From contig CAJFTG010000001.1 in the NCBI GenBank assembly GCA_904419875.1, positions 1 to 64,000 on the forward strand: a stretch of DNA of 64,000 nt, in the 5' to 3' direction. Source of the stretch: Candidatus Avimonas caecicola (lineage in GTDB: Bacteria > Bacillota > Clostridia > Oscillospirales > Acutalibacteraceae). The notes beneath the pieces were generated by a model. That model saw only the letters and a list, made by a program, of their open reading frames with translations. It had not been told where the DNA came from and ran no database searches. The position numbers were made by a program, and so were the translations under genes. Positions 1-64,000 of this stretch are shown here, piece by piece (within the stretch, counting starts at the first letter, position 1; every line of letters begins with the position of its first letter).

Positions 1-182
1 GCTCCGCCTGCTTCACCGTCGCCTATGGGGACGAGGGCTTCACCTTCACCGTGCTGGGATACGGCCACGGCGTGGGGATGAGCCAGTACGGCGCGGATTA
101 CATGGCCCGCCAGGGCTCGGACTGGGAGGAAATCCTGCACTATTATTACAAGGGCGTGGTCATCACCGAGCCGTCCGCTTAA
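1..182 (+). CDS. spoIID: SpoIID-like stage II sporulation protein D, C-terminal fragment (truncated by window start)
   Basis: Open frame from base 1 encodes ...VLGYGHGVGMSQYGADYMARQGSDWEEILHYYYKGVVITEPSA*, the conserved SpoIID/LytB C-terminal motif. Confidence 0.85.
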   Translation, partial: SACFTVAYGDEGFTFTVLGYGHGVGMSQYGADYMARQGSDWEEILHYYYKGVVITEPSA

Positions 183-274
183 CACGCAGGCGGAGCACCG
201 CCGCCGGCCCGCCGGGAACCGTGTGAAAAGGAGCAGAGATCAAGGGGGCCGCCGCACAGGGTGCGGCGGCCCCC

Positions 275-1231
275 TCAGCCGACCAGGGAACAAACCGCCG
301 CCGCCACCGGGCGGAACGAATCCAGCGAGGATAGCGGACAGGACAGCAGCCGCCCGCACACCGCCTCCAGCAGCTCCTGCCCGAAGCCGTGGAGAAACAG
401 TCCGGTCAGGCAGTCCCGCGCGAATTCCTCCGGCGGACGGGTGCCCCGGAAAAGGCGGCACAGCTCGGGGTCGAAGGCGAACAGGTCGAACAGAATCGGC
501 GGATAATCGTAGCAGCGGGGAGCCGCCACGGCGTCTGCAAAATCGATCAGGACCGGCCGCCCGTCCGGGGCGATCAGAACGTTGTCCCCGCAGACATCCC
601 CGTGGACATACGCCTCGTCCTGCGCGGGATTGTCCCGCAGCCAGGCGAGCCGTTGGGCCTGCAGGGAGGCGGGGAGCCGGGCCCAGCGGCGGTTGGCGGG
701 CGAACGGCAGGCTTCCGCCCGGCGGCGCAGAAGCGCCGCCGTTTCCCCCTCCTCCAGCGGCGGGCCGCTCAGACGGTCCAGAGACTCCCGCAGCCGGCGG
801 ACAAACGCCCGCCTTTCCCGGCCGCTCATTTGCCCGTTCTCCCGCAGCGCAGCTCCCGCCTCCCGGCCGGGCTGAAAGGCCGTGACCAGATAGGCGAAGC
901 GGTAACGGTCCCGGGCCACGCCCGCAGCCCGCGGTACAGGCGCCGCCACCCCGAGCCGGGCGGCGCGCTCCAGCCCGTACCGTTCCGCCTCAAAATCCCC
1001 CGAGGCGTCGATTCCCGACTCCGGCGGAGCGAAAATCTTGACGACCAGCTCCCCTGCCCGGCCGGCGCGGAACACCGCATTGGTCCCCGGACCGGCCGCG
1101 GTTACGGGGCCGTCCGCCGGCAGTCCCTCCTGCCGGAGTATTCCCCGCACCAGTCCCTCGAACGCCGGAAGGGAGCGGAAAAGGCGGCGCCAGGATTCCC
1201 AGCCGTCCAGACGCGCCCGAAAAAGCGCCAT
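275..1231 (-). CDS. Aminoglycoside phosphotransferase (APH)/choline kinase-fold small-molecule kinase
   Basis: 318 aa from ATG at 1231; motifs AYVHGDVCGDNVLIAPDGRPVLIDFADA (HGDxxxxN ... DF/D) typical of the APH family; starts 5 nt after folE. Confidence 0.75.
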   Translation of the reverse strand: MALFRARLDGWESWRRLFRSLPAFEGLVRGILRQEGLPADGPVTAAGPGTNAVFRAGRAGELVVKIFAPPESGIDASGDFEAERYGLERAARLGVAAPVPRAAGVARDRYRFAYLVTAFQPGREAGAALRENGQMSGRERRAFVRRLRESLDRLSGPPLEEGETAALLRRRAEACRSPANRRWARLPASLQAQRLAWLRDNPAQDEAYVHGDVCGDNVLIAPDGRPVLIDFADAVAAPRCYDYPPILFDLFAFDPELCRLFRGTRPPEEFARDCLTGLFLHGFGQELLEAVCGRLLSCPLSSLDSFRPVAAAVCSLVG

Positions 1232-1236
1232 CCGCT

Positions 1237-1797
1237 TTATCTCCCCGTCAGCAGCGACAGGGTTTCGGTCCGGCTGCGGGCGTCCGCTTTCATCCGGCCG
1301 CGCAGGGCGGAGGTCTGGGTGCGGGAACCCGCCGCCCGGGCCCCCCGCATGGTCATGCACAGGTGCTCCGCCTCGATAATCACCGCCACTCCCTGCGGGC
1401 GGAGTTCCTCCTCCAGAAAATCCGCCAGCTGGGCGGTCAGCCTCTCCTGCAGCTGCGGGCGGCGCGCAAAAGCGTTGACAATCCGCGCCAGCTTGGACAA
1501 GCCGATCACCCGGCCGTCCCGCGGGATATACGCAATATGGGCCACCCCGATAAAGGGAACCAGATGATGCTCGCACATCGAATACAGCGGGATGTCCCGC
1601 ACCGTGACCATCTCGTCGTGCCGGGTTTCATTGAACAGCTTCAGATGCCTGCGCGGGTCTTCCTCCAGCCCGGCGAAAATCTCCTCGTACATGTTCGCCA
1701 CCCGGCGGGGCGTTTCCACCAGCCCCTCGCGATCCGGGTCCTCTCCGATCGCTATCAGGATCTCCCGCACGGCGGCTTCAATCCTCTTCTTATCCAT
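1237..1797 (-). CDS. folE: GTP cyclohydrolase I
   Basis: 186 aa; [63 protein letters not shown] are FolE signatures. Confidence 0.95.
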
Positions 1798-2119
1798 CCT
1801 TACCCGATCACCCTTTCCGGCTCCCGCCGAAGGAAGACCCGCGCGGCCGCACGGCCTGTCCGCCAGCGACGCGTCCTTCCGATATGGTTTGTATTATAAT
1901 CCCCGGCCGGCGCGCCGTCAAGCCGCAGGGGCGGGCAGTACCCCTCCCGCCTCTTTCCGTCCCTTCTCAACCCTTTTCAACCCTTCCCATCCCCTTCCTA
2001 TACCAGACCGCTCCCCTTCTTTCAGCACTCAGCTGTGCACTCCCGGAAAATGCACGGGGGATTTCGGCAATTGTGCATAGTTTTCCGCCATCTTCCTGCA
2101 AAAAAACGGATTTTCATAC

Positions 2120-2149
2120 TTGACAGACCCATTGCTCAGGAGATACAAT
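2120..2149 (+). promoter_or_regulatory. Sigma-A type promoter upstream of rny
   Basis: TTGACA (2120-2125), 18-nt spacer, TACAAT (2144-2149). Confidence 0.65.
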
Positions 2150-2385
2150 ATGTGTTAAGGTTTTTGTCCCGCCGCCGCGGTTTCCGCGTTCGGTGCGAAC
2201 GGGCGTCAAGCTCCCGTTCCCGCCGCTGCGGGGCCGGAGGGCAGCGGCAGGTGGCGCTGCCGCGGACGAAACCGTTCGGGAATTCCAGCCCGAGAAATTG
2301 ACCGGGGGAGTCCCCCTCTTTTATACCAAATAAAGGAGAAAAAGACTTTGAAGAAAACGAACAGCAAGGAGGTGCAGCATTCAAC

Positions 2386-3954
2386 GTGACCGAGATCGTA
2401 ATACACATTCTGTTCTGCGTAGCGGGCCTGATCGTCGGCGGCCTGATCGCCGGCTTCGTGGCCTTTAAAGCGGGTATAACTCATAGAATGAAGACGGCGG
2501 AGGCCACCATCGGGTCGGCCGAGGCGGAAGCCGAACGAATCAAGAGCAATGCCAAAAGCGCAGCGGAATCCACCAAAAAGGACATCCTGCTGGAAGCCAA
2601 CAAGGAGGTTCAGCGGCAGCGCGCCGAAACCGAACGCGAGCTCAAGGAGCGCCGTTCCGACGTACAGCGCCAGGAGCGCCGTGTCCAGCAGAAGGAGGAG
2701 ACCCTCGACCGGAAAATCGAAAACTGCGAGAAGAAGGAAGAGGCGATCGCCGCCAAGCAGAAAAAGATCGACGCCACCCTGGAGGATGTGGAGAACATCA
2801 AGAAAGGCCAGTTCGAAATGCTGGAGCGGATTTCCGGCTTCACGGCCGAACAGGCGAAGGAGCACCTGCTCGGCAATCTGGAAAGCGAGCTGACCCATGA
2901 AAAGGCGCTGAAGATCAGCGAAATCGAGACCCAGCTGAAGGAGGAGGCGGACCAGCGCGCCCGCGACCTGATCTCCCACGCGATTCAGCGCTGCGCGGCC
3001 GACCAGGTGACGGAAACCACCGTTTCGGCCGTCCCGCTGCCCAACGACGAGATGAAGGGCCGCATCATCGGCCGCGAAGGCCGGAACATACGGGCGATCG
3101 AGACCCTCACCGGCGTGGATCTCATCATCGACGACACGCCCGAGGCGATCACCCTTTCCGGTTTTGATCCGGTGCGCCGTGAAATTGCCCGTATCGCGCT
3201 GGAGCGCCTGATCTCGGACGGGCGGATTCATCCGGCCCGGATCGAGGAAATGGTGGAAAAGGCTCGCCGCGAGGTGGAGGCCACCATCAAGCAGGAGGGA
3301 GAGCGCGCCGTGCTCGAAACCGGCCTGCACGGCATCCACCCCGAAATCATGCGGCTGCTCGGCCGGCTGCGTTACCGCACCAGCTACGGGCAGAACGTCC
3401 TCAACCATTCGATGGAGGTGGCCTTCCTCTCCGGCATGATGGCCAGCGAGCTGGGCATCGATCCGGTGATCGCCCGCCGCGCCGGCCTTCTGCACGACAT
3501 CGGCAAGGCCGTCGACCACGAAATTGAGGGTTCCCACGTGGAAATCGGCGTGGATATCGCCCGCAAGTACAAGGAAAGTGAAGCGGTGATTCACGCCATC
3601 CAGGCCCACCACGGCGACGTGGAGGCCAAAACCGTGGTCGCCTGTCTGGTTCAGGCGGCGGACGCCATCTCCGCCGCGCGCCCGGGCGCCCGGCGTGAAA
3701 ACCTGGAGAACTACATCAAGCGTCTGGAAAAGCTTGAAGAGATCGCCAACGAGTTCCCCGGTGTGGAACGCTCCTTTGCCATTCAGGCTGGGCGGGAGGT
3801 CCGCATTATCGTGCGTCCCGAAACGGTCAGCGACGATCAGATGGTCCTGCTTGCCCGGGAGATCGCCAAGAAAATCGAGGCCAACCTCGATTATCCCGGC
3901 CAGATCAAGGTCAACCTGATCCGCGAAAACCGCGCCGTCGATTACGCGAAATAA
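2386..3954 (+). CDS. rny: Ribonuclease Y
   Basis: 522 aa; N-terminal TM, coiled coil, KH domain ([31 protein letters not shown]) and HD domain ([13 protein letters not shown]). Confidence 0.95.
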
Positions 3955-3978
3955 GCGGCCTGTCTTCTTTTAGGAAAA

Positions 3979-4013
3979 AAGGGTCCGGAACGAACTGTTC
4001 CGGGCCCTTTTCC
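3979..4013. terminator. Rho-independent terminator after rny
   Basis: GGGTCCGGAAC-gaact-GTTCCGGGCCC stem followed by TTTT, preceded by an A tract. Confidence 0.7.
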
Positions 4014-4327
4014 GCGTTCGGGAGGCGCCTTCCCCTGCCCGCCGGATAAGCCGGTGGCCGCCGCCCCGGTCCCGGCCGGCCTTGCTCCTGCCGCATGCAT
4101 AAACCCCGGCGAAACGTCCCATGCTATCGGCGGAAGCCCCCGCCCTGGCGGCCCTGTGCAAAGGCTGCCGGAACCGCGGAATCTCCCGCCTTTTCAAAAC
4201 CGGCATTGATTTTCCAGAAATTTATGGTATGATATAAATTGTATGGCGACTGACTGCCATTCAATGAAGGCGAGGGTTTCCGTCTCACACACCGTACCGG
4301 AGCCGATGAACAGTGAGGAGGAAACCG

Positions 4328-5098
4328 GTGAAAATTCTTTGTGTCGGAGACGTGGTCGGCAGCGCCGGCTGCGCTCATCTGCGAAAAACGCTCCCCGGCA
4401 TCAAGCGCCTGTACGGCGTGGACGTCTGTATTGTCAACGGGGAAAACGCGGCGGACGGCAACGGCATGACGCCTGCGGCGGCCGAGCATATCCTCGACAG
4501 CGGCGCGGATGTGATCACCGGCGGCAACCATACCTTCCGCCGGCGGGAGCTCTACGATGTGCTGGATAAAAACCCTGCCCTTCTGCGCCCGGCCAATTAC
4601 CCCCCTTCCGCCCCCGGCCGCGGCTTGTGCATGGTAGACCGCGGCCGCTATCAGGTCGCCGTTATCAACCTGATCGGCGTGGTATACATGGAACCGCTCG
4701 CCTGTCCCTTCGATACGCTGGACCGCCTCCTCCGGGAGGCCGGGAATCCCCGTTTCTGCGTGGTGGACTTCCACGCGGAGGCGACGGCGGAGAAAAAAGC
4801 CCTCGCCTATTACGCCGACGGGCGGATTTCCGCCCTGGTCGGCACCCACACCCATGTACAGACGGCGGACGAACAAATCCTTCCCCAAGGCACCGGCTTC
4901 CTGACCGACGTGGGAATGACCGGCCCCCTGCACTCGGTGCTGGGCGTCAAACCGGAGCAATCAATCGCCAAAATGCACGGCAAGCTCCCCGTGCGTTTCA
5001 GCACAGCGGAAGGCCCCTGCCGGATGGACGCCGTGCTGCTGACGCTGGACGACGCCAGCGGGAAAGCCGTCGCCGTTGAGCGCGTTAACGTGCAGTAA
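4328..5098 (+). CDS. YmdB-family metallophosphoesterase (TIGR00282-like)
   Basis: KILCVGDVVGSAGCAHLRKTLPGIK..., VNGENAADGNGMT, GGNHTFRRRE, VVDFHAEATAEK, GTHTHVQTADEQILPQGTGFLTDVGMTGP; located after rny as is common in Firmicutes. Confidence 0.9.
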   Translation: MKILCVGDVVGSAGCAHLRKTLPGIKRLYGVDVCIVNGENAADGNGMTPAAAEHILDSGADVITGGNHTFRRRELYDVLDKNPALLRPANYPPSAPGRGLCMVDRGRYQVAVINLIGVVYMEPLACPFDTLDRLLREAGNPRFCVVDFHAEATAEKKALAYYADGRISALVGTHTHVQTADEQILPQGTGFLTDVGMTGPLHSVLGVKPEQSIAKMHGKLPVRFSTAEGPCRMDAVLLTLDDASGKAVAVERVNVQ

Positions 5099-5253
5099 TC
5101 CGCAGCGGCCGCATCGTAACCCACGGCGGCGGTCAATCGGATAAGTTCCCGGGAGCTTTCAAGGCGCGGCATTCCCGTTTTGGCAGCGGTCCGGCGGACG
5201 CGGCCGGCATGGCCTTCCCGCTGCGGGTGGGCGTACCGGCGTAAAGCCGGGCA

Positions 5254-6849
5254 ATGTTCCCTCTTTATTTTGACAGGCTAACAATCTTTGCGTGCGGAAG
5301 GAGAATCGCTTTGCTCCCCTGGAACCGTTGGAAACGCTGGGCCGCCCTGGCCGGAGCGATGGCGCTCCTCGCGTCCCTGGCGGGATGTTCCACCCTGCCC
5401 AAAAGCTATTACGAAAATTCTTCGGAGGAATCCTCCGAACCGGCCGAAAGCAGCGGGCCCTCCGTCGAGGAACCGGCGCAAAGGGCGCTCACCCTGTGCT
5501 ACAGCAGCGGCGACACGCTCAATCCCTTCACCGCCGCCACCCGCAGCAATCTGTCGCTGGCCTCGCTGCTCTATCAGGGACTCACGGCGCTGGACGACGG
5601 CTGGGTCCCCCAGCCCTCCCTGGCCTCCTCGGTCAGCGTGTCCGCCGGGTCGGTGACGGCCGTGCTGCGGGAAGACGCGGTTTTCTCCGACGGCTCCCCG
5701 GTCACCGCGGCGGATGCAGCCGCCTCCTACCGGGCGGCGAAATCGTCCTCCAATTACGCGGCGCTGCTGGAAAACGTGACCGGCGTTTCGGCGGACAAAG
5801 ACGGCCGCACGCTGACCTTTTCCCTGTCCTCCCCCGATCCCAACGCGGCCGCCTGCCTCTCTTTTCCCGTAATCAAGGAGGGGACGGAGAGCAATCCGGT
5901 CGGCAGCGGCCCTTATGTGTTCACCAAAGAGGGTTCGGCGGCGCTGACCGCCAACCCGCACTATTCCGGGCCGCTCGCCAATGAAACCATCCAGCTCAAG
6001 GACTATCCGGAGGGGGACACCACCATCCGCGCGCTGGAAAGCGGGACCATCAGCTTTTACTTTGACGACCTCTCCAGCGGGGATATCCCCCGCACCTCCA
6101 GCGCCAACATCAGCGTCCCCCTGAATTCGCTGGTTTTCCTCGGCGTGAACAGCCGGAGGGCCCCGCTCTCGGACGCTGCGGTGCGGCAGGCGGTCTCGGC
6201 GGCGGTCAGCCGTTCCGAACTGGCCGCCAATGCCTTCGCCGGCCGGGCGCAGCCCGCCGTCTCCCCTTTCAGCGCCCAATGGGAGCCGGCTGTCGAATTA
6301 ACGGGATTTGACGCAAACGAAAATATTGCGGTAGCGGTTGCACAATTGGAACAAGCAGGTTATAATAATACGGATGAAGATTCCTCTAATGGAAAATCGC
6401 TTTCCCTGGAGCTGCTCGTCAGCGACTCAAATAGTTTCCGCACCGCGGCGGCGGAGCTGCTGGTTCAGCAGCTTTCCAAGGCGGGGATCACGGTCGAGGT
6501 TGCCGCCGTACCCTTTGCAGAATATGAGGAGCGTTTGGCGGACGGGGAGTTTGACCTGTATCTGGGGGAAATCCGCCTTTCGGCCCATATGAGCCTTCGG
6601 CCTCTGTTCTCCTCCGGCGGCGCGGCCTCGTACGGCGTGAACACCGGCGGAGCCGCCGCCGCGGCCTATACGGAATACAGGAACGGGCAAAAGACGCTGG
6701 CGGAATTTGTCCAGGCGTTCGCGGACGATCTGCCGTATATCCCCCTGTGCTGGCGGGACGGGCTGGCGGCCTACGACCGCTCCCTGTCCGGCGTGACCCC
6801 CACGGCGTTCGACAGCTATTACGGGATCGGGAGCTGGAGCTTTTCTTAA
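5254..6849 (+). CDS. Peptide/nickel-type ABC transporter substrate-binding lipoprotein (SBP_bac_5)
   Basis: Lipobox LASLAGCS; SBP_bac_5-like body (TLNPFTAATRSNLSLASLLYQGLTALDDG..., VFSDGSPVTAADAAASYRAA). Confidence 0.85.
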   Translation: MFPLYFDRLTIFACGRRIALLPWNRWKRWAALAGAMALLASLAGCSTLPKSYYENSSEESSEPAESSGPSVEEPAQRALTLCYSSGDTLNPFTAATRSNLSLASLLYQGLTALDDGWVPQPSLASSVSVSAGSVTAVLREDAVFSDGSPVTAADAAASYRAAKSSSNYAALLENVTGVSADKDGRTLTFSLSSPDPNAAACLSFPVIKEGTESNPVGSGPYVFTKEGSAALTANPHYSGPLANETIQLKDYPEGDTTIRALESGTISFYFDDLSSGDIPRTSSANISVPLNSLVFLGVNSRRAPLSDAAVRQAVSAAVSRSELAANAFAGRAQPAVSPFSAQWEPAVELTGFDANENIAVAVAQLEQAGYNNTDEDSSNGKSLSLELLVSDSNSFRTAAAELLVQQLSKAGITVEVAAVPFAEYEERLADGEFDLYLGEIRLSAHMSLRPLFSSGGAASYGVNTGGAAAAAYTEYRNGQKTLAEFVQAFADDLPYIPLCWRDGLAAYDRSLSGVTPTAFDSYYGIGSWSFS

Positions 6850-6917
6850 AATCCACCGCCTTTCCGCCGGCGGGTTCCGCCGGCGGAAAAGAGCATCGGA
6901 AAGGCAGGTTACTGAAT

Positions 6918-7271
6918 ATGATTCGATTGGAAAACCATCTGGGCGCCATTGAGATTTCGCAGGAATATTTCGCGTATCTCGTGGGGAACGCCGCTTCCTC
7001 CTGCTACGGCGTGGCCGGCATGATGAAAAGCGGCGCAAAGCAGGGGCTGCGTTCGCTGATTTCCCGCCGCACCTATGCGGACGAGGGAGTCCGGGTGCGC
7101 GGCGAAGGCGACAAGCTGATTATCGACCTGCATATTTCGGTGATTTACGGGATGAATATATCCGCCATTGCCAAAAGCATTGTCAACAAGGTGCGCTATA
7201 CCGTCGAGGAAGCCACCGGCCTTCAGGTTAAAAAAGTCAATGTTTTTGTGGACGGGATGAAGTCCGAATAA
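6918..7271 (+). CDS. Asp23/Gls24 family envelope stress protein
   Basis: MIRLENHLGAIEISQEYFAYLVGNAASSCYGVAGM...VRGEGDKLIIDLHISVIYGMNISAIAKSIVNKVRYTVEEATGLQVKKVNVFVDGM. Confidence 0.92.
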   Translation: MIRLENHLGAIEISQEYFAYLVGNAASSCYGVAGMMKSGAKQGLRSLISRRTYADEGVRVRGEGDKLIIDLHISVIYGMNISAIAKSIVNKVRYTVEEATGLQVKKVNVFVDGMKSE

Positions 7272-7325
7272 ATCGGTGCGGCCTGACCGGCGGCGCCGTG
7301 CCGCGGTGGAGCACCTGCTAAGGGA

Positions 7326-9002
7326 GTGCTTAAGTTGATTCAAGGTAAAACTCTGCGCGACGCGATGATTTCCGCGTCCAATTGTCTCGCCAAGGCGAAG
7401 CATTCGGTGGATGAGCTGAATATTTTCCCGGTTCCCGACGGGGACACCGGCACGAATATGTCCATGACCCTTTCCGCCGCCGCGCGGGAGCTGTCCCGCC
7501 TGAGCGACCCGACCGTCACCGAGACCGCGGACGTCGCCTCCGCCGCCCTGCTCCGCGGCGCGCGCGGGAATTCCGGCGTCATCCTGTCCCTGCTGTTCCG
7601 CGGGTTTTCCAAGGGGCTGAAAGGGAAGAAGGAAGCCGACGGCGCCGAACTGGCCGCCGCCTTCACCCTGGGCGTGGAGGCCGCGTACAAAGCGGTCATG
7701 AAACCGACGGAGGGCACCATCCTGACCGTGGCGCGGGAAGCGGCGGCCAAGGGCCGCGAGAAAGCGGAATCCGCTCCGGAGGTCTCTCCCGTGTGGGAGG
7801 CGATCTGCGCGGAAGCGGAAGCATCCCTTCAGCGCACGCCGGAGCTGCTGCCCGTGCTGAAAAAGGCGGGCGTGGTGGACGCGGGCGGACAGGGGCTGTG
7901 CATCATCCTGCGCGCCATGCAGAATATTTTTGAGGGCGGCCCCATGGAGGAAAGCGCGGAAGCCGCCTCCCCCGCCGCCGCGCCGGCCAAATCGGTCAGC
8001 GCCGCCGGATCGTTCGAAACCGAGATCACCTTTACCTACTGCACGGAATTCATCGTTGGCCGCGAAAAGGGCAACACCCGCGATCCCCTGCGGCTGCGCG
8101 CTTACCTGGAATCCATCGGCGACTGCGTGGTCGTGGTGGACGACGACGAAATTATCAAGGTCCACGTCCATACCAACGACCCCGGCAAAGCCCTGTCGGA
8201 GGGTGTAAAATACGGCCAGTTCGAAACCGTGAAGGTGGAAAACATGCGTATCCAGCACGCCAATGCCGCCTGGGTGCCGGAAGAGGCCGCCGGACCGGCG
8301 GCGCCTCAGCGGGCCGAGCCGGAAAATGAGGTGGGCTTCGTCGCCGTGGCGGCGGGCGAGGGACTGCGCACCCTGTTCACCGACCTCGGCTGCGAAAGCG
8401 TCGTTTCGGGGGGGCAGACGATGAATCCCTCCACCGACGATATCCTCAACGCCATCCAGGCCACTCCCGCCAAGGTGGTTTATGTGCTGCCCAACAATAA
8501 AAATATCATCCTGGCGGCGGAGCAGGCGGTGCCTCTGGCCGACCGGAAGGTCCATGTCCTGCAGACGCGCACTATCCCCCAGGGGATTTCCGCCATGCTG
8601 AGCTTCGACCCCGACGCGTCGGAGGAGGAAAACCTGCTTAACATGATGAAGGCGGCAGACAACGTTTCCACCGGGTCGGTCACCTTTGCGGCCAGGGACA
8701 GCGAATTCGGCGGGCAAAGCATCAAGGAAGGGGAAATCCTTGCGCTGGAAAACGGCAAAGTGGTTTTCAGCGACTCCGATGTCCACCATGCGACTGTCAA
8801 GCTGGCCAAAAGCATTATCAACACCCGGAAAATCACCGGAAAAGAGGTCAACTTTATCACCCTGATTTATGGGGAAAAGATCAGCGAGGCCGAAGCGGCG
8901 GCCGTTCGGGACGCCGTCCAGGCCAAGGCGGGCGACACCGTGGACATCACCATTGTCAACGGCGGCCAGCCGGTATACTATTACTTCCTTTCGGTGGAAT
9001 AA
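7326..9002 (+). CDS. fakA: DAK2/DegV-like fatty-acid kinase domain protein (YloV/FakA-like)
   Basis: 558 aa; NIFPVPDGDTGTNMSMTL, RGARGNSGVILSLLFRGF, DAGGQGL; follows an Asp23/Gls24 gene as is typical. Confidence 0.9.
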   Translation: MLKLIQGKTLRDAMISASNCLAKAKHSVDELNIFPVPDGDTGTNMSMTLSAAARELSRLSDPTVTETADVASAALLRGARGNSGVILSLLFRGFSKGLKGKKEADGAELAAAFTLGVEAAYKAVMKPTEGTILTVAREAAAKGREKAESAPEVSPVWEAICAEAEASLQRTPELLPVLKKAGVVDAGGQGLCIILRAMQNIFEGGPMEESAEAASPAAAPAKSVSAAGSFETEITFTYCTEFIVGREKGNTRDPLRLRAYLESIGDCVVVVDDDEIIKVHVHTNDPGKALSEGVKYGQFETVKVENMRIQHANAAWVPEEAAGPAAPQRAEPENEVGFVAVAAGEGLRTLFTDLGCESVVSGGQTMNPSTDDILNAIQATPAKVVYVLPNNKNIILAAEQAVPLADRKVHVLQTRTIPQGISAMLSFDPDASEEENLLNMMKAADNVSTGSVTFAARDSEFGGQSIKEGEILALENGKVVFSDSDVHHATVKLAKSIINTRKITGKEVNFITLIYGEKISEAEAAAVRDAVQAKAGDTVDITIVNGGQPVYYYFLSVE

Positions 9003-9018
9003 CCCTTGATGAACGAAA

Positions 9019-9048
9019 CCCGGCCCGAGAAAATCGGGCCGGGTTTTT
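9019..9048 (+). terminator. Rho-independent terminator after fakA
   Basis: CCCGGCCCGA-gaaaa-TCGGGCCGGG-TTTTT, perfect 10-bp stem. Confidence 0.9.
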
Positions 9049-9390
9049 GCGCCGGTTTTCCGGCTGACCCGCTTACAAGGAGGGCCGGCGCGCAGCCCTC
9101 CCTGTGGGCGGCCGGCCCCGCTTTCCTTTCCCCGCCCGGCATAAAGCACCGCCCCCGTCCCGGAAGCGCCGCCGGACTCCGGCGGCGCCGCTTTTTCGTC
9201 CCCCGGACGGTGTCCCCCGGGCGGGAAACGGCCCGGCGGAAGGCGGAATCCGCGGAAAACGCCGTTCATAGGCAGGGAAAGCGGGACGGTTCTCCCTGCG
9301 TCCGCCTCCGTCGTTTTCCGCGCCGCCCTGTACGGGCAAAGCGCTTCCGGCATGTCGAAGCTCGTAAGGGCATCCGCCCTCCTCTCCTGC

Positions 9391-10293
9391 TTAGTCCCCC
9401 AGCTTCATCGTTTTGGTGAAAAAAGTGGCGCTGTCGGTTTTCGGCGGGCGGAGATACCGTCCCAGGCCGAACAGGCATTCCGGGTCGCGGGTGATTGTGT
9501 TGATCCGGCTCTCACACAGCAGGGTGGCCTGAAAGCCCATCTCCCTGAGGACGGGAACCGATTCCTTGCTGAACGCGCCGAAGGGATAGGTAAAGGCGGT
9601 GGGGGTAACGCCGGTGTTCTCCGTCACCGCGTCCTGCATTTTCCCGAGGTCCCGGCGCAGCGCCTGGGTATACTGCTCCACGGTCTCGCCGCTGACCCGT
9701 TGCGCGCCCTTGCGCTTGCTGCTTTTGCCGTCGCCGTGCATGTCGTAGGAATGGTTCTGCACCTCCACCAGCCCGGAATCAATCATCTCCTTCAGCTGCG
9801 TCCAGGTGGCGTTGGAATATGTGGCGTGCAGGGTTTCCTCCTGGCTGTATTGGTCGGCGTACCGGCCGATCGGCGACAGCACCATCCTGCTCTGATATTT
9901 TTGCAGCAGCGGGTAGGCATAGACGTAATTGTTGTAATACCCGTCGTCAAAGGTGAGCATGATCGGCTTATCCGGCAGCGGGACGCCGTCCTGCACATAG
10001 TCGATCAGGTCCTGGACCACCACGGTGGTATACCCATGCTCTTTCAGATACCGCAGATCGCTTTCAAACAGGTCGGGAGAGATCACATACGTCCCCTGCT
10101 GTTTTTCCTCTTTTAAAAGGCCGTGATACATCACAATCGGCAGGGAAATCCCCCCTTCCGGCGGCGCTTCCAGGGACTGGGCCGCCGCCGACCGGCCGAT
10201 CCCCACCGCCAGGCAGATCAGACCGGACAAAAAAATCGCCGCTATGGCGCAAAGGCTCCGGCGGATCCGTATCGTCCAATACATAAGCGCCAT
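9391..10293 (-). CDS. Polysaccharide deacetylase (NodB homology), membrane-anchored
   Basis: N-terminal TM; LPIVMYHGLL, IMLTFDDGYYNNYVYAYPLLQKY, VEVQNHSYDMH, FTYPFGAFS motifs. Confidence 0.9.
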   Translation of the reverse strand: MALMYWTIRIRRSLCAIAAIFLSGLICLAVGIGRSAAAQSLEAPPEGGISLPIVMYHGLLKEEKQQGTYVISPDLFESDLRYLKEHGYTTVVVQDLIDYVQDGVPLPDKPIMLTFDDGYYNNYVYAYPLLQKYQSRMVLSPIGRYADQYSQEETLHATYSNATWTQLKEMIDSGLVEVQNHSYDMHGDGKSSKRKGAQRVSGETVEQYTQALRRDLGKMQDAVTENTGVTPTAFTYPFGAFSKESVPVLREMGFQATLLCESRINTITRDPECLFGLGRYLRPPKTDSATFFTKTMKLGD

Positions 10294-10364
10294 CCTCTCC
10301 GGGCGGGTTCGTTCCGCCCTGTTCCCATATATAGAAAACGCATTGTCCACTTATACCGTCATTC

Positions 10365-10394
10365 TTGCAGGATTTCCGCCGGACATGGTATAAT
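10365..10394 (+). promoter_or_regulatory. Promoter upstream of recG
   Basis: TTGCAG (10365-10370), 18-nt spacer, TATAAT (10389-10394). Confidence 0.6.
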
Positions 10395-10502
10395 GCTTTC
10401 AAGACATCCGCTGTGATACGCCGGGCGGCGTTTCCCGCCGCGCCGCCGCACAGCCGGCCCAGGAAGGAGGCAATCGGCTTGGCTCCCCTTTCCCCTGTCA
10501 CC

Positions 10503-12542
10503 ATGGATACCCCCCTGCGTTACCTTAAAGGCGTGGGCGAGCGCCGGGCGGCGCAGTTCGAGCGTCTGGGCGTCGGCACCGTCGGGGCGCTGGTGCGCCA
10601 TATCCCCCGCGCATACGAGGATTGGTCCCGGCTGACCCCGCTTGTGAACGCGCCGTTCGGGGAAGCCTGCTGCGTCAAGGCGACGGCGCTGGAGGCGCCG
10701 GCCGAGCACCGCGTTCGCAAAGGGATGACCCTCTACCGTTTTCGGGCAGGCGACGGGTCCGCCGTGATGCAGGTCACCCTGTTCAATAACAAATACGCCG
10801 CCGCCAGGATCCGCGCAGGGGAGGAATACCTCTTTTTCGGCCCGGTGGGCGGGAATTTCACCCGCCGGGAAATGGCCTCTCCCCTCATCGAGCCGGCCGA
10901 GGGCGGCGAACGCATCCGTCCGATCTACCGGCAGACGGAGGGACTGAGCACCCGGGTAATCGAGGGCTGCGTCGCCCGGGCGCTGGAGGCGCTGGGCACG
11001 GCGCTGGATGACGATCCCCTGCCGGCGGAGCTGCGGCTCCGCCACAGCCTGTGCACCCGTCGGTTCGCGCTGGAAAATATCCACTTTCCCACCGGCAGCG
11101 AAGCGTTGGCGGTCGCCCGAAAGCGCCTGGTGTTCGAGGAGCTGCTGGTCCTCCAGCTCGGTCTGCTGCGGCTCAAGGGCCGCGCGCGCAGCGCCAGCGC
11201 CGCCGTGATGGCCCATGATTACACAGCGGAATTTTATTCCCTTCTCCCCTTCTCCCCCACGGGGGCCCAGCGGCGCGCCATTGCCGACTGCGTCGGCGAC
11301 CTGCGGGGCGCTTCCCCCATGAGTCGGCTGATCCAGGGCGATGTGGGCAGCGGCAAAACCGCCGTGGCCGCCGGAGTGGCCTTTACCGCCATTAAAAACG
11401 GCTGGCAGGCCGCCCTGATGGCGCCCACCGAAATCCTGGCCGAACAGCACGCCCGTTCCCTGTCCGCGCTGCTCGCGCCGGGGGATGTGCATGTCGGGCT
11501 GCTGACCGGCTCTCAGTCCGCCGGAGAGAAGCGGGAAGTCCTGGAACGGCTGGCGGACGGCCGAACCGACCTGATTGTCGGCACCCACGCCCTTTTGTCG
11601 GAGGGGGTGCGTTTCGCCCGGCTCGGCCTGGTCATCACCGACGAACAGCACCGTTTCGGAGTCGGGCAGAGGGCCGGCCTCGCCGCCAAGGGGATAAACC
11701 CCCACCTGCTGGTCATGTCCGCCACCCCCATTCCCCGCACCCTCGCCCTGATCATTTACGGCGACCTGGACGTGTCGGTCCTGGACGAGCTGCCTCCCGG
11801 CCGGCAGCCCGTCGAAACCTATGCGGTGCGCAGCAGCAAGCGGGAACGGGCGTATAATTATGTGAAAAAGCACATTGACGAAGGACGGCAGGCTTACATC
11901 GTGTGCCCGCTGGTTGAGGAGGGCGAAGGAGAGACCGATCTGGCCAGCGCCGCCGAATATGCGCAGAAGCTGGCCGGCGGCCCTTTGAAGGGCTATTCTC
12001 TCGGCCTCCTGCACGGGCGGATGAAGCCGGCGGAGAAGGAACGGACCATGGCCGCCTTCGCCCGCAACGAAATCTCGGTCCTGGTCTCCACCACCGTCAT
12101 CGAGGTCGGGGTGGACGTGCCCAACGCCGTAATCATGGTGATTGAAAATGCGGAACGGTTCGGTCTGGCCCAGCTCCACCAGCTGCGGGGACGGGTGGGC
12201 CGCGGACAGCACAAGTCCACCTGCATCCTGATTTCGGACGCGCAAAACGAGGAAGCGGTCCGCCGCCTGCGGGTGATGTGCGTCACCAACGACGGTTTCC
12301 AAATCGCCGACGAGGATCTCAAGCTGCGTGGGCCGGGCGACTTTTTCGGCTCCCGCCAGCACGGCCTGCCCGCACTGAAGATTGCCGACCTAAACGGCGA
12401 CATGCCGCTGCTGCTTGAAGCGCAGACAGAGGCCCGTGCCCTGATCGCGTCCGACCCGGAGCTGGAGCAGGCGGAGCACCTCCCCCTGGCGGAGGAGGTG
12501 CGGCGGCTGTTCGATCAGGTGACCGAGCAGGGCCTGAACTGA
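10503..12542 (+). CDS. recG: ATP-dependent DNA helicase RecG
   Basis: PLRYLKGVGERRAAQFERLGV, LIQGDVGSGKTAVA, TDEQHRFGVGQR, SATPIPRTLAL, QLRGRVGRGQHKSTCIL. Confidence 0.96.
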   Translation: MDTPLRYLKGVGERRAAQFERLGVGTVGALVRHIPRAYEDWSRLTPLVNAPFGEACCVKATALEAPAEHRVRKGMTLYRFRAGDGSAVMQVTLFNNKYAAARIRAGEEYLFFGPVGGNFTRREMASPLIEPAEGGERIRPIYRQTEGLSTRVIEGCVARALEALGTALDDDPLPAELRLRHSLCTRRFALENIHFPTGSEALAVARKRLVFEELLVLQLGLLRLKGRARSASAAVMAHDYTAEFYSLLPFSPTGAQRRAIADCVGDLRGASPMSRLIQGDVGSGKTAVAAGVAFTAIKNGWQAALMAPTEILAEQHARSLSALLAPGDVHVGLLTGSQSAGEKREVLERLADGRTDLIVGTHALLSEGVRFARLGLVITDEQHRFGVGQRAGLAAKGINPHLLVMSATPIPRTLALIIYGDLDVSVLDELPPGRQPVETYAVRSSKRERAYNYVKKHIDEGRQAYIVCPLVEEGEGETDLASAAEYAQKLAGGPLKGYSLGLLHGRMKPAEKERTMAAFARNEISVLVSTTVIEVGVDVPNAVIMVIENAERFGLAQLHQLRGRVGRGQHKSTCILISDAQNEEAVRRLRVMCVTNDGFQIADEDLKLRGPGDFFGSRQHGLPALKIADLNGDMPLLLEAQTEARALIASDPELEQAEHLPLAEEVRRLFDQVTEQGLN

Positions 12543-12660
12543 TCGATTGGCCGGCCTGCCTCGCGGGAACAAGCCGTCATATTGTCCACCCTTTGCGAAT
12601 AGAGTTATGGTATAGGGCCAAGCCATCGGCCCACCACGACTGCGAAGGAGTGAACCGCCC

Positions 12661-15342
12661 ATGACGCCAACCGCTCCCTCCGCGGCAGGACTGACCACCG
12701 AACAAGCGGAGCAGTCCCGCCGGGAGCACGGCTCCAATCATCTGACGCAGAAAAAGCGCCGGGGCTTTTTCCGCCAGTTTCTCGACAGCTTCGGCGACCC
12801 GATCATCAAGGTGCTGCTCGCCGCCCTGGCCATCAACGTGATTTTCCTGTTCCGCCATTTCGACTGGTTCGAAACGGCGGGCATCGCCATTGCCATTTTT
12901 CTGGCCACCTTTGTTTCCACCCTGTCCGAGTACGGCAGCGAATCCGCCTTTATCCGGCTGCAGGAGGACGCCCAGCGCACCAAATGCCGCGTAAAGAGGG
13001 ACGGCCGGGTGGTTGAGCTGCCGGTCGCGGAGATCGTCGTCGGGGATGTGGTGCTGCTTCAGGCGGGGGAACGCCTGCCTGCGGACGGCCTCCTGCTGTC
13101 CGGGGAGCTGCACGTCGACCAGTCCGCCCTCAACGGCGAAAGCAAGGAGGCCGCCAAGCTTCCCGGCCCGGAGCTCGACGACGAGCGGGATTTCCTCTCC
13201 AAAAGCCGGCTGTTCCGCGGCAGCGTGGTCTGCTCCGGGGAGGGGGAGCTGCTGGTGCGCGCCGTGGGGGACGCTACCTTCTACGGACATCTGGCCCGGG
13301 AAGTGCAGGAGGAAACCCGGGAAAGCCCTCTGAAAGTGCGGCTCGGCCATCTGGCGCACACCATCAGCCGGCTGGGCTATATTGCGGCCGGGCTGGTGGC
13401 GATTGCCGACCTGTTTCATTCCCTTCTTCTGGACAACGGCATGAACATCGCCCGGCTGGGACAGTGGATCGCCGCCAACCCGGCGGGGCTGTTCGAGCAC
13501 GCGCTCCATGCCCTTACCCTGGCGATCACGGTGGTGGTGGTCGCCGTGCCGGAGGGGCTGCCGATGATGATTACGGTGGTCCTTTCCTCCAATATGCGGC
13601 GGATGCTCAAGGATCACGTGCTGGTGCGCAAGCTGGTGGGGATCGAAACCTCGGGGAGCCTCAACATTTTATTCACCGACAAGACCGGCACCCTCACCCG
13701 CGGGAAGCTGGAGGTCACCCGCTTTCTGACCGGGGACGGCGCCGAATACAAAAGGGCCTCCGAGCTGCGCCGGCGAAAACCGCTGTGGGAGCTGGTGGAG
13801 CTTTCCTGTGTGCAGAATTCGGGCAGCCTGCTCTCAGGCGGGAAGGCTCTGGGCGGGAACGCGACCGACCGCGCCCTGCTGGAATACGCCGTGTCGGAAA
13901 AGGGCCGTCCCTCCGCCGGGAAATCGGAAAAGGGGCGGGTAATCCCCTTTGATTCCAAAAACAAATTTTCCGCCGTCGAGCTGCATGGAGAACGGGAGCT
14001 GACCCTTATCAAGGGGGCGCCGGAGCGGCTGCTCCCCTGCTGCACCCGGTTTTACGATGAAAAGGGCCGGGTCTGTTCGCTGCCGAGCCGCCTTTTCCTG
14101 GAAAAAAAGATGAAGGAGCTGACCTCCCGCGCCATGAGGATGCTCTGCCTGGCGGTGTCGGAAACGCCGGTGACGGAAAACGGCGGCTTTTCCGACCTCA
14201 TCCTGATCGGGCTGGCCGGCATCCGGGACGAGGTGCGGCCGGAGGCGCGGGCCGCTGTGCGCCAGGTGCGGGAGGCGGGGGTGCAGGTGGTGATGATCAC
14301 CGGCGACAACCGGGAAACCGCCGCCGCCATCGCCCGGGAGGCGGGGCTGCTGGACGACGGGCCCGCCGCGGCATCCTCCCGGCACGCCGTGCTTACCAGC
14401 GCGGAGCTGAATGCAATGGGCGATGAGGAGGTCAAGCGCCTTCTACCGGACCTGCGGGTGGTTGCCCGCGCCCTGCCCAACGACAAAAGCCGTCTGGTGC
14501 GGCTGGCGCAGGAGCTGAATCTGGTTGCCGGTATGACGGGGGACGGCATCAACGACGCCCCGGCCCTGAAAAAGGCGGATGTCGGTTTTGCCATGGGCAG
14601 CGGCACCGAGGTGGCCAAAGAGGCCGGCGACATCGTCATCCTGGACGATAACATCGCCTCCATTGCCAAGGCGATCCTGTACGGGCGGACCATCTTCAAA
14701 AGCATCCGCAAGTTCATCATCTTCCAGCTGACGATGAACCTGTGCGCGGTCGGGGTTTCGATCATCGGCCCCTTCATCGGCATCGACACCCCGGTCACCG
14801 TCATCCAGATGCTGTGGATCAACATCATCATGGACACCCTGGCCGGCCTGGCCTTCGCCGGGGAGCCGCCCCTGGAGGAATACATGCACGAGCCTCCCAA
14901 GCGCCGGGACGAACCAGTGCTCAACCGCTATATGCTCAGCCAGATCCTCTGCATGGGCGTATTCACCATCGTCCTGTGCGTGCTGTTTCTCAAGCTGCCG
15001 GCGGTCAGGCTGCTCTTCCGCTATGCCAACGACGACATCTATCGGATGACCGCCTTTTTTGCCCTGTTCATCTTCGCGGGGATTTTTAATTCCTTCAACG
15101 CCCGCACCCACCGGGTAAACCTGCTGGCCCATCTGCGCCGAAATCCCTCCTTCCTGCTGATTATGCTGGCGGTGGCGGCCATCCAGATCGGGCTGATCTA
15201 TTACGGCGGAAGCCTGTTCCGCACGGCCGGCCTCACCTTCGGGGAGCTGCGCCGGGTGCTGCTGATTGCCTTCCTGGTGGTGCCGGCGGACTGCGCGCGC
15301 AAGCTGCTGCTGCGGCTGTTCGGCCGAAAGGGCACCCTGTAG
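12661..15342 (+). CDS. Calcium-translocating P-type ATPase, PMCA-type
   Basis: 893 aa; DKTGTLTRGKLEVT phosphorylation site, TGDGINDAPALKKADVGFAMG, multiple TM segments, IC-terminal Cation_ATPase_C-like region. Confidence 0.93.
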   Translation: MTPTAPSAAGLTTEQAEQSRREHGSNHLTQKKRRGFFRQFLDSFGDPIIKVLLAALAINVIFLFRHFDWFETAGIAIAIFLATFVSTLSEYGSESAFIRLQEDAQRTKCRVKRDGRVVELPVAEIVVGDVVLLQAGERLPADGLLLSGELHVDQSALNGESKEAAKLPGPELDDERDFLSKSRLFRGSVVCSGEGELLVRAVGDATFYGHLAREVQEETRESPLKVRLGHLAHTISRLGYIAAGLVAIADLFHSLLLDNGMNIARLGQWIAANPAGLFEHALHALTLAITVVVVAVPEGLPMMITVVLSSNMRRMLKDHVLVRKLVGIETSGSLNILFTDKTGTLTRGKLEVTRFLTGDGAEYKRASELRRRKPLWELVELSCVQNSGSLLSGGKALGGNATDRALLEYAVSEKGRPSAGKSEKGRVIPFDSKNKFSAVELHGERELTLIKGAPERLLPCCTRFYDEKGRVCSLPSRLFLEKKMKELTSRAMRMLCLAVSETPVTENGGFSDLILIGLAGIRDEVRPEARAAVRQVREAGVQVVMITGDNRETAAAIAREAGLLDDGPAAASSRHAVLTSAELNAMGDEEVKRLLPDLRVVARALPNDKSRLVRLAQELNLVAGMTGDGINDAPALKKADVGFAMGSGTEVAKEAGDIVILDDNIASIAKAILYGRTIFKSIRKFIIFQLTMNLCAVGVSIIGPFIGIDTPVTVIQMLWINIIMDTLAGLAFAGEPPLEEYMHEPPKRRDEPVLNRYMLSQILCMGVFTIVLCVLFLKLPAVRLLFRYANDDIYRMTAFFALFIFAGIFNSFNARTHRVNLLAHLRRNPSFLLIMLAVAAIQIGLIYYGGSLFRTAGLTFGELRRVLLIAFLVVPADCARKLLLRLFGRKGTL

Positions 15343-15700
15343 CCGAGCCCCGGCAGGGCCAAGGGCGCAGGAAAACCCCGCACAGGTCCCGCGCAGGCCG
15401 GTCTTTCGGAGACGCCGGACGACCCCGCCTGTCCCGCCAAGCCCGTCGGATTTCCCCGTCCCGTAACTTGTCCCACAGCGCGCCCCACGCGCCCCGCGGC
15501 TCTTCCGTCGGAGACGCCGCCCGATACGGGCGCGATGGGCGCTTTTTCTCCCCGTCTCTCCCCGTCCTTTTCCGTCCTTTTCCGTCCCTTCCCGCCCCCT
15601 CCTCTCCCCTCCCCGCTTTGTCCGATACCGGCGGAAGGGGCTGTTCTCTCCACCGGCGGGGCCGGCGGGCCTTTATCGGAGGATGCCGAAGATGCCCTGG

Positions 15701-15749
15701 AAGGGAGCGCCGCAAAAGGGGCTTGCGGCGCTCCCTTCGCGCTTTTTTC
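15701..15749 (+). terminator. Rho-independent terminator between P-type ATPase and hsp20
   Basis: AAGGGAGCGCCGCAA-aaggggc-TTGCGGCGCTCCCTT (15-bp perfect stem), then cgcgcTTTTTT. Confidence 0.8.
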
Positions 15750-15827
15750 CCGTATGGGGCGTCCACCCTATAAAACCGGCACAGACCACGGCCTTCCCCG
15801 CCGTATTTTACCAAATCGTGAACTTTT

Positions 15828-15873
15828 TTAGCACTCTCTGTAAATATTAGCACTCTTCTATTGACAGTGCTAA
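15828..15873 (+). promoter_or_regulatory. CIRCE (HrcA) operator with an additional upstream half-site
   Basis: TTAGCACTC-N9-cAGTGCTAA at 15847-15873 (one mismatch to TTAGCACTC-N9-GAGTGCTAA) plus an extra TTAGCACTC at 15828-15836. Confidence 0.88.
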
Positions 15874-15888
15874 TATTAGGGATATAAT
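15861..15888 (+). promoter_or_regulatory. hsp20 promoter embedded in CIRCE
   Basis: TTGACA (15861-15866), 16-nt spacer, TATAAT (15883-15888); the -35 box lies inside the right arm region of CIRCE. Confidence 0.85.
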
Positions 15889-16061
15889 AAAGGCAGACCT
15901 TGGGAACAGGCCCCGGACAAGCGCCCGCAGCGGGCGGGGCCGCACCCGGGCCGTGCAAAAATCGCCGGAGGGCTCCGCCGTCCGGTACGGTAACAAAAGC
16001 CCGCCGACGCGGGGATTTCTTCCCCACATCCACGAGCAAAACAGAAACGGAGGAATGAGGT

Positions 16062-16508
16062 ATGTTACCGAGTATTTTTGGTGAAAACCTGTTTGACGAG
16101 ATGTTTGACGACGCCTTTGACATGCTGCCGGCCGTCGGCCGCCGCAATCCGCTGTACGGCAAGCACGCCAAAAACCTGATGAAGACCGACGTCCGCGAGA
16201 CGGAGAACTCCTATGAGGTGGACATCGACCTGCCCGGCTTCCAAAAGGACGAAGTGCAGGTGGAGTTGAAGAACGGGTATCTGACCGTCAGCGCCTCCAA
16301 ATCCCTGGACCGGGACGAGCAGGACAACAAAGGCCGCTATATCCGTCAGGAGCGCTATGCCGGCCAATGCCGCCGCAGCTTCTATGTCGGGGAGAGCATA
16401 AAGCCGGAGGATGTGCACGCCAAATACGACAGCGGTATCCTGCGGCTTTCGATGCCGAAGGCGGAGCCGAAGCCGTTGCCCCGTCACAATCATATCGAAA
16501 TCGAGTAA
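16062..16508 (+). CDS. hsp20: Hsp20/alpha-crystallin family small heat shock protein
   Basis: 148 aa; TDVRETENSYEVDIDLPGFQKDEVQVELKNGYLTVSASK...AKYDSGILRLSMPKAE. Confidence 0.95.
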   Translation: MLPSIFGENLFDEMFDDAFDMLPAVGRRNPLYGKHAKNLMKTDVRETENSYEVDIDLPGFQKDEVQVELKNGYLTVSASKSLDRDEQDNKGRYIRQERYAGQCRRSFYVGESIKPEDVHAKYDSGILRLSMPKAEPKPLPRHNHIEIE

Positions 16509-16523
16509 ACCGGAGGAAAGCCC

Positions 16524-16560
16524 AAAGCCGCCGCCCCCATAGCGGGGCGGCGGCTTTTTC
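16524..16560 (+). terminator. Rho-independent terminator after hsp20
   Basis: AAAGCCGCCGCCCC-catagc-GGGGCGGCGGCTTTTT. Confidence 0.9.
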
Positions 16561-16569
16561 CTTGTTAAC

Positions 16570-16816
16570 GAAAATCACCGGCTCTGCCGGTGGGGGTGTC
16601 TCGTAAAAAAGCTTTAGCTTTAAGGATCGAGCGAAGCGTGCTGCTAACAGCCGGCCATACGGTGAAGGAACGCTTCCGTTAAAATGGGGGATCCGCCTGT
16701 TTACGGGCAGCGGGGCAGGGGATGCAAGTAAAATAAATTCCAGTGCGTCTTGAGACGCTTACCTGTAATATGCCCTAATAGGGCTTATTCAAGCCGCCGG
16801 GCTTAGCCGGTTTATG
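16570..16816. ncRNA. Candidate structured RNA (family and strand unresolved)
   Basis: No convincing ORF; dense short hairpins: CACCGGC-TCT-GCCGGTG, GCTG-CTAA-CAGC, GCGTC-TTGA-GACGC, GCCCT-AAT-AGGGC, CCGG-gcttag-CCGG, and a possible GGATC...GATCC closing helix. Confidence 0.5.
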
Positions 16817-17037
16817 GACTTGACAGCGGCGACAAAAGGCGAAAAGGGCACCGCAGGGGCTGCCGAACGGCCGCAGCCCTCCGGACACTGGCCGGAAACC
16901 GCCGCCGCGGCTCCGGCCGCCTCCCCCGGCCCGCGCTTTTCACCCGTCCGGCAAATCGGCGGCGCGCGGCTTGCGCACTGCCTGCCGTTTGCCCGCCGTG
17001 ATTGCCCACGTCCTCATCCGGCCGGCGGCCGGTGCGT

Positions 17038-17913
17038 TCACACTCTCCACCCGATGGTAAGCTCCTCCTTTTCGAGCAGGCGGGCGTATGCCTGCTCCAC
17101 CAGCACGTCCATATTCTCCCGGATGCCCGCGTAGGTGCTCTGATGCAGCTTCCGCAGGCACAGGGGAGTCCCCTTCTCTTCCGCCACCTGCGCCGCCCTG
17201 CACAGCCCCTTGATGCTCCGGTTCACGCTTATGCGGTCCATCGGGCCGCCCCGCCTGGTCACGAACAGCGGCCCTGAGGCCAGACCCTTCCGCCGGGCAT
17301 ATTCCAACAGCTCCCGGCACAGCGCCTCGGGTATGTACACCCGGCCCTCTCCGGACGCCGCCGTCCCCGCCCGGACATCCTCCACCGTCATGCGCGGGAT
17401 GTCCTGCAGCGCCATCCCCATGCAGCAGATTACCTTCATCAGTAGGTAGGTCCGTTCCTTCCCCCCCTGCTTTGCCGCCTGCAGCAGCCGCAGATACTCC
17501 ACCCGCGTCAGCTCCGGCTGCACCTCGTCCGCCGGCACCCGCTCCAGTTCCTGGCGGAGATCCTTCCGGCCGCAGTAGCCCAGGAAACTGTTCACCGCCG
17601 AAAGCTTCGCGTTCACCGTGCGCGGGGAATCCCCTGCCCTGCGCAGCTCCTCCCGCCAGGCGTCGAGCGCGGCCCTGTCCAGCCGCTTCTCCCCCGGCAG
17701 CGCCTGATACAGGGCGGTCAGGCTGCGGCGGTAGCTGTCGATGGTCCCGCTCTGCCGGCCCTTGCCGCGGCACGCCTCCAGAAACGCCCCGATCTGTTGC
17801 TCCGTCATCGGCATCCCTTCTTCCGGCTTTTCCCACCCTTTTTCCGGGTTCCGCTTCTCCTCTGCCATCGTTTTCATCCTTTTTCTTCCTGTGCGCCGCC
17901 CCGTCTTGTGCAC
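17038..17913 (-). CDS. Degenerate tyrosine-recombinase-like protein, last gene of the EPS operon
   Basis: Phage_integrase-type SAM-like N-domain and catalytic-domain resemblance to the recombinase at 33456-34301, but the R (ICCMGMALQDI), K, HxxRH and Tyr motifs are lost except one R (LCLRKLHQSTYAGIR). ORF is uninterrupted. Confidence 0.7.
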   Translation of the reverse strand: MHKTGRRTGRKRMKTMAEEKRNPEKGWEKPEEGMPMTEQQIGAFLEACRGKGRQSGTIDSYRRSLTALYQALPGEKRLDRAALDAWREELRRAGDSPRTVNAKLSAVNSFLGYCGRKDLRQELERVPADEVQPELTRVEYLRLLQAAKQGGKERTYLLMKVICCMGMALQDIPRMTVEDVRAGTAASGEGRVYIPEALCRELLEYARRKGLASGPLFVTRRGGPMDRISVNRSIKGLCRAAQVAEEKGTPLCLRKLHQSTYAGIRENMDVLVEQAYARLLEKEELTIGWRV

Positions 17914-17945
17914 GGCGGGCCCGCTTTACGCAAACGCCCCGGCGG

Positions 17946-18710
17946 CTATTCAAAAGGGATCGGCTCTTCCCAAAGCACATCCCTGCCCTCCAGAATCCGC
18001 CGGGGGTTTTCCTCCAGCAGAAGGGGAGAACAGCCGTCCCCGAAATTCTCATCCAGCAGCCGCCGCACCTCCCCCAGGTCCGGCGTGCGGTAAAGGGGGC
18101 CGTGCGCGTCCGACGCGACGAGCGCCGCCAGCCGGTGGCGCAGAATGGCGTTTGCCGCCGCCCGGACGCGCCGGCCAAACCTGCCCAGGAGGCTTCCCTT
18201 GTTCACCTGGATGACCACCCCCATGCGGTACCACTCATACACGCACTGCGGGTCCCAGCTCACACAACGATATCGTTCCGGGTGGGCCAGCACCGGACGG
18301 TATCCCGCCGCCAGCAGGGAATTCATCCGGCAGAAAATCTCCTCTTCCTCCGCCTCAAAATCGAACTCCACCAGCGGATAGCGGGTGTGGTTGAGGGTAA
18401 TCAGCCGGCCGGTGTTCAGTCCTTCCACCACGTCGCCGTCGGCGTAAATCTCCATCCCCTCCACCAGGCGCAGCCGGATCTCCCGCTCTGCCAGCGCCTG
18501 GCGCAGCGTCTCAAGCCGGCGGCGGCAGTCCTCGGCCCATCCGTTGTGACGCAGGCCCGGCAGGTTGCCGTGCGGGGTCGCCGCCGCGGCGGAGGTCCCG
18601 GCCCGAACCGCCGCCTCGGCCATCTGCAGGGATTCCTCCAGATCCCGCGCGCCGTCGTCCGCGCCGGGCAGAATGTGCATATGCAGATCGATCATGGTGC
18701 CTGCTTCCAC
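17946..18710 (-). CDS. CpsB/CapC/YwqE-type PHP tyrosine-protein phosphatase
   Basis: MIDLHMHILPGADDGARDLEESLQMA..., LAHPERY, VASDAHGPLYRTPDL motifs. Confidence 0.93.
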   Translation of the reverse strand: MEAGTMIDLHMHILPGADDGARDLEESLQMAEAAVRAGTSAAAATPHGNLPGLRHNGWAEDCRRRLETLRQALAEREIRLRLVEGMEIYADGDVVEGLNTGRLITLNHTRYPLVEFDFEAEEEEIFCRMNSLLAAGYRPVLAHPERYRCVSWDPQCVYEWYRMGVVIQVNKGSLLGRFGRRVRAAANAILRHRLAALVASDAHGPLYRTPDLGEVRRLLDENFGDGCSPLLLEENPRRILEGRDVLWEEPIPFE

Positions 18711-20221
18711 CCCTCCTGCGGCGGCCCGGCAGCCTGGTCCCGGCCTTCCTCCGGCTGGGTGAAACGCCTTGCGTCCCCGTAACCATAGCCGTAGCGGCCG
18801 TATTTCCCGTAGCCGTAACCATAACCCCCGAGCATTCCCTCCACGCCGTTAAAGACGTAGCCGAGGACGGCGGCCTCCCCCGCTTCCAGGTCGGAAACGG
18901 CGTCGAAGACCGCTCCCCGGGCGGCCTGGTCCTGCCGGACGACAAACAGGACGCCGTCGGCGCATTCCTCCAGCAGCAGGGCGTCCTCCAGACCGCCGCA
19001 GGGCGGCGCGTCCAGAACAATGGCATCCACCTGGGACTCCAGCCTTTTCAGAGCCGCCCGGAGCGGCCCGGCCAGCAGCCAGGAGGGCTTTTTCACCGGC
19101 CGGCTTCCCCCCAGAAAATACAGGCCGGCCGCTTTGTCAAAGGCGATCAGGTCGTACAGGTCGCATGCCCCGGAAAAAACATCCTCCAACGTGTATTTCG
19201 CCCTTTTCAGCTGCAGCTTCTCCCGCAGCACCTGCCTGCGCAGGTCGGCGTCCACCAGCAGGACGCGTTTCCCGTTCTGCGCCAGCCGGGCCGCCAGGTT
19301 CAGGGATACCGTGGATTTCCCCTCCCCGGGCATGGTGCTGGTAACCAGCAGCGTCTTCCCGCCGGTCTCGCTCAGAGCGTTCTCCACCCGCAGCCGGAGC
19401 GTCTCCATGTTCTCCGAAAACCACGGGCTGACGCCGTGATCCCACACCGGGGATTGCGGCGGCTGCTTTTTTCGCGCCTTTGGGCGGACCCGGGGCAGCT
19501 CCGCCAGGCAGGGCAGATTCACCAGTCTCTGCATCTCCCCGGACGTATGCACCGTCCGGCGCAGCACGGCGCAGACCAGTATGAACGCGATGCCCAGAAG
19601 CGCCCCGACAACCGCCCCCTTCCCAAACTCGGAGAGATACTGCGGGGTGTTGTACGGTTCCTGCGGCACGGCAGGCTCATCGATCATGTTGAATTTCATT
19701 TTCCCAATCACCGACCGGGCCACGTCCGGATAAACGCGCAGCGCCGAATCCAGAATTTTCTTCGCGTCCTCCGGGTCGGGGCTGACCGCAATCATCGTGA
19801 CCAGATTGGAGTCGGACACGGTCACGGCCGACACCGAACCGTTGATGCTGACGGCCCCCATATCCTCCTTTATGGCGTCCGTCAGCAGCTCGCTGCCCAG
19901 GATGTAGGGAAAGGTGAGCGACAGCTGGTCGGCGGTTGCTTTGTTGTAATCGAAGCTGTAGCTTCCGTCGCCTCCCGCCGCCGGGTTCGTGGTAACGGTG
20001 AAGGTCGCCTCGACCCGGTACAGGGGGGAATAGCCTTTGTATGCCAGCGCCCAGGCGCCTGTGCCGAACAGCAGGGCCAGCGCCAGCGGGGCCCACCAGA
20101 ACCGCTTCACACCGCGGACGGCGTTGCGCAGAAAGGCGGAAAGATCGATTTCATCCGCCCTGCCGTCCGGGTCCCGCCCCTCTTCCCGTCCCGCTTGCAT
20201 CCCGTCTTTATGCTCGTCCAT
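18692..20221 (-). CDS. Wzz + bacterial tyrosine kinase (CpsD/CapB-like) fusion, copy 2
   Basis: Wzz-type TM/periplasmic domain; STMPGEGKSTVSLNLA Walker A, VLLVDADLRR, C-terminal Tyr cluster GGYGYGYGKYGRYGYGYG. Confidence 0.9.
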   Translation of the reverse strand: MDEHKDGMQAGREEGRDPDGRADEIDLSAFLRNAVRGVKRFWWAPLALALLFGTGAWALAYKGYSPLYRVEATFTVTTNPAAGGDGSYSFDYNKATADQLSLTFPYILGSELLTDAIKEDMGAVSINGSVSAVTVSDSNLVTMIAVSPDPEDAKKILDSALRVYPDVARSVIGKMKFNMIDEPAVPQEPYNTPQYLSEFGKGAVVGALLGIAFILVCAVLRRTVHTSGEMQRLVNLPCLAELPRVRPKARKKQPPQSPVWDHGVSPWFSENMETLRLRVENALSETGGKTLLVTSTMPGEGKSTVSLNLAARLAQNGKRVLLVDADLRRQVLREKLQLKRAKYTLEDVFSGACDLYDLIAFDKAAGLYFLGGSRPVKKPSWLLAGPLRAALKRLESQVDAIVLDAPPCGGLEDALLLEECADGVLFVVRQDQAARGAVFDAVSDLEAGEAAVLGYVFNGVEGMLGGYGYGYGKYGRYGYGYGDARRFTQPEEGRDQAAGPPQEGWKQAP

Positions 20222-21644
20222 CGGGCGTTCCTCCTTCCTCCGCTTTCGTCCGCCGGGGCCCCTGGTTTCCGTAGCCGCCATAATAGCCGTATGCCCTGCC
20301 GGTCCACGGAAGCTCCGCGCGAAAGGCGTTGAGAAGATATCCGGCGAAATCCGCCCGGCTTTTCCGAATCACGTCGCCGGCGTCGTTGACCGCTCCGGCC
20401 TCCGTCCAATCCTGCCTGACGGTCACAACGGCGGCGTCGGCGTGCCGCAGAAGCGCCTCCGTATCCGCCGAGACGTTCATCGGCGGGGTGTCGACCAGGA
20501 TAAAATCCGCCGATTCCCGGCATTCGGCGAGCAGGGCCTCCATCGCCTCGCCGGCGAGCAGCGCCCCCGTGCCGGAGACGCCGTGAAACTGATGCAGGAC
20601 CGTCAGGTTCTCCGCCTCCTCCGTTCGGATATCCGATAGGCCGCATTTCCCCATCAGGCAGTCGCTGAGGGAACGGCCCGTGTCCTTCCGCTCGAAAATC
20701 CGGTAAAGGGCCGGCTTCCTCATGTCCCCGTCAATGAGCAGCACCCGCCTCCCCCGTTGTGAAAAGGCGAGGGCCAGATTGGCGGCGACGGAGGACTTCC
20801 CCTCATTTTCGGCCACGCTGGTCACCACCACAACCTTTTGCCCCTGGCGGCGCAGCCGCCGTTCAAGCACGGCGGCGGCCCTGCGGAAGGATTCCACAAA
20901 GGGCGCGCCCACCAGCCGGGAGGAAATCAGCAGCGCCCGGGTTTTCTTCCTGCGCTTCCGCGCTTCCCGCAGTGTGCGGAATTTGCGCTCATAGGGTATC
21001 ACCCCCAGAATCCTGCCGTCCAGCTGCCTTTTGGCGGTCTCCCGCTTCTTCACGGTAAACCGGCAGTAGGACAGCAGCGCGATCACGGCCGCCGCCAGCA
21101 GGACGGCCGCCGCCGTCCCCAGCCGGCGGAGCCCGGAAACGTCCGTCGGATTGGAAGGGGCGTAGGGGATGGACGGGCGTTTCAGCGTGTCCAGACGGGC
21201 GTTGGAAAAAAGGTGTTCCGACACCGCCCCGTAATTGTCAAGGGCGGACTGAATAATACGGTACGCGCCGCGCGGCGAATCGGCGGTCGCCGTCAGGACC
21301 ATGAGGTTGGTCTCGGCAACCAGCTGGATGGACAGATCCCCCGCGGCGGCTTCCTCCCCCGTATCCTCGACGATCAGCCTGCGCAGCGTGTCGCTTTGAA
21401 ACACCTCGCTGAACACCTCTGCCAGCTCCTTGGCTGTGCTCAGGGAGGCATACGACCCGCTGCTGTTCCCCTTTACCGTGACCGCCAGGGTGGCGGAGGA
21501 GGCGTATTCCGGCGTAGATCGGAGCGAGTAAGCGCCGGTGATTCCCAGGAACGCCGCCGCCCCCGCCAGCAGAATCACCCACAGGTTCCTCAGCAGATCC
21601 GCGCCGATGCTGCGCAGGTCCAGATAATCCAAACTCCACTTCAT
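20208..21644 (-). CDS. Wzz + bacterial tyrosine kinase fusion, copy 1
   Basis: TSVAENEGKSSVAANLALAFSQRGRRVLLIDGDMRKP, DTPPMNVSAD, C-terminal AYGYYGGYG; N-terminal Wzz-like TM. Confidence 0.9.
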   Translation of the reverse strand: MKWSLDYLDLRSIGADLLRNLWVILLAGAAAFLGITGAYSLRSTPEYASSATLAVTVKGNSSGSYASLSTAKELAEVFSEVFQSDTLRRLIVEDTGEEAAAGDLSIQLVAETNLMVLTATADSPRGAYRIIQSALDNYGAVSEHLFSNARLDTLKRPSIPYAPSNPTDVSGLRRLGTAAAVLLAAAVIALLSYCRFTVKKRETAKRQLDGRILGVIPYERKFRTLREARKRRKKTRALLISSRLVGAPFVESFRRAAAVLERRLRRQGQKVVVVTSVAENEGKSSVAANLALAFSQRGRRVLLIDGDMRKPALYRIFERKDTGRSLSDCLMGKCGLSDIRTEEAENLTVLHQFHGVSGTGALLAGEAMEALLAECRESADFILVDTPPMNVSADTEALLRHADAAVVTVRQDWTEAGAVNDAGDVIRKSRADFAGYLLNAFRAELPWTGRAYGYYGGYGNQGPRRTKAEEGGTPDGRA

Positions 21645-21716
21645 GTTGACGACCCTTTCTTTCCCAGGTGGTGCCGGACCATGCGGCCCAAAGAGCGGGG
21701 CTCCGCCGGAGGACGG

Positions 21717-22535
21717 CTACTCGACAATCACGGTCAGCCAGGTAACGCCGGTATCCCCGCGGTCCTCCGCCGTGTACTTCACCTCATAGATGCCCGGCAC
21801 GGCGGTGTCCACCCCGGACTGCGCCGATACCCCGGCGGTGTCCAGGGCCGTCCCGTCCCCCCGGCTGACGGATTCCACCCAGGCGTCCGGGTCGAATTCC
21901 TCCCCGGCACGCAGATAAACCAGGTTCTGCTTCAGCACAATCTGGAGCCGCAGCTCCTCCCCGCCCACCACGTGAACCGGGAGCGCCGCCTGCGCCAGAT
22001 CCCCGTAAGAGTTGGACACCTCCACGTGCAGCGTATATTCCCCCGTCCGGGTATAGCTGACATTGCTTTCCGTAACACTCAGGAAAGGGGTGACATCCCC
22101 GTCCAGCATATCGGAGGCCCTCACATACGACGAGGCCGCGTCCCCCCGGCTTCCCTTTTCAAACACCAGCGGCTGGTCCAGCGAAAACTGCGGGGGACGG
22201 TAATCGGTAAACACCGCCGGCCGGACCAGGGTGGCGGGATGGCCGGAGGAGTCGAACACCACGTAGGTTATCGCGCAGGAGCCGTCCGACTGGAACCGGG
22301 AGATGCCGCCCACCAGGATCTGGCCGGTCAGGTCGCCGTCCTTCCCGTCCGAAGCGTAGAGGCCGGCGAGCAGCTCCTCCTCCGAAGCGGCGCAGGTCGT
22401 CTCCAGGATTTCCCGGTCGCTGGCAATCACCGGCAGGGTCATGTCCTGCCGGGCCCGCTCGCTGTAACGGGAAACCCCGTAAACCGCCAGGGACAAGACA
22501 AACAGCACAATCACGCCGATTCGGATACCTCTCAT
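21717..22535 (-). CDS. Membrane-anchored protein with Ig-like/bacterial cell-surface repeats, unknown function
   Basis: N-terminal TM (GIRIGVIVLFVLSLAVYGVS) then repeats such as ASDMLDGDVTPFLSV...TGEYTLHVEVSNSYGD, VPGIYEVKYTAEDRGDTGVTWLTVIVE. Confidence 0.7.
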   Translation of the reverse strand: MRGIRIGVIVLFVLSLAVYGVSRYSERARQDMTLPVIASDREILETTCAASEEELLAGLYASDGKDGDLTGQILVGGISRFQSDGSCAITYVVFDSSGHPATLVRPAVFTDYRPPQFSLDQPLVFEKGSRGDAASSYVRASDMLDGDVTPFLSVTESNVSYTRTGEYTLHVEVSNSYGDLAQAALPVHVVGGEELRLQIVLKQNLVYLRAGEEFDPDAWVESVSRGDGTALDTAGVSAQSGVDTAVPGIYEVKYTAEDRGDTGVTWLTVIVE

Positions 22536-23074
22536 GAACAAACCTCCCTGTCCCCGCCTCGCCGGGTTGCACGGCGGGGGGACGACACATTGACACAGGC
22601 CGGGCGCGGCCCTTTGGCAGTAAGACGGGCGGCAGAGCCGCGCGGGCAAAAAGGAAGAGGGCGTTTATGCCTGCCGTTTCCACCGGTTTCCTCCAACGCG
22701 AAAAGGCACGCCAAAAGAGGAAGGCGCCCCGCCACCCGGCAGACAGGCCCGCACTTCGTCGGGCGGCTTCCCTTTGGCGAAATCCGGCCGGCCGCCTCGC
22801 CGCCGTTCGGCCGCCGGTCGATTCCATCCGCACAGCGGGCCCGCCTGTTTCCTTGACCACACTGCCGCAGGCATCCGGGCGCCCCCGTCTGAACCGCCCG
22901 GCCTTTTTCGCGCCGTTTTCCTGTATGCGCCCTCCGCCGCGCCGCCGAAGAAGAAATACAGGCAGCGCCCGTCCCCTCCGGCAGCCGCTTTCCCATGGGA
23001 ACGGGCGCGCATCGGCCGGCCGCCTTTCCAGGGGTTCGGCCCGTGCCCGGCCTTTATGGCGGTGGTTCCCGCCC

Positions 23075-24508
23075 TTATTTCTTCAGGGCTTCCCGGCGCC
23101 CCTCGGCGGGCCGCACAACCGGCTCGGCGGCGGTGACCTGCCCCTCCTGTACGCCCTCGGTGCTCTCCGGCATGAACAGGATTTTGACGGTGGCGAAAAG
23201 CAGCTTCAGGTCCTGCGCAACGGACTGGTTGGCGATATAGATCAGATCCATCTGCAGCTTTTCATAGGGACGGGTGTTGTATTTGCCGTAAATCTGGGCG
23301 TAGCCGGTCAGCCCCGCCTTGGCCTGCAGCCGCAGGCTGAATTCGGGCATCTCCGCCTCGTACTGGGCGGCAATCTCGGGCCGTTCCGGCCGGGGGCCGA
23401 CCAGGCTCATGTCCCCCTTAAGGATGTTGAGCAGCTGAGGCAGCTCATCCAGCCGCACCTTGCGGATAAACCGGCCGACCGGGGTAATGCGGTCGTCCCC
23501 TTCCGCGGCGAGCCGGGCGACGCCGTCCTTCTCCGCGTCCACCCGCATACTGCGGAATTTCAGAATGTCGAAGCGCCGTCCGTCCTTGGTCAGCCGGGTC
23601 TGCCGGTAGAAGGCCGGGCCGCCGTCATACAGCCGGATGGCCAGCGCCACACCGGCCATCACCGGGCTGAAAACCACCAGCGTAACGCCGGACAGGAGGA
23701 TGTCCAGCCCCCGTTTGATTCCCAGATAGAGCAGGGAGGTGCGGTTGCGTCCGCAGTGCAGGACCGGCACATTCGACAGCTGGAGCTGTGTGGAACCGCT
23801 GACCAGCAGGTCCCCGATCTTCGGCCGGATGTACACCTGGATGTTGCGCTCAACGCAGTATTTCAGCACCGTGTTGCGGTCGCTGGAATGCAGGCCGCAC
23901 AGGAAGACCGCCTCCGCCTCCCCGTCCTCCAGCCGGCGGAACACCTCCTGCACGCCGTCGGAAATGTCCAGCTCCCCCCGGATGAGGAATTTCCGCCGTA
24001 TCTTTTTCACGTCGTCGATCTCCCAGCAGACCTCCGGGCGGTCGTAAATGATATAGGTGCGCCGCGGGGGGAAAAGCGCCCGGGACAGCCGGTCCGCCGC
24101 CAGCGCCCACAGCAGGTTGACCAGGCACCCGGCGGCCAGCAGCCCCAGCAGCGCCAGCGGATTCATAAGGCGGCACGCCGCCAGGCAGAGCAGCAGATAC
24201 TCGAAGAAAAGCGTCAGGAACTGCGCCACTCCCAGGGAATACACGATTTCCGGCACAGAGGAATTCCCGGCCTGGAATCCCCCGTATACCCCCGCCAGCA
24301 CCTTGAAAAGAACCAGATACGCCGCAATCAGCCCCCAATGCCGGATATCCGCCGGCGAGGGGGAAAGCCGCCCGGCGTAAAACAGAAACCATGTTCCGCC
24401 GAACAGAGCCGTTTGGAAAAGGACCAGAACCGCTTTGGCCAGGCTCATCAGAGCATTCCGCGCGGAGACCTCCGCGCTGCTCAGCCGCCGTGCTTTTTGC
24501 TGTGCCAT
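23075..24508 (-). CDS. Exopolysaccharide polyprenyl glycosylphosphotransferase (priming sugar transferase, CpsE/WbaP-like)
   Basis: IKRGLDILLSGVTLVVFSPVM, RQTRLTKDGRRFDILKFRSM, GRFIRKVRLDELPQLLNILKGDMSLVGPRPERPE. Confidence 0.95.
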   Translation of the reverse strand: MAQQKARRLSSAEVSARNALMSLAKAVLVLFQTALFGGTWFLFYAGRLSPSPADIRHWGLIAAYLVLFKVLAGVYGGFQAGNSSVPEIVYSLGVAQFLTLFFEYLLLCLAACRLMNPLALLGLLAAGCLVNLLWALAADRLSRALFPPRRTYIIYDRPEVCWEIDDVKKIRRKFLIRGELDISDGVQEVFRRLEDGEAEAVFLCGLHSSDRNTVLKYCVERNIQVYIRPKIGDLLVSGSTQLQLSNVPVLHCGRNRTSLLYLGIKRGLDILLSGVTLVVFSPVMAGVALAIRLYDGGPAFYRQTRLTKDGRRFDILKFRSMRVDAEKDGVARLAAEGDDRITPVGRFIRKVRLDELPQLLNILKGDMSLVGPRPERPEIAAQYEAEMPEFSLRLQAKAGLTGYAQIYGKYNTRPYEKLQMDLIYIANQSVAQDLKLLFATVKILFMPESTEGVQEGQVTAAEPVVRPAEGRREALKK

Positions 24509-24600
24509 CTCTCCACATACCTCTTTCTGCCGACAGCCTTGTTATCCACAATCCCACCGTTTTATCCCACAATCCCGCCGCCGGGTTCCTCCGCGCGGCG

Positions 24601-25245
24601 TCAGCCGAAGAACCGCTCCTCCAGCATCAGGCACAGGCAGTGGTACACCGGCAGATGCAGCTCCTGCACCCGGTAGGTCTCGGTTTCCGGCACCGCGATC
24701 GCGATGTCCGCGAACCGTGCCAGCTCGCCGCCGCCCGCGCCGGTCAGCCCAATCACCCGCATCCCCACCGCGCGGGCCGTGACCGCCGCATACATCACGT
24801 TTTTCGAGTTGCCGGAGGTGGAAATCCCCAGCAGCACGTCCCCCTCGGCACCGTAGCCGTAAACCTGCTGGGCAAAGCTTTCCAGCCCGTTCACGTCGTT
24901 CATGAACGCGGTGCTCAGCGCGCTGTGATTGGTCAGGGCGATGGCCGGCAGGCCGCCCTGCAAATCCCGCGCCAGCTCCTCCCCTCGCGTCCGGTCCACG
25001 GCGGTCAGCCGTTCCCGGAACGCGGGGGACGGCTCCCGCTTTTTCTTGAAGCCCTTCATCAGCTCCCCGACGATATGCTCCGCGTCGGCCGCGGAGCCGC
25101 CGTTCCCCGCCACCAGCAGCTTGCCGCCGCCCGCGTAGCACCTCTCCAGCGCCCCGTACGCCGCGGCGACCGCTTCCCGCACGCTTTCCAGCGCCGGGTA
25201 CCGTTCCATCAGCAGCTCCAGCTGCCGCCAAACCGATGATTCCAT
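24601..25245 (-). CDS. gmhA: Phosphoheptose isomerase-like SIS-domain protein
   Basis: LLVAGNGGSAADAEHIVGELMKGF, LGISTSGNSKNVMYA, IGLTGAGGGEL; adjacent to HddC/GmhB and HddA homologues. Confidence 0.88.
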   Translation of the reverse strand: MESSVWRQLELLMERYPALESVREAVAAAYGALERCYAGGGKLLVAGNGGSAADAEHIVGELMKGFKKKREPSPAFRERLTAVDRTRGEELARDLQGGLPAIALTNHSALSTAFMNDVNGLESFAQQVYGYGAEGDVLLGISTSGNSKNVMYAAVTARAVGMRVIGLTGAGGGELARFADIAIAVPETETYRVQELHLPVYHCLCLMLEERFFG

Positions 25246-25374
25246 GCGTCACTCATCCTCGTATAATAAGATTTGCAGACGGTTTTCAGTGGGTCTGCTT
25301 AGTTCACTTATAAAAGCTCGGCGGGCGTTGGAATACCCGCGATGCAGCAGCCGCCGGACGGCGGGGACGTTCGG

Positions 25375-26688
25375 TCACTTTCCGCTTATTTTCAGAATAT
25401 CGTCCACCGCCGCCGCCAGGTCGGGATACCCCGGCCGCCCCTGCGCGTCCCTTTCCCCAAGGAAAGCCGTGCGGCAGCCCGCCGCCCTCCCGGCCTCCAT
25501 ATCGCTTTCCGTATCCCCGACCATCCAGGAGGCGCCGAGATCGATCTGCAGGTCCTCCGCCGCCCGCAGCAGCAGGCCGGGCTTCGGCTTGCGGCAGGCG
25601 CAGTCGATTTTGTATTCCGGCCGCTCGCCGGGGTACCCGCCGTCCGGGTGATGGGGGCACACGTAAATGCCGTCCAGATACGCCCCTTCCCGGCCCAGCA
25701 GGGTTTCCATCTTGTTGTGGATCTCCCGCAGCCCCGCCGGCGTCACCTCGCCGCGGGCGATGACCGGCTGGTTGGTCGCCACAACGGCCAGAATACCGGC
25801 CTGGTTCAGCCGGCGGACGGCCTGTCCCACGCCGGGCAGCAGCTCGAATTCCTCCGGCCGCCGGAGAAAGCCGGCATACCGGTTGACCGTCCCGTCCCGG
25901 TCCAGGAAAACCGCCCGCTGCTTGAAGCGCAGGTTTTTCGCCCGCACCCGGCCGGCGCGCAGGTCCTCCGAAGCTGCCTCCAGCCGGTCCGGCGTGCCCA
26001 TGTCCATCACGTATTCGGGGGAATCGTAGGCGTACAGCCCGCCGGAGGGGATCAGAGGCTTCAGGACCTCCCTGTCCAGGTCCATCTTCTTGAGCTCCCG
26101 GAACAGGCCGAATTCCGGTGAAAAAATCCGGCCGGACAAAAAGTGCAGTCCCGCGTTGACCCGGTTCTGGACCCACAGCCGCTTGTCCTCCCTGTGCAGC
26201 CAGTTCTGCACCCGGCCGGTCTCGTCCGTCACCAGGATGCCGCTGTCGTACGGATGGCTGTTGGGGTGGGTGAACAGGGTCGCCAGGCCGCCGTGCGCCT
26301 TGTGCGCCCGGTAGAACCGGCTGATGTCGACGTCGAACAGAATATCGCCGTTGAGCAAAAGGAAATCCCCCTGGGACAGCTCCTCCCGCAACAGGTACAG
26401 CGCCCCCGCCGTGCCCAGCGGCTCGGTTTCCTCCACATACGCGATATGTACGCCGAACGGCTTCCCGTCCGCCGGCGAAATACCGGAGCCATCCCCGAAG
26501 TAGCGCCGGATTACATGGCCGAGATACCCGATCACCAGCACCACGTCGGTAAAGCCCTGCTCCCGGAGCGCGTCAATCTGGCGTTCGAGGACCGGCTTTC
26601 CCAGAAGAGGGATCATGGGCTTGGGGATTTCCGAATGCACCGCGGCGATCCGCGTCCCCCTGCCGCCCGCCATAACGACGGCCTTCAT
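25375..26688 (-). CDS. Fusion: sugar nucleotidyltransferase (HddC-like) + HAD heptose bisphosphate phosphatase (GmhB-like)
   Basis: N-term MKAVVMAGGRGTRIAAVHSEIPKPMIPLLGKPVLERQI; C-term RAVFLDRDGTVNRYAGFLRRPEEFELLPGV...CPHHPDGG...DCACRKPKPGLLL...WMVGDTESDMEAG. Confidence 0.9.
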   Translation of the reverse strand: MKAVVMAGGRGTRIAAVHSEIPKPMIPLLGKPVLERQIDALREQGFTDVVLVIGYLGHVIRRYFGDGSGISPADGKPFGVHIAYVEETEPLGTAGALYLLREELSQGDFLLLNGDILFDVDISRFYRAHKAHGGLATLFTHPNSHPYDSGILVTDETGRVQNWLHREDKRLWVQNRVNAGLHFLSGRIFSPEFGLFRELKKMDLDREVLKPLIPSGGLYAYDSPEYVMDMGTPDRLEAASEDLRAGRVRAKNLRFKQRAVFLDRDGTVNRYAGFLRRPEEFELLPGVGQAVRRLNQAGILAVVATNQPVIARGEVTPAGLREIHNKMETLLGREGAYLDGIYVCPHHPDGGYPGERPEYKIDCACRKPKPGLLLRAAEDLQIDLGASWMVGDTESDMEAGRAAGCRTAFLGERDAQGRPGYPDLAAAVDDILKISGK

Positions 26689-27701
26689 GCGCCTTCCTCC
26701 TCCTTGGTCAGCGGATAGCTTTCCGGCACGTAATACAGCACCCGGGTGCCTCCGTTTTCGAACCGGAAAGGCACCTCCATCAGCCCGTGCAGCGCCGCAC
26801 GCACGCTTTCCCTCCGCTCCTTGCGTACATAGAACAGCAGGAAGCCCCCGCCACCGGCCCCCAGCAGCTTTCCGCCGAGCGCGCCGGCGGCGACCGCTTT
26901 CTGATAAAGGGCGTCGATGGAATCGGTGGAAATCCGGCTGCCCGTCTGCCGCTTGAGCTTCCACGTATGATCCAGCAGCCGCCCGAAATCGTCCAGGTCG
27001 GCCTCGTTGTCCTCCATCACCTTCTGCGCCTCGTCCACCAGGCGGTACATTTCCATCAGCTGCGCGGTCTTGTCCCCGATGGAGCGCTGGGTGGATTCCT
27101 GAATGTCGGAGGAGAAACGGGAGAAACCGGTGAAAAACAGCATCAGGCTGTCGTTCAGCCTCTCCTTGCGCTCCGGGCTGATAATTACCGGCGTGACCTC
27201 GTAGCCCTGCGCGGAAAAATCGATGCGGTTCAGCCCGCCGAAGGCCGCCGCGATCTGGTCCTGCACGCCGCCGGCTTCGCGGCAGAGCTCCCGCTCCAGA
27301 TAAATGGCTTCGTCGGCCAGGCGGCGCTTGCCTGCAAATTCCCCTTTGAGGGAATGGAAGGCGCTGAGCATCCCGACCGCAAAGCTGCTGCTCGTCCCCA
27401 ATCCGGTGCGGGCCGGGAGATCCGCCTCATAGGTCAGGCGGATCTCCCGCATGTCCAGCATCCGCATCGCCTCCCGGATCGCCGGGTGCTGAATCTGCTC
27501 CAGGTCGGTGACCCGCTCGGTCTTCGCGTAGGACAGCTCGGTGGAATAATCGAAAAAGCGGGGCAGATGGCGGACGTTGACATAACAGTACTTGTCAAAG
27601 GTGGTGGACAGCACCGCGCCGCCGTGCTCGTTATAAAACGCGGGCATGTCCGTGCCGCCGCCGAAAAACGACATGCGGAACGGGGTTTTTGTGATAATCA
27701 C
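26685..27701 (-). CDS. hddA: GHMP kinase, D-glycero-D-manno-heptose 7-phosphate kinase-like
   Basis: TPFRMSFFGGGTDMPAFYNEHGGAVLSTTFDKYCYVNV, ARTGLGTSSSFAVGMLSAF, GALGGKLLGAGGGGFLLFYV. Confidence 0.88.
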   Translation of the reverse strand: MIITKTPFRMSFFGGGTDMPAFYNEHGGAVLSTTFDKYCYVNVRHLPRFFDYSTELSYAKTERVTDLEQIQHPAIREAMRMLDMREIRLTYEADLPARTGLGTSSSFAVGMLSAFHSLKGEFAGKRRLADEAIYLERELCREAGGVQDQIAAAFGGLNRIDFSAQGYEVTPVIISPERKERLNDSLMLFFTGFSRFSSDIQESTQRSIGDKTAQLMEMYRLVDEAQKVMEDNEADLDDFGRLLDHTWKLKRQTGSRISTDSIDALYQKAVAAGALGGKLLGAGGGGFLLFYVRKERRESVRAALHGLMEVPFRFENGGTRVLYYVPESYPLTKEEEGA

Positions 27702-28870
27702 GGTTTTGCACTTCCCTTCATCTTGGTCAGGACCCGGTCTAAGACCGCCCAGTTGCGGTCCGCCTCCCGCGCCAGCTGCGGAACGTTTTCGTCAAGTGTC
27801 TGCCGGATGGCCGCTTTCTCTGCAAGCGCCCGGTACACGGCCTTCCGGAAACGGTCGGCGTCAAACGCGATCCTTCGGCGGTAGTACTGCCCGCCGCCGA
27901 TGCAGACGCGCACCAGGTAATCGGACAGCCCCAGCCTCTCCGCCGCGTCGTCCAGCTTGTCGCTGTAGGCGATCGCGACGCCGGGGACGCGCAGGCACGA
28001 CGCCAGCACCAGCGCGTGAAACCGCATGCAGATGCAGACCTCGGCGCTTCCCAGCTCTTTCAGGATATCCGCCGGATGTTCAGGGAACGGGGAAAGCCGA
28101 ACCGCATCCGGGTTGTCGAGGTATTCCAGAGCCTCCCGGCTGAAGCGGTCGTCCTTCCGGTCGGTAAAGGTGAGCAGCCGGAGGGCATATCCCCGGCCGG
28201 TCAGCTCGTTGAGGACCCCGGACAGCCCTTTCAGGAAAGCCTTCCTCTCGGTGGCCGCGTCCCCGAAAATATCGGCGAGGGCCACAGCGACCGTCCCGGC
28301 CTGGGCAGGGCGGCGTTCCGGCGGCTTTGTGCCGAACAGTACGTCGCCCGCCTCCACAAGACGGTCTTCCCGTTTCTGCGGCAGCCGTACTCCCGCCTTC
28401 ACGCCCTGCTGACGGGCTGCGAAACCGTCGGCATGGACAATCAGGTTCCGCAGCAGGAACCGGCCGAGGCCCGTGCGGAAGTTTTCGCTTCCGACGCCCA
28501 GCCCGATGAACGCCATGCGGTGCCCCCAAAGCTTGGAAACGGCCAGCAGCAGGTTCCAGAACAGCAGCTTGCCCGTGTTCCTGTGCGGAAAAAGGCCGCC
28601 CGGCCCGCAGACGACCAGGTCCGCTTTCCGGCAGGCGGAAAACGAGGCCCGCACCGACCGGGGAAGGACCGCCGCCTCCATCCCGGCAGGTACAAGGCGG
28701 AGGACATCCCGGCTGTTGGAAAATATCCATATTTCCGCGGCGGGCTGCCGCTTTTGAAGAAATCGCAGGAGCTCATAGAGAATATAATCGTCGCCGACAT
28801 TGCGTTCGCCGTAAAAACCCCAGCACGCAATGACCGGCGGCTCCGCCCGCTTCCGCCGCTTGCGTCTCAT
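27698..28870 (-). CDS. Polysaccharide pyruvyl transferase (CsaB-like)
   Basis: WGFYGERNVGDDYILYELLRFL, VVCGPGGLFPHRNTGK, FIGLGVGSENF, CICMRFHALVLASCLRVPGVAIAYSDK. Confidence 0.85.
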   Translation of the reverse strand: MRRKRRKRAEPPVIACWGFYGERNVGDDYILYELLRFLQKRQPAAEIWIFSNSRDVLRLVPAGMEAAVLPRSVRASFSACRKADLVVCGPGGLFPHRNTGKLLFWNLLLAVSKLWGHRMAFIGLGVGSENFRTGLGRFLLRNLIVHADGFAARQQGVKAGVRLPQKREDRLVEAGDVLFGTKPPERRPAQAGTVAVALADIFGDAATERKAFLKGLSGVLNELTGRGYALRLLTFTDRKDDRFSREALEYLDNPDAVRLSPFPEHPADILKELGSAEVCICMRFHALVLASCLRVPGVAIAYSDKLDDAAERLGLSDYLVRVCIGGGQYYRRRIAFDADRFRKAVYRALAEKAAIRQTLDENVPQLAREADRNWAVLDRVLTKMKGSAKP

Positions 28871-30261
28871 TTCCTTTTCCCCTCCCCTCTCCACTTCCGC
28901 AACGCCGCCCTGACCCGCAGCCGGACATCCCGGCGGATAAGCAGAATCCCTCCGGTCAGGGCGATGCAGGCGCCGCAGCTCAGAACCAGCGCCGGGAAAC
29001 TGTCTCCGAGGTTCAGCAGGCGCACCGTGAGGCAGACCGCCGCCGCGGGAAGCCACAGCAGGCAATACTGGAAAATCGAGATCGGCGCCTTTTTAAACCA
29101 GCGGCACACCAGGAAATATTTGAAAACCCCTTCGGCAATCGCCTGCGCGCACAATCCGTACAGCGCGAAAAAGCGGTTTCCCCGCATCACAAACCAGATC
29201 AGGAACATCAGGGCGATCGTGCCCCAGCGCATACGGTTTTCCAGCTTTTCCTGCCCGGTCATCTGCATCAGCCCCGCCCCCGGCCCCAGGCTGGCCACCA
29301 GCAGGAAGCCGGCCGCCACCATGCGGAACAGCGGCGCCTGATCCAGCAGCTCCGGGCTGAAAAGCCGCAGGACCAGCTCGGAAAAGCCGAGCAGCGTCAC
29401 GGCCACGGCGGAGACAAACAGCATCTGAATCTGGATGATGGTCCGGAAAAACCGCCGGATCTCCTCCACCTTGTTCTGCCTGTACAGCCGCGAAAATTCC
29501 GGCAGGAAAATCTTCGCCGTCGGCCCGCTGATAAAATTGACCAGCTTTTTGACGACGATCACGATGCCGACAAAGCCGGTCTCGTACGCGCCGACGAACA
29601 GATACTGCAGTATCACCGGCGCCTGCCCGATCAGCCCATAGGCCATGTCCGACTGCTGATACTGCCAAAGCTTGCCGAGGCTCACCGGCTCCTCCCGCCG
29701 GTTTGGCAGCGCGATTTTTTTCCGGTGCAGCCGGAACCAGAGGAGAACGACCCCGTATTGCAGCCCGTACAGAAAAAGCAGCCAGCCCAGCTGCTCCAAT
29801 CGCAGGGCGAGGAAAACCGAGAGGAGCAGGATAAACACCACCCGCCCGACGAGGTATTCGCCCGCCAGGAAGGTCATCCCCCGGCCGCGGGCCAGGAATT
29901 CGCTGCTTTGGTCGAACGCGAAGAAGTACAGAACCAGCGCGCCGGCGGACAGCAGGTACATCCACTGCCGGGAAACGATGCTGAGCACGCAGAACACGGC
30001 CAGGACCGGCAGCATGTACCGGCAGTAATACTTTCTTTTGAAGCGGGCGATGCTGACGCCGTTGTCGGCCAGGTAAAAGGTGTTGCACTTGACAAGGCCG
30101 GAAAAAAGAAGCCAATAGGCAATTTCAATGGCGTTGACATAGAAGGAATAGTTCCCATAGCCCGTTACCCCGATGGTCCGGGTAATCAACAGCTGGATAA
30201 CCAGCTCCAGAACGGCGGAAGCCGCCTTGATGCCCACGCTGGAAATAAGCAGTCTAATCAC
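28867..30261 (-). CDS. Wzx-type polysaccharide flippase
   Basis: 464 aa polytopic membrane protein; MIRLLISSVGIKAASAVLELVIQLLITRTIGVTGYGNYSFYVNAIEIAYWL. Confidence 0.85.
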   Translation of the reverse strand: MIRLLISSVGIKAASAVLELVIQLLITRTIGVTGYGNYSFYVNAIEIAYWLLFSGLVKCNTFYLADNGVSIARFKRKYYCRYMLPVLAVFCVLSIVSRQWMYLLSAGALVLYFFAFDQSSEFLARGRGMTFLAGEYLVGRVVFILLLSVFLALRLEQLGWLLFLYGLQYGVVLLWFRLHRKKIALPNRREEPVSLGKLWQYQQSDMAYGLIGQAPVILQYLFVGAYETGFVGIVIVVKKLVNFISGPTAKIFLPEFSRLYRQNKVEEIRRFFRTIIQIQMLFVSAVAVTLLGFSELVLRLFSPELLDQAPLFRMVAAGFLLVASLGPGAGLMQMTGQEKLENRMRWGTIALMFLIWFVMRGNRFFALYGLCAQAIAEGVFKYFLVCRWFKKAPISIFQYCLLWLPAAAVCLTVRLLNLGDSFPALVLSCGACIALTGGILLIRRDVRLRVRAALRKWRGEGKRK

Positions 30262-31532
30262 AATAGCTCCCTCTGTATCCGGCGGCCCCGTTCGGCATCA
30301 GAGGTATGTGCCGAACAAAACCGCGGTAATACCACAATGACCAGTGTCGCCGTCCACTGGTTCAAGCCGACCTCGAACAAGAGCAGGGATTCAAAGCAGC
30401 CCAGCACGAGGAAGGACAGAACGGCGGCCGTCAGCAGCCGCTTGTTCTCTCTGCCCACTTCCGCCCTCTTTATGCGAACAAACACGGATACAAAGACCCC
30501 CGCATACAGCAGACAGCCGGGAAAGCCGTACGACGCCAGAATCTCCAGATAGGCATTGTCGATCTGCTCAATCCCGTTGAGGAGCAGCAGCTCCTTAAAC
30601 AGCGCGGGAGAAACGCCCCAAAGCCCGTATTCCCGCTGCCTCAGGGTATCCAGCAAAGCCCCCCACCGGTCGGTCCGCCCCGAATCCCCGAAATTCGACC
30701 GAATCAGGAACCGGTCGATCATCCCCCGCAGATCGGTTGTGAAATAAAGCAGCAGGAACGCCGCCAGCAGGACCAGAAGAAGAAGCACTTTTTTGGGGCG
30801 GCGGATATCCAACCAATATAGGCCGAAAAAGACGGCGGCGGAAAGCATCGCGGCGCGGGAGAAGGTGAAAAACAAATTCACGGCCAAAAGGAAGAATACG
30901 GCGGGATGAACCCTCGCGCCGAAAAGGTGCTTGAGCAGCATACAGCAGATCAGGCACAGATACAGGTACCACCCGAACTGATTCCGCCCGAGAAACAGGC
31001 CGGTAAACTTTACGCTGTACACCTGGGTAACCGCGGCAAGGCTGAATACGCCGTCATAATTCTGAACAATATTGACCACCGAAGAAAGCAGCCCGAAGCC
31101 GACAATCGCCTTGAGCGCAGACTCCAGCATTTCCCGGGTAAAAAGAAGATGGCGCGCCGCGAATATCAGGAAAAGCATCCCCAGGCCGACAAGGGTGTTG
31201 GCGTCATAAACCACGTCGCTGCGCGCACGGAGCGAGCCGAAATTCAGCACCAGGAGCAAGGCGGCCCACAGGGCGACAAGCAGGAAAGCCGCTCCCGCCT
31301 TCCGCCGTATCTTGATGTCGAAAGCCGCCAGACACCACAGCAAAAAGACGGCGAAAACAGCAATGGAGAAGATCGTCGGATAGATTTCCCTGCCTGGCAG
31401 CACACCCAGAAAGATCAATATATACGGCAGCATGAGCAGACACGTGAAGTTTCTCAAAACCGTATTCTTTTGTCCTGAAAGCTGGCCGCGCCCTGCAAAC
31501 GCGCGACCGCTTGCGTACAGGGACCGTTCCAT
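30258..31532 (-). CDS. O-antigen ligase/Wzy polymerase-like membrane protein
   Basis: Polytopic; YSVKFTGLFLGRNQFGWYLYLCL...FTFSRAAML...SNFGDSGRTDRWGALLDTL...DNAYLEILASYGFPGCLLY. Confidence 0.82.
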   Translation of the reverse strand: MERSLYASGRAFAGRGQLSGQKNTVLRNFTCLLMLPYILIFLGVLPGREIYPTIFSIAVFAVFLLWCLAAFDIKIRRKAGAAFLLVALWAALLLVLNFGSLRARSDVVYDANTLVGLGMLFLIFAARHLLFTREMLESALKAIVGFGLLSSVVNIVQNYDGVFSLAAVTQVYSVKFTGLFLGRNQFGWYLYLCLICCMLLKHLFGARVHPAVFFLLAVNLFFTFSRAAMLSAAVFFGLYWLDIRRPKKVLLLLVLLAAFLLLYFTTDLRGMIDRFLIRSNFGDSGRTDRWGALLDTLRQREYGLWGVSPALFKELLLLNGIEQIDNAYLEILASYGFPGCLLYAGVFVSVFVRIKRAEVGRENKRLLTAAVLSFLVLGCFESLLLFEVGLNQWTATLVIVVLPRFCSAHTSDAERGRRIQRELL

Positions 31533-31572
31533 GCCTACCCTCCCCCATGCCGGCACGTGTTCTCCGGCGGAC

Positions 31573-32799
31573 TCAAAGCCGTGCGGCGCCGGAAACGCCA
31601 TCCGACGCTTCGGGTTGAGCGGATGCGCAGATCAACGATTCCCACCTGCTCCACAAGACCTCCCATGTGTACCGGGTCCGTATCAGTTCCCGCGCGCTGT
31701 CCCCCACCTGCCTGCACAGCGGCGGGGAATCCAGCAGCCGGGAAAGCTGCTCCACGTAATCCTCCGCCCGTTCCGCCGCCAGATAATGAACGCCGTTCTG
31801 CCCGCCGAGCCCTTCCGCCGCGATCGGGGAAAGCACAGTCGGCGTGCCGACCGCCATGCTCTCCAGCACCTTGTTCTGCATCCCCGCTCCGTTGCGAATG
31901 GGCACCACCGTCGCCACGCAGGCCGCCATGCGTTCGAACGGATTTTCCAAAAAACCGGTCACCGTCACTCCGTCCAGCCGCTCCAGTTCGCAAACCGCCT
32001 TGGACGGCTCAATTCCCATAATGACAAAGCGAACGTCCGGGTACCGTTCCCTCAACTGCGGAAACACGTTGTGGCAAAACCACACAACCGCATCCTCGTT
32101 CGGCTGATAGGACATCTTTCCCAGAAAGCAGATCTCCCTGGCGGCAGTCCCATACACCGTTTTTCGGGCGGCAATGTCGTCCCGCACCGCAACCGGGATT
32201 ACGGAAAGCCTCGCCGTATCTGCGCCGTGCTTTTGCAGATATGCTTTATCGTCCTCGGAAATGATAACCGCTTTGCGGAATGCCTTCGCCGTGTCGCGTT
32301 CGTACCGCAGCACCCGCCGGTATTCCGTCCGGTAAACCCACTTTTTCAATCCCTTGGTGCAGCGGACGGCATTTTCATAGTTATAGGAAATCGCATCGTG
32401 AAAATCCAGAATCGTTTTGGCGGGGTCGATTTTCCTTAAATATTCGGCCGTGCGGATGGTGTTGCCGATCACCACATCGTAGCCGCCCTCCAGCCGTTCC
32501 AAGGTTTTCCGTAGTTGTCTGTTTATGTATAATGCCACCTGAAAAGGCTTGGAGGGCGTGAACAGGCATTTGAACAGGTTGAAGAGCGCTTCAGCCCGTC
32601 GGAAGGGGACGACATGAACCTCGTGAAACACCTCCGCCAGCTGAGCCTTATACCTTTCATACTCCTCCGGCTTTCCCAGATACAGCAGTCCGACCTGATG
32701 GCCGGCCCTTCGGCAATATTTCGCTTCGTTATAAATCCGGATGCGGAACCCCGCCGTAAGTGGATAGGGGATCCGGCTGGAAACCATCAGTATCTTCAT
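31573..32799 (-). CDS. Glycosyltransferase family 4 protein, first gene of the EPS operon
   Basis: MKILMVSSRIPYPLTAGFRIRIYNEAKY..., FLGKMSYQPNEDAVVWF, VVPIRNGAGMQNKVLESMAVGTPTVLSPIAAEGL. Confidence 0.92.
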   Translation of the reverse strand: MKILMVSSRIPYPLTAGFRIRIYNEAKYCRRAGHQVGLLYLGKPEEYERYKAQLAEVFHEVHVVPFRRAEALFNLFKCLFTPSKPFQVALYINRQLRKTLERLEGGYDVVIGNTIRTAEYLRKIDPAKTILDFHDAISYNYENAVRCTKGLKKWVYRTEYRRVLRYERDTAKAFRKAVIISEDDKAYLQKHGADTARLSVIPVAVRDDIAARKTVYGTAAREICFLGKMSYQPNEDAVVWFCHNVFPQLRERYPDVRFVIMGIEPSKAVCELERLDGVTVTGFLENPFERMAACVATVVPIRNGAGMQNKVLESMAVGTPTVLSPIAAEGLGGQNGVHYLAAERAEDYVEQLSRLLDSPPLCRQVGDSARELIRTRYTWEVLWSRWESLICASAQPEASDGVSGAARL

Positions 32800-32955
32800 T
32801 GTCCTCTCTCCCGTTTTCTACATTCTGAACGCGCATTGCCGCAGGGCACAGCGTAAAAGAACCAAGGGGACTCCTTTTTCGTACAATTTCTTGGTAACCG
32901 GGGATGTATACTGTACCTTTAGAAAACCCAATTCATTGGAAAGGGGTGCAAAGCT

Positions 32956-33072
32956 TTGTTGGTTTTTCTTTTTTCAGCGGCGGCAGCCGCAGCGCTGTGT
33001 GTGCTTCTCACCCTCGCCTGTATGCTCGCCGTCCGCCGTCCCGAAGAGGAACTGCCCTCTAACCGGGGCTGA
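32956..33072 (+). CDS. Possible 38-aa single-TM peptide
   Basis: TTG start preceded by an AAGGGGTG RBS-like motif; MLVFLFSAAAAAALCVLLTLACMLAVRRPEEELPSNRG*. Confidence 0.35.
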   Translation: MLVFLFSAAAAAALCVLLTLACMLAVRRPEEELPSNRG

Positions 33073-33120
33073 GCCAAAAGGCACGGGCCCGGTCGCCCCT
33101 CCGCTGACAGAAAGCCGACA

Positions 33121-33140
33121 GGACAAAATTTTTATTTTGT
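33121..33140 (+). repeat. Inverted repeat IR-L1 of invertible cassette
   Basis: GGACAAAATTTTTATTTTGT; exact 20-nt inverted match to 33430-33449. Confidence 0.9.
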
Positions 33141-33146
33141 GGCCAA

Positions 33147-33164
33147 GACAAAATTTTTATTTTG
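33147..33164 (+). repeat. Second left copy IR-L2
   Basis: GACAAAATTTTTATTTTG; direct repeat of 33122-33139 at 25-bp offset. Confidence 0.88.
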
Positions 33165-33236
33165 CCTTATAACGCTTTCAAAAACTATATAAGTCCTATA
33201 TATTTGGAAGCAAATGGCAATATAAATCAACAAAAG

Positions 33237-33302
33237 GCGCACGTATAAAGGGCCGTCTCAAAAAAGCTTCGCGACGGCCTTCTATGCGTGCGCAAATTTT
33301 TC
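33237..33302. terminator. Bidirectional intrinsic terminator inside the invertible cassette
   Basis: Arms 33237-33257 GCGCACGTATAAAGGGCCGTC and 33273-33293 GACGGCCTTCTATGCGTGCGC: 21-bp stem, 18 Watson-Crick, 2 wobble, 1 mismatch; + side followed by AAATTTTT, - side followed by CTTTTG. Confidence 0.8.
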
Positions 33303-33311
33303 AAGAAAAGG

Positions 33312-33340
33312 TTGTTTTTTACATTCCGATCTGCTATAAT
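33312..33340 (+). promoter_or_regulatory. Extended -10 promoter inside the invertible cassette, pointing right as assembled
   Basis: TTGTTT (33312-33317), 17-nt spacer, TGC-TATAAT (-10 at 33335-33340). Confidence 0.7.
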
Positions 33341-33429
33341 AAGCCAAGTTTCTCGATCTTCCGCCTTCTGCAGAGGAAAAATGACGGCGTGGTTTCCCTA
33401 AAGGGGAATTTTGCCGTATGTACTTTGCG

Positions 33430-33449
33430 ACAAAATAAAAATTTTGTCC
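33430..33449 (-). repeat. Inverted repeat IR-R of invertible cassette
   Basis: ACAAAATAAAAATTTTGTCC, reverse complement of IR-L1; ends 7 nt before the recombinase stop codon. Confidence 0.9.
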
Positions 33450-33455
33450 CGGTTT

Positions 33456-34301
33456 CTAACTGACCAGGCCCAGCCTCTCCAGCTGCCTGGCGTGTTCCAC
33501 CCCGGTGGAAATCAAGTAAAGGCGGGTGGTCTCCACGCTGGAATGCCCCAATACGTCGGCCAGCTTCACAACATCCCGGCAGGCATTGTAAAAGGTGCGG
33601 GCAAACAGATGGCGCAGGTTGTGGGGGAACACTTTCGACGGCGCCACGCCGGCCCGGCCGCAGAGGGCTTTCATCTGGGCCCAGATCTGCTTTCTGGCCA
33701 TTGTCCTTCCTCTTTTGGTGAGAAAAATCTCACCGGAAGAGATTTTTTGTTTTTTGGCGTATTTCAGCAGCTTGCGGCACAGCTTGGGCGGAAGGAGAAT
33801 GGTGCGGATTTTCCCCTTGAGAGAAATGTCCGTCCGGCCCCGGCAGGCGGCGGCAACCGTGATGTACCGCACCTCGGACACGCGGATTCCGGTTGCGCAG
33901 ATCGTCTCCATCAACAGCGCGAGCCGTTCCCTTCCCTCCCCGCGGGCAGTCTCCAGCAGCGTTTGATACTCCTCCCGGGTCAATTCCTTTTCCTCCTGCC
34001 GGAACAGCGGCTTCTGGATACGCAGATAGCCGACCCGGCACCCGGCCCGGCCCATGATGAAGAAAAATTTGTTGACGGCCGCCAGCATGGAGTTCACCGT
34101 GGCCGGCCGGTACTGCTTTTCGAGCAGATGTTCCCGCCATGCGGCCGCCGCTTCCCCGGACGCGGGACGGCCCGCCAGCCATTCGGCAAACGCCCGCACG
34201 TCGCGGAGGTATTTTTCGATGGTCCCCCGGCCGCGGTCCTCCCCCCGCAGCTTTTCCCCAAACAGGCGGATTTCCTGCGGCCCAATACTGTTTCCGTTCA
34301 T
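33456..34301 (-). CDS. Tyrosine-type site-specific recombinase (catalytically intact), predicted inverter of the adjacent cassette
   Basis: ATG at 34301 with AAGGAGG RBS; catalytic set present: R in ATGIRVSEV, K in SLKGKIRT, HxxR in PHNLRHLFA, H in VLGHSS, Y in ETTRLYL. Confidence 0.93.
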   Translation of the reverse strand: MNGNSIGPQEIRLFGEKLRGEDRGRGTIEKYLRDVRAFAEWLAGRPASGEAAAAWREHLLEKQYRPATVNSMLAAVNKFFFIMGRAGCRVGYLRIQKPLFRQEEKELTREEYQTLLETARGEGRERLALLMETICATGIRVSEVRYITVAAACRGRTDISLKGKIRTILLPPKLCRKLLKYAKKQKISSGEIFLTKRGRTMARKQIWAQMKALCGRAGVAPSKVFPHNLRHLFARTFYNACRDVVKLADVLGHSSVETTRLYLISTGVEHARQLERLGLVS

Positions 34302-34329
34302 CCTGTCAGCCTCCTTAAAAATATAGATC

Positions 34330-34348
34330 ATTATACCGTGCAAACGGT
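34330..34348 (-). promoter_or_regulatory. Recombinase gene -10 box (TATAAT on - strand) with adjacent dyad operator-like site
   Basis: ATTATA on + strand at 34330-34335; ACCGT-GCAA-ACGGT dyad at 34335-34348 just upstream. Confidence 0.5.
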
Positions 34349-34483
34349 GTTTTGGTTTTTCTCTCCTTCCGCCATCCTTTCCGATGGCTTTTTATTTTGC
34401 CCGATTCCGGAGGGATTACGCGCACAACCGCCGGTTCCGCCGGGCCTGTGCGCCTTGCGGACGGCGTGCGGAGAGCCTTTCAC

Positions 34484-34512
34484 TTGGTATTTCCGCCGTT
34501 TTGTGTTATAGT
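34484..34512 (+). promoter_or_regulatory. Promoter of the AraC-family gene
   Basis: TTGGTA (34484-34489), 17-nt spacer, TATAGT (34507-34512). Confidence 0.55.
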
Positions 34513-34555
34513 GAAAAAAACAGACGCATGGGGGAAGCGGCAAGGAGGCCGGCGT

Positions 34556-35536
34556 ATGATACGAAAGGAAATTCTCGAAAAGCTTCTGCCGGTCACGCCG
34601 GAGGAGAAGCGGCTTCTGGACGGCGCGCGCGCCATCGACCGCAGCCTCTACATGGATGAAGGCGCGGATATTGTCAACAGCCGGAAGCTGCTGAAATCCG
34701 GCCGGCTGATTACCGTGCGCCCCCACACCCGTTTCGTCCGTTTTCCGGAGCATACGCACGATTACGTAGAGGTCATTTACATGTGCGCGGGACAGACCAC
34801 CCACATTGTCAACGGGGAGCAGGTCCTTCTCCGGGAGGGAGAGCTGCTTTTCCTGAGCCCCGGCGCCCGGCAGGAGATCCTGGCCGCCGGCAGAGAAGAC
34901 ATTGCCGTCAACTTCATCATCCTTCCGGAATTTTTCGACAGCCCGCTCCGGATGATGGGGGACGAGGAGACGCCGCTGCGCCGTTTCCTGGTGGACTGCC
35001 TGAAAAACCGCGGCGGGGCGGCGGGATACCTTCATTTTGAGGTCGCGGACGTACCGCCCGTCCAGAATCTGGTGGAAAACCTGATCTGGACGCTCATCCA
35101 CGACGCGCCGAACAAACGGAAGATCAACCAGCTGACCATGGGGCTGCTTTTTCTGCAGCTGCTCAATCACACGGACCGCCTGGTCTGCCGCGACCCGAAG
35201 GAGGAAGCGGTGATGCAGGCGCTCCGCTATATCGAGGACCATTACCGGGACGGCAGCCTGCGGGAGCTGTGCGAATGGCTGCACCAGGATTTCTGCTCCT
35301 TTTCCCGGGAAATCAAGCGGAAAACCGGGAAGAATTACACCGATCTGGTGCAGGAAAAGCGGCTCTCGCAGGCCGGCTTTCTGCTGCGGACCACGGACAT
35401 GACCGTCAGCGATGTCGCCCTTCAGGTCGGCTATGACAACATGAGCTACTTTCACCGCCTGTTCCGGGAAAAATACCACCGCACGCCGCGGCAGTACCGG
35501 CTGTCCGAGCCGAAGGATGCGGCCGCCTATCCGTGA
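34556..35536 (+). CDS. AraC-family transcriptional regulator, likely rhamnose-responsive
   Basis: Cupin-like N-domain (HTHDYVEVIYMCAGQTTHIVNGEQVLLREGELLFLSPG), C-terminal HTH (DMTVSDVALQVGYDNMSYFHRLFREKYHRTPRQYR); upstream of rhaBAD genes. Confidence 0.9.
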   Translation: MIRKEILEKLLPVTPEEKRLLDGARAIDRSLYMDEGADIVNSRKLLKSGRLITVRPHTRFVRFPEHTHDYVEVIYMCAGQTTHIVNGEQVLLREGELLFLSPGARQEILAAGREDIAVNFIILPEFFDSPLRMMGDEETPLRRFLVDCLKNRGGAAGYLHFEVADVPPVQNLVENLIWTLIHDAPNKRKINQLTMGLLFLQLLNHTDRLVCRDPKEEAVMQALRYIEDHYRDGSLRELCEWLHQDFCSFSREIKRKTGKNYTDLVQEKRLSQAGFLLRTTDMTVSDVALQVGYDNMSYFHRLFREKYHRTPRQYRLSEPKDAAAYP

Positions 35537-35561
35537 TACGGAAAGCTGAACGGGCACCTGC

Positions 35562-35600
35562 AAAAAAGGACGCTTTTTTTCCAAAAAAGCGTCCTTTTTT
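35562..35600. terminator. Intrinsic terminator between AraC gene and rhaB
   Basis: AAAAAAGGACGCTTTTTT-tcc-AAAAAAGCGTCCTTTTTT, 18-bp perfect stem. Confidence 0.9.
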
Positions 35601-35646
35601 CTTCGGCGAGGAGATGGTACAATGGCCTTGAAAGGGGGCTTTCACC

Positions 35647-37020
35647 TTGTACGATTATCTTGCCATCGACATCGGCGCTTCGGGCGGCCGCCATATCCTC
35701 GGCTGGGTGGAGAAGGGGCGTTTGCGTCTGGAAGAGGTCTACCGCTTCCCCAACGGCGCCGTCCAAACGGACCGGGGATTGGTCTGGGATACGGAGGCGC
35801 TGGTGCGGGAGGTGCGCAAGGGAATCCGCCGCTGCGGGGAGCTGGGAAAAGCGCCGCGGACGGTCGCCATCGACACCTGGGGCGTGGACTACGTGCTGCT
35901 GGACGGGGACGGGAAGGAGCTGTTCCCCGCCTACGCCTACCGCAACGACCGCACCCTCGCCGTCCGGGAGCAGGCGGAGGAGCGCCTGCCCTTCCCGGCG
36001 CTGTACGCCCGCACCGGCATCCAGCGGCAGGATTTCAACACCGTCTATCAGCTGTTCTGCGACCGGCTGGCGGGCCGGCTGGACCGGGCGGCACATTTTC
36101 TGATGATCCCGGACTATCTGGCCTACCGCCTGACCGGCCGGATGAAAAACGAGTACACCAACGCCACCACCACCTCCCTGGTCAACGCGGAGACCGGCGG
36201 CTGGGACAAAACCGTCCTGGAGCGGTTCGGGCTTCCGTCCTCCCTGTTCCTGCCGCTGAGCCAGCCGGGGGAAGCCGTGGGGGAATTCACGGACGAAATG
36301 AGCGGGTATGCCGGTTTCCGCGCCCGCGTCGTCCTCTGCCCGACGCACGACACCGCCAGCGCGGTGGCGGCCTGTCCGCTGGACGGCCGCAGCGTCTATA
36401 TCTCCTCCGGCACCTGGAGCCTGGTGGGGACAGAGCGGGAAACCCCCGCGATCTCGGAGGAAAGCCGGCGGTATAATTTCACCAACGAGGGCGGGATCGG
36501 CCGCCGCTTCCGGGTGCTGAAAAACATCATGGGCACCTGGCTGTTCCAGAACATCCGCCGCTCCCTCGGCGGCGGATGCAGCTATGACGAAATGATGGAA
36601 CTGGCCATGCGCAGCGGACGCCCGGCGAGGTTTGACGTCAACCATCCGTCCCTGACCGCGCCGGCCGACATGCTGGCGGCGGTCAAAAGCCTGCTGGGAC
36701 GGCCGGAGGCCGGGACGGGAGAGCTTCTCAACAGCGCCTATCATTCCCTGGCCTCCGCCTATGCGGAGGCGGTGCGGGAGCTGGAGGAAATCACCGGCGA
36801 AAAAATGGGCCGCGTTGTGATCGTGGGCGGCGGGAGCAGGGACGCCTACCTCAACCGCCTGACCGCGCAGTATACGGGCCTTCCCGTCTGCACCGGCCTG
36901 CAGGAGGCCACGGCCACAGGGAATATCCTGTCCCAGCTCATGGCGGACCGGGGCCTCGGCCTGCGGGAGGCGCGGGAACTGGTGCAGGCATCTTTTGATC
37001 TCAAGGAGGAACAGGCATGA
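35647..37020 (+). CDS. rhaB: Rhamnulokinase
   Basis: FGGY kinase; LAIDIGASGGRHILGWVE, IDTWGVDYVLLDGDG, CPTHDTASAVAACPLDGRSVYISSGTWSLVGTE. Confidence 0.93.
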   Translation: MYDYLAIDIGASGGRHILGWVEKGRLRLEEVYRFPNGAVQTDRGLVWDTEALVREVRKGIRRCGELGKAPRTVAIDTWGVDYVLLDGDGKELFPAYAYRNDRTLAVREQAEERLPFPALYARTGIQRQDFNTVYQLFCDRLAGRLDRAAHFLMIPDYLAYRLTGRMKNEYTNATTTSLVNAETGGWDKTVLERFGLPSSLFLPLSQPGEAVGEFTDEMSGYAGFRARVVLCPTHDTASAVAACPLDGRSVYISSGTWSLVGTERETPAISEESRRYNFTNEGGIGRRFRVLKNIMGTWLFQNIRRSLGGGCSYDEMMELAMRSGRPARFDVNHPSLTAPADMLAAVKSLLGRPEAGTGELLNSAYHSLASAYAEAVRELEEITGEKMGRVVIVGGGSRDAYLNRLTAQYTGLPVCTGLQEATATGNILSQLMADRGLGLREARELVQASFDLKEEQA

Positions 37021-38258
37021 ACCGTTATGAAAGCGCTAAAGAATGGTACGCCCGGTACGGCGTGGATACCGAGGCGGCGATGGCCGTGCTGCAAAACGTC
37101 CCGGTTTCCCTGCACTGCTGGCAGGGGGACGACGTTATCGGTTTCGACCAGAAGGGGGCTCTCTCCGGCGGCATCCAGACCACCGGCGATTACCCCGGAC
37201 GCGCGCGGAACCCGGAGGAGCTGATGGCGGACATCGACAGGGCGTTCGGCCTGATTCCGGGGAAAAAGAAGCTGAATCTTCACGCAAGCTACGCCATTTT
37301 TGAGGACGGGGAGTTTGCCGACCGCGACCGCATCCAGCCCCGGCACTTCGCCAAATGGGTGGAATTTGCCCGGGCACGGGGATGGGGGCTGGATTTTAAC
37401 CCCACCTTCTTTTCCCACCCGATGGCCAAGGACAGCCTGACGCTCTCCTCCCCCGACGAGCACGTCCGCCGTTTCTGGGTGGAGCACGGAAAGCGCTGCC
37501 TGGAAATCGCCCGGTATTTCGCGGAGCAGACCGGCCTTCCCTGCGTCATGAACATCTGGATTCCGGACGGGTACAAGGATATCCCGGCCGACCGGCTGGG
37601 GCCGCGCGCCCGGTTTAAGCAGTCGCTGGACGAGATCCTGTCGGTCCCCTACGACAGGGAGAAGGTGTTCGTCTGCCTGGAATCCAAGGTGTTCGGCATC
37701 GGGCTGGAATCCTACACGGTGGGCAGCGCGGAATTCGGCATGGGGTACGCGGCGCAGAAGGGGATCGTCCCGCTGATGGACAACGGCCACTACCATCCGA
37801 CCGAGGCGGTGTCCGACAAGATCTCCTCCCTGCTGCTGTTCCACGACCGGCTGGCCCTGCACATCACCCGCCCCGTGCGCTGGGATTCCGACCATGTGGT
37901 CCTGTTCGACGACGAAACCCGGGAAATCGCCCGGGAGGTGGTGCGCTGCGGAGCGCTCGACCGGGTGTTCCTGGCGACCGATTATTTTGATGCGTCCATC
38001 AACCGCATCAGCGCCTGGGTCACCGGCGGTCGGAGCGTGCAGAAGGCGCTGCTCTTCGCCCTCCTTCAGCCCAACGAGGCAATGAAGGCGATGCAGGACA
38101 GCGGCGATTTCACCTCCCTGATGGTGCTGCAGGAGGAGATGAAGACGCTGCCGTTCGGCGACATATGGGCGGAGTACCTTGCCCGCCAGCAGGTGCCGGC
38201 GGAGTATCTGCCGGAAGTGCGGAAATATGAAAAGAAGGTTTTGGAGGCACGGCAATGA
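37017..38258 (+). CDS. rhaA: L-rhamnose isomerase
   Basis: YARYGVDTEAAMAVLQNVPVSLHCWQGDDVIGFD..., LNLHASYAIFEDGEFADRD; ATGA overlap with rhaB. Confidence 0.96.
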   Translation: MNRYESAKEWYARYGVDTEAAMAVLQNVPVSLHCWQGDDVIGFDQKGALSGGIQTTGDYPGRARNPEELMADIDRAFGLIPGKKKLNLHASYAIFEDGEFADRDRIQPRHFAKWVEFARARGWGLDFNPTFFSHPMAKDSLTLSSPDEHVRRFWVEHGKRCLEIARYFAEQTGLPCVMNIWIPDGYKDIPADRLGPRARFKQSLDEILSVPYDREKVFVCLESKVFGIGLESYTVGSAEFGMGYAAQKGIVPLMDNGHYHPTEAVSDKISSLLLFHDRLALHITRPVRWDSDHVVLFDDETREIAREVVRCGALDRVFLATDYFDASINRISAWVTGGRSVQKALLFALLQPNEAMKAMQDSGDFTSLMVLQEEMKTLPFGDIWAEYLARQQVPAEYLPEVRKYEKKVLEARQ

Positions 38259-39070
38259 AAGATATTCTCACAGCCCCCTTTGTCAGGGAAATGGCTGAAA
38301 CCACGGCCAACATGTACCGGCTCGGCTGGGACGAGCGCAACGGCGGAAACATCAGCTGCCTGCTGGATGAAGCAGAGGCGGCGGAATACCTGGACCTCGG
38401 CCGCGTGCTGCGCACCATCCCGACCGGCTTTGACGCCGGGCCGCTGAAGGGAAAGCTCCTGATCGTCACCGGCACGGGAAAATACTTCAAAAACGTGCAG
38501 AAGGACCCGGAAACCAACCTCGGCGTCATCCGCATCGCGCAGGACGGGACCACGGCGGAGCTGCTGTGGGGCTATGCCGACGGCGGCCGGTTTACCAGCG
38601 AGCTGCCCGCCCACCTGATGAGCCATATGGCCCGGCTTTCGGTGGACCCGGAAAACCGCGTGGTCATGCACAGCCACCCCACCCATACCCTGGCGATGAA
38701 CTATGTCCATGAACTGGACGAGCGGGCGCTCACCCACACCCTGTGGGAGATGTGCACGGAATGCATCGTGGTATTCCCGGACGGCGTGGGCGTGCTGCCG
38801 TGGATGCTTTGCGGGACGAATTCCATCGGGGAAGCAACGGCGGAAAAAATGAAGCAGTACCGCCTGGTCGTCTGGGGGATGCACGGCATTTACGGCGCGG
38901 GCCGAACCATGGACGAAACCTTCGGCCTGATCGAGACGGTGGAAAAGGCGGCGCAGATTTACATGCTCACCTGCGGCCGCCCGCGGCTCAACACCATCCG
39001 GGACGACCAGCTTCAGGAAATTGCCGAAGCCTTCGGCGTCAATTACCGCCGGGACTTCCTGAACCTGTAA
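38255..39070 (+). CDS. rhaD: Rhamnulose-1-phosphate aldolase
   Basis: GWDERNGGNISCLLDEAEA, VVMHSHPTHTLAM, MHGIYGAGRTMDETFGLIETVEKAA; ATGA overlap with rhaA. Confidence 0.95.
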   Translation: MKDILTAPFVREMAETTANMYRLGWDERNGGNISCLLDEAEAAEYLDLGRVLRTIPTGFDAGPLKGKLLIVTGTGKYFKNVQKDPETNLGVIRIAQDGTTAELLWGYADGGRFTSELPAHLMSHMARLSVDPENRVVMHSHPTHTLAMNYVHELDERALTHTLWEMCTECIVVFPDGVGVLPWMLCGTNSIGEATAEKMKQYRLVVWGMHGIYGAGRTMDETFGLIETVEKAAQIYMLTCGRPRLNTIRDDQLQEIAEAFGVNYRRDFLNL

Positions 39071-39120
39071 CGCCCGTATCCGCCATACGCACCCACGACA
39101 AATACAAAGGAGGGACGGCC

Positions 39121-42069
39121 ATGAAAAACAACTGGACAGCTCTGCTCGGCCGGGATCTGACCCCTTACCGCTGCCTGCCCTTCTGGAGCTGGAACGACCG
39201 GCTTGAAGATGCGGAGCTGACGCGCCAGATCCGGCAGATGAAGCAGGCAGGGATGGGCGGCTTCTTCATGCACGCGCGCAGCGGCCTGCTGACGGAATAC
39301 CTGAGCGACGCCTGGTTCCACGCCGTGGAGGTCTGCAAGGACGAGGCCGCCCGGCAGGGCATGGAAGCGTGGTGCTACGATGAAAACGGCTGGCCGAGCG
39401 GCTTTGCCGGCATGAAACTGCTCGAGGACCCGGGCAACTGGGTGCACTACCTGACCTGCCGGAAGACCGACCGGTTCGACCCCGCCGCCCTGGCCGTTTA
39501 TTGCCTGGAGGGGGATATCCTCCGCCGGGCGCCGGCGGACGCCGGGCAAGCCGAATACTGGTGCGTTTATGACCATACCAACGGCTCGGTGGTTGATATT
39601 CTGAACCCGCGGGTGGTCCGGCGCTTTATCGAAGAAACCCACGAGCGGTATTTCGAACGGTTCCCCGCCGATTTCAGCCGGACGTTTGCCGGCTTCTTCA
39701 CCGACGAGCCGCAGTATTTCCGCTGGGAAACCGCTTATACCCCGGTGATGCTGGAAGCGTACCGGGAAGCATACGGCCAGGACCTGCTGGACGTGCTCGG
39801 CGCGCTGTTTATCGACTGCCGGCAGGCGCCTGAGCTGCGTTATCGCTACTGGAAGCTGATGAACCGCCTGTTCACGGATTCCTTCATCCGCCAGATTTAC
39901 GACTGGTGCGAAGCGCACGGCTGCCAGATCACCGGCCACGCTGTGGAGGAGCAGCAGCTCTCTACCCAGATGTGGTGCTGCGCCGGCGTCATGCCCTTTT
40001 ACGAATACGAGCATATCCCGGGGGTGGACTGGCTCGGCCGGGAGATCGCCACTGAAATCATGCCGCGGCAGGTTTCCTCCGTCGCGCAGCAGCTGGGCCG
40101 GCCGCAGGTTCTCACCGAATCGTTCGCCTGCGCCGGCTGGGACGCCACGCCGCGGGAGCTCAAGCGCATCGGGGAATGGCAGTACGTGCATGGGGTCAAC
40201 CGGATGTGCACCCACCTGACCCCCTACTCCATCCGCGGCAACCGCAAGAAAGACCATCCCGGCTTCTTTTCCGAACACAGCCCATGGTTCTCCGAACTGC
40301 GGCGGTTCAACGATTATTTCTCCGCCCTGGGCTGCATGCTGTCCCAAAGCGAGGAGGTGGTCCACGCCGCCGTGCTCCACCCCATGCATTCCGCCTACCT
40401 CACCTACGACCGCCGCCGGGACGCGGCGTCCGTCGCGCCGCTGGAGCAGGCGTTCGCCGGCCTTGTGGAGCGGCTGGGCGGCGCCCATATCGGGCACCAT
40501 TACCTGGACGAAACCCTTCTGGCGAAATACGGCAGGGTGGAAGGGGGCGCGCTCATCGTGGGCCGCTGCCGCTACGATTCCCTGATTATTCCGGATATGC
40601 CCTGCATCGACGGCGCCACCGCCGCGCTTCTGCGGGAATATGTGCGAAACGGCGGACGACTCTATCTCGACGGGCAGCGGCCCTCGCTGGTGGACGGCCG
40701 TCCGGCGGAAACCGGATGGCTGGTTTCGAACCTTTCCTGGGAAGAGCTGGCACAGGAGGAAATCCGGGTGGACGACCCCGCCACCGCCGTACGTTCCACC
40801 CTCCGGCGTTCCGAAAACGGCGACTTCCTGTTCGCCGTCAACCTTTCCGAGGATACCGCCTGCACGCTGCGGTACCGCCTGCGCGCTGAGGGCGCGGCGC
40901 TGTTCTTCCCGCTCACCGGCGAATGCCGCCCTCTCGCCTATGAAAAGGACGGCGACGGGATTGACCTGACCCTCCATTTCAAGCCGGGCCAGTCCCACAT
41001 CGTCCTGCTCGGCCCGACGGAACCCGCCCCCTCCCCGGCGCCGGAGCAGCGCGAGCGGCACGGCCGGCGCGAACAGCCTCCCCGCGCCGGCCTGGCCGAC
41101 TGCGCCGACAACACCCTGAAGCTGGATTACGTGCGGATTTCCTACGACGGCGTCCGCTACACCGCGCCCCTCCCCATCCCCGCGGCGGCCGACACCCTTT
41201 TGCGGCGGCGGACCAACGGCGACGTGTACCTGAAGTATTCGTTCACCGTGCGGGATCTGCCGGAATCGCTGGCGGCGGAGATCGAGCCGATGCATGTGCA
41301 GGCGGTCTGGCTCAACGGAAAGGCGATTGCCGCGGACGGCGAGGGCACCCTGGAAAAAAGCTTCCTGCGCGCGGATATCCGCAACGACGTGCGGGTGGGG
41401 GAAAACGAGCTGGTCTGCCGGATAGAATACCGGCAGCCGGACACCGTTTACGAGGTTCTTTTTGACCGGGCCGACGTCACCGAAAGCCTGATTAACTGCC
41501 TGACCTACGACACCGAAATCGACGCGGCGTATCTGCGCGGGCAATTCGGCGTGTGCTCGCTTGGCGGCTACGCCGATGTCCGGCCGGGCATTGCCCTGTC
41601 CGACGGCCCCTTTGTCCTCACCGCCCTTCCCCGGGAAATGGAGAGCGCCCGCCTGAACCGGCAGGGTTTTCCCTTCTTCGCCGGCCGCATGACCCTCCGT
41701 TTCTCGGTGGAGCTGGAGAATCCGGACTGTTCCCTGCGGCTTTACGGGCGGTATGCCACCGCCCAGGTGCGGGTAAACGGGGTGGAGTTCCCTCCCCTGC
41801 TGTTCGAAGACGAGGTTGACGTGCACCGCGCCCTGCGCCCAGGGAGCAACGAGCTGTGCATCACTCTTTGCTGCAGCAACCGCAACCTTCTCGGCCCCTC
41901 CCATGTGAAGGACGACCCGGAGCCGCTGATGGTCTTCCCGGACCATTTCGACCTGGGTAAGGACTGGCAGGACGGGAAGAACCCCCGTTATACGGATTCC
42001 TACTCTTTTGTGGACTTCGGCCTGGACGAATGGGAGTGGGTTCCTCTCGTGCAGGACAGTTTCTGCTGA
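39121..42069 (+). CDS. GH106-like glycosyl hydrolase (putative alpha-L-rhamnosidase)
   Basis: PFWSWNDRLEDAELTRQIRQMKQAGMGGFFMHARSGLLTEYLS..., CYDENGWPSGFAGM, FTDEPQYF; directly downstream of rhaBAD. Confidence 0.82.
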   Translation: MKNNWTALLGRDLTPYRCLPFWSWNDRLEDAELTRQIRQMKQAGMGGFFMHARSGLLTEYLSDAWFHAVEVCKDEAARQGMEAWCYDENGWPSGFAGMKLLEDPGNWVHYLTCRKTDRFDPAALAVYCLEGDILRRAPADAGQAEYWCVYDHTNGSVVDILNPRVVRRFIEETHERYFERFPADFSRTFAGFFTDEPQYFRWETAYTPVMLEAYREAYGQDLLDVLGALFIDCRQAPELRYRYWKLMNRLFTDSFIRQIYDWCEAHGCQITGHAVEEQQLSTQMWCCAGVMPFYEYEHIPGVDWLGREIATEIMPRQVSSVAQQLGRPQVLTESFACAGWDATPRELKRIGEWQYVHGVNRMCTHLTPYSIRGNRKKDHPGFFSEHSPWFSELRRFNDYFSALGCMLSQSEEVVHAAVLHPMHSAYLTYDRRRDAASVAPLEQAFAGLVERLGGAHIGHHYLDETLLAKYGRVEGGALIVGRCRYDSLIIPDMPCIDGATAALLREYVRNGGRLYLDGQRPSLVDGRPAETGWLVSNLSWEELAQEEIRVDDPATAVRSTLRRSENGDFLFAVNLSEDTACTLRYRLRAEGAALFFPLTGECRPLAYEKDGDGIDLTLHFKPGQSHIVLLGPTEPAPSPAPEQRERHGRREQPPRAGLADCADNTLKLDYVRISYDGVRYTAPLPIPAAADTLLRRRTNGDVYLKYSFTVRDLPESLAAEIEPMHVQAVWLNGKAIAADGEGTLEKSFLRADIRNDVRVGENELVCRIEYRQPDTVYEVLFDRADVTESLINCLTYDTEIDAAYLRGQFGVCSLGGYADVRPGIALSDGPFVLTALPREMESARLNRQGFPFFAGRMTLRFSVELENPDCSLRLYGRYATAQVRVNGVEFPPLLFEDEVDVHRALRPGSNELCITLCCSNRNLLGPSHVKDDPEPLMVFPDHFDLGKDWQDGKNPRYTDSYSFVDFGLDEWEWVPLVQDSFC

Positions 42070-42290
42070 AGCGGCAAAACACACGGCTTTTCCTCCGCAT
42101 GTCGGAGGATGTCGGGCGGAAAAGGCAGGGTTCCCACTGTTTCTCCTCCTCACTCCCCCTCGCTCCACCCCGATCCTGTCCGGCTTTTCTCCGGTTAGAA
42201 TTCGAGCCGGGGCGCCGTCACGTACACAACACCTGTGGGGCATACGGGCAGACAAAAAAGCGCGCCCCGACACCATACCGGCAGAAAATT

Positions 42291-42332
42291 GTAAAGAGAG
42301 GCGTACCGCCGCGACGGTACGCCTCTCTTTAC
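42291..42332. terminator. Bidirectional terminator between convergent GH106-like and GH140-like genes
   Basis: GTAAAGAGAGGCGTACC-gccgcgac-GGTACGCCTCTCTTTAC, perfect 17-bp stem overlapping the GH140-like stop codon. Confidence 0.88.
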
Positions 42333-43549
42333 TTGGCCCGCAGCAGCAGGATGTAGTCGCCGTTTTTGTTCGGCGGCATAAACACACATTTACCGCGGTA
42401 ATCCTCCCGGGCTTCCAGTGTCACACCGCACGAGGTGTCGTACCACTGCGCCCGCACACAGGAAAAGTGCCGCTCCACATCCACGAAGATTCGGCGGTGG
42501 CGGGTCGGATAGATCAGCAGGTAATCGTCGCCCACGGCGCTCAGGCAGTTGGCGGACGCGCTGCTCGGCCGGAGCGAAAGCAGGTCGATAAAGGAGATCA
42601 GCTTGTTCACATGCTTGACCTGCAGCGCCATCGGGCGGTGCAGCGCTTCCTTCCAGCGATACGGGTATTCTTCGTTCCGCTCCGTCTGAAAGCACCAAAC
42701 GCTCTGATGCCCGTAGGTATGGCCCAGGGCGCCGCTGACCAGATTGCTGTACATCCGGCGGCGAAGATCGGCCGCCGTCCAGCGGTATCCCCAGTCCCGG
42801 CAGAAATCCGCAGGGAAATCCTCATAAAAGCACTCCGCATCGAGGCACGGCTTGTTTTCGGCCTCCAGGGTTCGCGCCACCATGCGATGGCTGTTCCATC
42901 CCCCGAAAGCGTGGCCCGACTGGATCGAATGGAAATCGATATAAACGCGTCCCCGCAGATAATCGACCGAGGACGCCTCGCCGCAGGGATGGTAGGTCAT
43001 CAGGTGCCTTTTCCCCTCTCCCCGGCGGATTCCCGCCGCCATCGCGTCAATGACGGAGCGGTGGCGCTCGTTTTCAATCGGACGGTCCCCGCCGAGCATC
43101 CAGATCAGATTGTCAAACCGGCCGGCAAACGCGCCGAGCCATTGGCCGTAAGCAAACGCATTCTCCGGCGTAAACACCTCGGGGCCAATTCCCCATTTCC
43201 GGTTGAATTTGTCTCCCCAGGTCGGCAGCAGCGTAACGGTCATCCCACGGCGGGCCGCCTCCTGAAGAAGAAAAGCCGCCAGCTCAAAATAGGGTTCATT
43301 CGGCCGGCAGGGATCCCCGTCAAGGAAGGGCAGCTCCCCCTCCCGGTTGGGCCGGCGCAGTCCGTCGAACTCGGATATGGCCGACACCTGGACGGTATTG
43401 AAGCCTTGAGCGGACCGGATGCTCAGATATTCCACAATCTCCCCGCGGCTAAGCCGCTGCAGCAGGGTCCAGGCGGTATCGGCCAGGTAAGGAAACAGCT
43501 TTCCCGCTTCATTGACGATATACCGCCCGTTTGCACTGATTTTCAGCAT
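42329..43549 (-). CDS. DUF4038-type glycoside hydrolase (GH140 apiosidase-like)
   Basis: KLFPYLADTAWTLLQRLSRGEIVEYLSIRSAQGFNTVQVSA..., NLIWMLGGDRPIEN, YHPCGEASS, CLDAECFYEDF, GHTYGHQSVWCF. Confidence 0.8.
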   Translation of the reverse strand: MLKISANGRYIVNEAGKLFPYLADTAWTLLQRLSRGEIVEYLSIRSAQGFNTVQVSAISEFDGLRRPNREGELPFLDGDPCRPNEPYFELAAFLLQEAARRGMTVTLLPTWGDKFNRKWGIGPEVFTPENAFAYGQWLGAFAGRFDNLIWMLGGDRPIENERHRSVIDAMAAGIRRGEGKRHLMTYHPCGEASSVDYLRGRVYIDFHSIQSGHAFGGWNSHRMVARTLEAENKPCLDAECFYEDFPADFCRDWGYRWTAADLRRRMYSNLVSGALGHTYGHQSVWCFQTERNEEYPYRWKEALHRPMALQVKHVNKLISFIDLLSLRPSSASANCLSAVGDDYLLIYPTRHRRIFVDVERHFSCVRAQWYDTSCGVTLEAREDYRGKCVFMPPNKNGDYILLLRAK

Positions 43550-43633
43550 ATTGCTCCCTTGTCCTTTGCTATAAGCACACGCGCCGTATCCACGCCGGCG
43601 GCGGTTCCTCTTCCTTTTCCAATAAACGGTGTG

Positions 43634-44875
43634 TCAACGGAGAAGCTCTGCGACACGTACCACGCGGTTGACGCCGTAATCATAGCCGACCGCATGGAAG
43701 GCAAGCATTCCGTTTTCCGGATCCTGCATGAAGGGCAGCTTCTGCCCATTATCGATCCAGCGGACAGCCTGGATCTTGTCGAATACCCCGCTGAAGGCTG
43801 CCACACGGCCGCTCCCGCTGCCGACCGTTACATGCTCCGAACCACAGATCGGCAGGTCGAATAAAAACAGATACAGCCGTCCATCCGCCGTACGCAGGCC
43901 GAAATCCTTTCCTTCCCCCGCGATATCCGCCGGACGGCCGTCGCGCACCGCCGTACCGTATGTATCCATCCAGCTTCCCAAAATCTCCAGAACCGCTTCC
44001 TGCATTTTGGGGATAGTCCCGTCGGCGTTTGGCCCGACGTTCAAAAGCAGATTGGTTCCAACCTTCCGGCAATGGCACAGCACCCGGATCAGCTCGGCCG
44101 GCGACTTGTAATTGTAATCCGCCGAAGAGGCGCCCCAATGGTCGTTCATGGTATAGCACATTTCCGCGGCTACATGTTTGCTCGCGTCGCGGCGGTCCGC
44201 CGGATTGGGCAGCCCCTGCTCAAAGGTCACGCTGTCGATTTCCGGATGGGCAAGTTTGCCCCGGGCGTCCATACCGGTATTGTTGATGATGATGGCATCA
44301 GGCTGGTATTTCCGGATGGTACCGTACAGTTCGTCCAGTTTCCAGTCGGCCTCGGGGCGGTTCCAATTGCCGTCGAACCAGAAGCCGCCTACCCTGCCGT
44401 AATGGGTGCAGAGAATTTCCACCGACTGCCGCAGGTATTCCAGGTACCGGTCAAAGTCCTTTACGAAGGATTCCTCATACCAGTCGATCGTGGTATGATA
44501 AAAGAAGGGGACGATGTCTTCCTGCCGGCAGGCATCCACAAATTCCGCCACCAGATCACGGCCCGCCGGACTGTGGGGTGCGTCGTAATCGTTCAATCCA
44601 CGGGTATCATACAGCGAAAACCCGTCATGGTGCCGCGTCGTGAGCGTGATATACCGCATCCCTGCCCTTTTGGCGGTCCGGGCCAGCTCCCTCGCGTCAA
44701 AGCGCTCCGCTGTGAAGGTGTTTTTCAGCTTTTGGTATTCCTCCGCAGGAATCCGGCCATTGCGCTGAATCCACTCCCCTTTTCCCAGCTGTGAATAAAG
44801 TCCCCAGTGAACAAACAGCCCAAAGGCCATGGATTCGAATTCTTCAACCCGCTTTTCGGTCTTCTGCTTTTCCAT
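43634..44875 (-). CDS. Alpha-L-fucosidase-like (GH29)
   Basis: FGLFVHWGLYSQLGKGEWIQ, GMRYITLTTRHHDGFSLYDTRGLNDYDA, GGFWFDGNWNRPEADWKLDELYGTIRKYQPDAIIINNTG, GTNLLLNVGPNADGTIP. Confidence 0.93.
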   Translation of the reverse strand: MEKQKTEKRVEEFESMAFGLFVHWGLYSQLGKGEWIQRNGRIPAEEYQKLKNTFTAERFDARELARTAKRAGMRYITLTTRHHDGFSLYDTRGLNDYDAPHSPAGRDLVAEFVDACRQEDIVPFFYHTTIDWYEESFVKDFDRYLEYLRQSVEILCTHYGRVGGFWFDGNWNRPEADWKLDELYGTIRKYQPDAIIINNTGMDARGKLAHPEIDSVTFEQGLPNPADRRDASKHVAAEMCYTMNDHWGASSADYNYKSPAELIRVLCHCRKVGTNLLLNVGPNADGTIPKMQEAVLEILGSWMDTYGTAVRDGRPADIAGEGKDFGLRTADGRLYLFLFDLPICGSEHVTVGSGSGRVAAFSGVFDKIQAVRWIDNGQKLPFMQDPENGMLAFHAVGYDYGVNRVVRVAELLR

Positions 44876-44897
44876 GTTTCCGCCTTCTTACCTTAAT

Positions 44898-46019
44898 TTA
44901 CTGTCTGTCCGGTTTCAGCCATGGCGTCACCAACGCGGCAAGCTCGCGGGCAACCCGGCTGTGGGTGTACGCCGACCAGTGCCCGTTTGCCCCCACCCCC
45001 TCCTGCGGACGCTTCGGATGGATTTCCACGCCGTACAGCCGGCGGTCGGGGCGGTCGGCCTGAAAGCGGGCAATCGTCCCGACGATCTCCGGCTTCAGCT
45101 CCATATCCTGCTCGTACAGGTATACGACCGGCACATCCCCGCGCAGGGAGAAAACCTCGTCAAGAAACGCATACAGCCGCCGGGCGAACTCCTCTCTCAG
45201 GCTGCGCAAAGCTGCATCGGTTCGCTCCTCCTCCGGCAGATAGACGCCCGAGCAGTATGGATAATCGTTGGCGCCCAGCTTGATGAACACCATATCCACC
45301 GGATTCGCCCGCATATCCCACCGGGTTGGCGGAAGGCCGTAATGCCCGTGCAGCATTTTATCGGTATAGGGGTACAGTTCCGGGATCAGGTTCACGGTAT
45401 TCCCGCCGTAATCGTGGAAGATCCCGTTGCCGGACGCGGCCACGCAGGAAAGCTCTGCATCCAGCCGGTCGGCAAGCAGCGACATATAGGTAAGCGACGC
45501 GTTCTCTTCCCGGGTCACAAAGTCAGGGTTTTTGTTCGTACAGATATTGCCGTAACCGCAGGTGATCGAATCGCCGATGAATTCCAGCCGCCGCGGCTTC
45601 GGGCCGGTGGGCTCGGGCGCCCCGGCCCCCATAACGCGGACAGCGGAAACCGCCGCCCGTCCGTACCCCACTTCCGTCTGCTTGACCACCCGGACGGTGT
45701 GCCGCCCCTCCGGCAGCCCTTCGGCAAGCGGGTACCATTTTTCCTCCGCATCCAGCGGGAATCTTGCCGACTGCAGCGGCTCCCCATCCACAAAAACACC
45801 GATATAGGCGCGGTCATTCTCCGCGGCGATGCCGTCCCCCCGGCGGTCGGTCAGCAGGCAGGCATAGGCGGCCGTGCCTTGAAAACGGAATTCAAATCCG
45901 GAGCCGCTCCAGTTGAAAAAGACGGCTCCCGGTATCACCTGCGGCGCCGTGCGCCCGAAAAACCGCACATGGGCGGAATCCGCCGCGCAGGTCCATTCCT
46001 GTTGTGCCATCCGAATCAC
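44898..46019 (-). CDS. SGNH/GDSL hydrolase with N-terminal beta-sandwich (CE2-like carbohydrate esterase)
   Basis: FIGDSITCGYGNICTNKNPDFVTREENASLTYMSLLADRL, FIKLGANDYPYCSGV, C-terminal NGHWSAYTHSRVA. Confidence 0.82.
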   Translation of the reverse strand: MIRMAQQEWTCAADSAHVRFFGRTAPQVIPGAVFFNWSGSGFEFRFQGTAAYACLLTDRRGDGIAAENDRAYIGVFVDGEPLQSARFPLDAEEKWYPLAEGLPEGRHTVRVVKQTEVGYGRAAVSAVRVMGAGAPEPTGPKPRRLEFIGDSITCGYGNICTNKNPDFVTREENASLTYMSLLADRLDAELSCVAASGNGIFHDYGGNTVNLIPELYPYTDKMLHGHYGLPPTRWDMRANPVDMVFIKLGANDYPYCSGVYLPEEERTDAALRSLREEFARRLYAFLDEVFSLRGDVPVVYLYEQDMELKPEIVGTIARFQADRPDRRLYGVEIHPKRPQEGVGANGHWSAYTHSRVARELAALVTPWLKPDRQ

Positions 46020-46119
46020 TCCTTATCATTTTACCGCATTTTACTTGAAGCAGGAGATAAGGCCCCGCAAAGAAAGCGTCCAGCAGGCAGCCGGCCTGCT
46101 GGACGCTCCGGTCCGGTTT

Positions 46120-49100
46120 TTACCCCTTCCTGCGTTTGACAATGGCGACGGCCATAAAGGCGGCGCCGCCGACGGCGAACACCCCGAGAGCGATCGCCAC
46201 CGCCCAGAGAACCGTGGACAGAACCGGCGACGAGGGCGGCGCCGCATCATCCACAGCGGCCGCTTCCCTCACCGGCGCATAAGAGCGCAGCGTTTCGGTC
46301 TCCACCGTATACGCCCCGTTCAGCTCGCCGTTGGAAATGATTTCGGCCCCATAATCGTCCACACAGGCGATCTGCCACTCATAGGCTGCCTCCTCCGCCG
46401 GGAAGCTCAGGCGGACAACCCGCCCGTCGAGCGGGATTTCCTGTCCGTCGGCATTCACCAGAGACACCTCGTACAGCCTGCTGGCGTCAAATTTGCCGTC
46501 GAGCATCTGTGCGACCGAATTCAGGTCGGCTTCCTCCTGCGACATGGTGACGAGCAAACGGGCGCCAAGCGCCGCGAGGTCATCGGTGCTGTTCTTCTGG
46601 AACAGCCGCAGCACCACGCCGTGGTCGCCGTCGAGGTCAATGTACTGCGGCAGGCGGGGCGCTTCAACCTCTTCGTCCTGTTCGGCGCTCAGCGTGCCGT
46701 ACACCTGCAGCTCCTCCAGACGGCAGGCGCCGTAAGCGCTGTCGTCGATGGTGAATACAAAGGCCACATAGCGGGCCATTTTCCAGCTGTCGAGAGGCTG
46801 GGCCTCATAAAAGCTGGTTTCATCCGCACGATCCGGATACTCGTAGCCGTCTTTTACCGTCACGCCGTTGGCGTCGGAGAAAAGATCCTCGAAGGTGCGG
46901 GACGCATAGATCGTTGCGGAAGCAATCCCTTTATGGACGTTATAGTCCATATCGATGCTGTCCGCAAACGCGTAAATCGCCGCGCCGGTCAGGTCGTAAT
47001 TGGCGTACAGGTCATAGATAAACACAAACTTGGCGTTTTCCGTGTCGCTGCCGCCCCAAAACTCCACGCTGTCCCGCTTGCCGTCGGTAAGGGCGCCCAC
47101 CTCGGCGCTTGCGCCCGCATAGATCGGATCCGCAAGGTCGTCGGTAGCCACGCCGTAGTACTCGGCGTCAATTCCCTCGATAATGCTCGTCGGGATTTCC
47201 GGCTCGGTCTGGTCGGCGGACAGCGTACCATAAGCCGCAAATTCCCGCAGACGCCAGCCGCCGTCCGTGGAATCGGTGACGAACACGGCGATATACCGTA
47301 CCCGCTGCAGATTCACGTTGGTGGCGAACATGCTGCTGATGTCGTTGACATCGCTGTAATTAAACACAAGGCTCTCCGCCTTATACAGATCCGCCAGGTT
47401 ATCCGAGGCATAGACGCGGTAGCCGTAGTTGTAGTAGGTGCGGACCAGATCGCTGATATCCTCGTCATAGATGCCGGCCCAGCCTCGGATATGGCTAATG
47501 TCGTAGTATCCGCCCAGATCGTACAGGATACCCGGCTTGTCGTTTTCTCCAAAGCCGTAAGCATCGTAGTGCATAGTGAGGTCGCCGTCGGTCAGCACCG
47601 ACAGATCGGCCGCGTTCTGCCCATTCATGAAGCTGTACTGCTGTTCCTTGCCGCCGGCAAAATCGCCGCCGGGAGCGAGGATAGTCGTCGCTGTCGCGCC
47701 CGCCAGCAGGTTGTCGCCGGAGGGGGCCGCCGGCCAATCATGGACATAGGCGTCCGGATTGACCTCAGGCTGCTCGGGCACATCCGGATCCTCCGGTTCG
47801 GCGGGGCCGGTCTGATCGGCGGACAGCGAACCGTAGGCCGCAAATTCCCGCAGGCGCCAGCCGCCGTCCGTCGAATCGGTGACGAACACGGCAATGTACC
47901 GGATCTTGCCCAGAGTGCCCTGCTCGGGCTCATAGGCGAACATTCCCGTGGTGTCCTCGGCGTTGCTGTACTGGAACACCAGGCTTTCGTCCTTGAACAG
48001 GTCGGCGCGCAGCTCGGAAGCATACACGCGGTAGCCGTAAACGCGGTAATCTTCGGAATCGGCAATGCCCGCCCAGCCGCGGATATGGCTGATGTCGTAA
48101 TACGCGCCCAGATCGTACAGCACGCCAGGCCGGTCGGCCGAGCCGAAGCCATAGGCATCATAATGCGTCTTCGTATCGCCGTCGGCCAGAACCGACAGGT
48201 CGGCCGGATCCGCGCCGTTGACGAAGGTGTACAGATAATATGCGCTGTTGGCGAAATTCCCCTCGGGAGCCAGAATCGGCGCGGCTTCGGCATCGGCAAA
48301 CAGATTGCCGCCATCCGGCGCCTCCGGCCATTCCACATCGGGAACGTCAGGCTCATCCGGCCCTTCCGGCCCGGAGGGTCCGGTCTGGTCCTCCGACAGC
48401 GAACCGTAGGCCGCAAATTCCCGCAGGCGCCAGCCGCCGTCCGTTGAATCGGTGACGAACACGGCGATGTACCGGATTTTGCTCAGGGTGCCCTGCTCGG
48501 GCTCATAGGCAAACATGCTGGTGGTGTCCTCGGCATCGCTGTACTGGAACACCAGGCTTTCATCCTTGAACAGGTCCTCTCGCAGCTCCGAGGCATACAC
48601 GCGGTAGCCGTAAACGCGGTAATCCTTGGAATCGGCAATGCCCGCCCAGCCGCGGATATGAGTGATGTCGTAATACGCGCCCAGATCGTACAGCACGCCG
48701 GGCCGGTCGGCCGAATCGAAACCGTAAACATCGTAGTGCTTCTGGATGTCGCCGTCGGCCAGCGCCGACAGGTCGGCCGGCTCCGAGCCGTCCACAAAGG
48801 TATAGCCGTACTCCTTGCTGCCGGCGTAATTCCCATCGTCGGCCAGAATCGGTGTGGCTTCGGCATCGGCAAACAGATTGTCGCCTTCCGGCGCCTCCGG
48901 CCATTCGACACCGGGAGTATCGGGGCCTTCCGGCTCTTCGGGCACATAGCTCACGGCATCCATAACCGCCTGGCGCAGGACATCCATATCGATATCGGCA
49001 AAGTAGGGATGCCCGTCCCCAAAGGTATTCTCCCGGAGATCGCAGCCGAAGATTGTTGCCACATAGGAGGCGCCGGCCACATACTGGCCATAGGAGTTGG

Positions 49101-51669
49101 CGTGCTGATGATCGTCCTCGTTCAGGATGGTCCGATCGTCCAGCGCCTCTCGGGCAAACTCAAAGGCGCGGCCGGAATGAATCACGGTCAGCCCGCCGTT
49201 TTCCTCCGCAGCGCGGTGATAGGCGGCCTCAATCTTGTCAAAGTCCTCCTCCGGCCAGTTGTCCCAACTCCAGGTTTCGTGCAGCATGATCTCCACATCC
49301 GGGCAGTACTCCCGGACATAGCCGATCAGATTGCCAAGGTTGGAATAGCTGCCGTAATCGGTCGAGACGGTGCTCCCCTGCTGCAGCACGACGATGTCCC
49401 AGTCCGCATATGTCAGAGCCTCCTCGATGGTTGCAAAGGTGGTTGCGCCGTCCTTCACGGTGTTGCGGCCGTCCGCATCGGTCAGGGCAAATTTGTATAC
49501 CGCATTGTTGTTCTGCGCATTCTCCCAGTGCTGGTCCAGGGTGCAGGAGGGATACTTCAGATAGGCGAAGGTCAGGTCGTAGCCCTGCGCCGCCGCAATC
49601 TCGGTCGCAAAGATGGAAGCATTTTCCGAGAAGCTGTTCCCGATGGTCAGCACCTTTTTGCCGGCGTCCTCCACCGGCGGCTCCTCTGTGTCCTCGCCGC
49701 TCCAGAGCTGGAACTCCTTCGGGCGGGTATTGCCCTCGGTGGCCAGGCCGACTATGGCCAGGTAACGGATACGCCGGCCGAGGATGACCTCCTCTTCGGC
49801 ATCGAATTCCACCCGGAGGTCATTCGCCACGATGCTCGACTCGCTGTACAGGTTGGCGAGGCTGTCGGAGGCATATACCCGGTAGGTATCCGGCAGGTTT
49901 TCCAGCGCGGAGTACAGGGTCAGCCGGTCAACATAATAGGTGCTGTCCAGCGTGTATTCCACGCCGTAAAGCCATTCGGCAGAGGTCGGGAGATCGATTT
50001 TCTCCGTCGTGTTGCCGTCAACCAGCTTTCCCATTTCTGCGGTAATGCTGTCTTTTTCTTTTGTCTGCCCGCTGGCAATGTTCATCGTGATGCCGCGGGA
50101 GCTTTCCACCGCGGTCTGGAGCAGGTTCTCCGGGACGAAATCATCCGGCTCCTCTTCCATCTTCCCGCCGTAGAGTTCAAACTCCTTCGGACGCAGGTTG
50201 CCATTATAGGTGAGGGCAATCAGCGCGACATAGCGCACATCCTTCCCGATCTCCACGGTCTGCGCCGCGTCTCCGCAGGAAAGGTTGTCGACCAGGAGAT
50301 TGCCCTCGCTGTACAGATCCTCCAGGCTTTCGGACGCGTACACCCGATAAGTGGACGGCAAATTGTCGTAATCCGAATAGATCACCAGCCGGTCGGCGTA
50401 ATACGTGTCGTCCAGCTCAAAGAACGCGCCGACATACTTGGCCGGCGACCAGTCCAGCGCCCCATACACGTCCACATGGTTCGTCGTGTCCCCGTCGTGC
50501 ATCGCGGCGATCTTTTCGGGCGTAAACCGGTCGTTATTTTCCGTCGCCGTCCCGGTCGCCACATCCATCAGCAGGCCGTGGGACGAAGCGATCGCATCGC
50601 TTCCATCGTCCCGGCGGAACAGGTTCTCAATAACCGGGCCCTCCGGCTTTTCCCCGCTCCACAGCTCGAATTCCTTCGGGCGCGCGTTGCCGGTCCAGGC
50701 GGTGGTAAAGACCGCGAGGTAGCGGACCTCCTTGCCGATGACCGCTTCCTGGCTGTTGTTCTCGCACACCAGCCCGTCCTCCGCCATGTTCGCCTCGGTG
50801 TACAAATCCTCCAGCGTGGACGAAGCGTATACCCGGTAGGTTTCCGGCATCTTGTCCAGGCCGGCGTAGATCACCGCCTTGTCGACGTAATATGTGCCGT
50901 CCAGGATAAACAGCGCGCCGGAATACCAGCCGTCGCTGACGGTGACATCGCAATGCGCGTCGGTCTGACCGTCCGTCACCGTCGCCAGCGACGCGGCGGT
51001 ATACCGGTTGCTGTCCTGCACTGCCCCTGTGGCCGCGTTCATGCTCACGCTCTTCGCGGAGTCCAGGGCCGTCCGCAGAAGGTTTTCGGACACAAATTCC
51101 TGGGAAGCATCCCCGCTGCTCCACAGTTGGAACTCCTTCGGGCGGGCGGTGCCGTCCGTGCTGCCGCCGATCAGAATGGCGACATAACGGATCGTCTTAC
51201 CGACGGCTACGTCCGCCGCTTCACCGTTGCAGGCAGTCCCGTCGCTGAGCAGGTTCTCTTCCTCATACAGCGTGTCGAGGCTGTCGGAGGCATACACCCG
51301 GTATTCGTCCGGCAGCGCCTCATAGCCGGAATACAGGGTCAGCGTATCCGCTTCATACAGGCCGTCCAGCGTAAATTCCGCGCCGATATACCAGGCGGGA
51401 GACCACTCGGTCCCATCCTGAACCGGCTGGTCCTTGATGGAATCTCCGTCCACCACCAGGGAAAGCGCCGCGTTGAAATACTGGCTCTCCTGCACGTTCC
51501 CGGTTCCCACCGACATGCTGACGCCGCGGGAGGATTCCAGCGCCGTCTGGAACAGGTTCACCGGCTCCGATGCGCCGAGCGCCAAAAGCGCCATAAGAGG
51601 GATACTCTGCAACACAAAAACCGCGGCCAGGATATACGCAATCGCTCTTTTGCTGATTTTTCGCATCAT
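46120..51669 (-). CDS. 1849-aa modular surface protein: signal peptide, four discoidin-like repeats, DUF4886-type SGNH domain, further repeats, C-terminal TM anchor
   Basis: N-term signal (AIAYILAAVFVLQSIPLMALLALGASE); KKVLTIGNSFSENASIFATEIAAAQGYDLTFAYL SGNH-like core; C-term LSTVLWAVAIALGVFAVGGAAFMAVAIVKRRKG. Confidence 0.85.
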   Translation of the reverse strand: MMRKISKRAIAYILAAVFVLQSIPLMALLALGASEPVNLFQTALESSRGVSMSVGTGNVQESQYFNAALSLVVDGDSIKDQPVQDGTEWSPAWYIGAEFTLDGLYEADTLTLYSGYEALPDEYRVYASDSLDTLYEEENLLSDGTACNGEAADVAVGKTIRYVAILIGGSTDGTARPKEFQLWSSGDASQEFVSENLLRTALDSAKSVSMNAATGAVQDSNRYTAASLATVTDGQTDAHCDVTVSDGWYSGALFILDGTYYVDKAVIYAGLDKMPETYRVYASSTLEDLYTEANMAEDGLVCENNSQEAVIGKEVRYLAVFTTAWTGNARPKEFELWSGEKPEGPVIENLFRRDDGSDAIASSHGLLMDVATGTATENNDRFTPEKIAAMHDGDTTNHVDVYGALDWSPAKYVGAFFELDDTYYADRLVIYSDYDNLPSTYRVYASESLEDLYSEGNLLVDNLSCGDAAQTVEIGKDVRYVALIALTYNGNLRPKEFELYGGKMEEEPDDFVPENLLQTAVESSRGITMNIASGQTKEKDSITAEMGKLVDGNTTEKIDLPTSAEWLYGVEYTLDSTYYVDRLTLYSALENLPDTYRVYASDSLANLYSESSIVANDLRVEFDAEEEVILGRRIRYLAIVGLATEGNTRPKEFQLWSGEDTEEPPVEDAGKKVLTIGNSFSENASIFATEIAAAQGYDLTFAYLKYPSCTLDQHWENAQNNNAVYKFALTDADGRNTVKDGATTFATIEEALTYADWDIVVLQQGSTVSTDYGSYSNLGNLIGYVREYCPDVEIMLHETWSWDNWPEEDFDKIEAAYHRAAEENGGLTVIHSGRAFEFAREALDDRTILNEDDHQHANSYGQYVAGASYVATIFGCDLRENTFGDGHPYFADIDMDVLRQAVMDAVSYVPEEPEGPDTPGVEWPEAPEGDNLFADAEATPILADDGNYAGSKEYGYTFVDGSEPADLSALADGDIQKHYDVYGFDSADRPGVLYDLGAYYDITHIRGWAGIADSKDYRVYGYRVYASELREDLFKDESLVFQYSDAEDTTSMFAYEPEQGTLSKIRYIAVFVTDSTDGGWRLREFAAYGSLSEDQTGPSGPEGPDEPDVPDVEWPEAPDGGNLFADAEAAPILAPEGNFANSAYYLYTFVNGADPADLSVLADGDTKTHYDAYGFGSADRPGVLYDLGAYYDISHIRGWAGIADSEDYRVYGYRVYASELRADLFKDESLVFQYSNAEDTTGMFAYEPEQGTLGKIRYIAVFVTDSTDGGWRLREFAAYGSLSADQTGPAEPEDPDVPEQPEVNPDAYVHDWPAAPSGDNLLAGATATTILAPGGDFAGGKEQQYSFMNGQNAADLSVLTDGDLTMHYDAYGFGENDKPGILYDLGGYYDISHIRGWAGIYDEDISDLVRTYYNYGYRVYASDNLADLYKAESLVFNYSDVNDISSMFATNVNLQRVRYIAVFVTDSTDGGWRLREFAAYGTLSADQTEPEIPTSIIEGIDAEYYGVATDDLADPIYAGASAEVGALTDGKRDSVEFWGGSDTENAKFVFIYDLYANYDLTGAAIYAFADSIDMDYNVHKGIASATIYASRTFEDLFSDANGVTVKDGYEYPDRADETSFYEAQPLDSWKMARYVAFVFTIDDSAYGACRLEELQVYGTLSAEQDEEVEAPRLPQYIDLDGDHGVVLRLFQKNSTDDLAALGARLLVTMSQEEADLNSVAQMLDGKFDASRLYEVSLVNADGQEIPLDGRVVRLSFPAEEAAYEWQIACVDDYGAEIISNGELNGAYTVETETLRSYAPVREAAAVDDAAPPSSPVLSTVLWAVAIALGVFAVGGAAFMAVAIVKRRKG
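47208..48950 (-). repeat. Three near-identical coding repeats of roughly 0.55-0.6 kb within the 1849-aa surface protein gene
   Basis: Repeated blocks such as GTLSKIRYIAVFVTDSTDGGWRLREFAAYGSLS / RPGVLYDLGAYYDISHIRGWAGIADSEDYRVYGYRVYASEL recur with few substitutions. Confidence 0.85.
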
Positions 51670-51698
51670 ATCCGTTTTCCTTTCTCAAACGAACGGCC

Positions 51699-53042
51699 TT
51701 ATCCGTTGATCACCCGATCAATCTGCGCCTGGAAGGCCAGCTTGTTTTCATCAATCAGCTGGGAAACGTCGTCGCCCACCATGATTCTGGCAATCATGGT
51801 CACCAGATCCTCGCCCAGCGTCCCGTACGCATAGTTCGAATAGTTAATGTCAGCATAGAAGGGAGTGACGCGGTCAAACTGCTCTTCCGACAGACTGCTC
51901 TGCCAGGCGTTGTCCCCGATTCCCTTGGACATGGCCAGCGCGAATGCGGCGACGGCATCGGGGTTTTCACTGCCGTTGACAACGCCGATCGCTTTGAGCC
52001 AGTCGGTGGGATAGGCGCCGTCCGCGTTGCCGGCGGCAAGCGGGATGGGGGCGATGTCCCAGTTGTTCTTCACCACGTCGGAAACGTTGGTGTCGTTGAG
52101 CATCTTCGGGATTTCGTACAGGCCGTCAATCGACATTGCCGCGTTTCCCTTGCGGAAGCTGACGTCCGCCGAGCCGGGGCTGACAATCGCGCCGGAGCCG
52201 TAGGTCATTTTCTGGATGAAGTTGAGCGCCTCCAGCACCAGGGGATCGTCCAGGTTCTGCGACGGCACGCCGTTGCTGTCGTATTTGACGATCTGCGTCC
52301 CATAGCTGCCGATGAGCTCCACATAGCTTCTGGTGTTTTCACCACCAGCGGAATAGCCGTACATGTTGCGGTTGGCATTGGTCAGGCTGGAAGCCAGCTC
52401 GTAGAAGGTGTCCAGGTTCCAGTTGCCCTGCTCGACATAGTCGTTGGGGGTCTGCAGGCCCGCCTCCACAATCAGGTCGGTGCGGTACAGCAGCACCAGC
52501 ATATCCACGTCCCAGTAAGAGGAGAGGCCGTAGTAGTTGCCGTTCCAGTGGTAATAATTCATTTTCTGCATATCGAACCCGCCGTTGGCGATGGTTTCGG
52601 CAGAGGAGTTATCCAGCAGGTATTCATCGGTCATATACGAATTGACCGGCTGGTACATGCCGGCGATCACCTGCGTGGGGAAGAAGGCGCCGTACAGATA
52701 GCCGATATCGTACGGGTCGTCGGCGGCAATGGAGTTGGCCAGCACCGTGTTGTAGTTCTGGTAATCGACGACGTCGTCCTCAATGGTGCAGCCGGTACGC
52801 TCCTCAAACTCCTTTACCAGCGCCATTTCCGACTCGCTGGGTTCATACCAGAGCAGCCGCTTGAGGGTGACGCCTTCAAAGGTGCGGTTCCAAAGCGAGT
52901 TCTCGGAGTGGGATACGTTGTTTTCCGTTCCGGACCCGGAGGTGTCCCCGCCGCTTTCATCGCCCCCGCCGGAAGAGCAGGCCGCCAGGCCGAACGCCAA
53001 AAGACCCGCCAGTACCAGCGCCATTGTCCTTTTGAATTTCAT
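51699..53042 (-). CDS. Carbohydrate ABC transporter extracellular solute-binding lipoprotein
   Basis: Lipobox LLAFGLAACSSGGG; SBP_bac_1-like body (LKRLLWYEPSESEMALVKEFEERTGCTIEDDVV..., AAMSIDGLYEIPKML). Confidence 0.88.
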   Translation of the reverse strand: MKFKRTMALVLAGLLAFGLAACSSGGGDESGGDTSGSGTENNVSHSENSLWNRTFEGVTLKRLLWYEPSESEMALVKEFEERTGCTIEDDVVDYQNYNTVLANSIAADDPYDIGYLYGAFFPTQVIAGMYQPVNSYMTDEYLLDNSSAETIANGGFDMQKMNYYHWNGNYYGLSSYWDVDMLVLLYRTDLIVEAGLQTPNDYVEQGNWNLDTFYELASSLTNANRNMYGYSAGGENTRSYVELIGSYGTQIVKYDSNGVPSQNLDDPLVLEALNFIQKMTYGSGAIVSPGSADVSFRKGNAAMSIDGLYEIPKMLNDTNVSDVVKNNWDIAPIPLAAGNADGAYPTDWLKAIGVVNGSENPDAVAAFALAMSKGIGDNAWQSSLSEEQFDRVTPFYADINYSNYAYGTLGEDLVTMIARIMVGDDVSQLIDENKLAFQAQIDRVING

Positions 53043-53077
53043 GTGTCGTACTCCTTTCTGTTGTGTCAGGATTCGTG

Positions 53078-54058
53078 TTAGCCTACAAGACCGGTTCGCT
53101 CGATGCTTTCGGTAAAGAAACGCTGGGTGAATATATAAATAATCAGCGGCGGCAGGATCGTCAGCAGACATCCCGCCTGCAGATAGGTGCGTATTTCGTC
53201 CGGCGTGTTGGTGACCATATTGAACAGCTTGGCGTCCTGCAGCAGGGACTGCATCTGATTGAGCATCACGGATATGGGCTCGTTGCTGGTGAAATACATG
53301 GTCGCCTGATAGTAGTCGTTCCAGTGCCACACAAAGGAAAACAGCAGGACGGTGATGAAAGCCGAGCGCGCCAGCGGAAGCATCACCCGCACAAAGGTCA
53401 TAAACGGCCGGCAGCCGTCGATCATGGCGGCCTCCTCCAGGTCTTTGGGCATCCCCATAAAGAACTGCCGGAAAATATAGATAAACAGCCCGGCGCGCAG
53501 CCCGCTGCCGAAAAAGGCCGGCAGAATGAAGGTCCAGGGGGTGTTGATCAGGCTGATGGAATCCGGAACGGCGGGGATGATTGCGTGCAGGAGGCTGAGG
53601 ATGCCGAAGAAATCAAAGTTCCGGTAGTTGACGAAGGAGGAGATGATGGTGGTCTGCGGAGGGACGATAATCGTCAGCAGAACCAGGGCAAAGGCGATCT
53701 TTTTCTCCTTGAAATTGAACCTGGCGAACCCATATCCCACCAGCGAGCAGGATACCAGTGACCCCAGCGTGCCGCCGATGGCGATAACGGCGGTGGTGGC
53801 GACGGCGCGGGGATATTCCAGAATATCAATCGCCGTTTTAATGCTTTCCAGCGACACTCCGCGCGGAATCCAGACCGCGCTGGGGTCGTTGACCGTTTCC
53901 GGCGAACGGATGGCGATGCTGACCATATAGAGCACCGGGAACAAAAAGATATAGCAGATGCCGATGAGCAGGAACACCCGGAACACCTTCCAGATCACGG
54001 AGGTGGCGTTCCTTTTGACAAAGGCGGCGGACCGTCCTCTTATTTTCTGCAGCTCCAA
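53078..54058 (-). CDS. Carbohydrate ABC transporter permease (MalG/LplC-type)
   Basis: Polytopic; EAAMIDGCRPFMTFVRVMLPLARSAFITVLLFSFVWHWNDYY EAA loop. Confidence 0.9.
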   Translation of the reverse strand: MELQKIRGRSAAFVKRNATSVIWKVFRVFLLIGICYIFLFPVLYMVSIAIRSPETVNDPSAVWIPRGVSLESIKTAIDILEYPRAVATTAVIAIGGTLGSLVSCSLVGYGFARFNFKEKKIAFALVLLTIIVPPQTTIISSFVNYRNFDFFGILSLLHAIIPAVPDSISLINTPWTFILPAFFGSGLRAGLFIYIFRQFFMGMPKDLEEAAMIDGCRPFMTFVRVMLPLARSAFITVLLFSFVWHWNDYYQATMYFTSNEPISVMLNQMQSLLQDAKLFNMVTNTPDEIRTYLQAGCLLTILPPLIIYIFTQRFFTESIERTGLVG

Positions 54059-54070
54059 AACGCTCCCCCC

Positions 54071-54973
54071 TTACCCGGCGTGATTCCGATTGGACCGTGC
54101 GCTGATCAGCAGGATGAGACCCAGAATCACGCCGATAATCAGGAAATAGACCCAGCTCATCGCCGCCGACCGGGAATACTGCTGCTCCCGGAACACGCTG
54201 GTGATCTGATCCATCACCGCGTTGGCCGAATCGGTAAACGTGTCGATCACCGTGTATACCACATTGACCAGGATCATCGGCGTAATCATGGGAATCGTAA
54301 TCATCCAGAAATTTTCCCAGGCCGACGCCCCTTCGATGGCGGACGCCTCATACAGGGCCGGGGAAATGGACTGCAGCGCGGCGAGGAAAATGATCATCTG
54401 AATCCCGGTGCGCCACATCAGATCGTACAGATTGGACGAGATGTAAGAGAAATAGCTGACGACGGTTTCGTTCAGCCCCATCTGAACCAGCAGCTCCGTC
54501 AGGCCGTAGGAGGTGGACGATACCGTCGTGTCCATCCCCTGCGAGGAGGAAATCAGTCCGGAGGCAAAGGTGTCGGAATTGATGATCTCCATGACCACGC
54601 CGGAAGCGATGATCACCGGCAGGAAGAAGACCGCCCTCACCACCGTGCGTCCGTGGAACTTCGAGTTCAGGATAATGGCGAAGAACAGCGAGGCGATGAT
54701 CACCACCGGCACCGTATAGAGCAGGGACAGCAGCGATGAGGCCAGATTTTTCGTGAAATCGGGATCGGTGGTGAAGATATACCGCAGGTTGGCAAGGCCC
54801 GTAAACTCAACGTCAAAGCCTCCGCGCCGGATGGATACGTTGCTGAAGGCAAAGGTCAGCGACTCGATCAGCGGCTTGAGGAAGAACAGGATAAACCCGA
54901 TATAAAAGGGAAGGACAAACAGCCGGCCGGTCATTGCCCGGCGCCCGCTGATGGTCATATGCGGCTTTTTCAT
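54071..54973 (-). CDS. Carbohydrate ABC transporter permease (MalF/LplB-type)
   Basis: EASAIEGASAWENFWMITIPMITPMILVNVVYTVIDTF EAA loop. Confidence 0.9.
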   Translation of the reverse strand: MKKPHMTISGRRAMTGRLFVLPFYIGFILFFLKPLIESLTFAFSNVSIRRGGFDVEFTGLANLRYIFTTDPDFTKNLASSLLSLLYTVPVVIIASLFFAIILNSKFHGRTVVRAVFFLPVIIASGVVMEIINSDTFASGLISSSQGMDTTVSSTSYGLTELLVQMGLNETVVSYFSYISSNLYDLMWRTGIQMIIFLAALQSISPALYEASAIEGASAWENFWMITIPMITPMILVNVVYTVIDTFTDSANAVMDQITSVFREQQYSRSAAMSWVYFLIIGVILGLILLISARSNRNHAG

Positions 54974-54980
54974 TTCGGCT

Positions 54981-57257
54981 TTACCCTCCTATCACGCGGT
55001 AGCCCCGCGCCGGCACTTCCACGCCGCCGGCCGTCACGGCCTGCTCCGTCCGGTTGACCAGGATCGCGGTGCCGTCCTCAAAGACGCTCCGGGACACGCC
55101 GTCGGTTTCCTCATAGGAAACGAGCGCCTGGTCATACAGCGCGGCATAGACCTCGCTGTAGGCGGCGAAATCCGCCTTCGCCTCTTCGGACCAGTTGTCG
55201 TAGCTGCTGCCGTACAGCCAGTTGAAGGAGGTTTCGATCAGCTCGGAATCGTCGATGGCCACGCCGCTGTAATAGGGACTGGCCCCCAGCGCGATGCAGT
55301 CCAGCAGGTCGTCGCCCTGCTCCGCGCCGTAGGACACATAGCCGTGCAGCACCATCTGTACAAAGGGGACGCTGCAGCTGAACAGGACGTTTCCGTCGTT
55401 GGTGGTCGGCAGGGAATAAATTTTATCCACATACCTGTAGACATAGGCGTTTCCGCTGTTGACCGCGATCTCCCGGTCTCCGAGCGCTTCGAACATCGCC
55501 TGATAGTTGGCGACGGTTTCGGCGCGGCTGATGCTGTTTTTGCTGAAGTCGGAATACAGCATCTCGCCCGCCCCGTACAGGGAAACGCCGTTGCCGTAGG
55601 AATCGCTTTTCACAAATTTCCGAACGGCCTCCAGCGCCTTGCCCGAATTGAGGAGATACCACGGGTCTTCGGTGTTCACCGGCACATAAACCGACCGCAT
55701 GTACTTGTACTGCGGGGTGCGGGTGTTAAAAATGCTCTTGACCACATCCGACAGCGCGGAGAAGCCGTTGCCCGACTTGCGCACCGTGATGGGGTCCAGG
55801 TCAAAATAGGCGCTGTTGGAACCGGAGGAAAGGAAGCTGTCCAGCTGCCGGTAGCCCGACTTGCCGCCGAGCACGCCCACCGGGGAAAACTTGGAAGCCG
55901 CCTTGCGGTTCTCCACGCCGCTGTTGTTCCAGCCGATATACTGCAGCGACACCGCCGCGCCGCCGTCGTTGAGGTCCCGCAGGATAGCTTCGGCATCCGC
56001 AAAGCTTGTCAGCGCAAAGGTGTCTGTGTAGGGGATCCCGAGGAAAGAGGCCTTGCGGGTCGCCGCGCCGTACAGGGTAACGAACAGCTCCGGCGCCGCC
56101 GCCTTTTTCTCCAGGCCGTTTTCAATGAGATAATTCCGGTAAATCGCCGCCATGCGGCTGTAATCGGCGCCGTCGCTCATCACGGTGAAATCCACCTGGA
56201 AGTCGTCGAAGGATTCCCGCTGTTCAATCCCGTTGATCACCCGCTGGTTCGTATAATCCGACTCAAACAGGGTGGTGTCATCCACAATGGCGGTGACGTA
56301 CTCCGCATAAACCCGGCTGAAGGAGGTATCCGGGGAATTGGAATCCGCGCAGATGTTGGCGAAGGCATCCCCCTGTGTGATAATGGCGGTAATGCCGCCG
56401 TCCCCGTATTTCAGCCCGTAAACAGGGATGAGAATATCCCGGCCGAGCCCTTCAAATTCCTCCACCTCAATGGCCGCGTCGCTGCCGTATACCATCTCCG
56501 AATAGGAAGCCAGGTTCCCCCGGCCGGCGTTCAGCTCGATCAGCGCGCCCGAACCGGAGGGGACGAAAAGATAGCCCTCGGCCCGGTCGTCGCCGGCCAT
56601 AAAGCCGGGCAGAAGCTGGATCGAGGTGATCCAGTACTTGTCGCCCATCTGGATTTCGCCGCCGATGACGCGCACGCTCAGCCCGTCGTCCTTGAGCAGG
56701 ACCTCGACCGGAACGGTGGCTCCCATGTCCTCAAAATAGTAATCCGCGCGGTAGCCGCCCGACACCTGCCGGACGGTGACGTTGTTGTTCACCACGCAGT
56801 AGGCGTAGCTGTTCTGGTTTGTCGGCATCGGGGTGCTGGCAACGGTGCTGAGCTGTACGAAATCAACGGCCAGCATGGAAACCAGATCTGTCTTGATCTT
56901 GCCCACATTCAGGTCATAGGCCGGGCTGTCCTGGTCCAGAACATCCCACTGTCCGCTGTACCAAAGGCGATCCGCCGCGATATCCAGCAGGGCAAAATCA
57001 CCCCTTTGCAGGTCGGCATACAGCCGGAACCTGTCGTTTTCCGCCACGGCGGCATAGCCTTCCACATCCCCCGCGGGGGCCCCGGATGTTGCCGCCGTCG
57101 GAGACGCCGTCACGCTCTGCCCGGAGCCGCGGCCGGCCGCGGGCGTTTGCACGGCGCCGGCCGCGCCGTCGTCCACCGCGCCGACGGATACCGCCGTCAT
57201 CGCCAGGGCGCACAGACAGGCCGCCAGCACTGTAGTCCATTTACGCAAGAGAGCCAA
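54981..57257 (-). CDS. DUF5696-like secreted/membrane protein
   Basis: 758 aa; signal-like N-terminus with TTG start; LTDFALDIA-type architecture (FALLDIAADRLWYSGQWDVLDQDSP...) resembling DUF5696 proteins of Firmicute sugar ABC loci. Confidence 0.6.
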   Translation of the reverse strand: MALLRKWTTVLAACLCALAMTAVSVGAVDDGAAGAVQTPAAGRGSGQSVTASPTAATSGAPAGDVEGYAAVAENDRFRLYADLQRGDFALLDIAADRLWYSGQWDVLDQDSPAYDLNVGKIKTDLVSMLAVDFVQLSTVASTPMPTNQNSYAYCVVNNNVTVRQVSGGYRADYYFEDMGATVPVEVLLKDDGLSVRVIGGEIQMGDKYWITSIQLLPGFMAGDDRAEGYLFVPSGSGALIELNAGRGNLASYSEMVYGSDAAIEVEEFEGLGRDILIPVYGLKYGDGGITAIITQGDAFANICADSNSPDTSFSRVYAEYVTAIVDDTTLFESDYTNQRVINGIEQRESFDDFQVDFTVMSDGADYSRMAAIYRNYLIENGLEKKAAAPELFVTLYGAATRKASFLGIPYTDTFALTSFADAEAILRDLNDGGAAVSLQYIGWNNSGVENRKAASKFSPVGVLGGKSGYRQLDSFLSSGSNSAYFDLDPITVRKSGNGFSALSDVVKSIFNTRTPQYKYMRSVYVPVNTEDPWYLLNSGKALEAVRKFVKSDSYGNGVSLYGAGEMLYSDFSKNSISRAETVANYQAMFEALGDREIAVNSGNAYVYRYVDKIYSLPTTNDGNVLFSCSVPFVQMVLHGYVSYGAEQGDDLLDCIALGASPYYSGVAIDDSELIETSFNWLYGSSYDNWSEEAKADFAAYSEVYAALYDQALVSYEETDGVSRSVFEDGTAILVNRTEQAVTAGGVEVPARGYRVIGG

Positions 57258-57276
57258 CCTCCTTTCTCTGCATTCT

Positions 57277-59352
57277 CTACATCATAATGACAATTTCAGA
57301 CCAGACGGACCGGATGAAGCTGACCACCTGCTGCATCAGTCCCACAAACAGAACGGCCAGGAAAATCATGATGGCGATTCCCACCAGCGTAAGCAGGATG
57401 GAAAGGACCGCTTTGGAAAAGCTGAACTGGTGGATGCTCATAAACCCGGTGAAGATCAGGACGCCGGACCACACGATTCCGAGTACCCGGATAAAGTAAA
57501 GGAATGCGTCTTCCTCCTGCGTCATCCCGTTGGACAGCACCACGCAGACAAGCAGCGACAGGATAAAGGGAAGCAGCCCGTATACCGTTGTCCCGAAAAT
57601 ATCGATCAGCCGGCCTTTGCCTTCGATCAGGGTGCATACCGCCCAGTTGGCGATCACCCATACAAAAGCAATGCCGTACGCCTGCAGCAGGGTAATAAAC
57701 ACATTGTAATCCGACGCCCGGTTCTGGTTAAAGGAAAAGCCGGTCAGGAACCAGGAGGCGGTCAGCGCCAGGAAAAGGGCCGTCAGCAGCCCAAACGCCA
57801 GCGGAAGGGACCATGCCTTGCGCAGCTTGAGGTTTTCAAAGCCGTCGATCGGGTGGAACAAGGTAAACAGAGGGGCGGCGTATTTCCGTTCCAGGGCGGA
57901 CGTTTCATAGGCGTTCGCCCGGGAGAATTTCCGCTTGAGCACCCGGCACAGCACGACGATGCCGACAATCGCGGCCGCCGCCCCCAAAAGCAGCCAGACG
58001 AAATTCGCCTTCACGAAATCCGAACGCACCTCGCTGAAGGCGTCGGAATAGCCCTTGTTGCTGTAGGCCAGGCGGAAATAGGGCAGCGCCTCCGCGTGCT
58101 CGCCGGCCTCGTCCAGCGCCAGGCCGATCCCGTAATAGGCGATGGTGCTGTTGGAATTCATGGTCAGCACTTCCTCCCAGTACTGCTTCGCCTCCCGGTA
58201 TTCGCCTGCGTCGTGCAGATTCTGGGCCGTGCGCACGGTCTGGATATATTCCGTCGGGGTGAAGGTCGTCACGCTGCCGCGGACATTATCCAGCACGTAT
58301 ACCTTCCCGCCGTAGGTCTCGATCGCCTGCGTGCTGGTGAAGGTCCCCACCGCGTCGCCCAGGCCGCCGAAGACGGAGATCAGGGACCCTTCCTTTGTGT
58401 AAACGAACACGCGGCCGCGGGTGCTGTCCAGCAGGTAGAGGTAATCCTCGTCGTCCACGTCAATGTCCACAAAGGTGGTGGAAACCGAATCGCGGACCTT
58501 GCGGTCCCACTCCAGGTCGCCGTAGTCTTCGCCCTGCTCGATGTTGGAGCCCTTGAAGTTCAGCAGCCGCACGCCCGAAACATTCTCGGTCGACTGCGTA
58601 ACCGTATAGACGAAGCCCTTGGCCGCCAGGTCGAAGTTGGTAAAGGAAGGAGGCGAAGAGGTCACCGAATTGCGGATCTGCTCCTCCGTCATGAACTGCC
58701 GCCAGATATAGTTGAGGATGACCTCTGCCGTCTGCTCCACCTCGTTGCTGGCGAAGAAGCCGCCGAACGAGCCGTCCGGCATATAGGTGACCGCGCCGTC
58801 GTTCACGCCGTCCACCAGCGCGTAGGTGATCCCGTTGTAATCCCGTATGACCTTCTTCACGTTGTAAGCGAGGGATTCGTCCAGCATAGTGGTATCCGGT
58901 TTGCCGAGCAGCTGCACGACCTCTCCCCCGTTGGTGCATTCAATGATGCGGTGATTCTGGGTGTCCGCAATCAGAATGGCCCCGTCGTGACAGACATACA
59001 GCCCCAGCGCGCCGGCAAACGACAGCGCCTCGCCGTTGTATTCAAGCGTGTCGATGACACGCAGGGGACGCAGATCGGGATCGGTGACCACAATCCGCGA
59101 ATTGCCGGAATCGAGGATGTAGAGCTCGCCGCCGTAAAAGCACATATCCGTGGGGTTGCTGAAAGCCCCCGCCCCGATTTCCGCGCCGAGATAATGCGCC
59201 TCCGGTTCATATACGACCGGCGCCGGCACAGATTCTTCCTCCTGATTGTACTCGTAGCCGAGATAAGGCACAAAGTTCTTGGCGGACACACTCAAAGCGG
59301 TAAGGGGCAATGTCAGCAGCAGACACAGCAGCGTACAGAGGAATTTTTTCAT
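57277..59352 (-). CDS. NHL-repeat/TPR extracellular region fused to Yip1-family membrane domain
   Basis: Signal peptide; NHL-like strands (FSNPTDMCFYGGELYILDSGNSRIVV); TPR-like AQNLHDAGEYREAKQYWEEVLTMNSNSTIAYYGIGLAL; C-terminal five-TM Yip1-like region. Confidence 0.75.
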   Translation of the reverse strand: MKKFLCTLLCLLLTLPLTALSVSAKNFVPYLGYEYNQEEESVPAPVVYEPEAHYLGAEIGAGAFSNPTDMCFYGGELYILDSGNSRIVVTDPDLRPLRVIDTLEYNGEALSFAGALGLYVCHDGAILIADTQNHRIIECTNGGEVVQLLGKPDTTMLDESLAYNVKKVIRDYNGITYALVDGVNDGAVTYMPDGSFGGFFASNEVEQTAEVILNYIWRQFMTEEQIRNSVTSSPPSFTNFDLAAKGFVYTVTQSTENVSGVRLLNFKGSNIEQGEDYGDLEWDRKVRDSVSTTFVDIDVDDEDYLYLLDSTRGRVFVYTKEGSLISVFGGLGDAVGTFTSTQAIETYGGKVYVLDNVRGSVTTFTPTEYIQTVRTAQNLHDAGEYREAKQYWEEVLTMNSNSTIAYYGIGLALDEAGEHAEALPYFRLAYSNKGYSDAFSEVRSDFVKANFVWLLLGAAAAIVGIVVLCRVLKRKFSRANAYETSALERKYAAPLFTLFHPIDGFENLKLRKAWSLPLAFGLLTALFLALTASWFLTGFSFNQNRASDYNVFITLLQAYGIAFVWVIANWAVCTLIEGKGRLIDIFGTTVYGLLPFILSLLVCVVLSNGMTQEEDAFLYFIRVLGIVWSGVLIFTGFMSIHQFSFSKAVLSILLTLVGIAIMIFLAVLFVGLMQQVVSFIRSVWSEIVIMM

Positions 59353-59386
59353 ACGTGATCATCGCTCCTTACGTTTCCGATCGGAC

Positions 59387-61405
59387 TCATGCCTTTTTCT
59401 TCTTCGCCGTCTTGACCAGCAGGATAACCGCCGTTGTCACAGTAGCGACCAGCACCGCGCCGAAAACGGCGATCAGCACAATCTGCACGGTATAGGATAC
59501 CGGGCCTTCCGCCGCCGGATCGCTGCCGGCCGGATCGGTGTTTTCCGCCGGCGTCCCGCCGACCACGACCTTCATCCCTTCGGTCGAGCCGGTATACGGC
59601 GTGCCGTAGGCCATGACCTCCGCGAGATAATGGTTGCCGTTATTAATCAGGCTGCCCCGGGTAATCCGGATTTTGATGTAGCAGGCCAGAACCTGCTCGA
59701 AATCGTACTCGGTCAGCCCCATCGTGTTGCCGGTCACATCCACCACACGGGTAAACACCTCGCCGTCGGTGCTCACCGAAACAGTATAGTCCGAGGCGTT
59801 GTACACCGACATCATGGAAGCCTCGGCGGCATGCGCCAGGGTGATGCCGTTGAGGGCGTAAATATCGTCCAGGGTAATCAGGATTTCGCTGGGTTCCTCG
59901 CTCTGGTTGAACCAGTAGGTGCCGTTGCGGCCGTCGAGGACATTTTCAATCGGGTAATTTTCATCCGCGCCGCTGGCAGTCACCGTCGCGTGCTCGGTCA
60001 GCAGGTTCTCCGCGACGCCGCGGCTGACCTCCATCGACTGCGGCTCGAAGCCGCACACCGCCTGGGTAACGTTGGTCGCCCTGGGCACAAAGGTATAGGA
60101 ATCGCCGCCGAAATTGTCCTCGGAATACAGGGTGACCGTATACTGGTAATAGTCGTCCTTGCGGGACACCGACGCGAGGCCGGCGAGGTCAAAGCCTTTG
60201 GCTTCCAGAGAGGCTTTGGTGTAACGGCCCGCCTCCAGAGTGAGGCTGTCGCCCTGATAGTCCACCTCGCTGTACAGGGTGACCGCCTTGGTTGCGTTGC
60301 TCTGCTCAAAGTAATCCATCATATACTCGCCGTAGGCGGACAGCCGGTCGGAGGGCTCCTGATTCAGGTAGGGCCAGGCGCCCCAGGCCCAGGGGGTAAT
60401 GTTCAGCTCATACTGGTCGACAAAGGACGCGAGGGTGTCGAGATAGGATTTGTCGTTGTCGGTGAGGTCGCGGATGAAACCGTCCTCTTTCTCGGTCGGC
60501 CCGCATTCCCCCACCAGGACCGGATATTCCATAATGGTATCCAGCAGGCATTCCTCCCAATTGTCCCGGTCGGGATAGGGGTGGGTGGAGAACATGATGC
60601 CGTTGCCGTCCGGGTCGTCCATGAAGTACTTTTCGACGTATTCCTCCACAAAGGCTTCCTGGTTATCGGGCGCTTCGCCTTCGGCGATGCTCTGGGCAAG
60701 CTCCCGGAAATTCTCCTCGGTGCAGTAGGTCAGGTCAAAGCTCCAGTTGATGCCCGGCAGGATGCAGACGTTTTTCGCGCCGGTGCCGCGCACCGCGTCG
60801 AGCAGGGCGGGGACGCCGCAGGAATCAATAGTGATGTTGTCGACCTGTCCCCAGTCGTTTTCGCCCTGATAGGTGAGGGCGCCGCCCTCGAAATACTGCC
60901 GCCAGGTGCACATGGCCGGCTCGTTGAACAGCTCAAACAGGACGTTCGGGTGATCCTTGTAGGCTTCCGCCGCGCTCTCCCAAAACGCCAGGTCGTCGTC
61001 GTCCGGGAGATAGAAGGAGTGGTTGTCGAGGATGACATATTTCCCTTCGGCGCTGACCCGTTCAATGACCTGGTCAACAATCGCCTTATAGCTGTCGTGC
61101 GTGCTGCCCAGCCAGTACCGCGGGACAACCGCCAGGCGGATGCAGTTGCTCTGCCAGTCGTTCAGGGCGATCTCCAGCGCATCGAGCACCTGATCGGCGT
61201 TGGAGGCATCCCAGCTCAGGTAGGGGATGTTCATTCCCACCAGACGGATGGCTTCGCCGTTCGCTTTCACCAGCAGATTCCCCTCGGTGTGCAGCGTGGC
61301 GTCCTCGGCAGCGTCCGCCGGCTCCGCGGATGCGCCGACGGCCATCAGCGAAGCCGAAAAAACGGCGGCAAGAAAAACGCTCAGGGCCGATTTCAGACCT
61401 TTCAT
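59387..61405 (-). CDS. GH5 family glycoside hydrolase with beta-gamma-crystallin-like and F5/8 type C-like modules and C-terminal TM
   Basis: VLFELFNEPAMCTWRQYF, YPVLVGECGPTEKEDG; KAVTLYSEVDYQGDSLTLEAGRY / VTLYSEDNFGGDSYTF; VQIVLIAVFGAVLVATVTTAVILLVKTAKKKKA. Confidence 0.82.
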   Translation of the reverse strand: MKGLKSALSVFLAAVFSASLMAVGASAEPADAAEDATLHTEGNLLVKANGEAIRLVGMNIPYLSWDASNADQVLDALEIALNDWQSNCIRLAVVPRYWLGSTHDSYKAIVDQVIERVSAEGKYVILDNHSFYLPDDDDLAFWESAAEAYKDHPNVLFELFNEPAMCTWRQYFEGGALTYQGENDWGQVDNITIDSCGVPALLDAVRGTGAKNVCILPGINWSFDLTYCTEENFRELAQSIAEGEAPDNQEAFVEEYVEKYFMDDPDGNGIMFSTHPYPDRDNWEECLLDTIMEYPVLVGECGPTEKEDGFIRDLTDNDKSYLDTLASFVDQYELNITPWAWGAWPYLNQEPSDRLSAYGEYMMDYFEQSNATKAVTLYSEVDYQGDSLTLEAGRYTKASLEAKGFDLAGLASVSRKDDYYQYTVTLYSEDNFGGDSYTFVPRATNVTQAVCGFEPQSMEVSRGVAENLLTEHATVTASGADENYPIENVLDGRNGTYWFNQSEEPSEILITLDDIYALNGITLAHAAEASMMSVYNASDYTVSVSTDGEVFTRVVDVTGNTMGLTEYDFEQVLACYIKIRITRGSLINNGNHYLAEVMAYGTPYTGSTEGMKVVVGGTPAENTDPAGSDPAAEGPVSYTVQIVLIAVFGAVLVATVTTAVILLVKTAKKKKA

Positions 61406-61426
61406 CAAAGTATTCCTCCCTGCATT

Positions 61427-62314
61427 TTATTTCAGACCGGAATGGGCCATCGTTTCACTGATCGAACTCTGGGAAAGGATAAAGATAATTACCGGCGGAA
61501 TCAGCAGGATCACCGCCACGGCGGCGGTCGCGCCCGTGCGGGCCAGGCCGCCGGAGGAGATATTGCTCAGCACGGCGGGCAGCGTCTTCAGGCTCTCGTC
61601 GTAAACATAGGAGACGCCGGTGGCGTTCCAGAAGGATTGGAAGGTGAAAATCACCAGGGTCAGCCACGCCGGCTTGACCGCCGGCATGACAATGGAGCGG
61701 AACATGCGGTACTCGCTCGCGCCGTCGATGCGGGCGGCCTCCAGCACCGCGTCGGGAATGGCGGACTCCATGAACTGCATCATCAGGAAAACGCCCAGGG
61801 TTGTGGCGAGAGGCGGCAGCAGCAGCGCCCAGTAGGTGTTGATCATGCCCAGCTCGGAGATGATAATATACTGGGGGATGCTGGTGACCTCCGAGCGGAA
61901 AAGCAGGGCCCAGACAATCAGCGCCGATATAAACGCCTTGCCGGGGAAACGATGCTTGGACAGCGGGAACGCCGCCATGGAAGCGATGAAAATATAAACG
62001 ACCGTGCCGGCAGCCGCAATAAACAAGCTGTTGAAAAGATAGCGGGACAGCGGCACCCAGAGATTCTGGCAAAGCTGGTATACCTGAATGTAATTGTCGA
62101 AGGTTGGGTTCCTGACAAAGAAGCGGGGCGGATAAGCGAAGATCTCGTCCATCGGCTTCACGGACTGGATGAGCGAATAGACAATCGGCAGGGCCATAAA
62201 CGCGCCGATCAGAATCAGGAACAAGGCGATGGCCAGGGTTCCGCCCAGCGACCGGGAGAGCTTGACGCCGCTTTTTCCCCGTTTCATTTTGTGCAGGCTC
62301 AGCACTTTCTGCAT
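61427..62314 (-). CDS. Carbohydrate ABC transporter permease (MalG-type), second set
   Basis: EAARIDGASEYRMFRSIVMPAVKPAWLTLVIFTFQSFWN EAA loop. Confidence 0.9.
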   Translation of the reverse strand: MQKVLSLHKMKRGKSGVKLSRSLGGTLAIALFLILIGAFMALPIVYSLIQSVKPMDEIFAYPPRFFVRNPTFDNYIQVYQLCQNLWVPLSRYLFNSLFIAAAGTVVYIFIASMAAFPLSKHRFPGKAFISALIVWALLFRSEVTSIPQYIIISELGMINTYWALLLPPLATTLGVFLMMQFMESAIPDAVLEAARIDGASEYRMFRSIVMPAVKPAWLTLVIFTFQSFWNATGVSYVYDESLKTLPAVLSNISSGGLARTGATAAVAVILLIPPVIIFILSQSSISETMAHSGLK

Positions 62315-62334
62315 AACTCGTCGCCTCCTCCCCG

Positions 62335-63267
62335 TCAGGTCAGTTTGCGCAGGGCCTTCTGGATGAGGACCCATGACAAAAGCATAATGGCAAACAGAAC
62401 GACGGCAATCGCCGATGCATAGCCCATTTCAAACCGGATGGTGCCGTAATCGAGCATATGCAGCAAAATGGTGTGGGTGGAATAGTTGGAGCTTGGGAAG
62501 CCGGTGATCGACGCGCTCTGGTAGCCGACCGCGAAGGCGCTGGAAATGGACATTACGGCGCCGAACAAAAGCTGCGGCACCATCTGCGGGAGGGTGACAT
62601 ACCAAAGCTCCTGAAAGCGGTTGCGCACGCCGTCGATGGCGGCCGCCTCGAAATAGCTGCGGTCGAGCGACTGCAGCCCCGCCACAAAGGACAGGAACCC
62701 GGCGCCAAGGCTCAGCCAGATAATGACGATCAGCACGACGTAGAAGCTGTAGGAGGAATCGGTCAGCCACTGGATCGGGTCGTTGATGATGCCGATGCCG
62801 ATCAGCGCCGAATTGACAAGCCCCTTGGAATCGGTGCTGAAAATATACGTCCAGATGTAATACACATTGCCGGCCAGGGTCGGCACATACATGACCAGGG
62901 TCAGCAGCCAGCGGATGCCGCGGTTGAGCTCATTGATCAGCCACGCCACCACAAAGCTCAGCACATAACCCACCGGGCCGGTAATCACGGCGAACACCAG
63001 GGTGTTTTTAAGCGCCGTGACGAACACGTCGTCCTCCAGGAACATGCGGATGTAATTGTCCACTCCGACAAACTGCGGCACCTGCAGCATGTTGAAGGAC
63101 GTGAAGCTCAGCGCCACGGAGGCGACGACTGGGATGACGACGAATACCAGAAACAGCAGCAGGAAGGGCGCCATCAGCACATAGCTGGCGCGGGCGTCCC
63201 ACATCTGCCGGAGGATCGGTACCCTGGCGCCGTCTTTTTCCTTGCGTTTGAAAGCCATGTTTACCAT
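62335..63267 (-). CDS. Carbohydrate ABC transporter permease (MalF-type), second set
   Basis: FEAAAIDGVRNRFQELWYVTLPQMVPQLLFGAVMSISSAF EAA loop; six TM. Confidence 0.9.
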   Translation of the reverse strand: MVNMAFKRKEKDGARVPILRQMWDARASYVLMAPFLLLFLVFVVIPVVASVALSFTSFNMLQVPQFVGVDNYIRMFLEDDVFVTALKNTLVFAVITGPVGYVLSFVVAWLINELNRGIRWLLTLVMYVPTLAGNVYYIWTYIFSTDSKGLVNSALIGIGIINDPIQWLTDSSYSFYVVLIVIIWLSLGAGFLSFVAGLQSLDRSYFEAAAIDGVRNRFQELWYVTLPQMVPQLLFGAVMSISSAFAVGYQSASITGFPSSNYSTHTILLHMLDYGTIRFEMGYASAIAVVLFAIMLLSWVLIQKALRKLT

Positions 63268-63276
63268 CCTCCCTTC

Positions 63277-64000
63277 TCAGTCGTCCAGATGGAATTCCTG
63301 CCGCTTGCGGGTGATTTCCGCGTTCATATCCTTGTTGTAGGTGTTGAGCGCACGAACCGGGTTGTAATCCTCGTCCACCACGGCGCGGAAGGCGTTGGTC
63401 AGGCAGCGGGAGATAAAGTAGTTTCCGGGGATCTGCATGATATCCGTGACTTCCTCCCACTGGGAGAGGAGCGCTTCCTTCTCCGAATCGTTCCAGCCGA
63501 GGTTGTTGAACGCCTCGATATTGGCGGCGTCGTAGCGGGCCAGCACGCCGAGAGAAGCCTCCAGCTCGGTGCCGTAGTTCGTCTGAGCCTCTCCGCCGGC
63601 CCACCATTTCAGGAATTCCCAGGCGGCCTCTTTATCCTCACAGTCGCTGAGCATCACCGCGCCGGTGCCGGAAGCCGTCTCGGCGCGCGAAACGGATCCG
63701 TCCTCCTGAACGGTGCCCGGAACCGGCACCATCGCCCACAGGCCCCGGATTTCCGGAGCGGCCGCCGTGAGCTGATTGTACGTCGTGTACGTCATAATCC
63801 CCATCGGCATTTCGCCGGTGCGGAACCGGTTGTAAAAGTCGAAGGTGCGGTCCAGCCCGTATTCGGTATACAGCTGGGTCCAGGTTTCAAACGCGGTGTA
63901 CGCCGCCTGCGTGTCGAACGCCGTCCGGGTCAGGTCGTCGGTGTAATAAGTGCCGCCGTTTTGAAGCAGGATTTTGTCGAAAAAGGAAATACCGGAGGAA
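63277..64000 (-). CDS. Extracellular solute-binding protein C-terminal part (truncated by window end)
   Basis: LWAMVPVPGTVQEDGSVSRAETASGTGAVMLSDCEDKEAAWEFLKWWAGGEAQTNYGTELEASLG; continuous frame to the window edge. Confidence 0.82.
   Translation of the reverse strand, partial: SSGISFFDKILLQNGGTYYTDDLTRTAFDTQAAYTAFETWTQLYTEYGLDRTFDFYNRFRTGEMPMGIMTYTTYNQLTAAAPEIRGLWAMVPVPGTVQEDGSVSRAETASGTGAVMLSDCEDKEAAWEFLKWWAGGEAQTNYGTELEASLGVLARYDAANIEAFNNLGWNDSEKEALLSQWEEVTDIMQIPGNYFISRCLTNAFRAVVDEDYNPVRALNTYNKDMNAEITRKRQEFHLDD

Follow-up and report, generated by a model that had tools for sequence, protein, structure and literature searches.

A Predicted Invertible Promoter/Terminator Switch Preceding an EPS Operon of Candidatus Avimonas caecicola, Its Clostridia Family, and a Catalytically Dead Recombinase Paralog

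The EPS Locus and Its Neighboring Recombinase

The window analyzed here is the whole stretch of 64,000 nucleotides that opens contig CAJFTG010000001.1 of Candidatus Avimonas caecicola. Its minus strand carries an EPS operon of 13 co-directional genes running from 32799 to 17041 (Table 1), three of which are putatively assigned to a heptose-like sugar-nucleotide pathway (HddA-, HddC/GmhB- and GmhA-like). To the right of the operon lies a segment bounded by inverted repeats, and the stop codon of a tyrosine recombinase gene is found 6 nt past the right repeat. Both neighbors had been recognized in the original prediction. The minus-strand EPS operon is confirmed, with the addition that its 13th gene, on which the prediction was silent, codes for a recombinase-like protein. 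That the enzyme adjoining the right repeat is intact is confirmed by its domains and by the presence of all six catalytic residues (RKHRHY). Further to the right, the plus strand (34556-39067) carries an AraC/RhaS-like regulator and L-rhamnose catabolic genes (FGGY kinase, RhaA, class II aldolase). No RNA family was identified anywhere in the window by comparison to Rfam.

Table 1. Coordinates of the annotated features in the window.
Feature	Position	Strand	Basis or details
Site S1, operon-proximal arm	33121-33140	+	18-bp core ACAAAAT-TTTT-ATTTTGT at 33123-33140
Site S2, direct copy of S1 (17/18 bases), 25 bases further inward	33148-33165	+	Sequence match
Site S3, recombinase-proximal arm, exact inverse of S1	33430-33449	-	Sequence match
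Predicted invertible segment, 289 bp between S1 and S3	33141-33429		Family inverted-repeat statistics and flipped orthologs
Strong bidirectional hairpin, predicted terminator	33237-33293	both	Folding energy
Predicted extended -10 promoter TTGTTT-17-TGCTATAAT	33312-33340	+	Best-scoring promoter of the segment
Second, weaker hairpin, then T run	~33372-33425	-	z = -2.9
Intact tyrosine recombinase, 281 aa, predicted invertase	33456-34301	-	Pfam Phage_integrase and SAM_1 (Phage_int_SAM_1)
First EPS gene, glycosyltransferase (TIGR03087/stp1-like)	31573-32799	-	Profile match
O-antigen ligase/polymerase (Wzy_C)	30258-31601	-	Profile match
Wzx-like flippase	28867-30261	-	Weak WZX_like match, far under family cut-off
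Polysaccharide pyruvyl transferase (CsaB-like)	27698-28963	-	Profile match
GHMP kinase (HddA-like; heptose pathway inferred)	26685-27701	-	Profile match
Nucleotidyltransferase-HAD phosphatase fusion (HddC/GmhB-like, inferred)	25375-26688	-	
SIS-domain isomerase (GmhA-like, inferred)	24601-25245	-	
Undecaprenyl-phosphate sugar transferase	23075-24508	-	EPS_sugtrans, over cut-off
Ig-like/PKD surface protein	21717-22535	-	
Wzz/tyrosine autokinase (eps_fam)	20208-21644	-	
Second Wzz/tyrosine-kinase-like protein	18692-20281	-	
CpsB/CapC tyrosine phosphatase	17946-18710	-	
Catalytically dead tyrosine-recombinase paralog, last EPS gene, 291 aa	17038-17913	-	Ends ...ELTIGWRV

Recombination Sites, Promoter and Hairpins

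The segment is delimited by an exact 20-bp inverted repeat (GGACAAAATTTTTATTTTGT at S1 and its perfect complement at S3). Its 18-bp core has three matches in the window at up to three mismatches, compared to 0.01 expected from shuffled sequences, and a pattern search through the whole 3.2-Mb genome found exact copies of the 17-bp core only at S1, S2 and S3. A genome-wide regulon of the adjacent recombinase is ruled out by this confinement of the three exact copies to the locus. Site S2, which is absent from the original prediction, lies inside the segment and is oriented like S1, so that two nested inversions are possible. Extra site copies are found likewise at L032, L036, L070, L079, L084, L085 and L086.

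The predicted extended −10 promoter is the highest-scoring one of the segment, reaching 14.0 with a simple σA matrix, on which roughly 95% of shuffled segments stay below 11.3. As assembled, it faces right, with the EPS operon behind it and the recombinase 3′ end ahead. A simple consensus scan omitted it because its −35 region is weak (3/6). Consensus scanning of the operon strand from 16600 to 33460 found only one other promoter-like site, a weak one at 33181-33153; promoters within the EPS operon may exist besides the one of the switch. The predicted terminator hairpin has a folding energy of −35.9 kcal/mol on the plus strand (z = −7.5) and of −34.1 kcal/mol on the minus strand (z = −6.2). 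The exact repeat, the extended −10 promoter and the strong bidirectional terminator had all been proposed before, and they are upheld, promoter and terminator as sequence predictions, by the site counts, by the score relative to shuffled segments and by the stable folding on both strands, respectively. A possible small membrane peptide (LLVFLFSAAAAAALCVLLTLACMLAVRRPEEELPSNRG) is encoded on the plus strand at 32954-33072, antisense to the predicted ON leader (see below), with a −10-like TATACT sequence upstream.

A Family of Related Switches in Clostridia

A scan of 85,462 species genomes yielded 80 named loci (L049-L128) with recombinases of 54-69% identity, mostly from Oscillospiraceae and Lachnospiraceae of gut samples; additional homologs of 45-51% identity were obtained from relatives of the genome. 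Counting was limited to the 85 homologs followed by 300 nt or more of sequence: an inverted repeat matching at 17-18 of 18 positions is found directly behind the recombinase gene in 57 of them, but 300 control windows drawn from those contigs contain none. The locus of the window is part of this switch family, some members of which have degenerate repeats. The family site consensus is ACARAAT-N4-ATTYTGT while the clade of 45-51% identity has mostly ACATAAT-N4-ATTATGT. When the paired sites of each locus are compared, the T-N4-A positions are 99-100% identical and the outer positions 71-96%, a pattern that is the sequence signature of a putative 6-bp crossover overlap. Palindromic spacers are rare (5 of 75 in the family), which defines the orientation of the sites and thereby makes inversion, rather than excision, the expected product. 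The catalytic R, K, H, R, H, Y set is complete in 86 of 86 active homologs.

The promoter predicted in each of 70 family segments points toward the downstream gene in 14 cases and away from it in 35, with no clear call for the remaining 21. In 60 of the 70 segments the promoter has the strongest hairpin upstream of it, so that promoter plus terminator represents the family design. This layout had been regarded as distinctive of the locus; it is instead the usual one in a Clostridia family of wide occurrence. The cargo encoded behind the switches, in dozens of gut genomes, comprises EPS, TasA-like fibre, pilin, giant surface-protein and restriction-modification genes, classes that are indicative only because the greedy ORF caller errs in GC-rich DNA.

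Three further active family members are encoded in the window's own genome, on contigs C3, C90 and C119. Repeats are clear at C3 and C119, and the C90 contig ends too soon for repeats to be judged. On C3 (L026, 3422-5270) the cassette, whose promoter is predicted to be ON, precedes a DNA-methyltransferase-like pair and is likely a phase-variable restriction-modification locus. On C119 (L028, 1099-5907) it precedes genes for a TasA-like fibre protein and a signal-peptidase-like protein. Another genome (G030) has at least seven family recombinases (contigs C1, C5, C7, C9, C11, C20 and C30), nearly all at or near contig ends, and short-read assemblies thus seem to break at these cassettes. One recombinase homolog (L037) has no detectable inverted repeat; a candidate cyclic-di-GMP-I riboswitch was recognized there by eye, downstream of 5784 on the minus strand.

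Flipped Segments in Related Genomes

Four comparisons of related genomes revealed a segment flipped between its repeats with collinear flanks. Between L082 and L100 the recombinase gene is collinear (84% identity), the segment is reversed (88%) and the downstream region is again collinear (86%). The segment of L095 is reversed relative to those of L074 and of L115, and the one of L096 relative to that of L120. Promoter calls switch as expected in the L074/L095/L115 and L096/L120 sets. The search for reversed copies in relatives, suggested in the original prediction as a check, has thus given a positive answer for the family through these four comparisons and none for the window's own locus: no second copy of it turned up when 12 genomes of the genus were searched at the DNA level, which makes a direct comparison of orientation there impossible.

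A Catalytically Dead Recombinase Paralog in the Operon

The product of the last EPS gene is 35% identical to the active recombinase, is devoid of the C-terminal tyrosine segment and has lost both catalytic His, the one of the HxxR motif and the second one, along with the Tyr nucleophile. None of the 35 members of the dead paralog family has any of these three residues. Relatives of the paralog from two genomes of the same genus are 65% and 52% identical, and more are found across the order, with scores well apart from those of active enzymes. One branch of a maximum-likelihood tree, supported at 100/100, splits 31 dead from 86 active proteins, making the dead family monophyletic. The dN/dS ratio ranges from 0.06 to 0.31 in four pairs of dead paralogs and the family is under purifying selection. 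A frameshifted pseudogene was ruled out as an explanation of the dead gene on the basis of these ratios and of the fully supported branch, as well as of the intact ORFs of 35 members and their conserved alternative C terminus (...E.EQL.VGW). In the AlphaFold model of the dead paralog (mean pLDDT 86, pTM 0.56) the core-binding domain is preserved, as is a portion of the catalytic fold, and the chain closes with a single long predicted helix (250-287); a Foldseek search with this model matched XerA, XerD and lambda integrase.

A dead paralog is encoded directly behind the inverton, mostly as the first gene, at 21 of the 80 named loci, and at least two copies are present in each of L074, L095 and L115. 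Among order-wide dead members, 8 of 14 are found co-directional and downstream of an active recombinase, at a distance of up to 16 kb. Inverted repeats (15-18 of 18 positions) were identified at all seven further loci checked. Dead members follow giant surface proteins at L197 and L198 and lie beside TasA-like or pilin-like genes at L161, L163, L164 and L196. Divergent members are found in flagellar/chemotaxis operons near flgK (L195, 14647-15450, directly behind a csrA-like gene; L199, 15879-16736), with no active recombinase in the stretch examined. At L200 (14287-16001) the dead paralog comes straight after a serine recombinase gene and ahead of a giant surface protein, and the stretch examined likewise contains no active recombinase of the family. 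The flagellar members and L200 imply that a dead paralog can exist without a neighboring active partner.

Being the last gene of the switched operon, the dead paralog of the window would be made only or mostly in the ON state. Its location, ancestry and conservation lead us to propose, tentatively and at somewhat less than an even chance, that it feeds back on the switch or on its promoter. There is also a considerable probability, short of one half, that the paralog has no connection with the switch and is either a passenger or a regulator internal to the operon, acting on surface genes and leaving the recombination sites alone. The divergent members described above, in flagellar operons or after a serine recombinase gene, fit this second reading, against which stand the position behind the inverton at 21 of 80 loci and the proximity of an active recombinase for 8 of 14 order-wide members. 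Promoter orientation at loci with the paralog (12 ON and 15 OFF) does not differ significantly from that at loci without it (11 ON and 31 OFF; p = 0.13, or 0.10 in the first-gene subset) and was for that reason kept out of the evidence.

Proposed Mechanism and Alternative Explanations

The segment of the window is, with high probability, a recombinase-driven invertible promoter/terminator switch. The tyrosine-recombinase-driven cassette that had been predicted from this one locus now has comparative support in the occurrence of the same layout in dozens of genomes and in the four flipped comparisons of other family members. Inversion at the window's locus, activity of its promoter and an ON/OFF consequence for EPS are predictions, and the operon is very probably switched by this segment. 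The assembled orientation should be EPS OFF since the promoter faces the recombinase 3′ end and the hairpin is predicted to stop leftward read-through; the earlier assignment of this state fits the predicted promoter direction.

In the proposed mechanism the recombinase would bind 18-bp sites composed of 7-bp arms and a 4-bp spacer, with crossover within the 6-bp T-N4-A overlap, leading to inversion of 33141-33429 or, via the inner site S2, of 33166-33429. In the OFF state the promoter would fire into the recombinase 3′ end and the central hairpin would block leftward read-through. After the flip the promoter would face left with the terminator behind it as an insulator, giving an ON transcript that would start with a leader of ~420 nt followed by the 13-gene EPS operon. 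This leader is long and was counted against the switch reading. The dead paralog would act as a DNA-binding regulator feeding back on the switch or the operon. A more ambitious view, which we advance with reserve as its chances are below even, is that of a three-part Clostridia module composed of an active invertase, a promoter/terminator inverton and a dead paralog made only in the ON state, which would bind the sites or the promoter as a memory of the switch, either holding ON or forcing OFF.

The switch might act mainly on the recombinase, antisense RNA from the OFF promoter damping its own reversal, with EPS control being secondary. The aim of the OFF promoter into the recombinase 3′ end, ~115 nt away, the family-wide placement of the repeat behind the recombinase stop codon and the higher frequency of OFF among assemblies (35 OFF versus 14 ON) are in line with this explanation. 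However, the antisense transcript is itself a prediction, the ON/OFF bias of assemblies can be explained otherwise, and EPS control and antisense action are compatible; we regard it as rather unlikely. A segment that was formerly invertible and is now fixed, with a silent recombinase or decayed sites and another promoter driving the operon, would agree with the presence of the locus in a single genome of the genus set. It is improbable given that the sites are perfect 20-bp inverses, that the recombinase has its full catalytic set, that the equivalent module is flipped between related genomes elsewhere and that the consensus scan of the operon strand shows only one other, weak promoter-like site. 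It is very unlikely that an ordinary regulator, which AT-rich palindromic sites would suit as well, binds the repeats, or that they are attachment sites for integration/excision by this Xer-like recombinase, because a non-palindromic spacer shared in inverted orientation points to inversion and not excision, flipped orthologs are known from the four comparisons and mobile-element cargo is absent between the sites.

Comparison with Known Systems

Invertible promoters preceding surface polysaccharide genes are already known, and PhaseFinder has detected invertible promoters (invertons) in gut bacteria. The predicted switch resembles in this respect the capsule promoters of Bacteroides (Mpi/UpxY type), which are invertible and found before surface polysaccharide operons. 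Mpi of Bacteroides is a serine recombinase that acts on many loci from a distance whereas the tyrosine recombinase described here adjoins its only exact genomic sites. No UpxY-type gene is found among the annotated genes of the EPS operon; UpxY enrichment is reported in a 2025 survey of a defined gut community (PMC11892184). The survey also describes a Clostridia inverton group, number 139, with 32 of its 33 members from Clostridia, whose link to group 35 of tyrosine-recombinase invertases is the strongest of its kind in that work (PMC11892184). One member, from Clostridium sp. D5 and with a span of 257 bp, shifted orientation over passages (PMC11892184). Group 139 shares with the present loci short inverted repeats, a segment of a few hundred bp, an adjacent tyrosine recombinase and the class Clostridia (PMC11892184). 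The two are probably the same family, on a comparison of class, recombinase type and span. The accessible text on group 139 differs in that it mentions neither an embedded terminator as a family feature nor a dead paralog (PMC11892184). The cwpV switch of C. difficile and its recombinase RecV offer a further parallel in Clostridia, with recombinase-driven inversion and a terminator that sets the OFF state; in that switch the promoter lies outside the invertible segment, while here the best predicted promoter is inside it together with the terminator (PMC2784873).

The best precedent for the dead paralog is MrpR, the master repressor of prophage SPbeta, a DNA-binding repressor with a tyrosine-recombinase fold that has lost catalysis (PMC10516654). 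By analogy, a regulatory role may be envisaged for the dead paralog, which likewise has a recombinase fold without the catalytic residues. MrpR is a phage repressor that retains the Tyr and Lys, whereas the dead paralog family lacks both His and the Tyr (35/35) and is found in chromosomal phase-variable surface operons (PMC10516654). No account of the dead paralog family, or of the embedded terminator as a family trait, was found in the searchable literature, which leaves out most subscription journals and supplements, and the chief apparent novelty is that a switched operon carries a dead paralog among its cargo. In the usual picture an invertible promoter consists of an enzyme and a pair of sites, and its switching rate is determined from outside. 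If the proposal is correct, a dead copy of the enzyme within the switched operon would add built-in feedback to that scheme and explain how random flips become biased or held, and given the large size of the family it would bear on the surface variation of commensal Clostridia.
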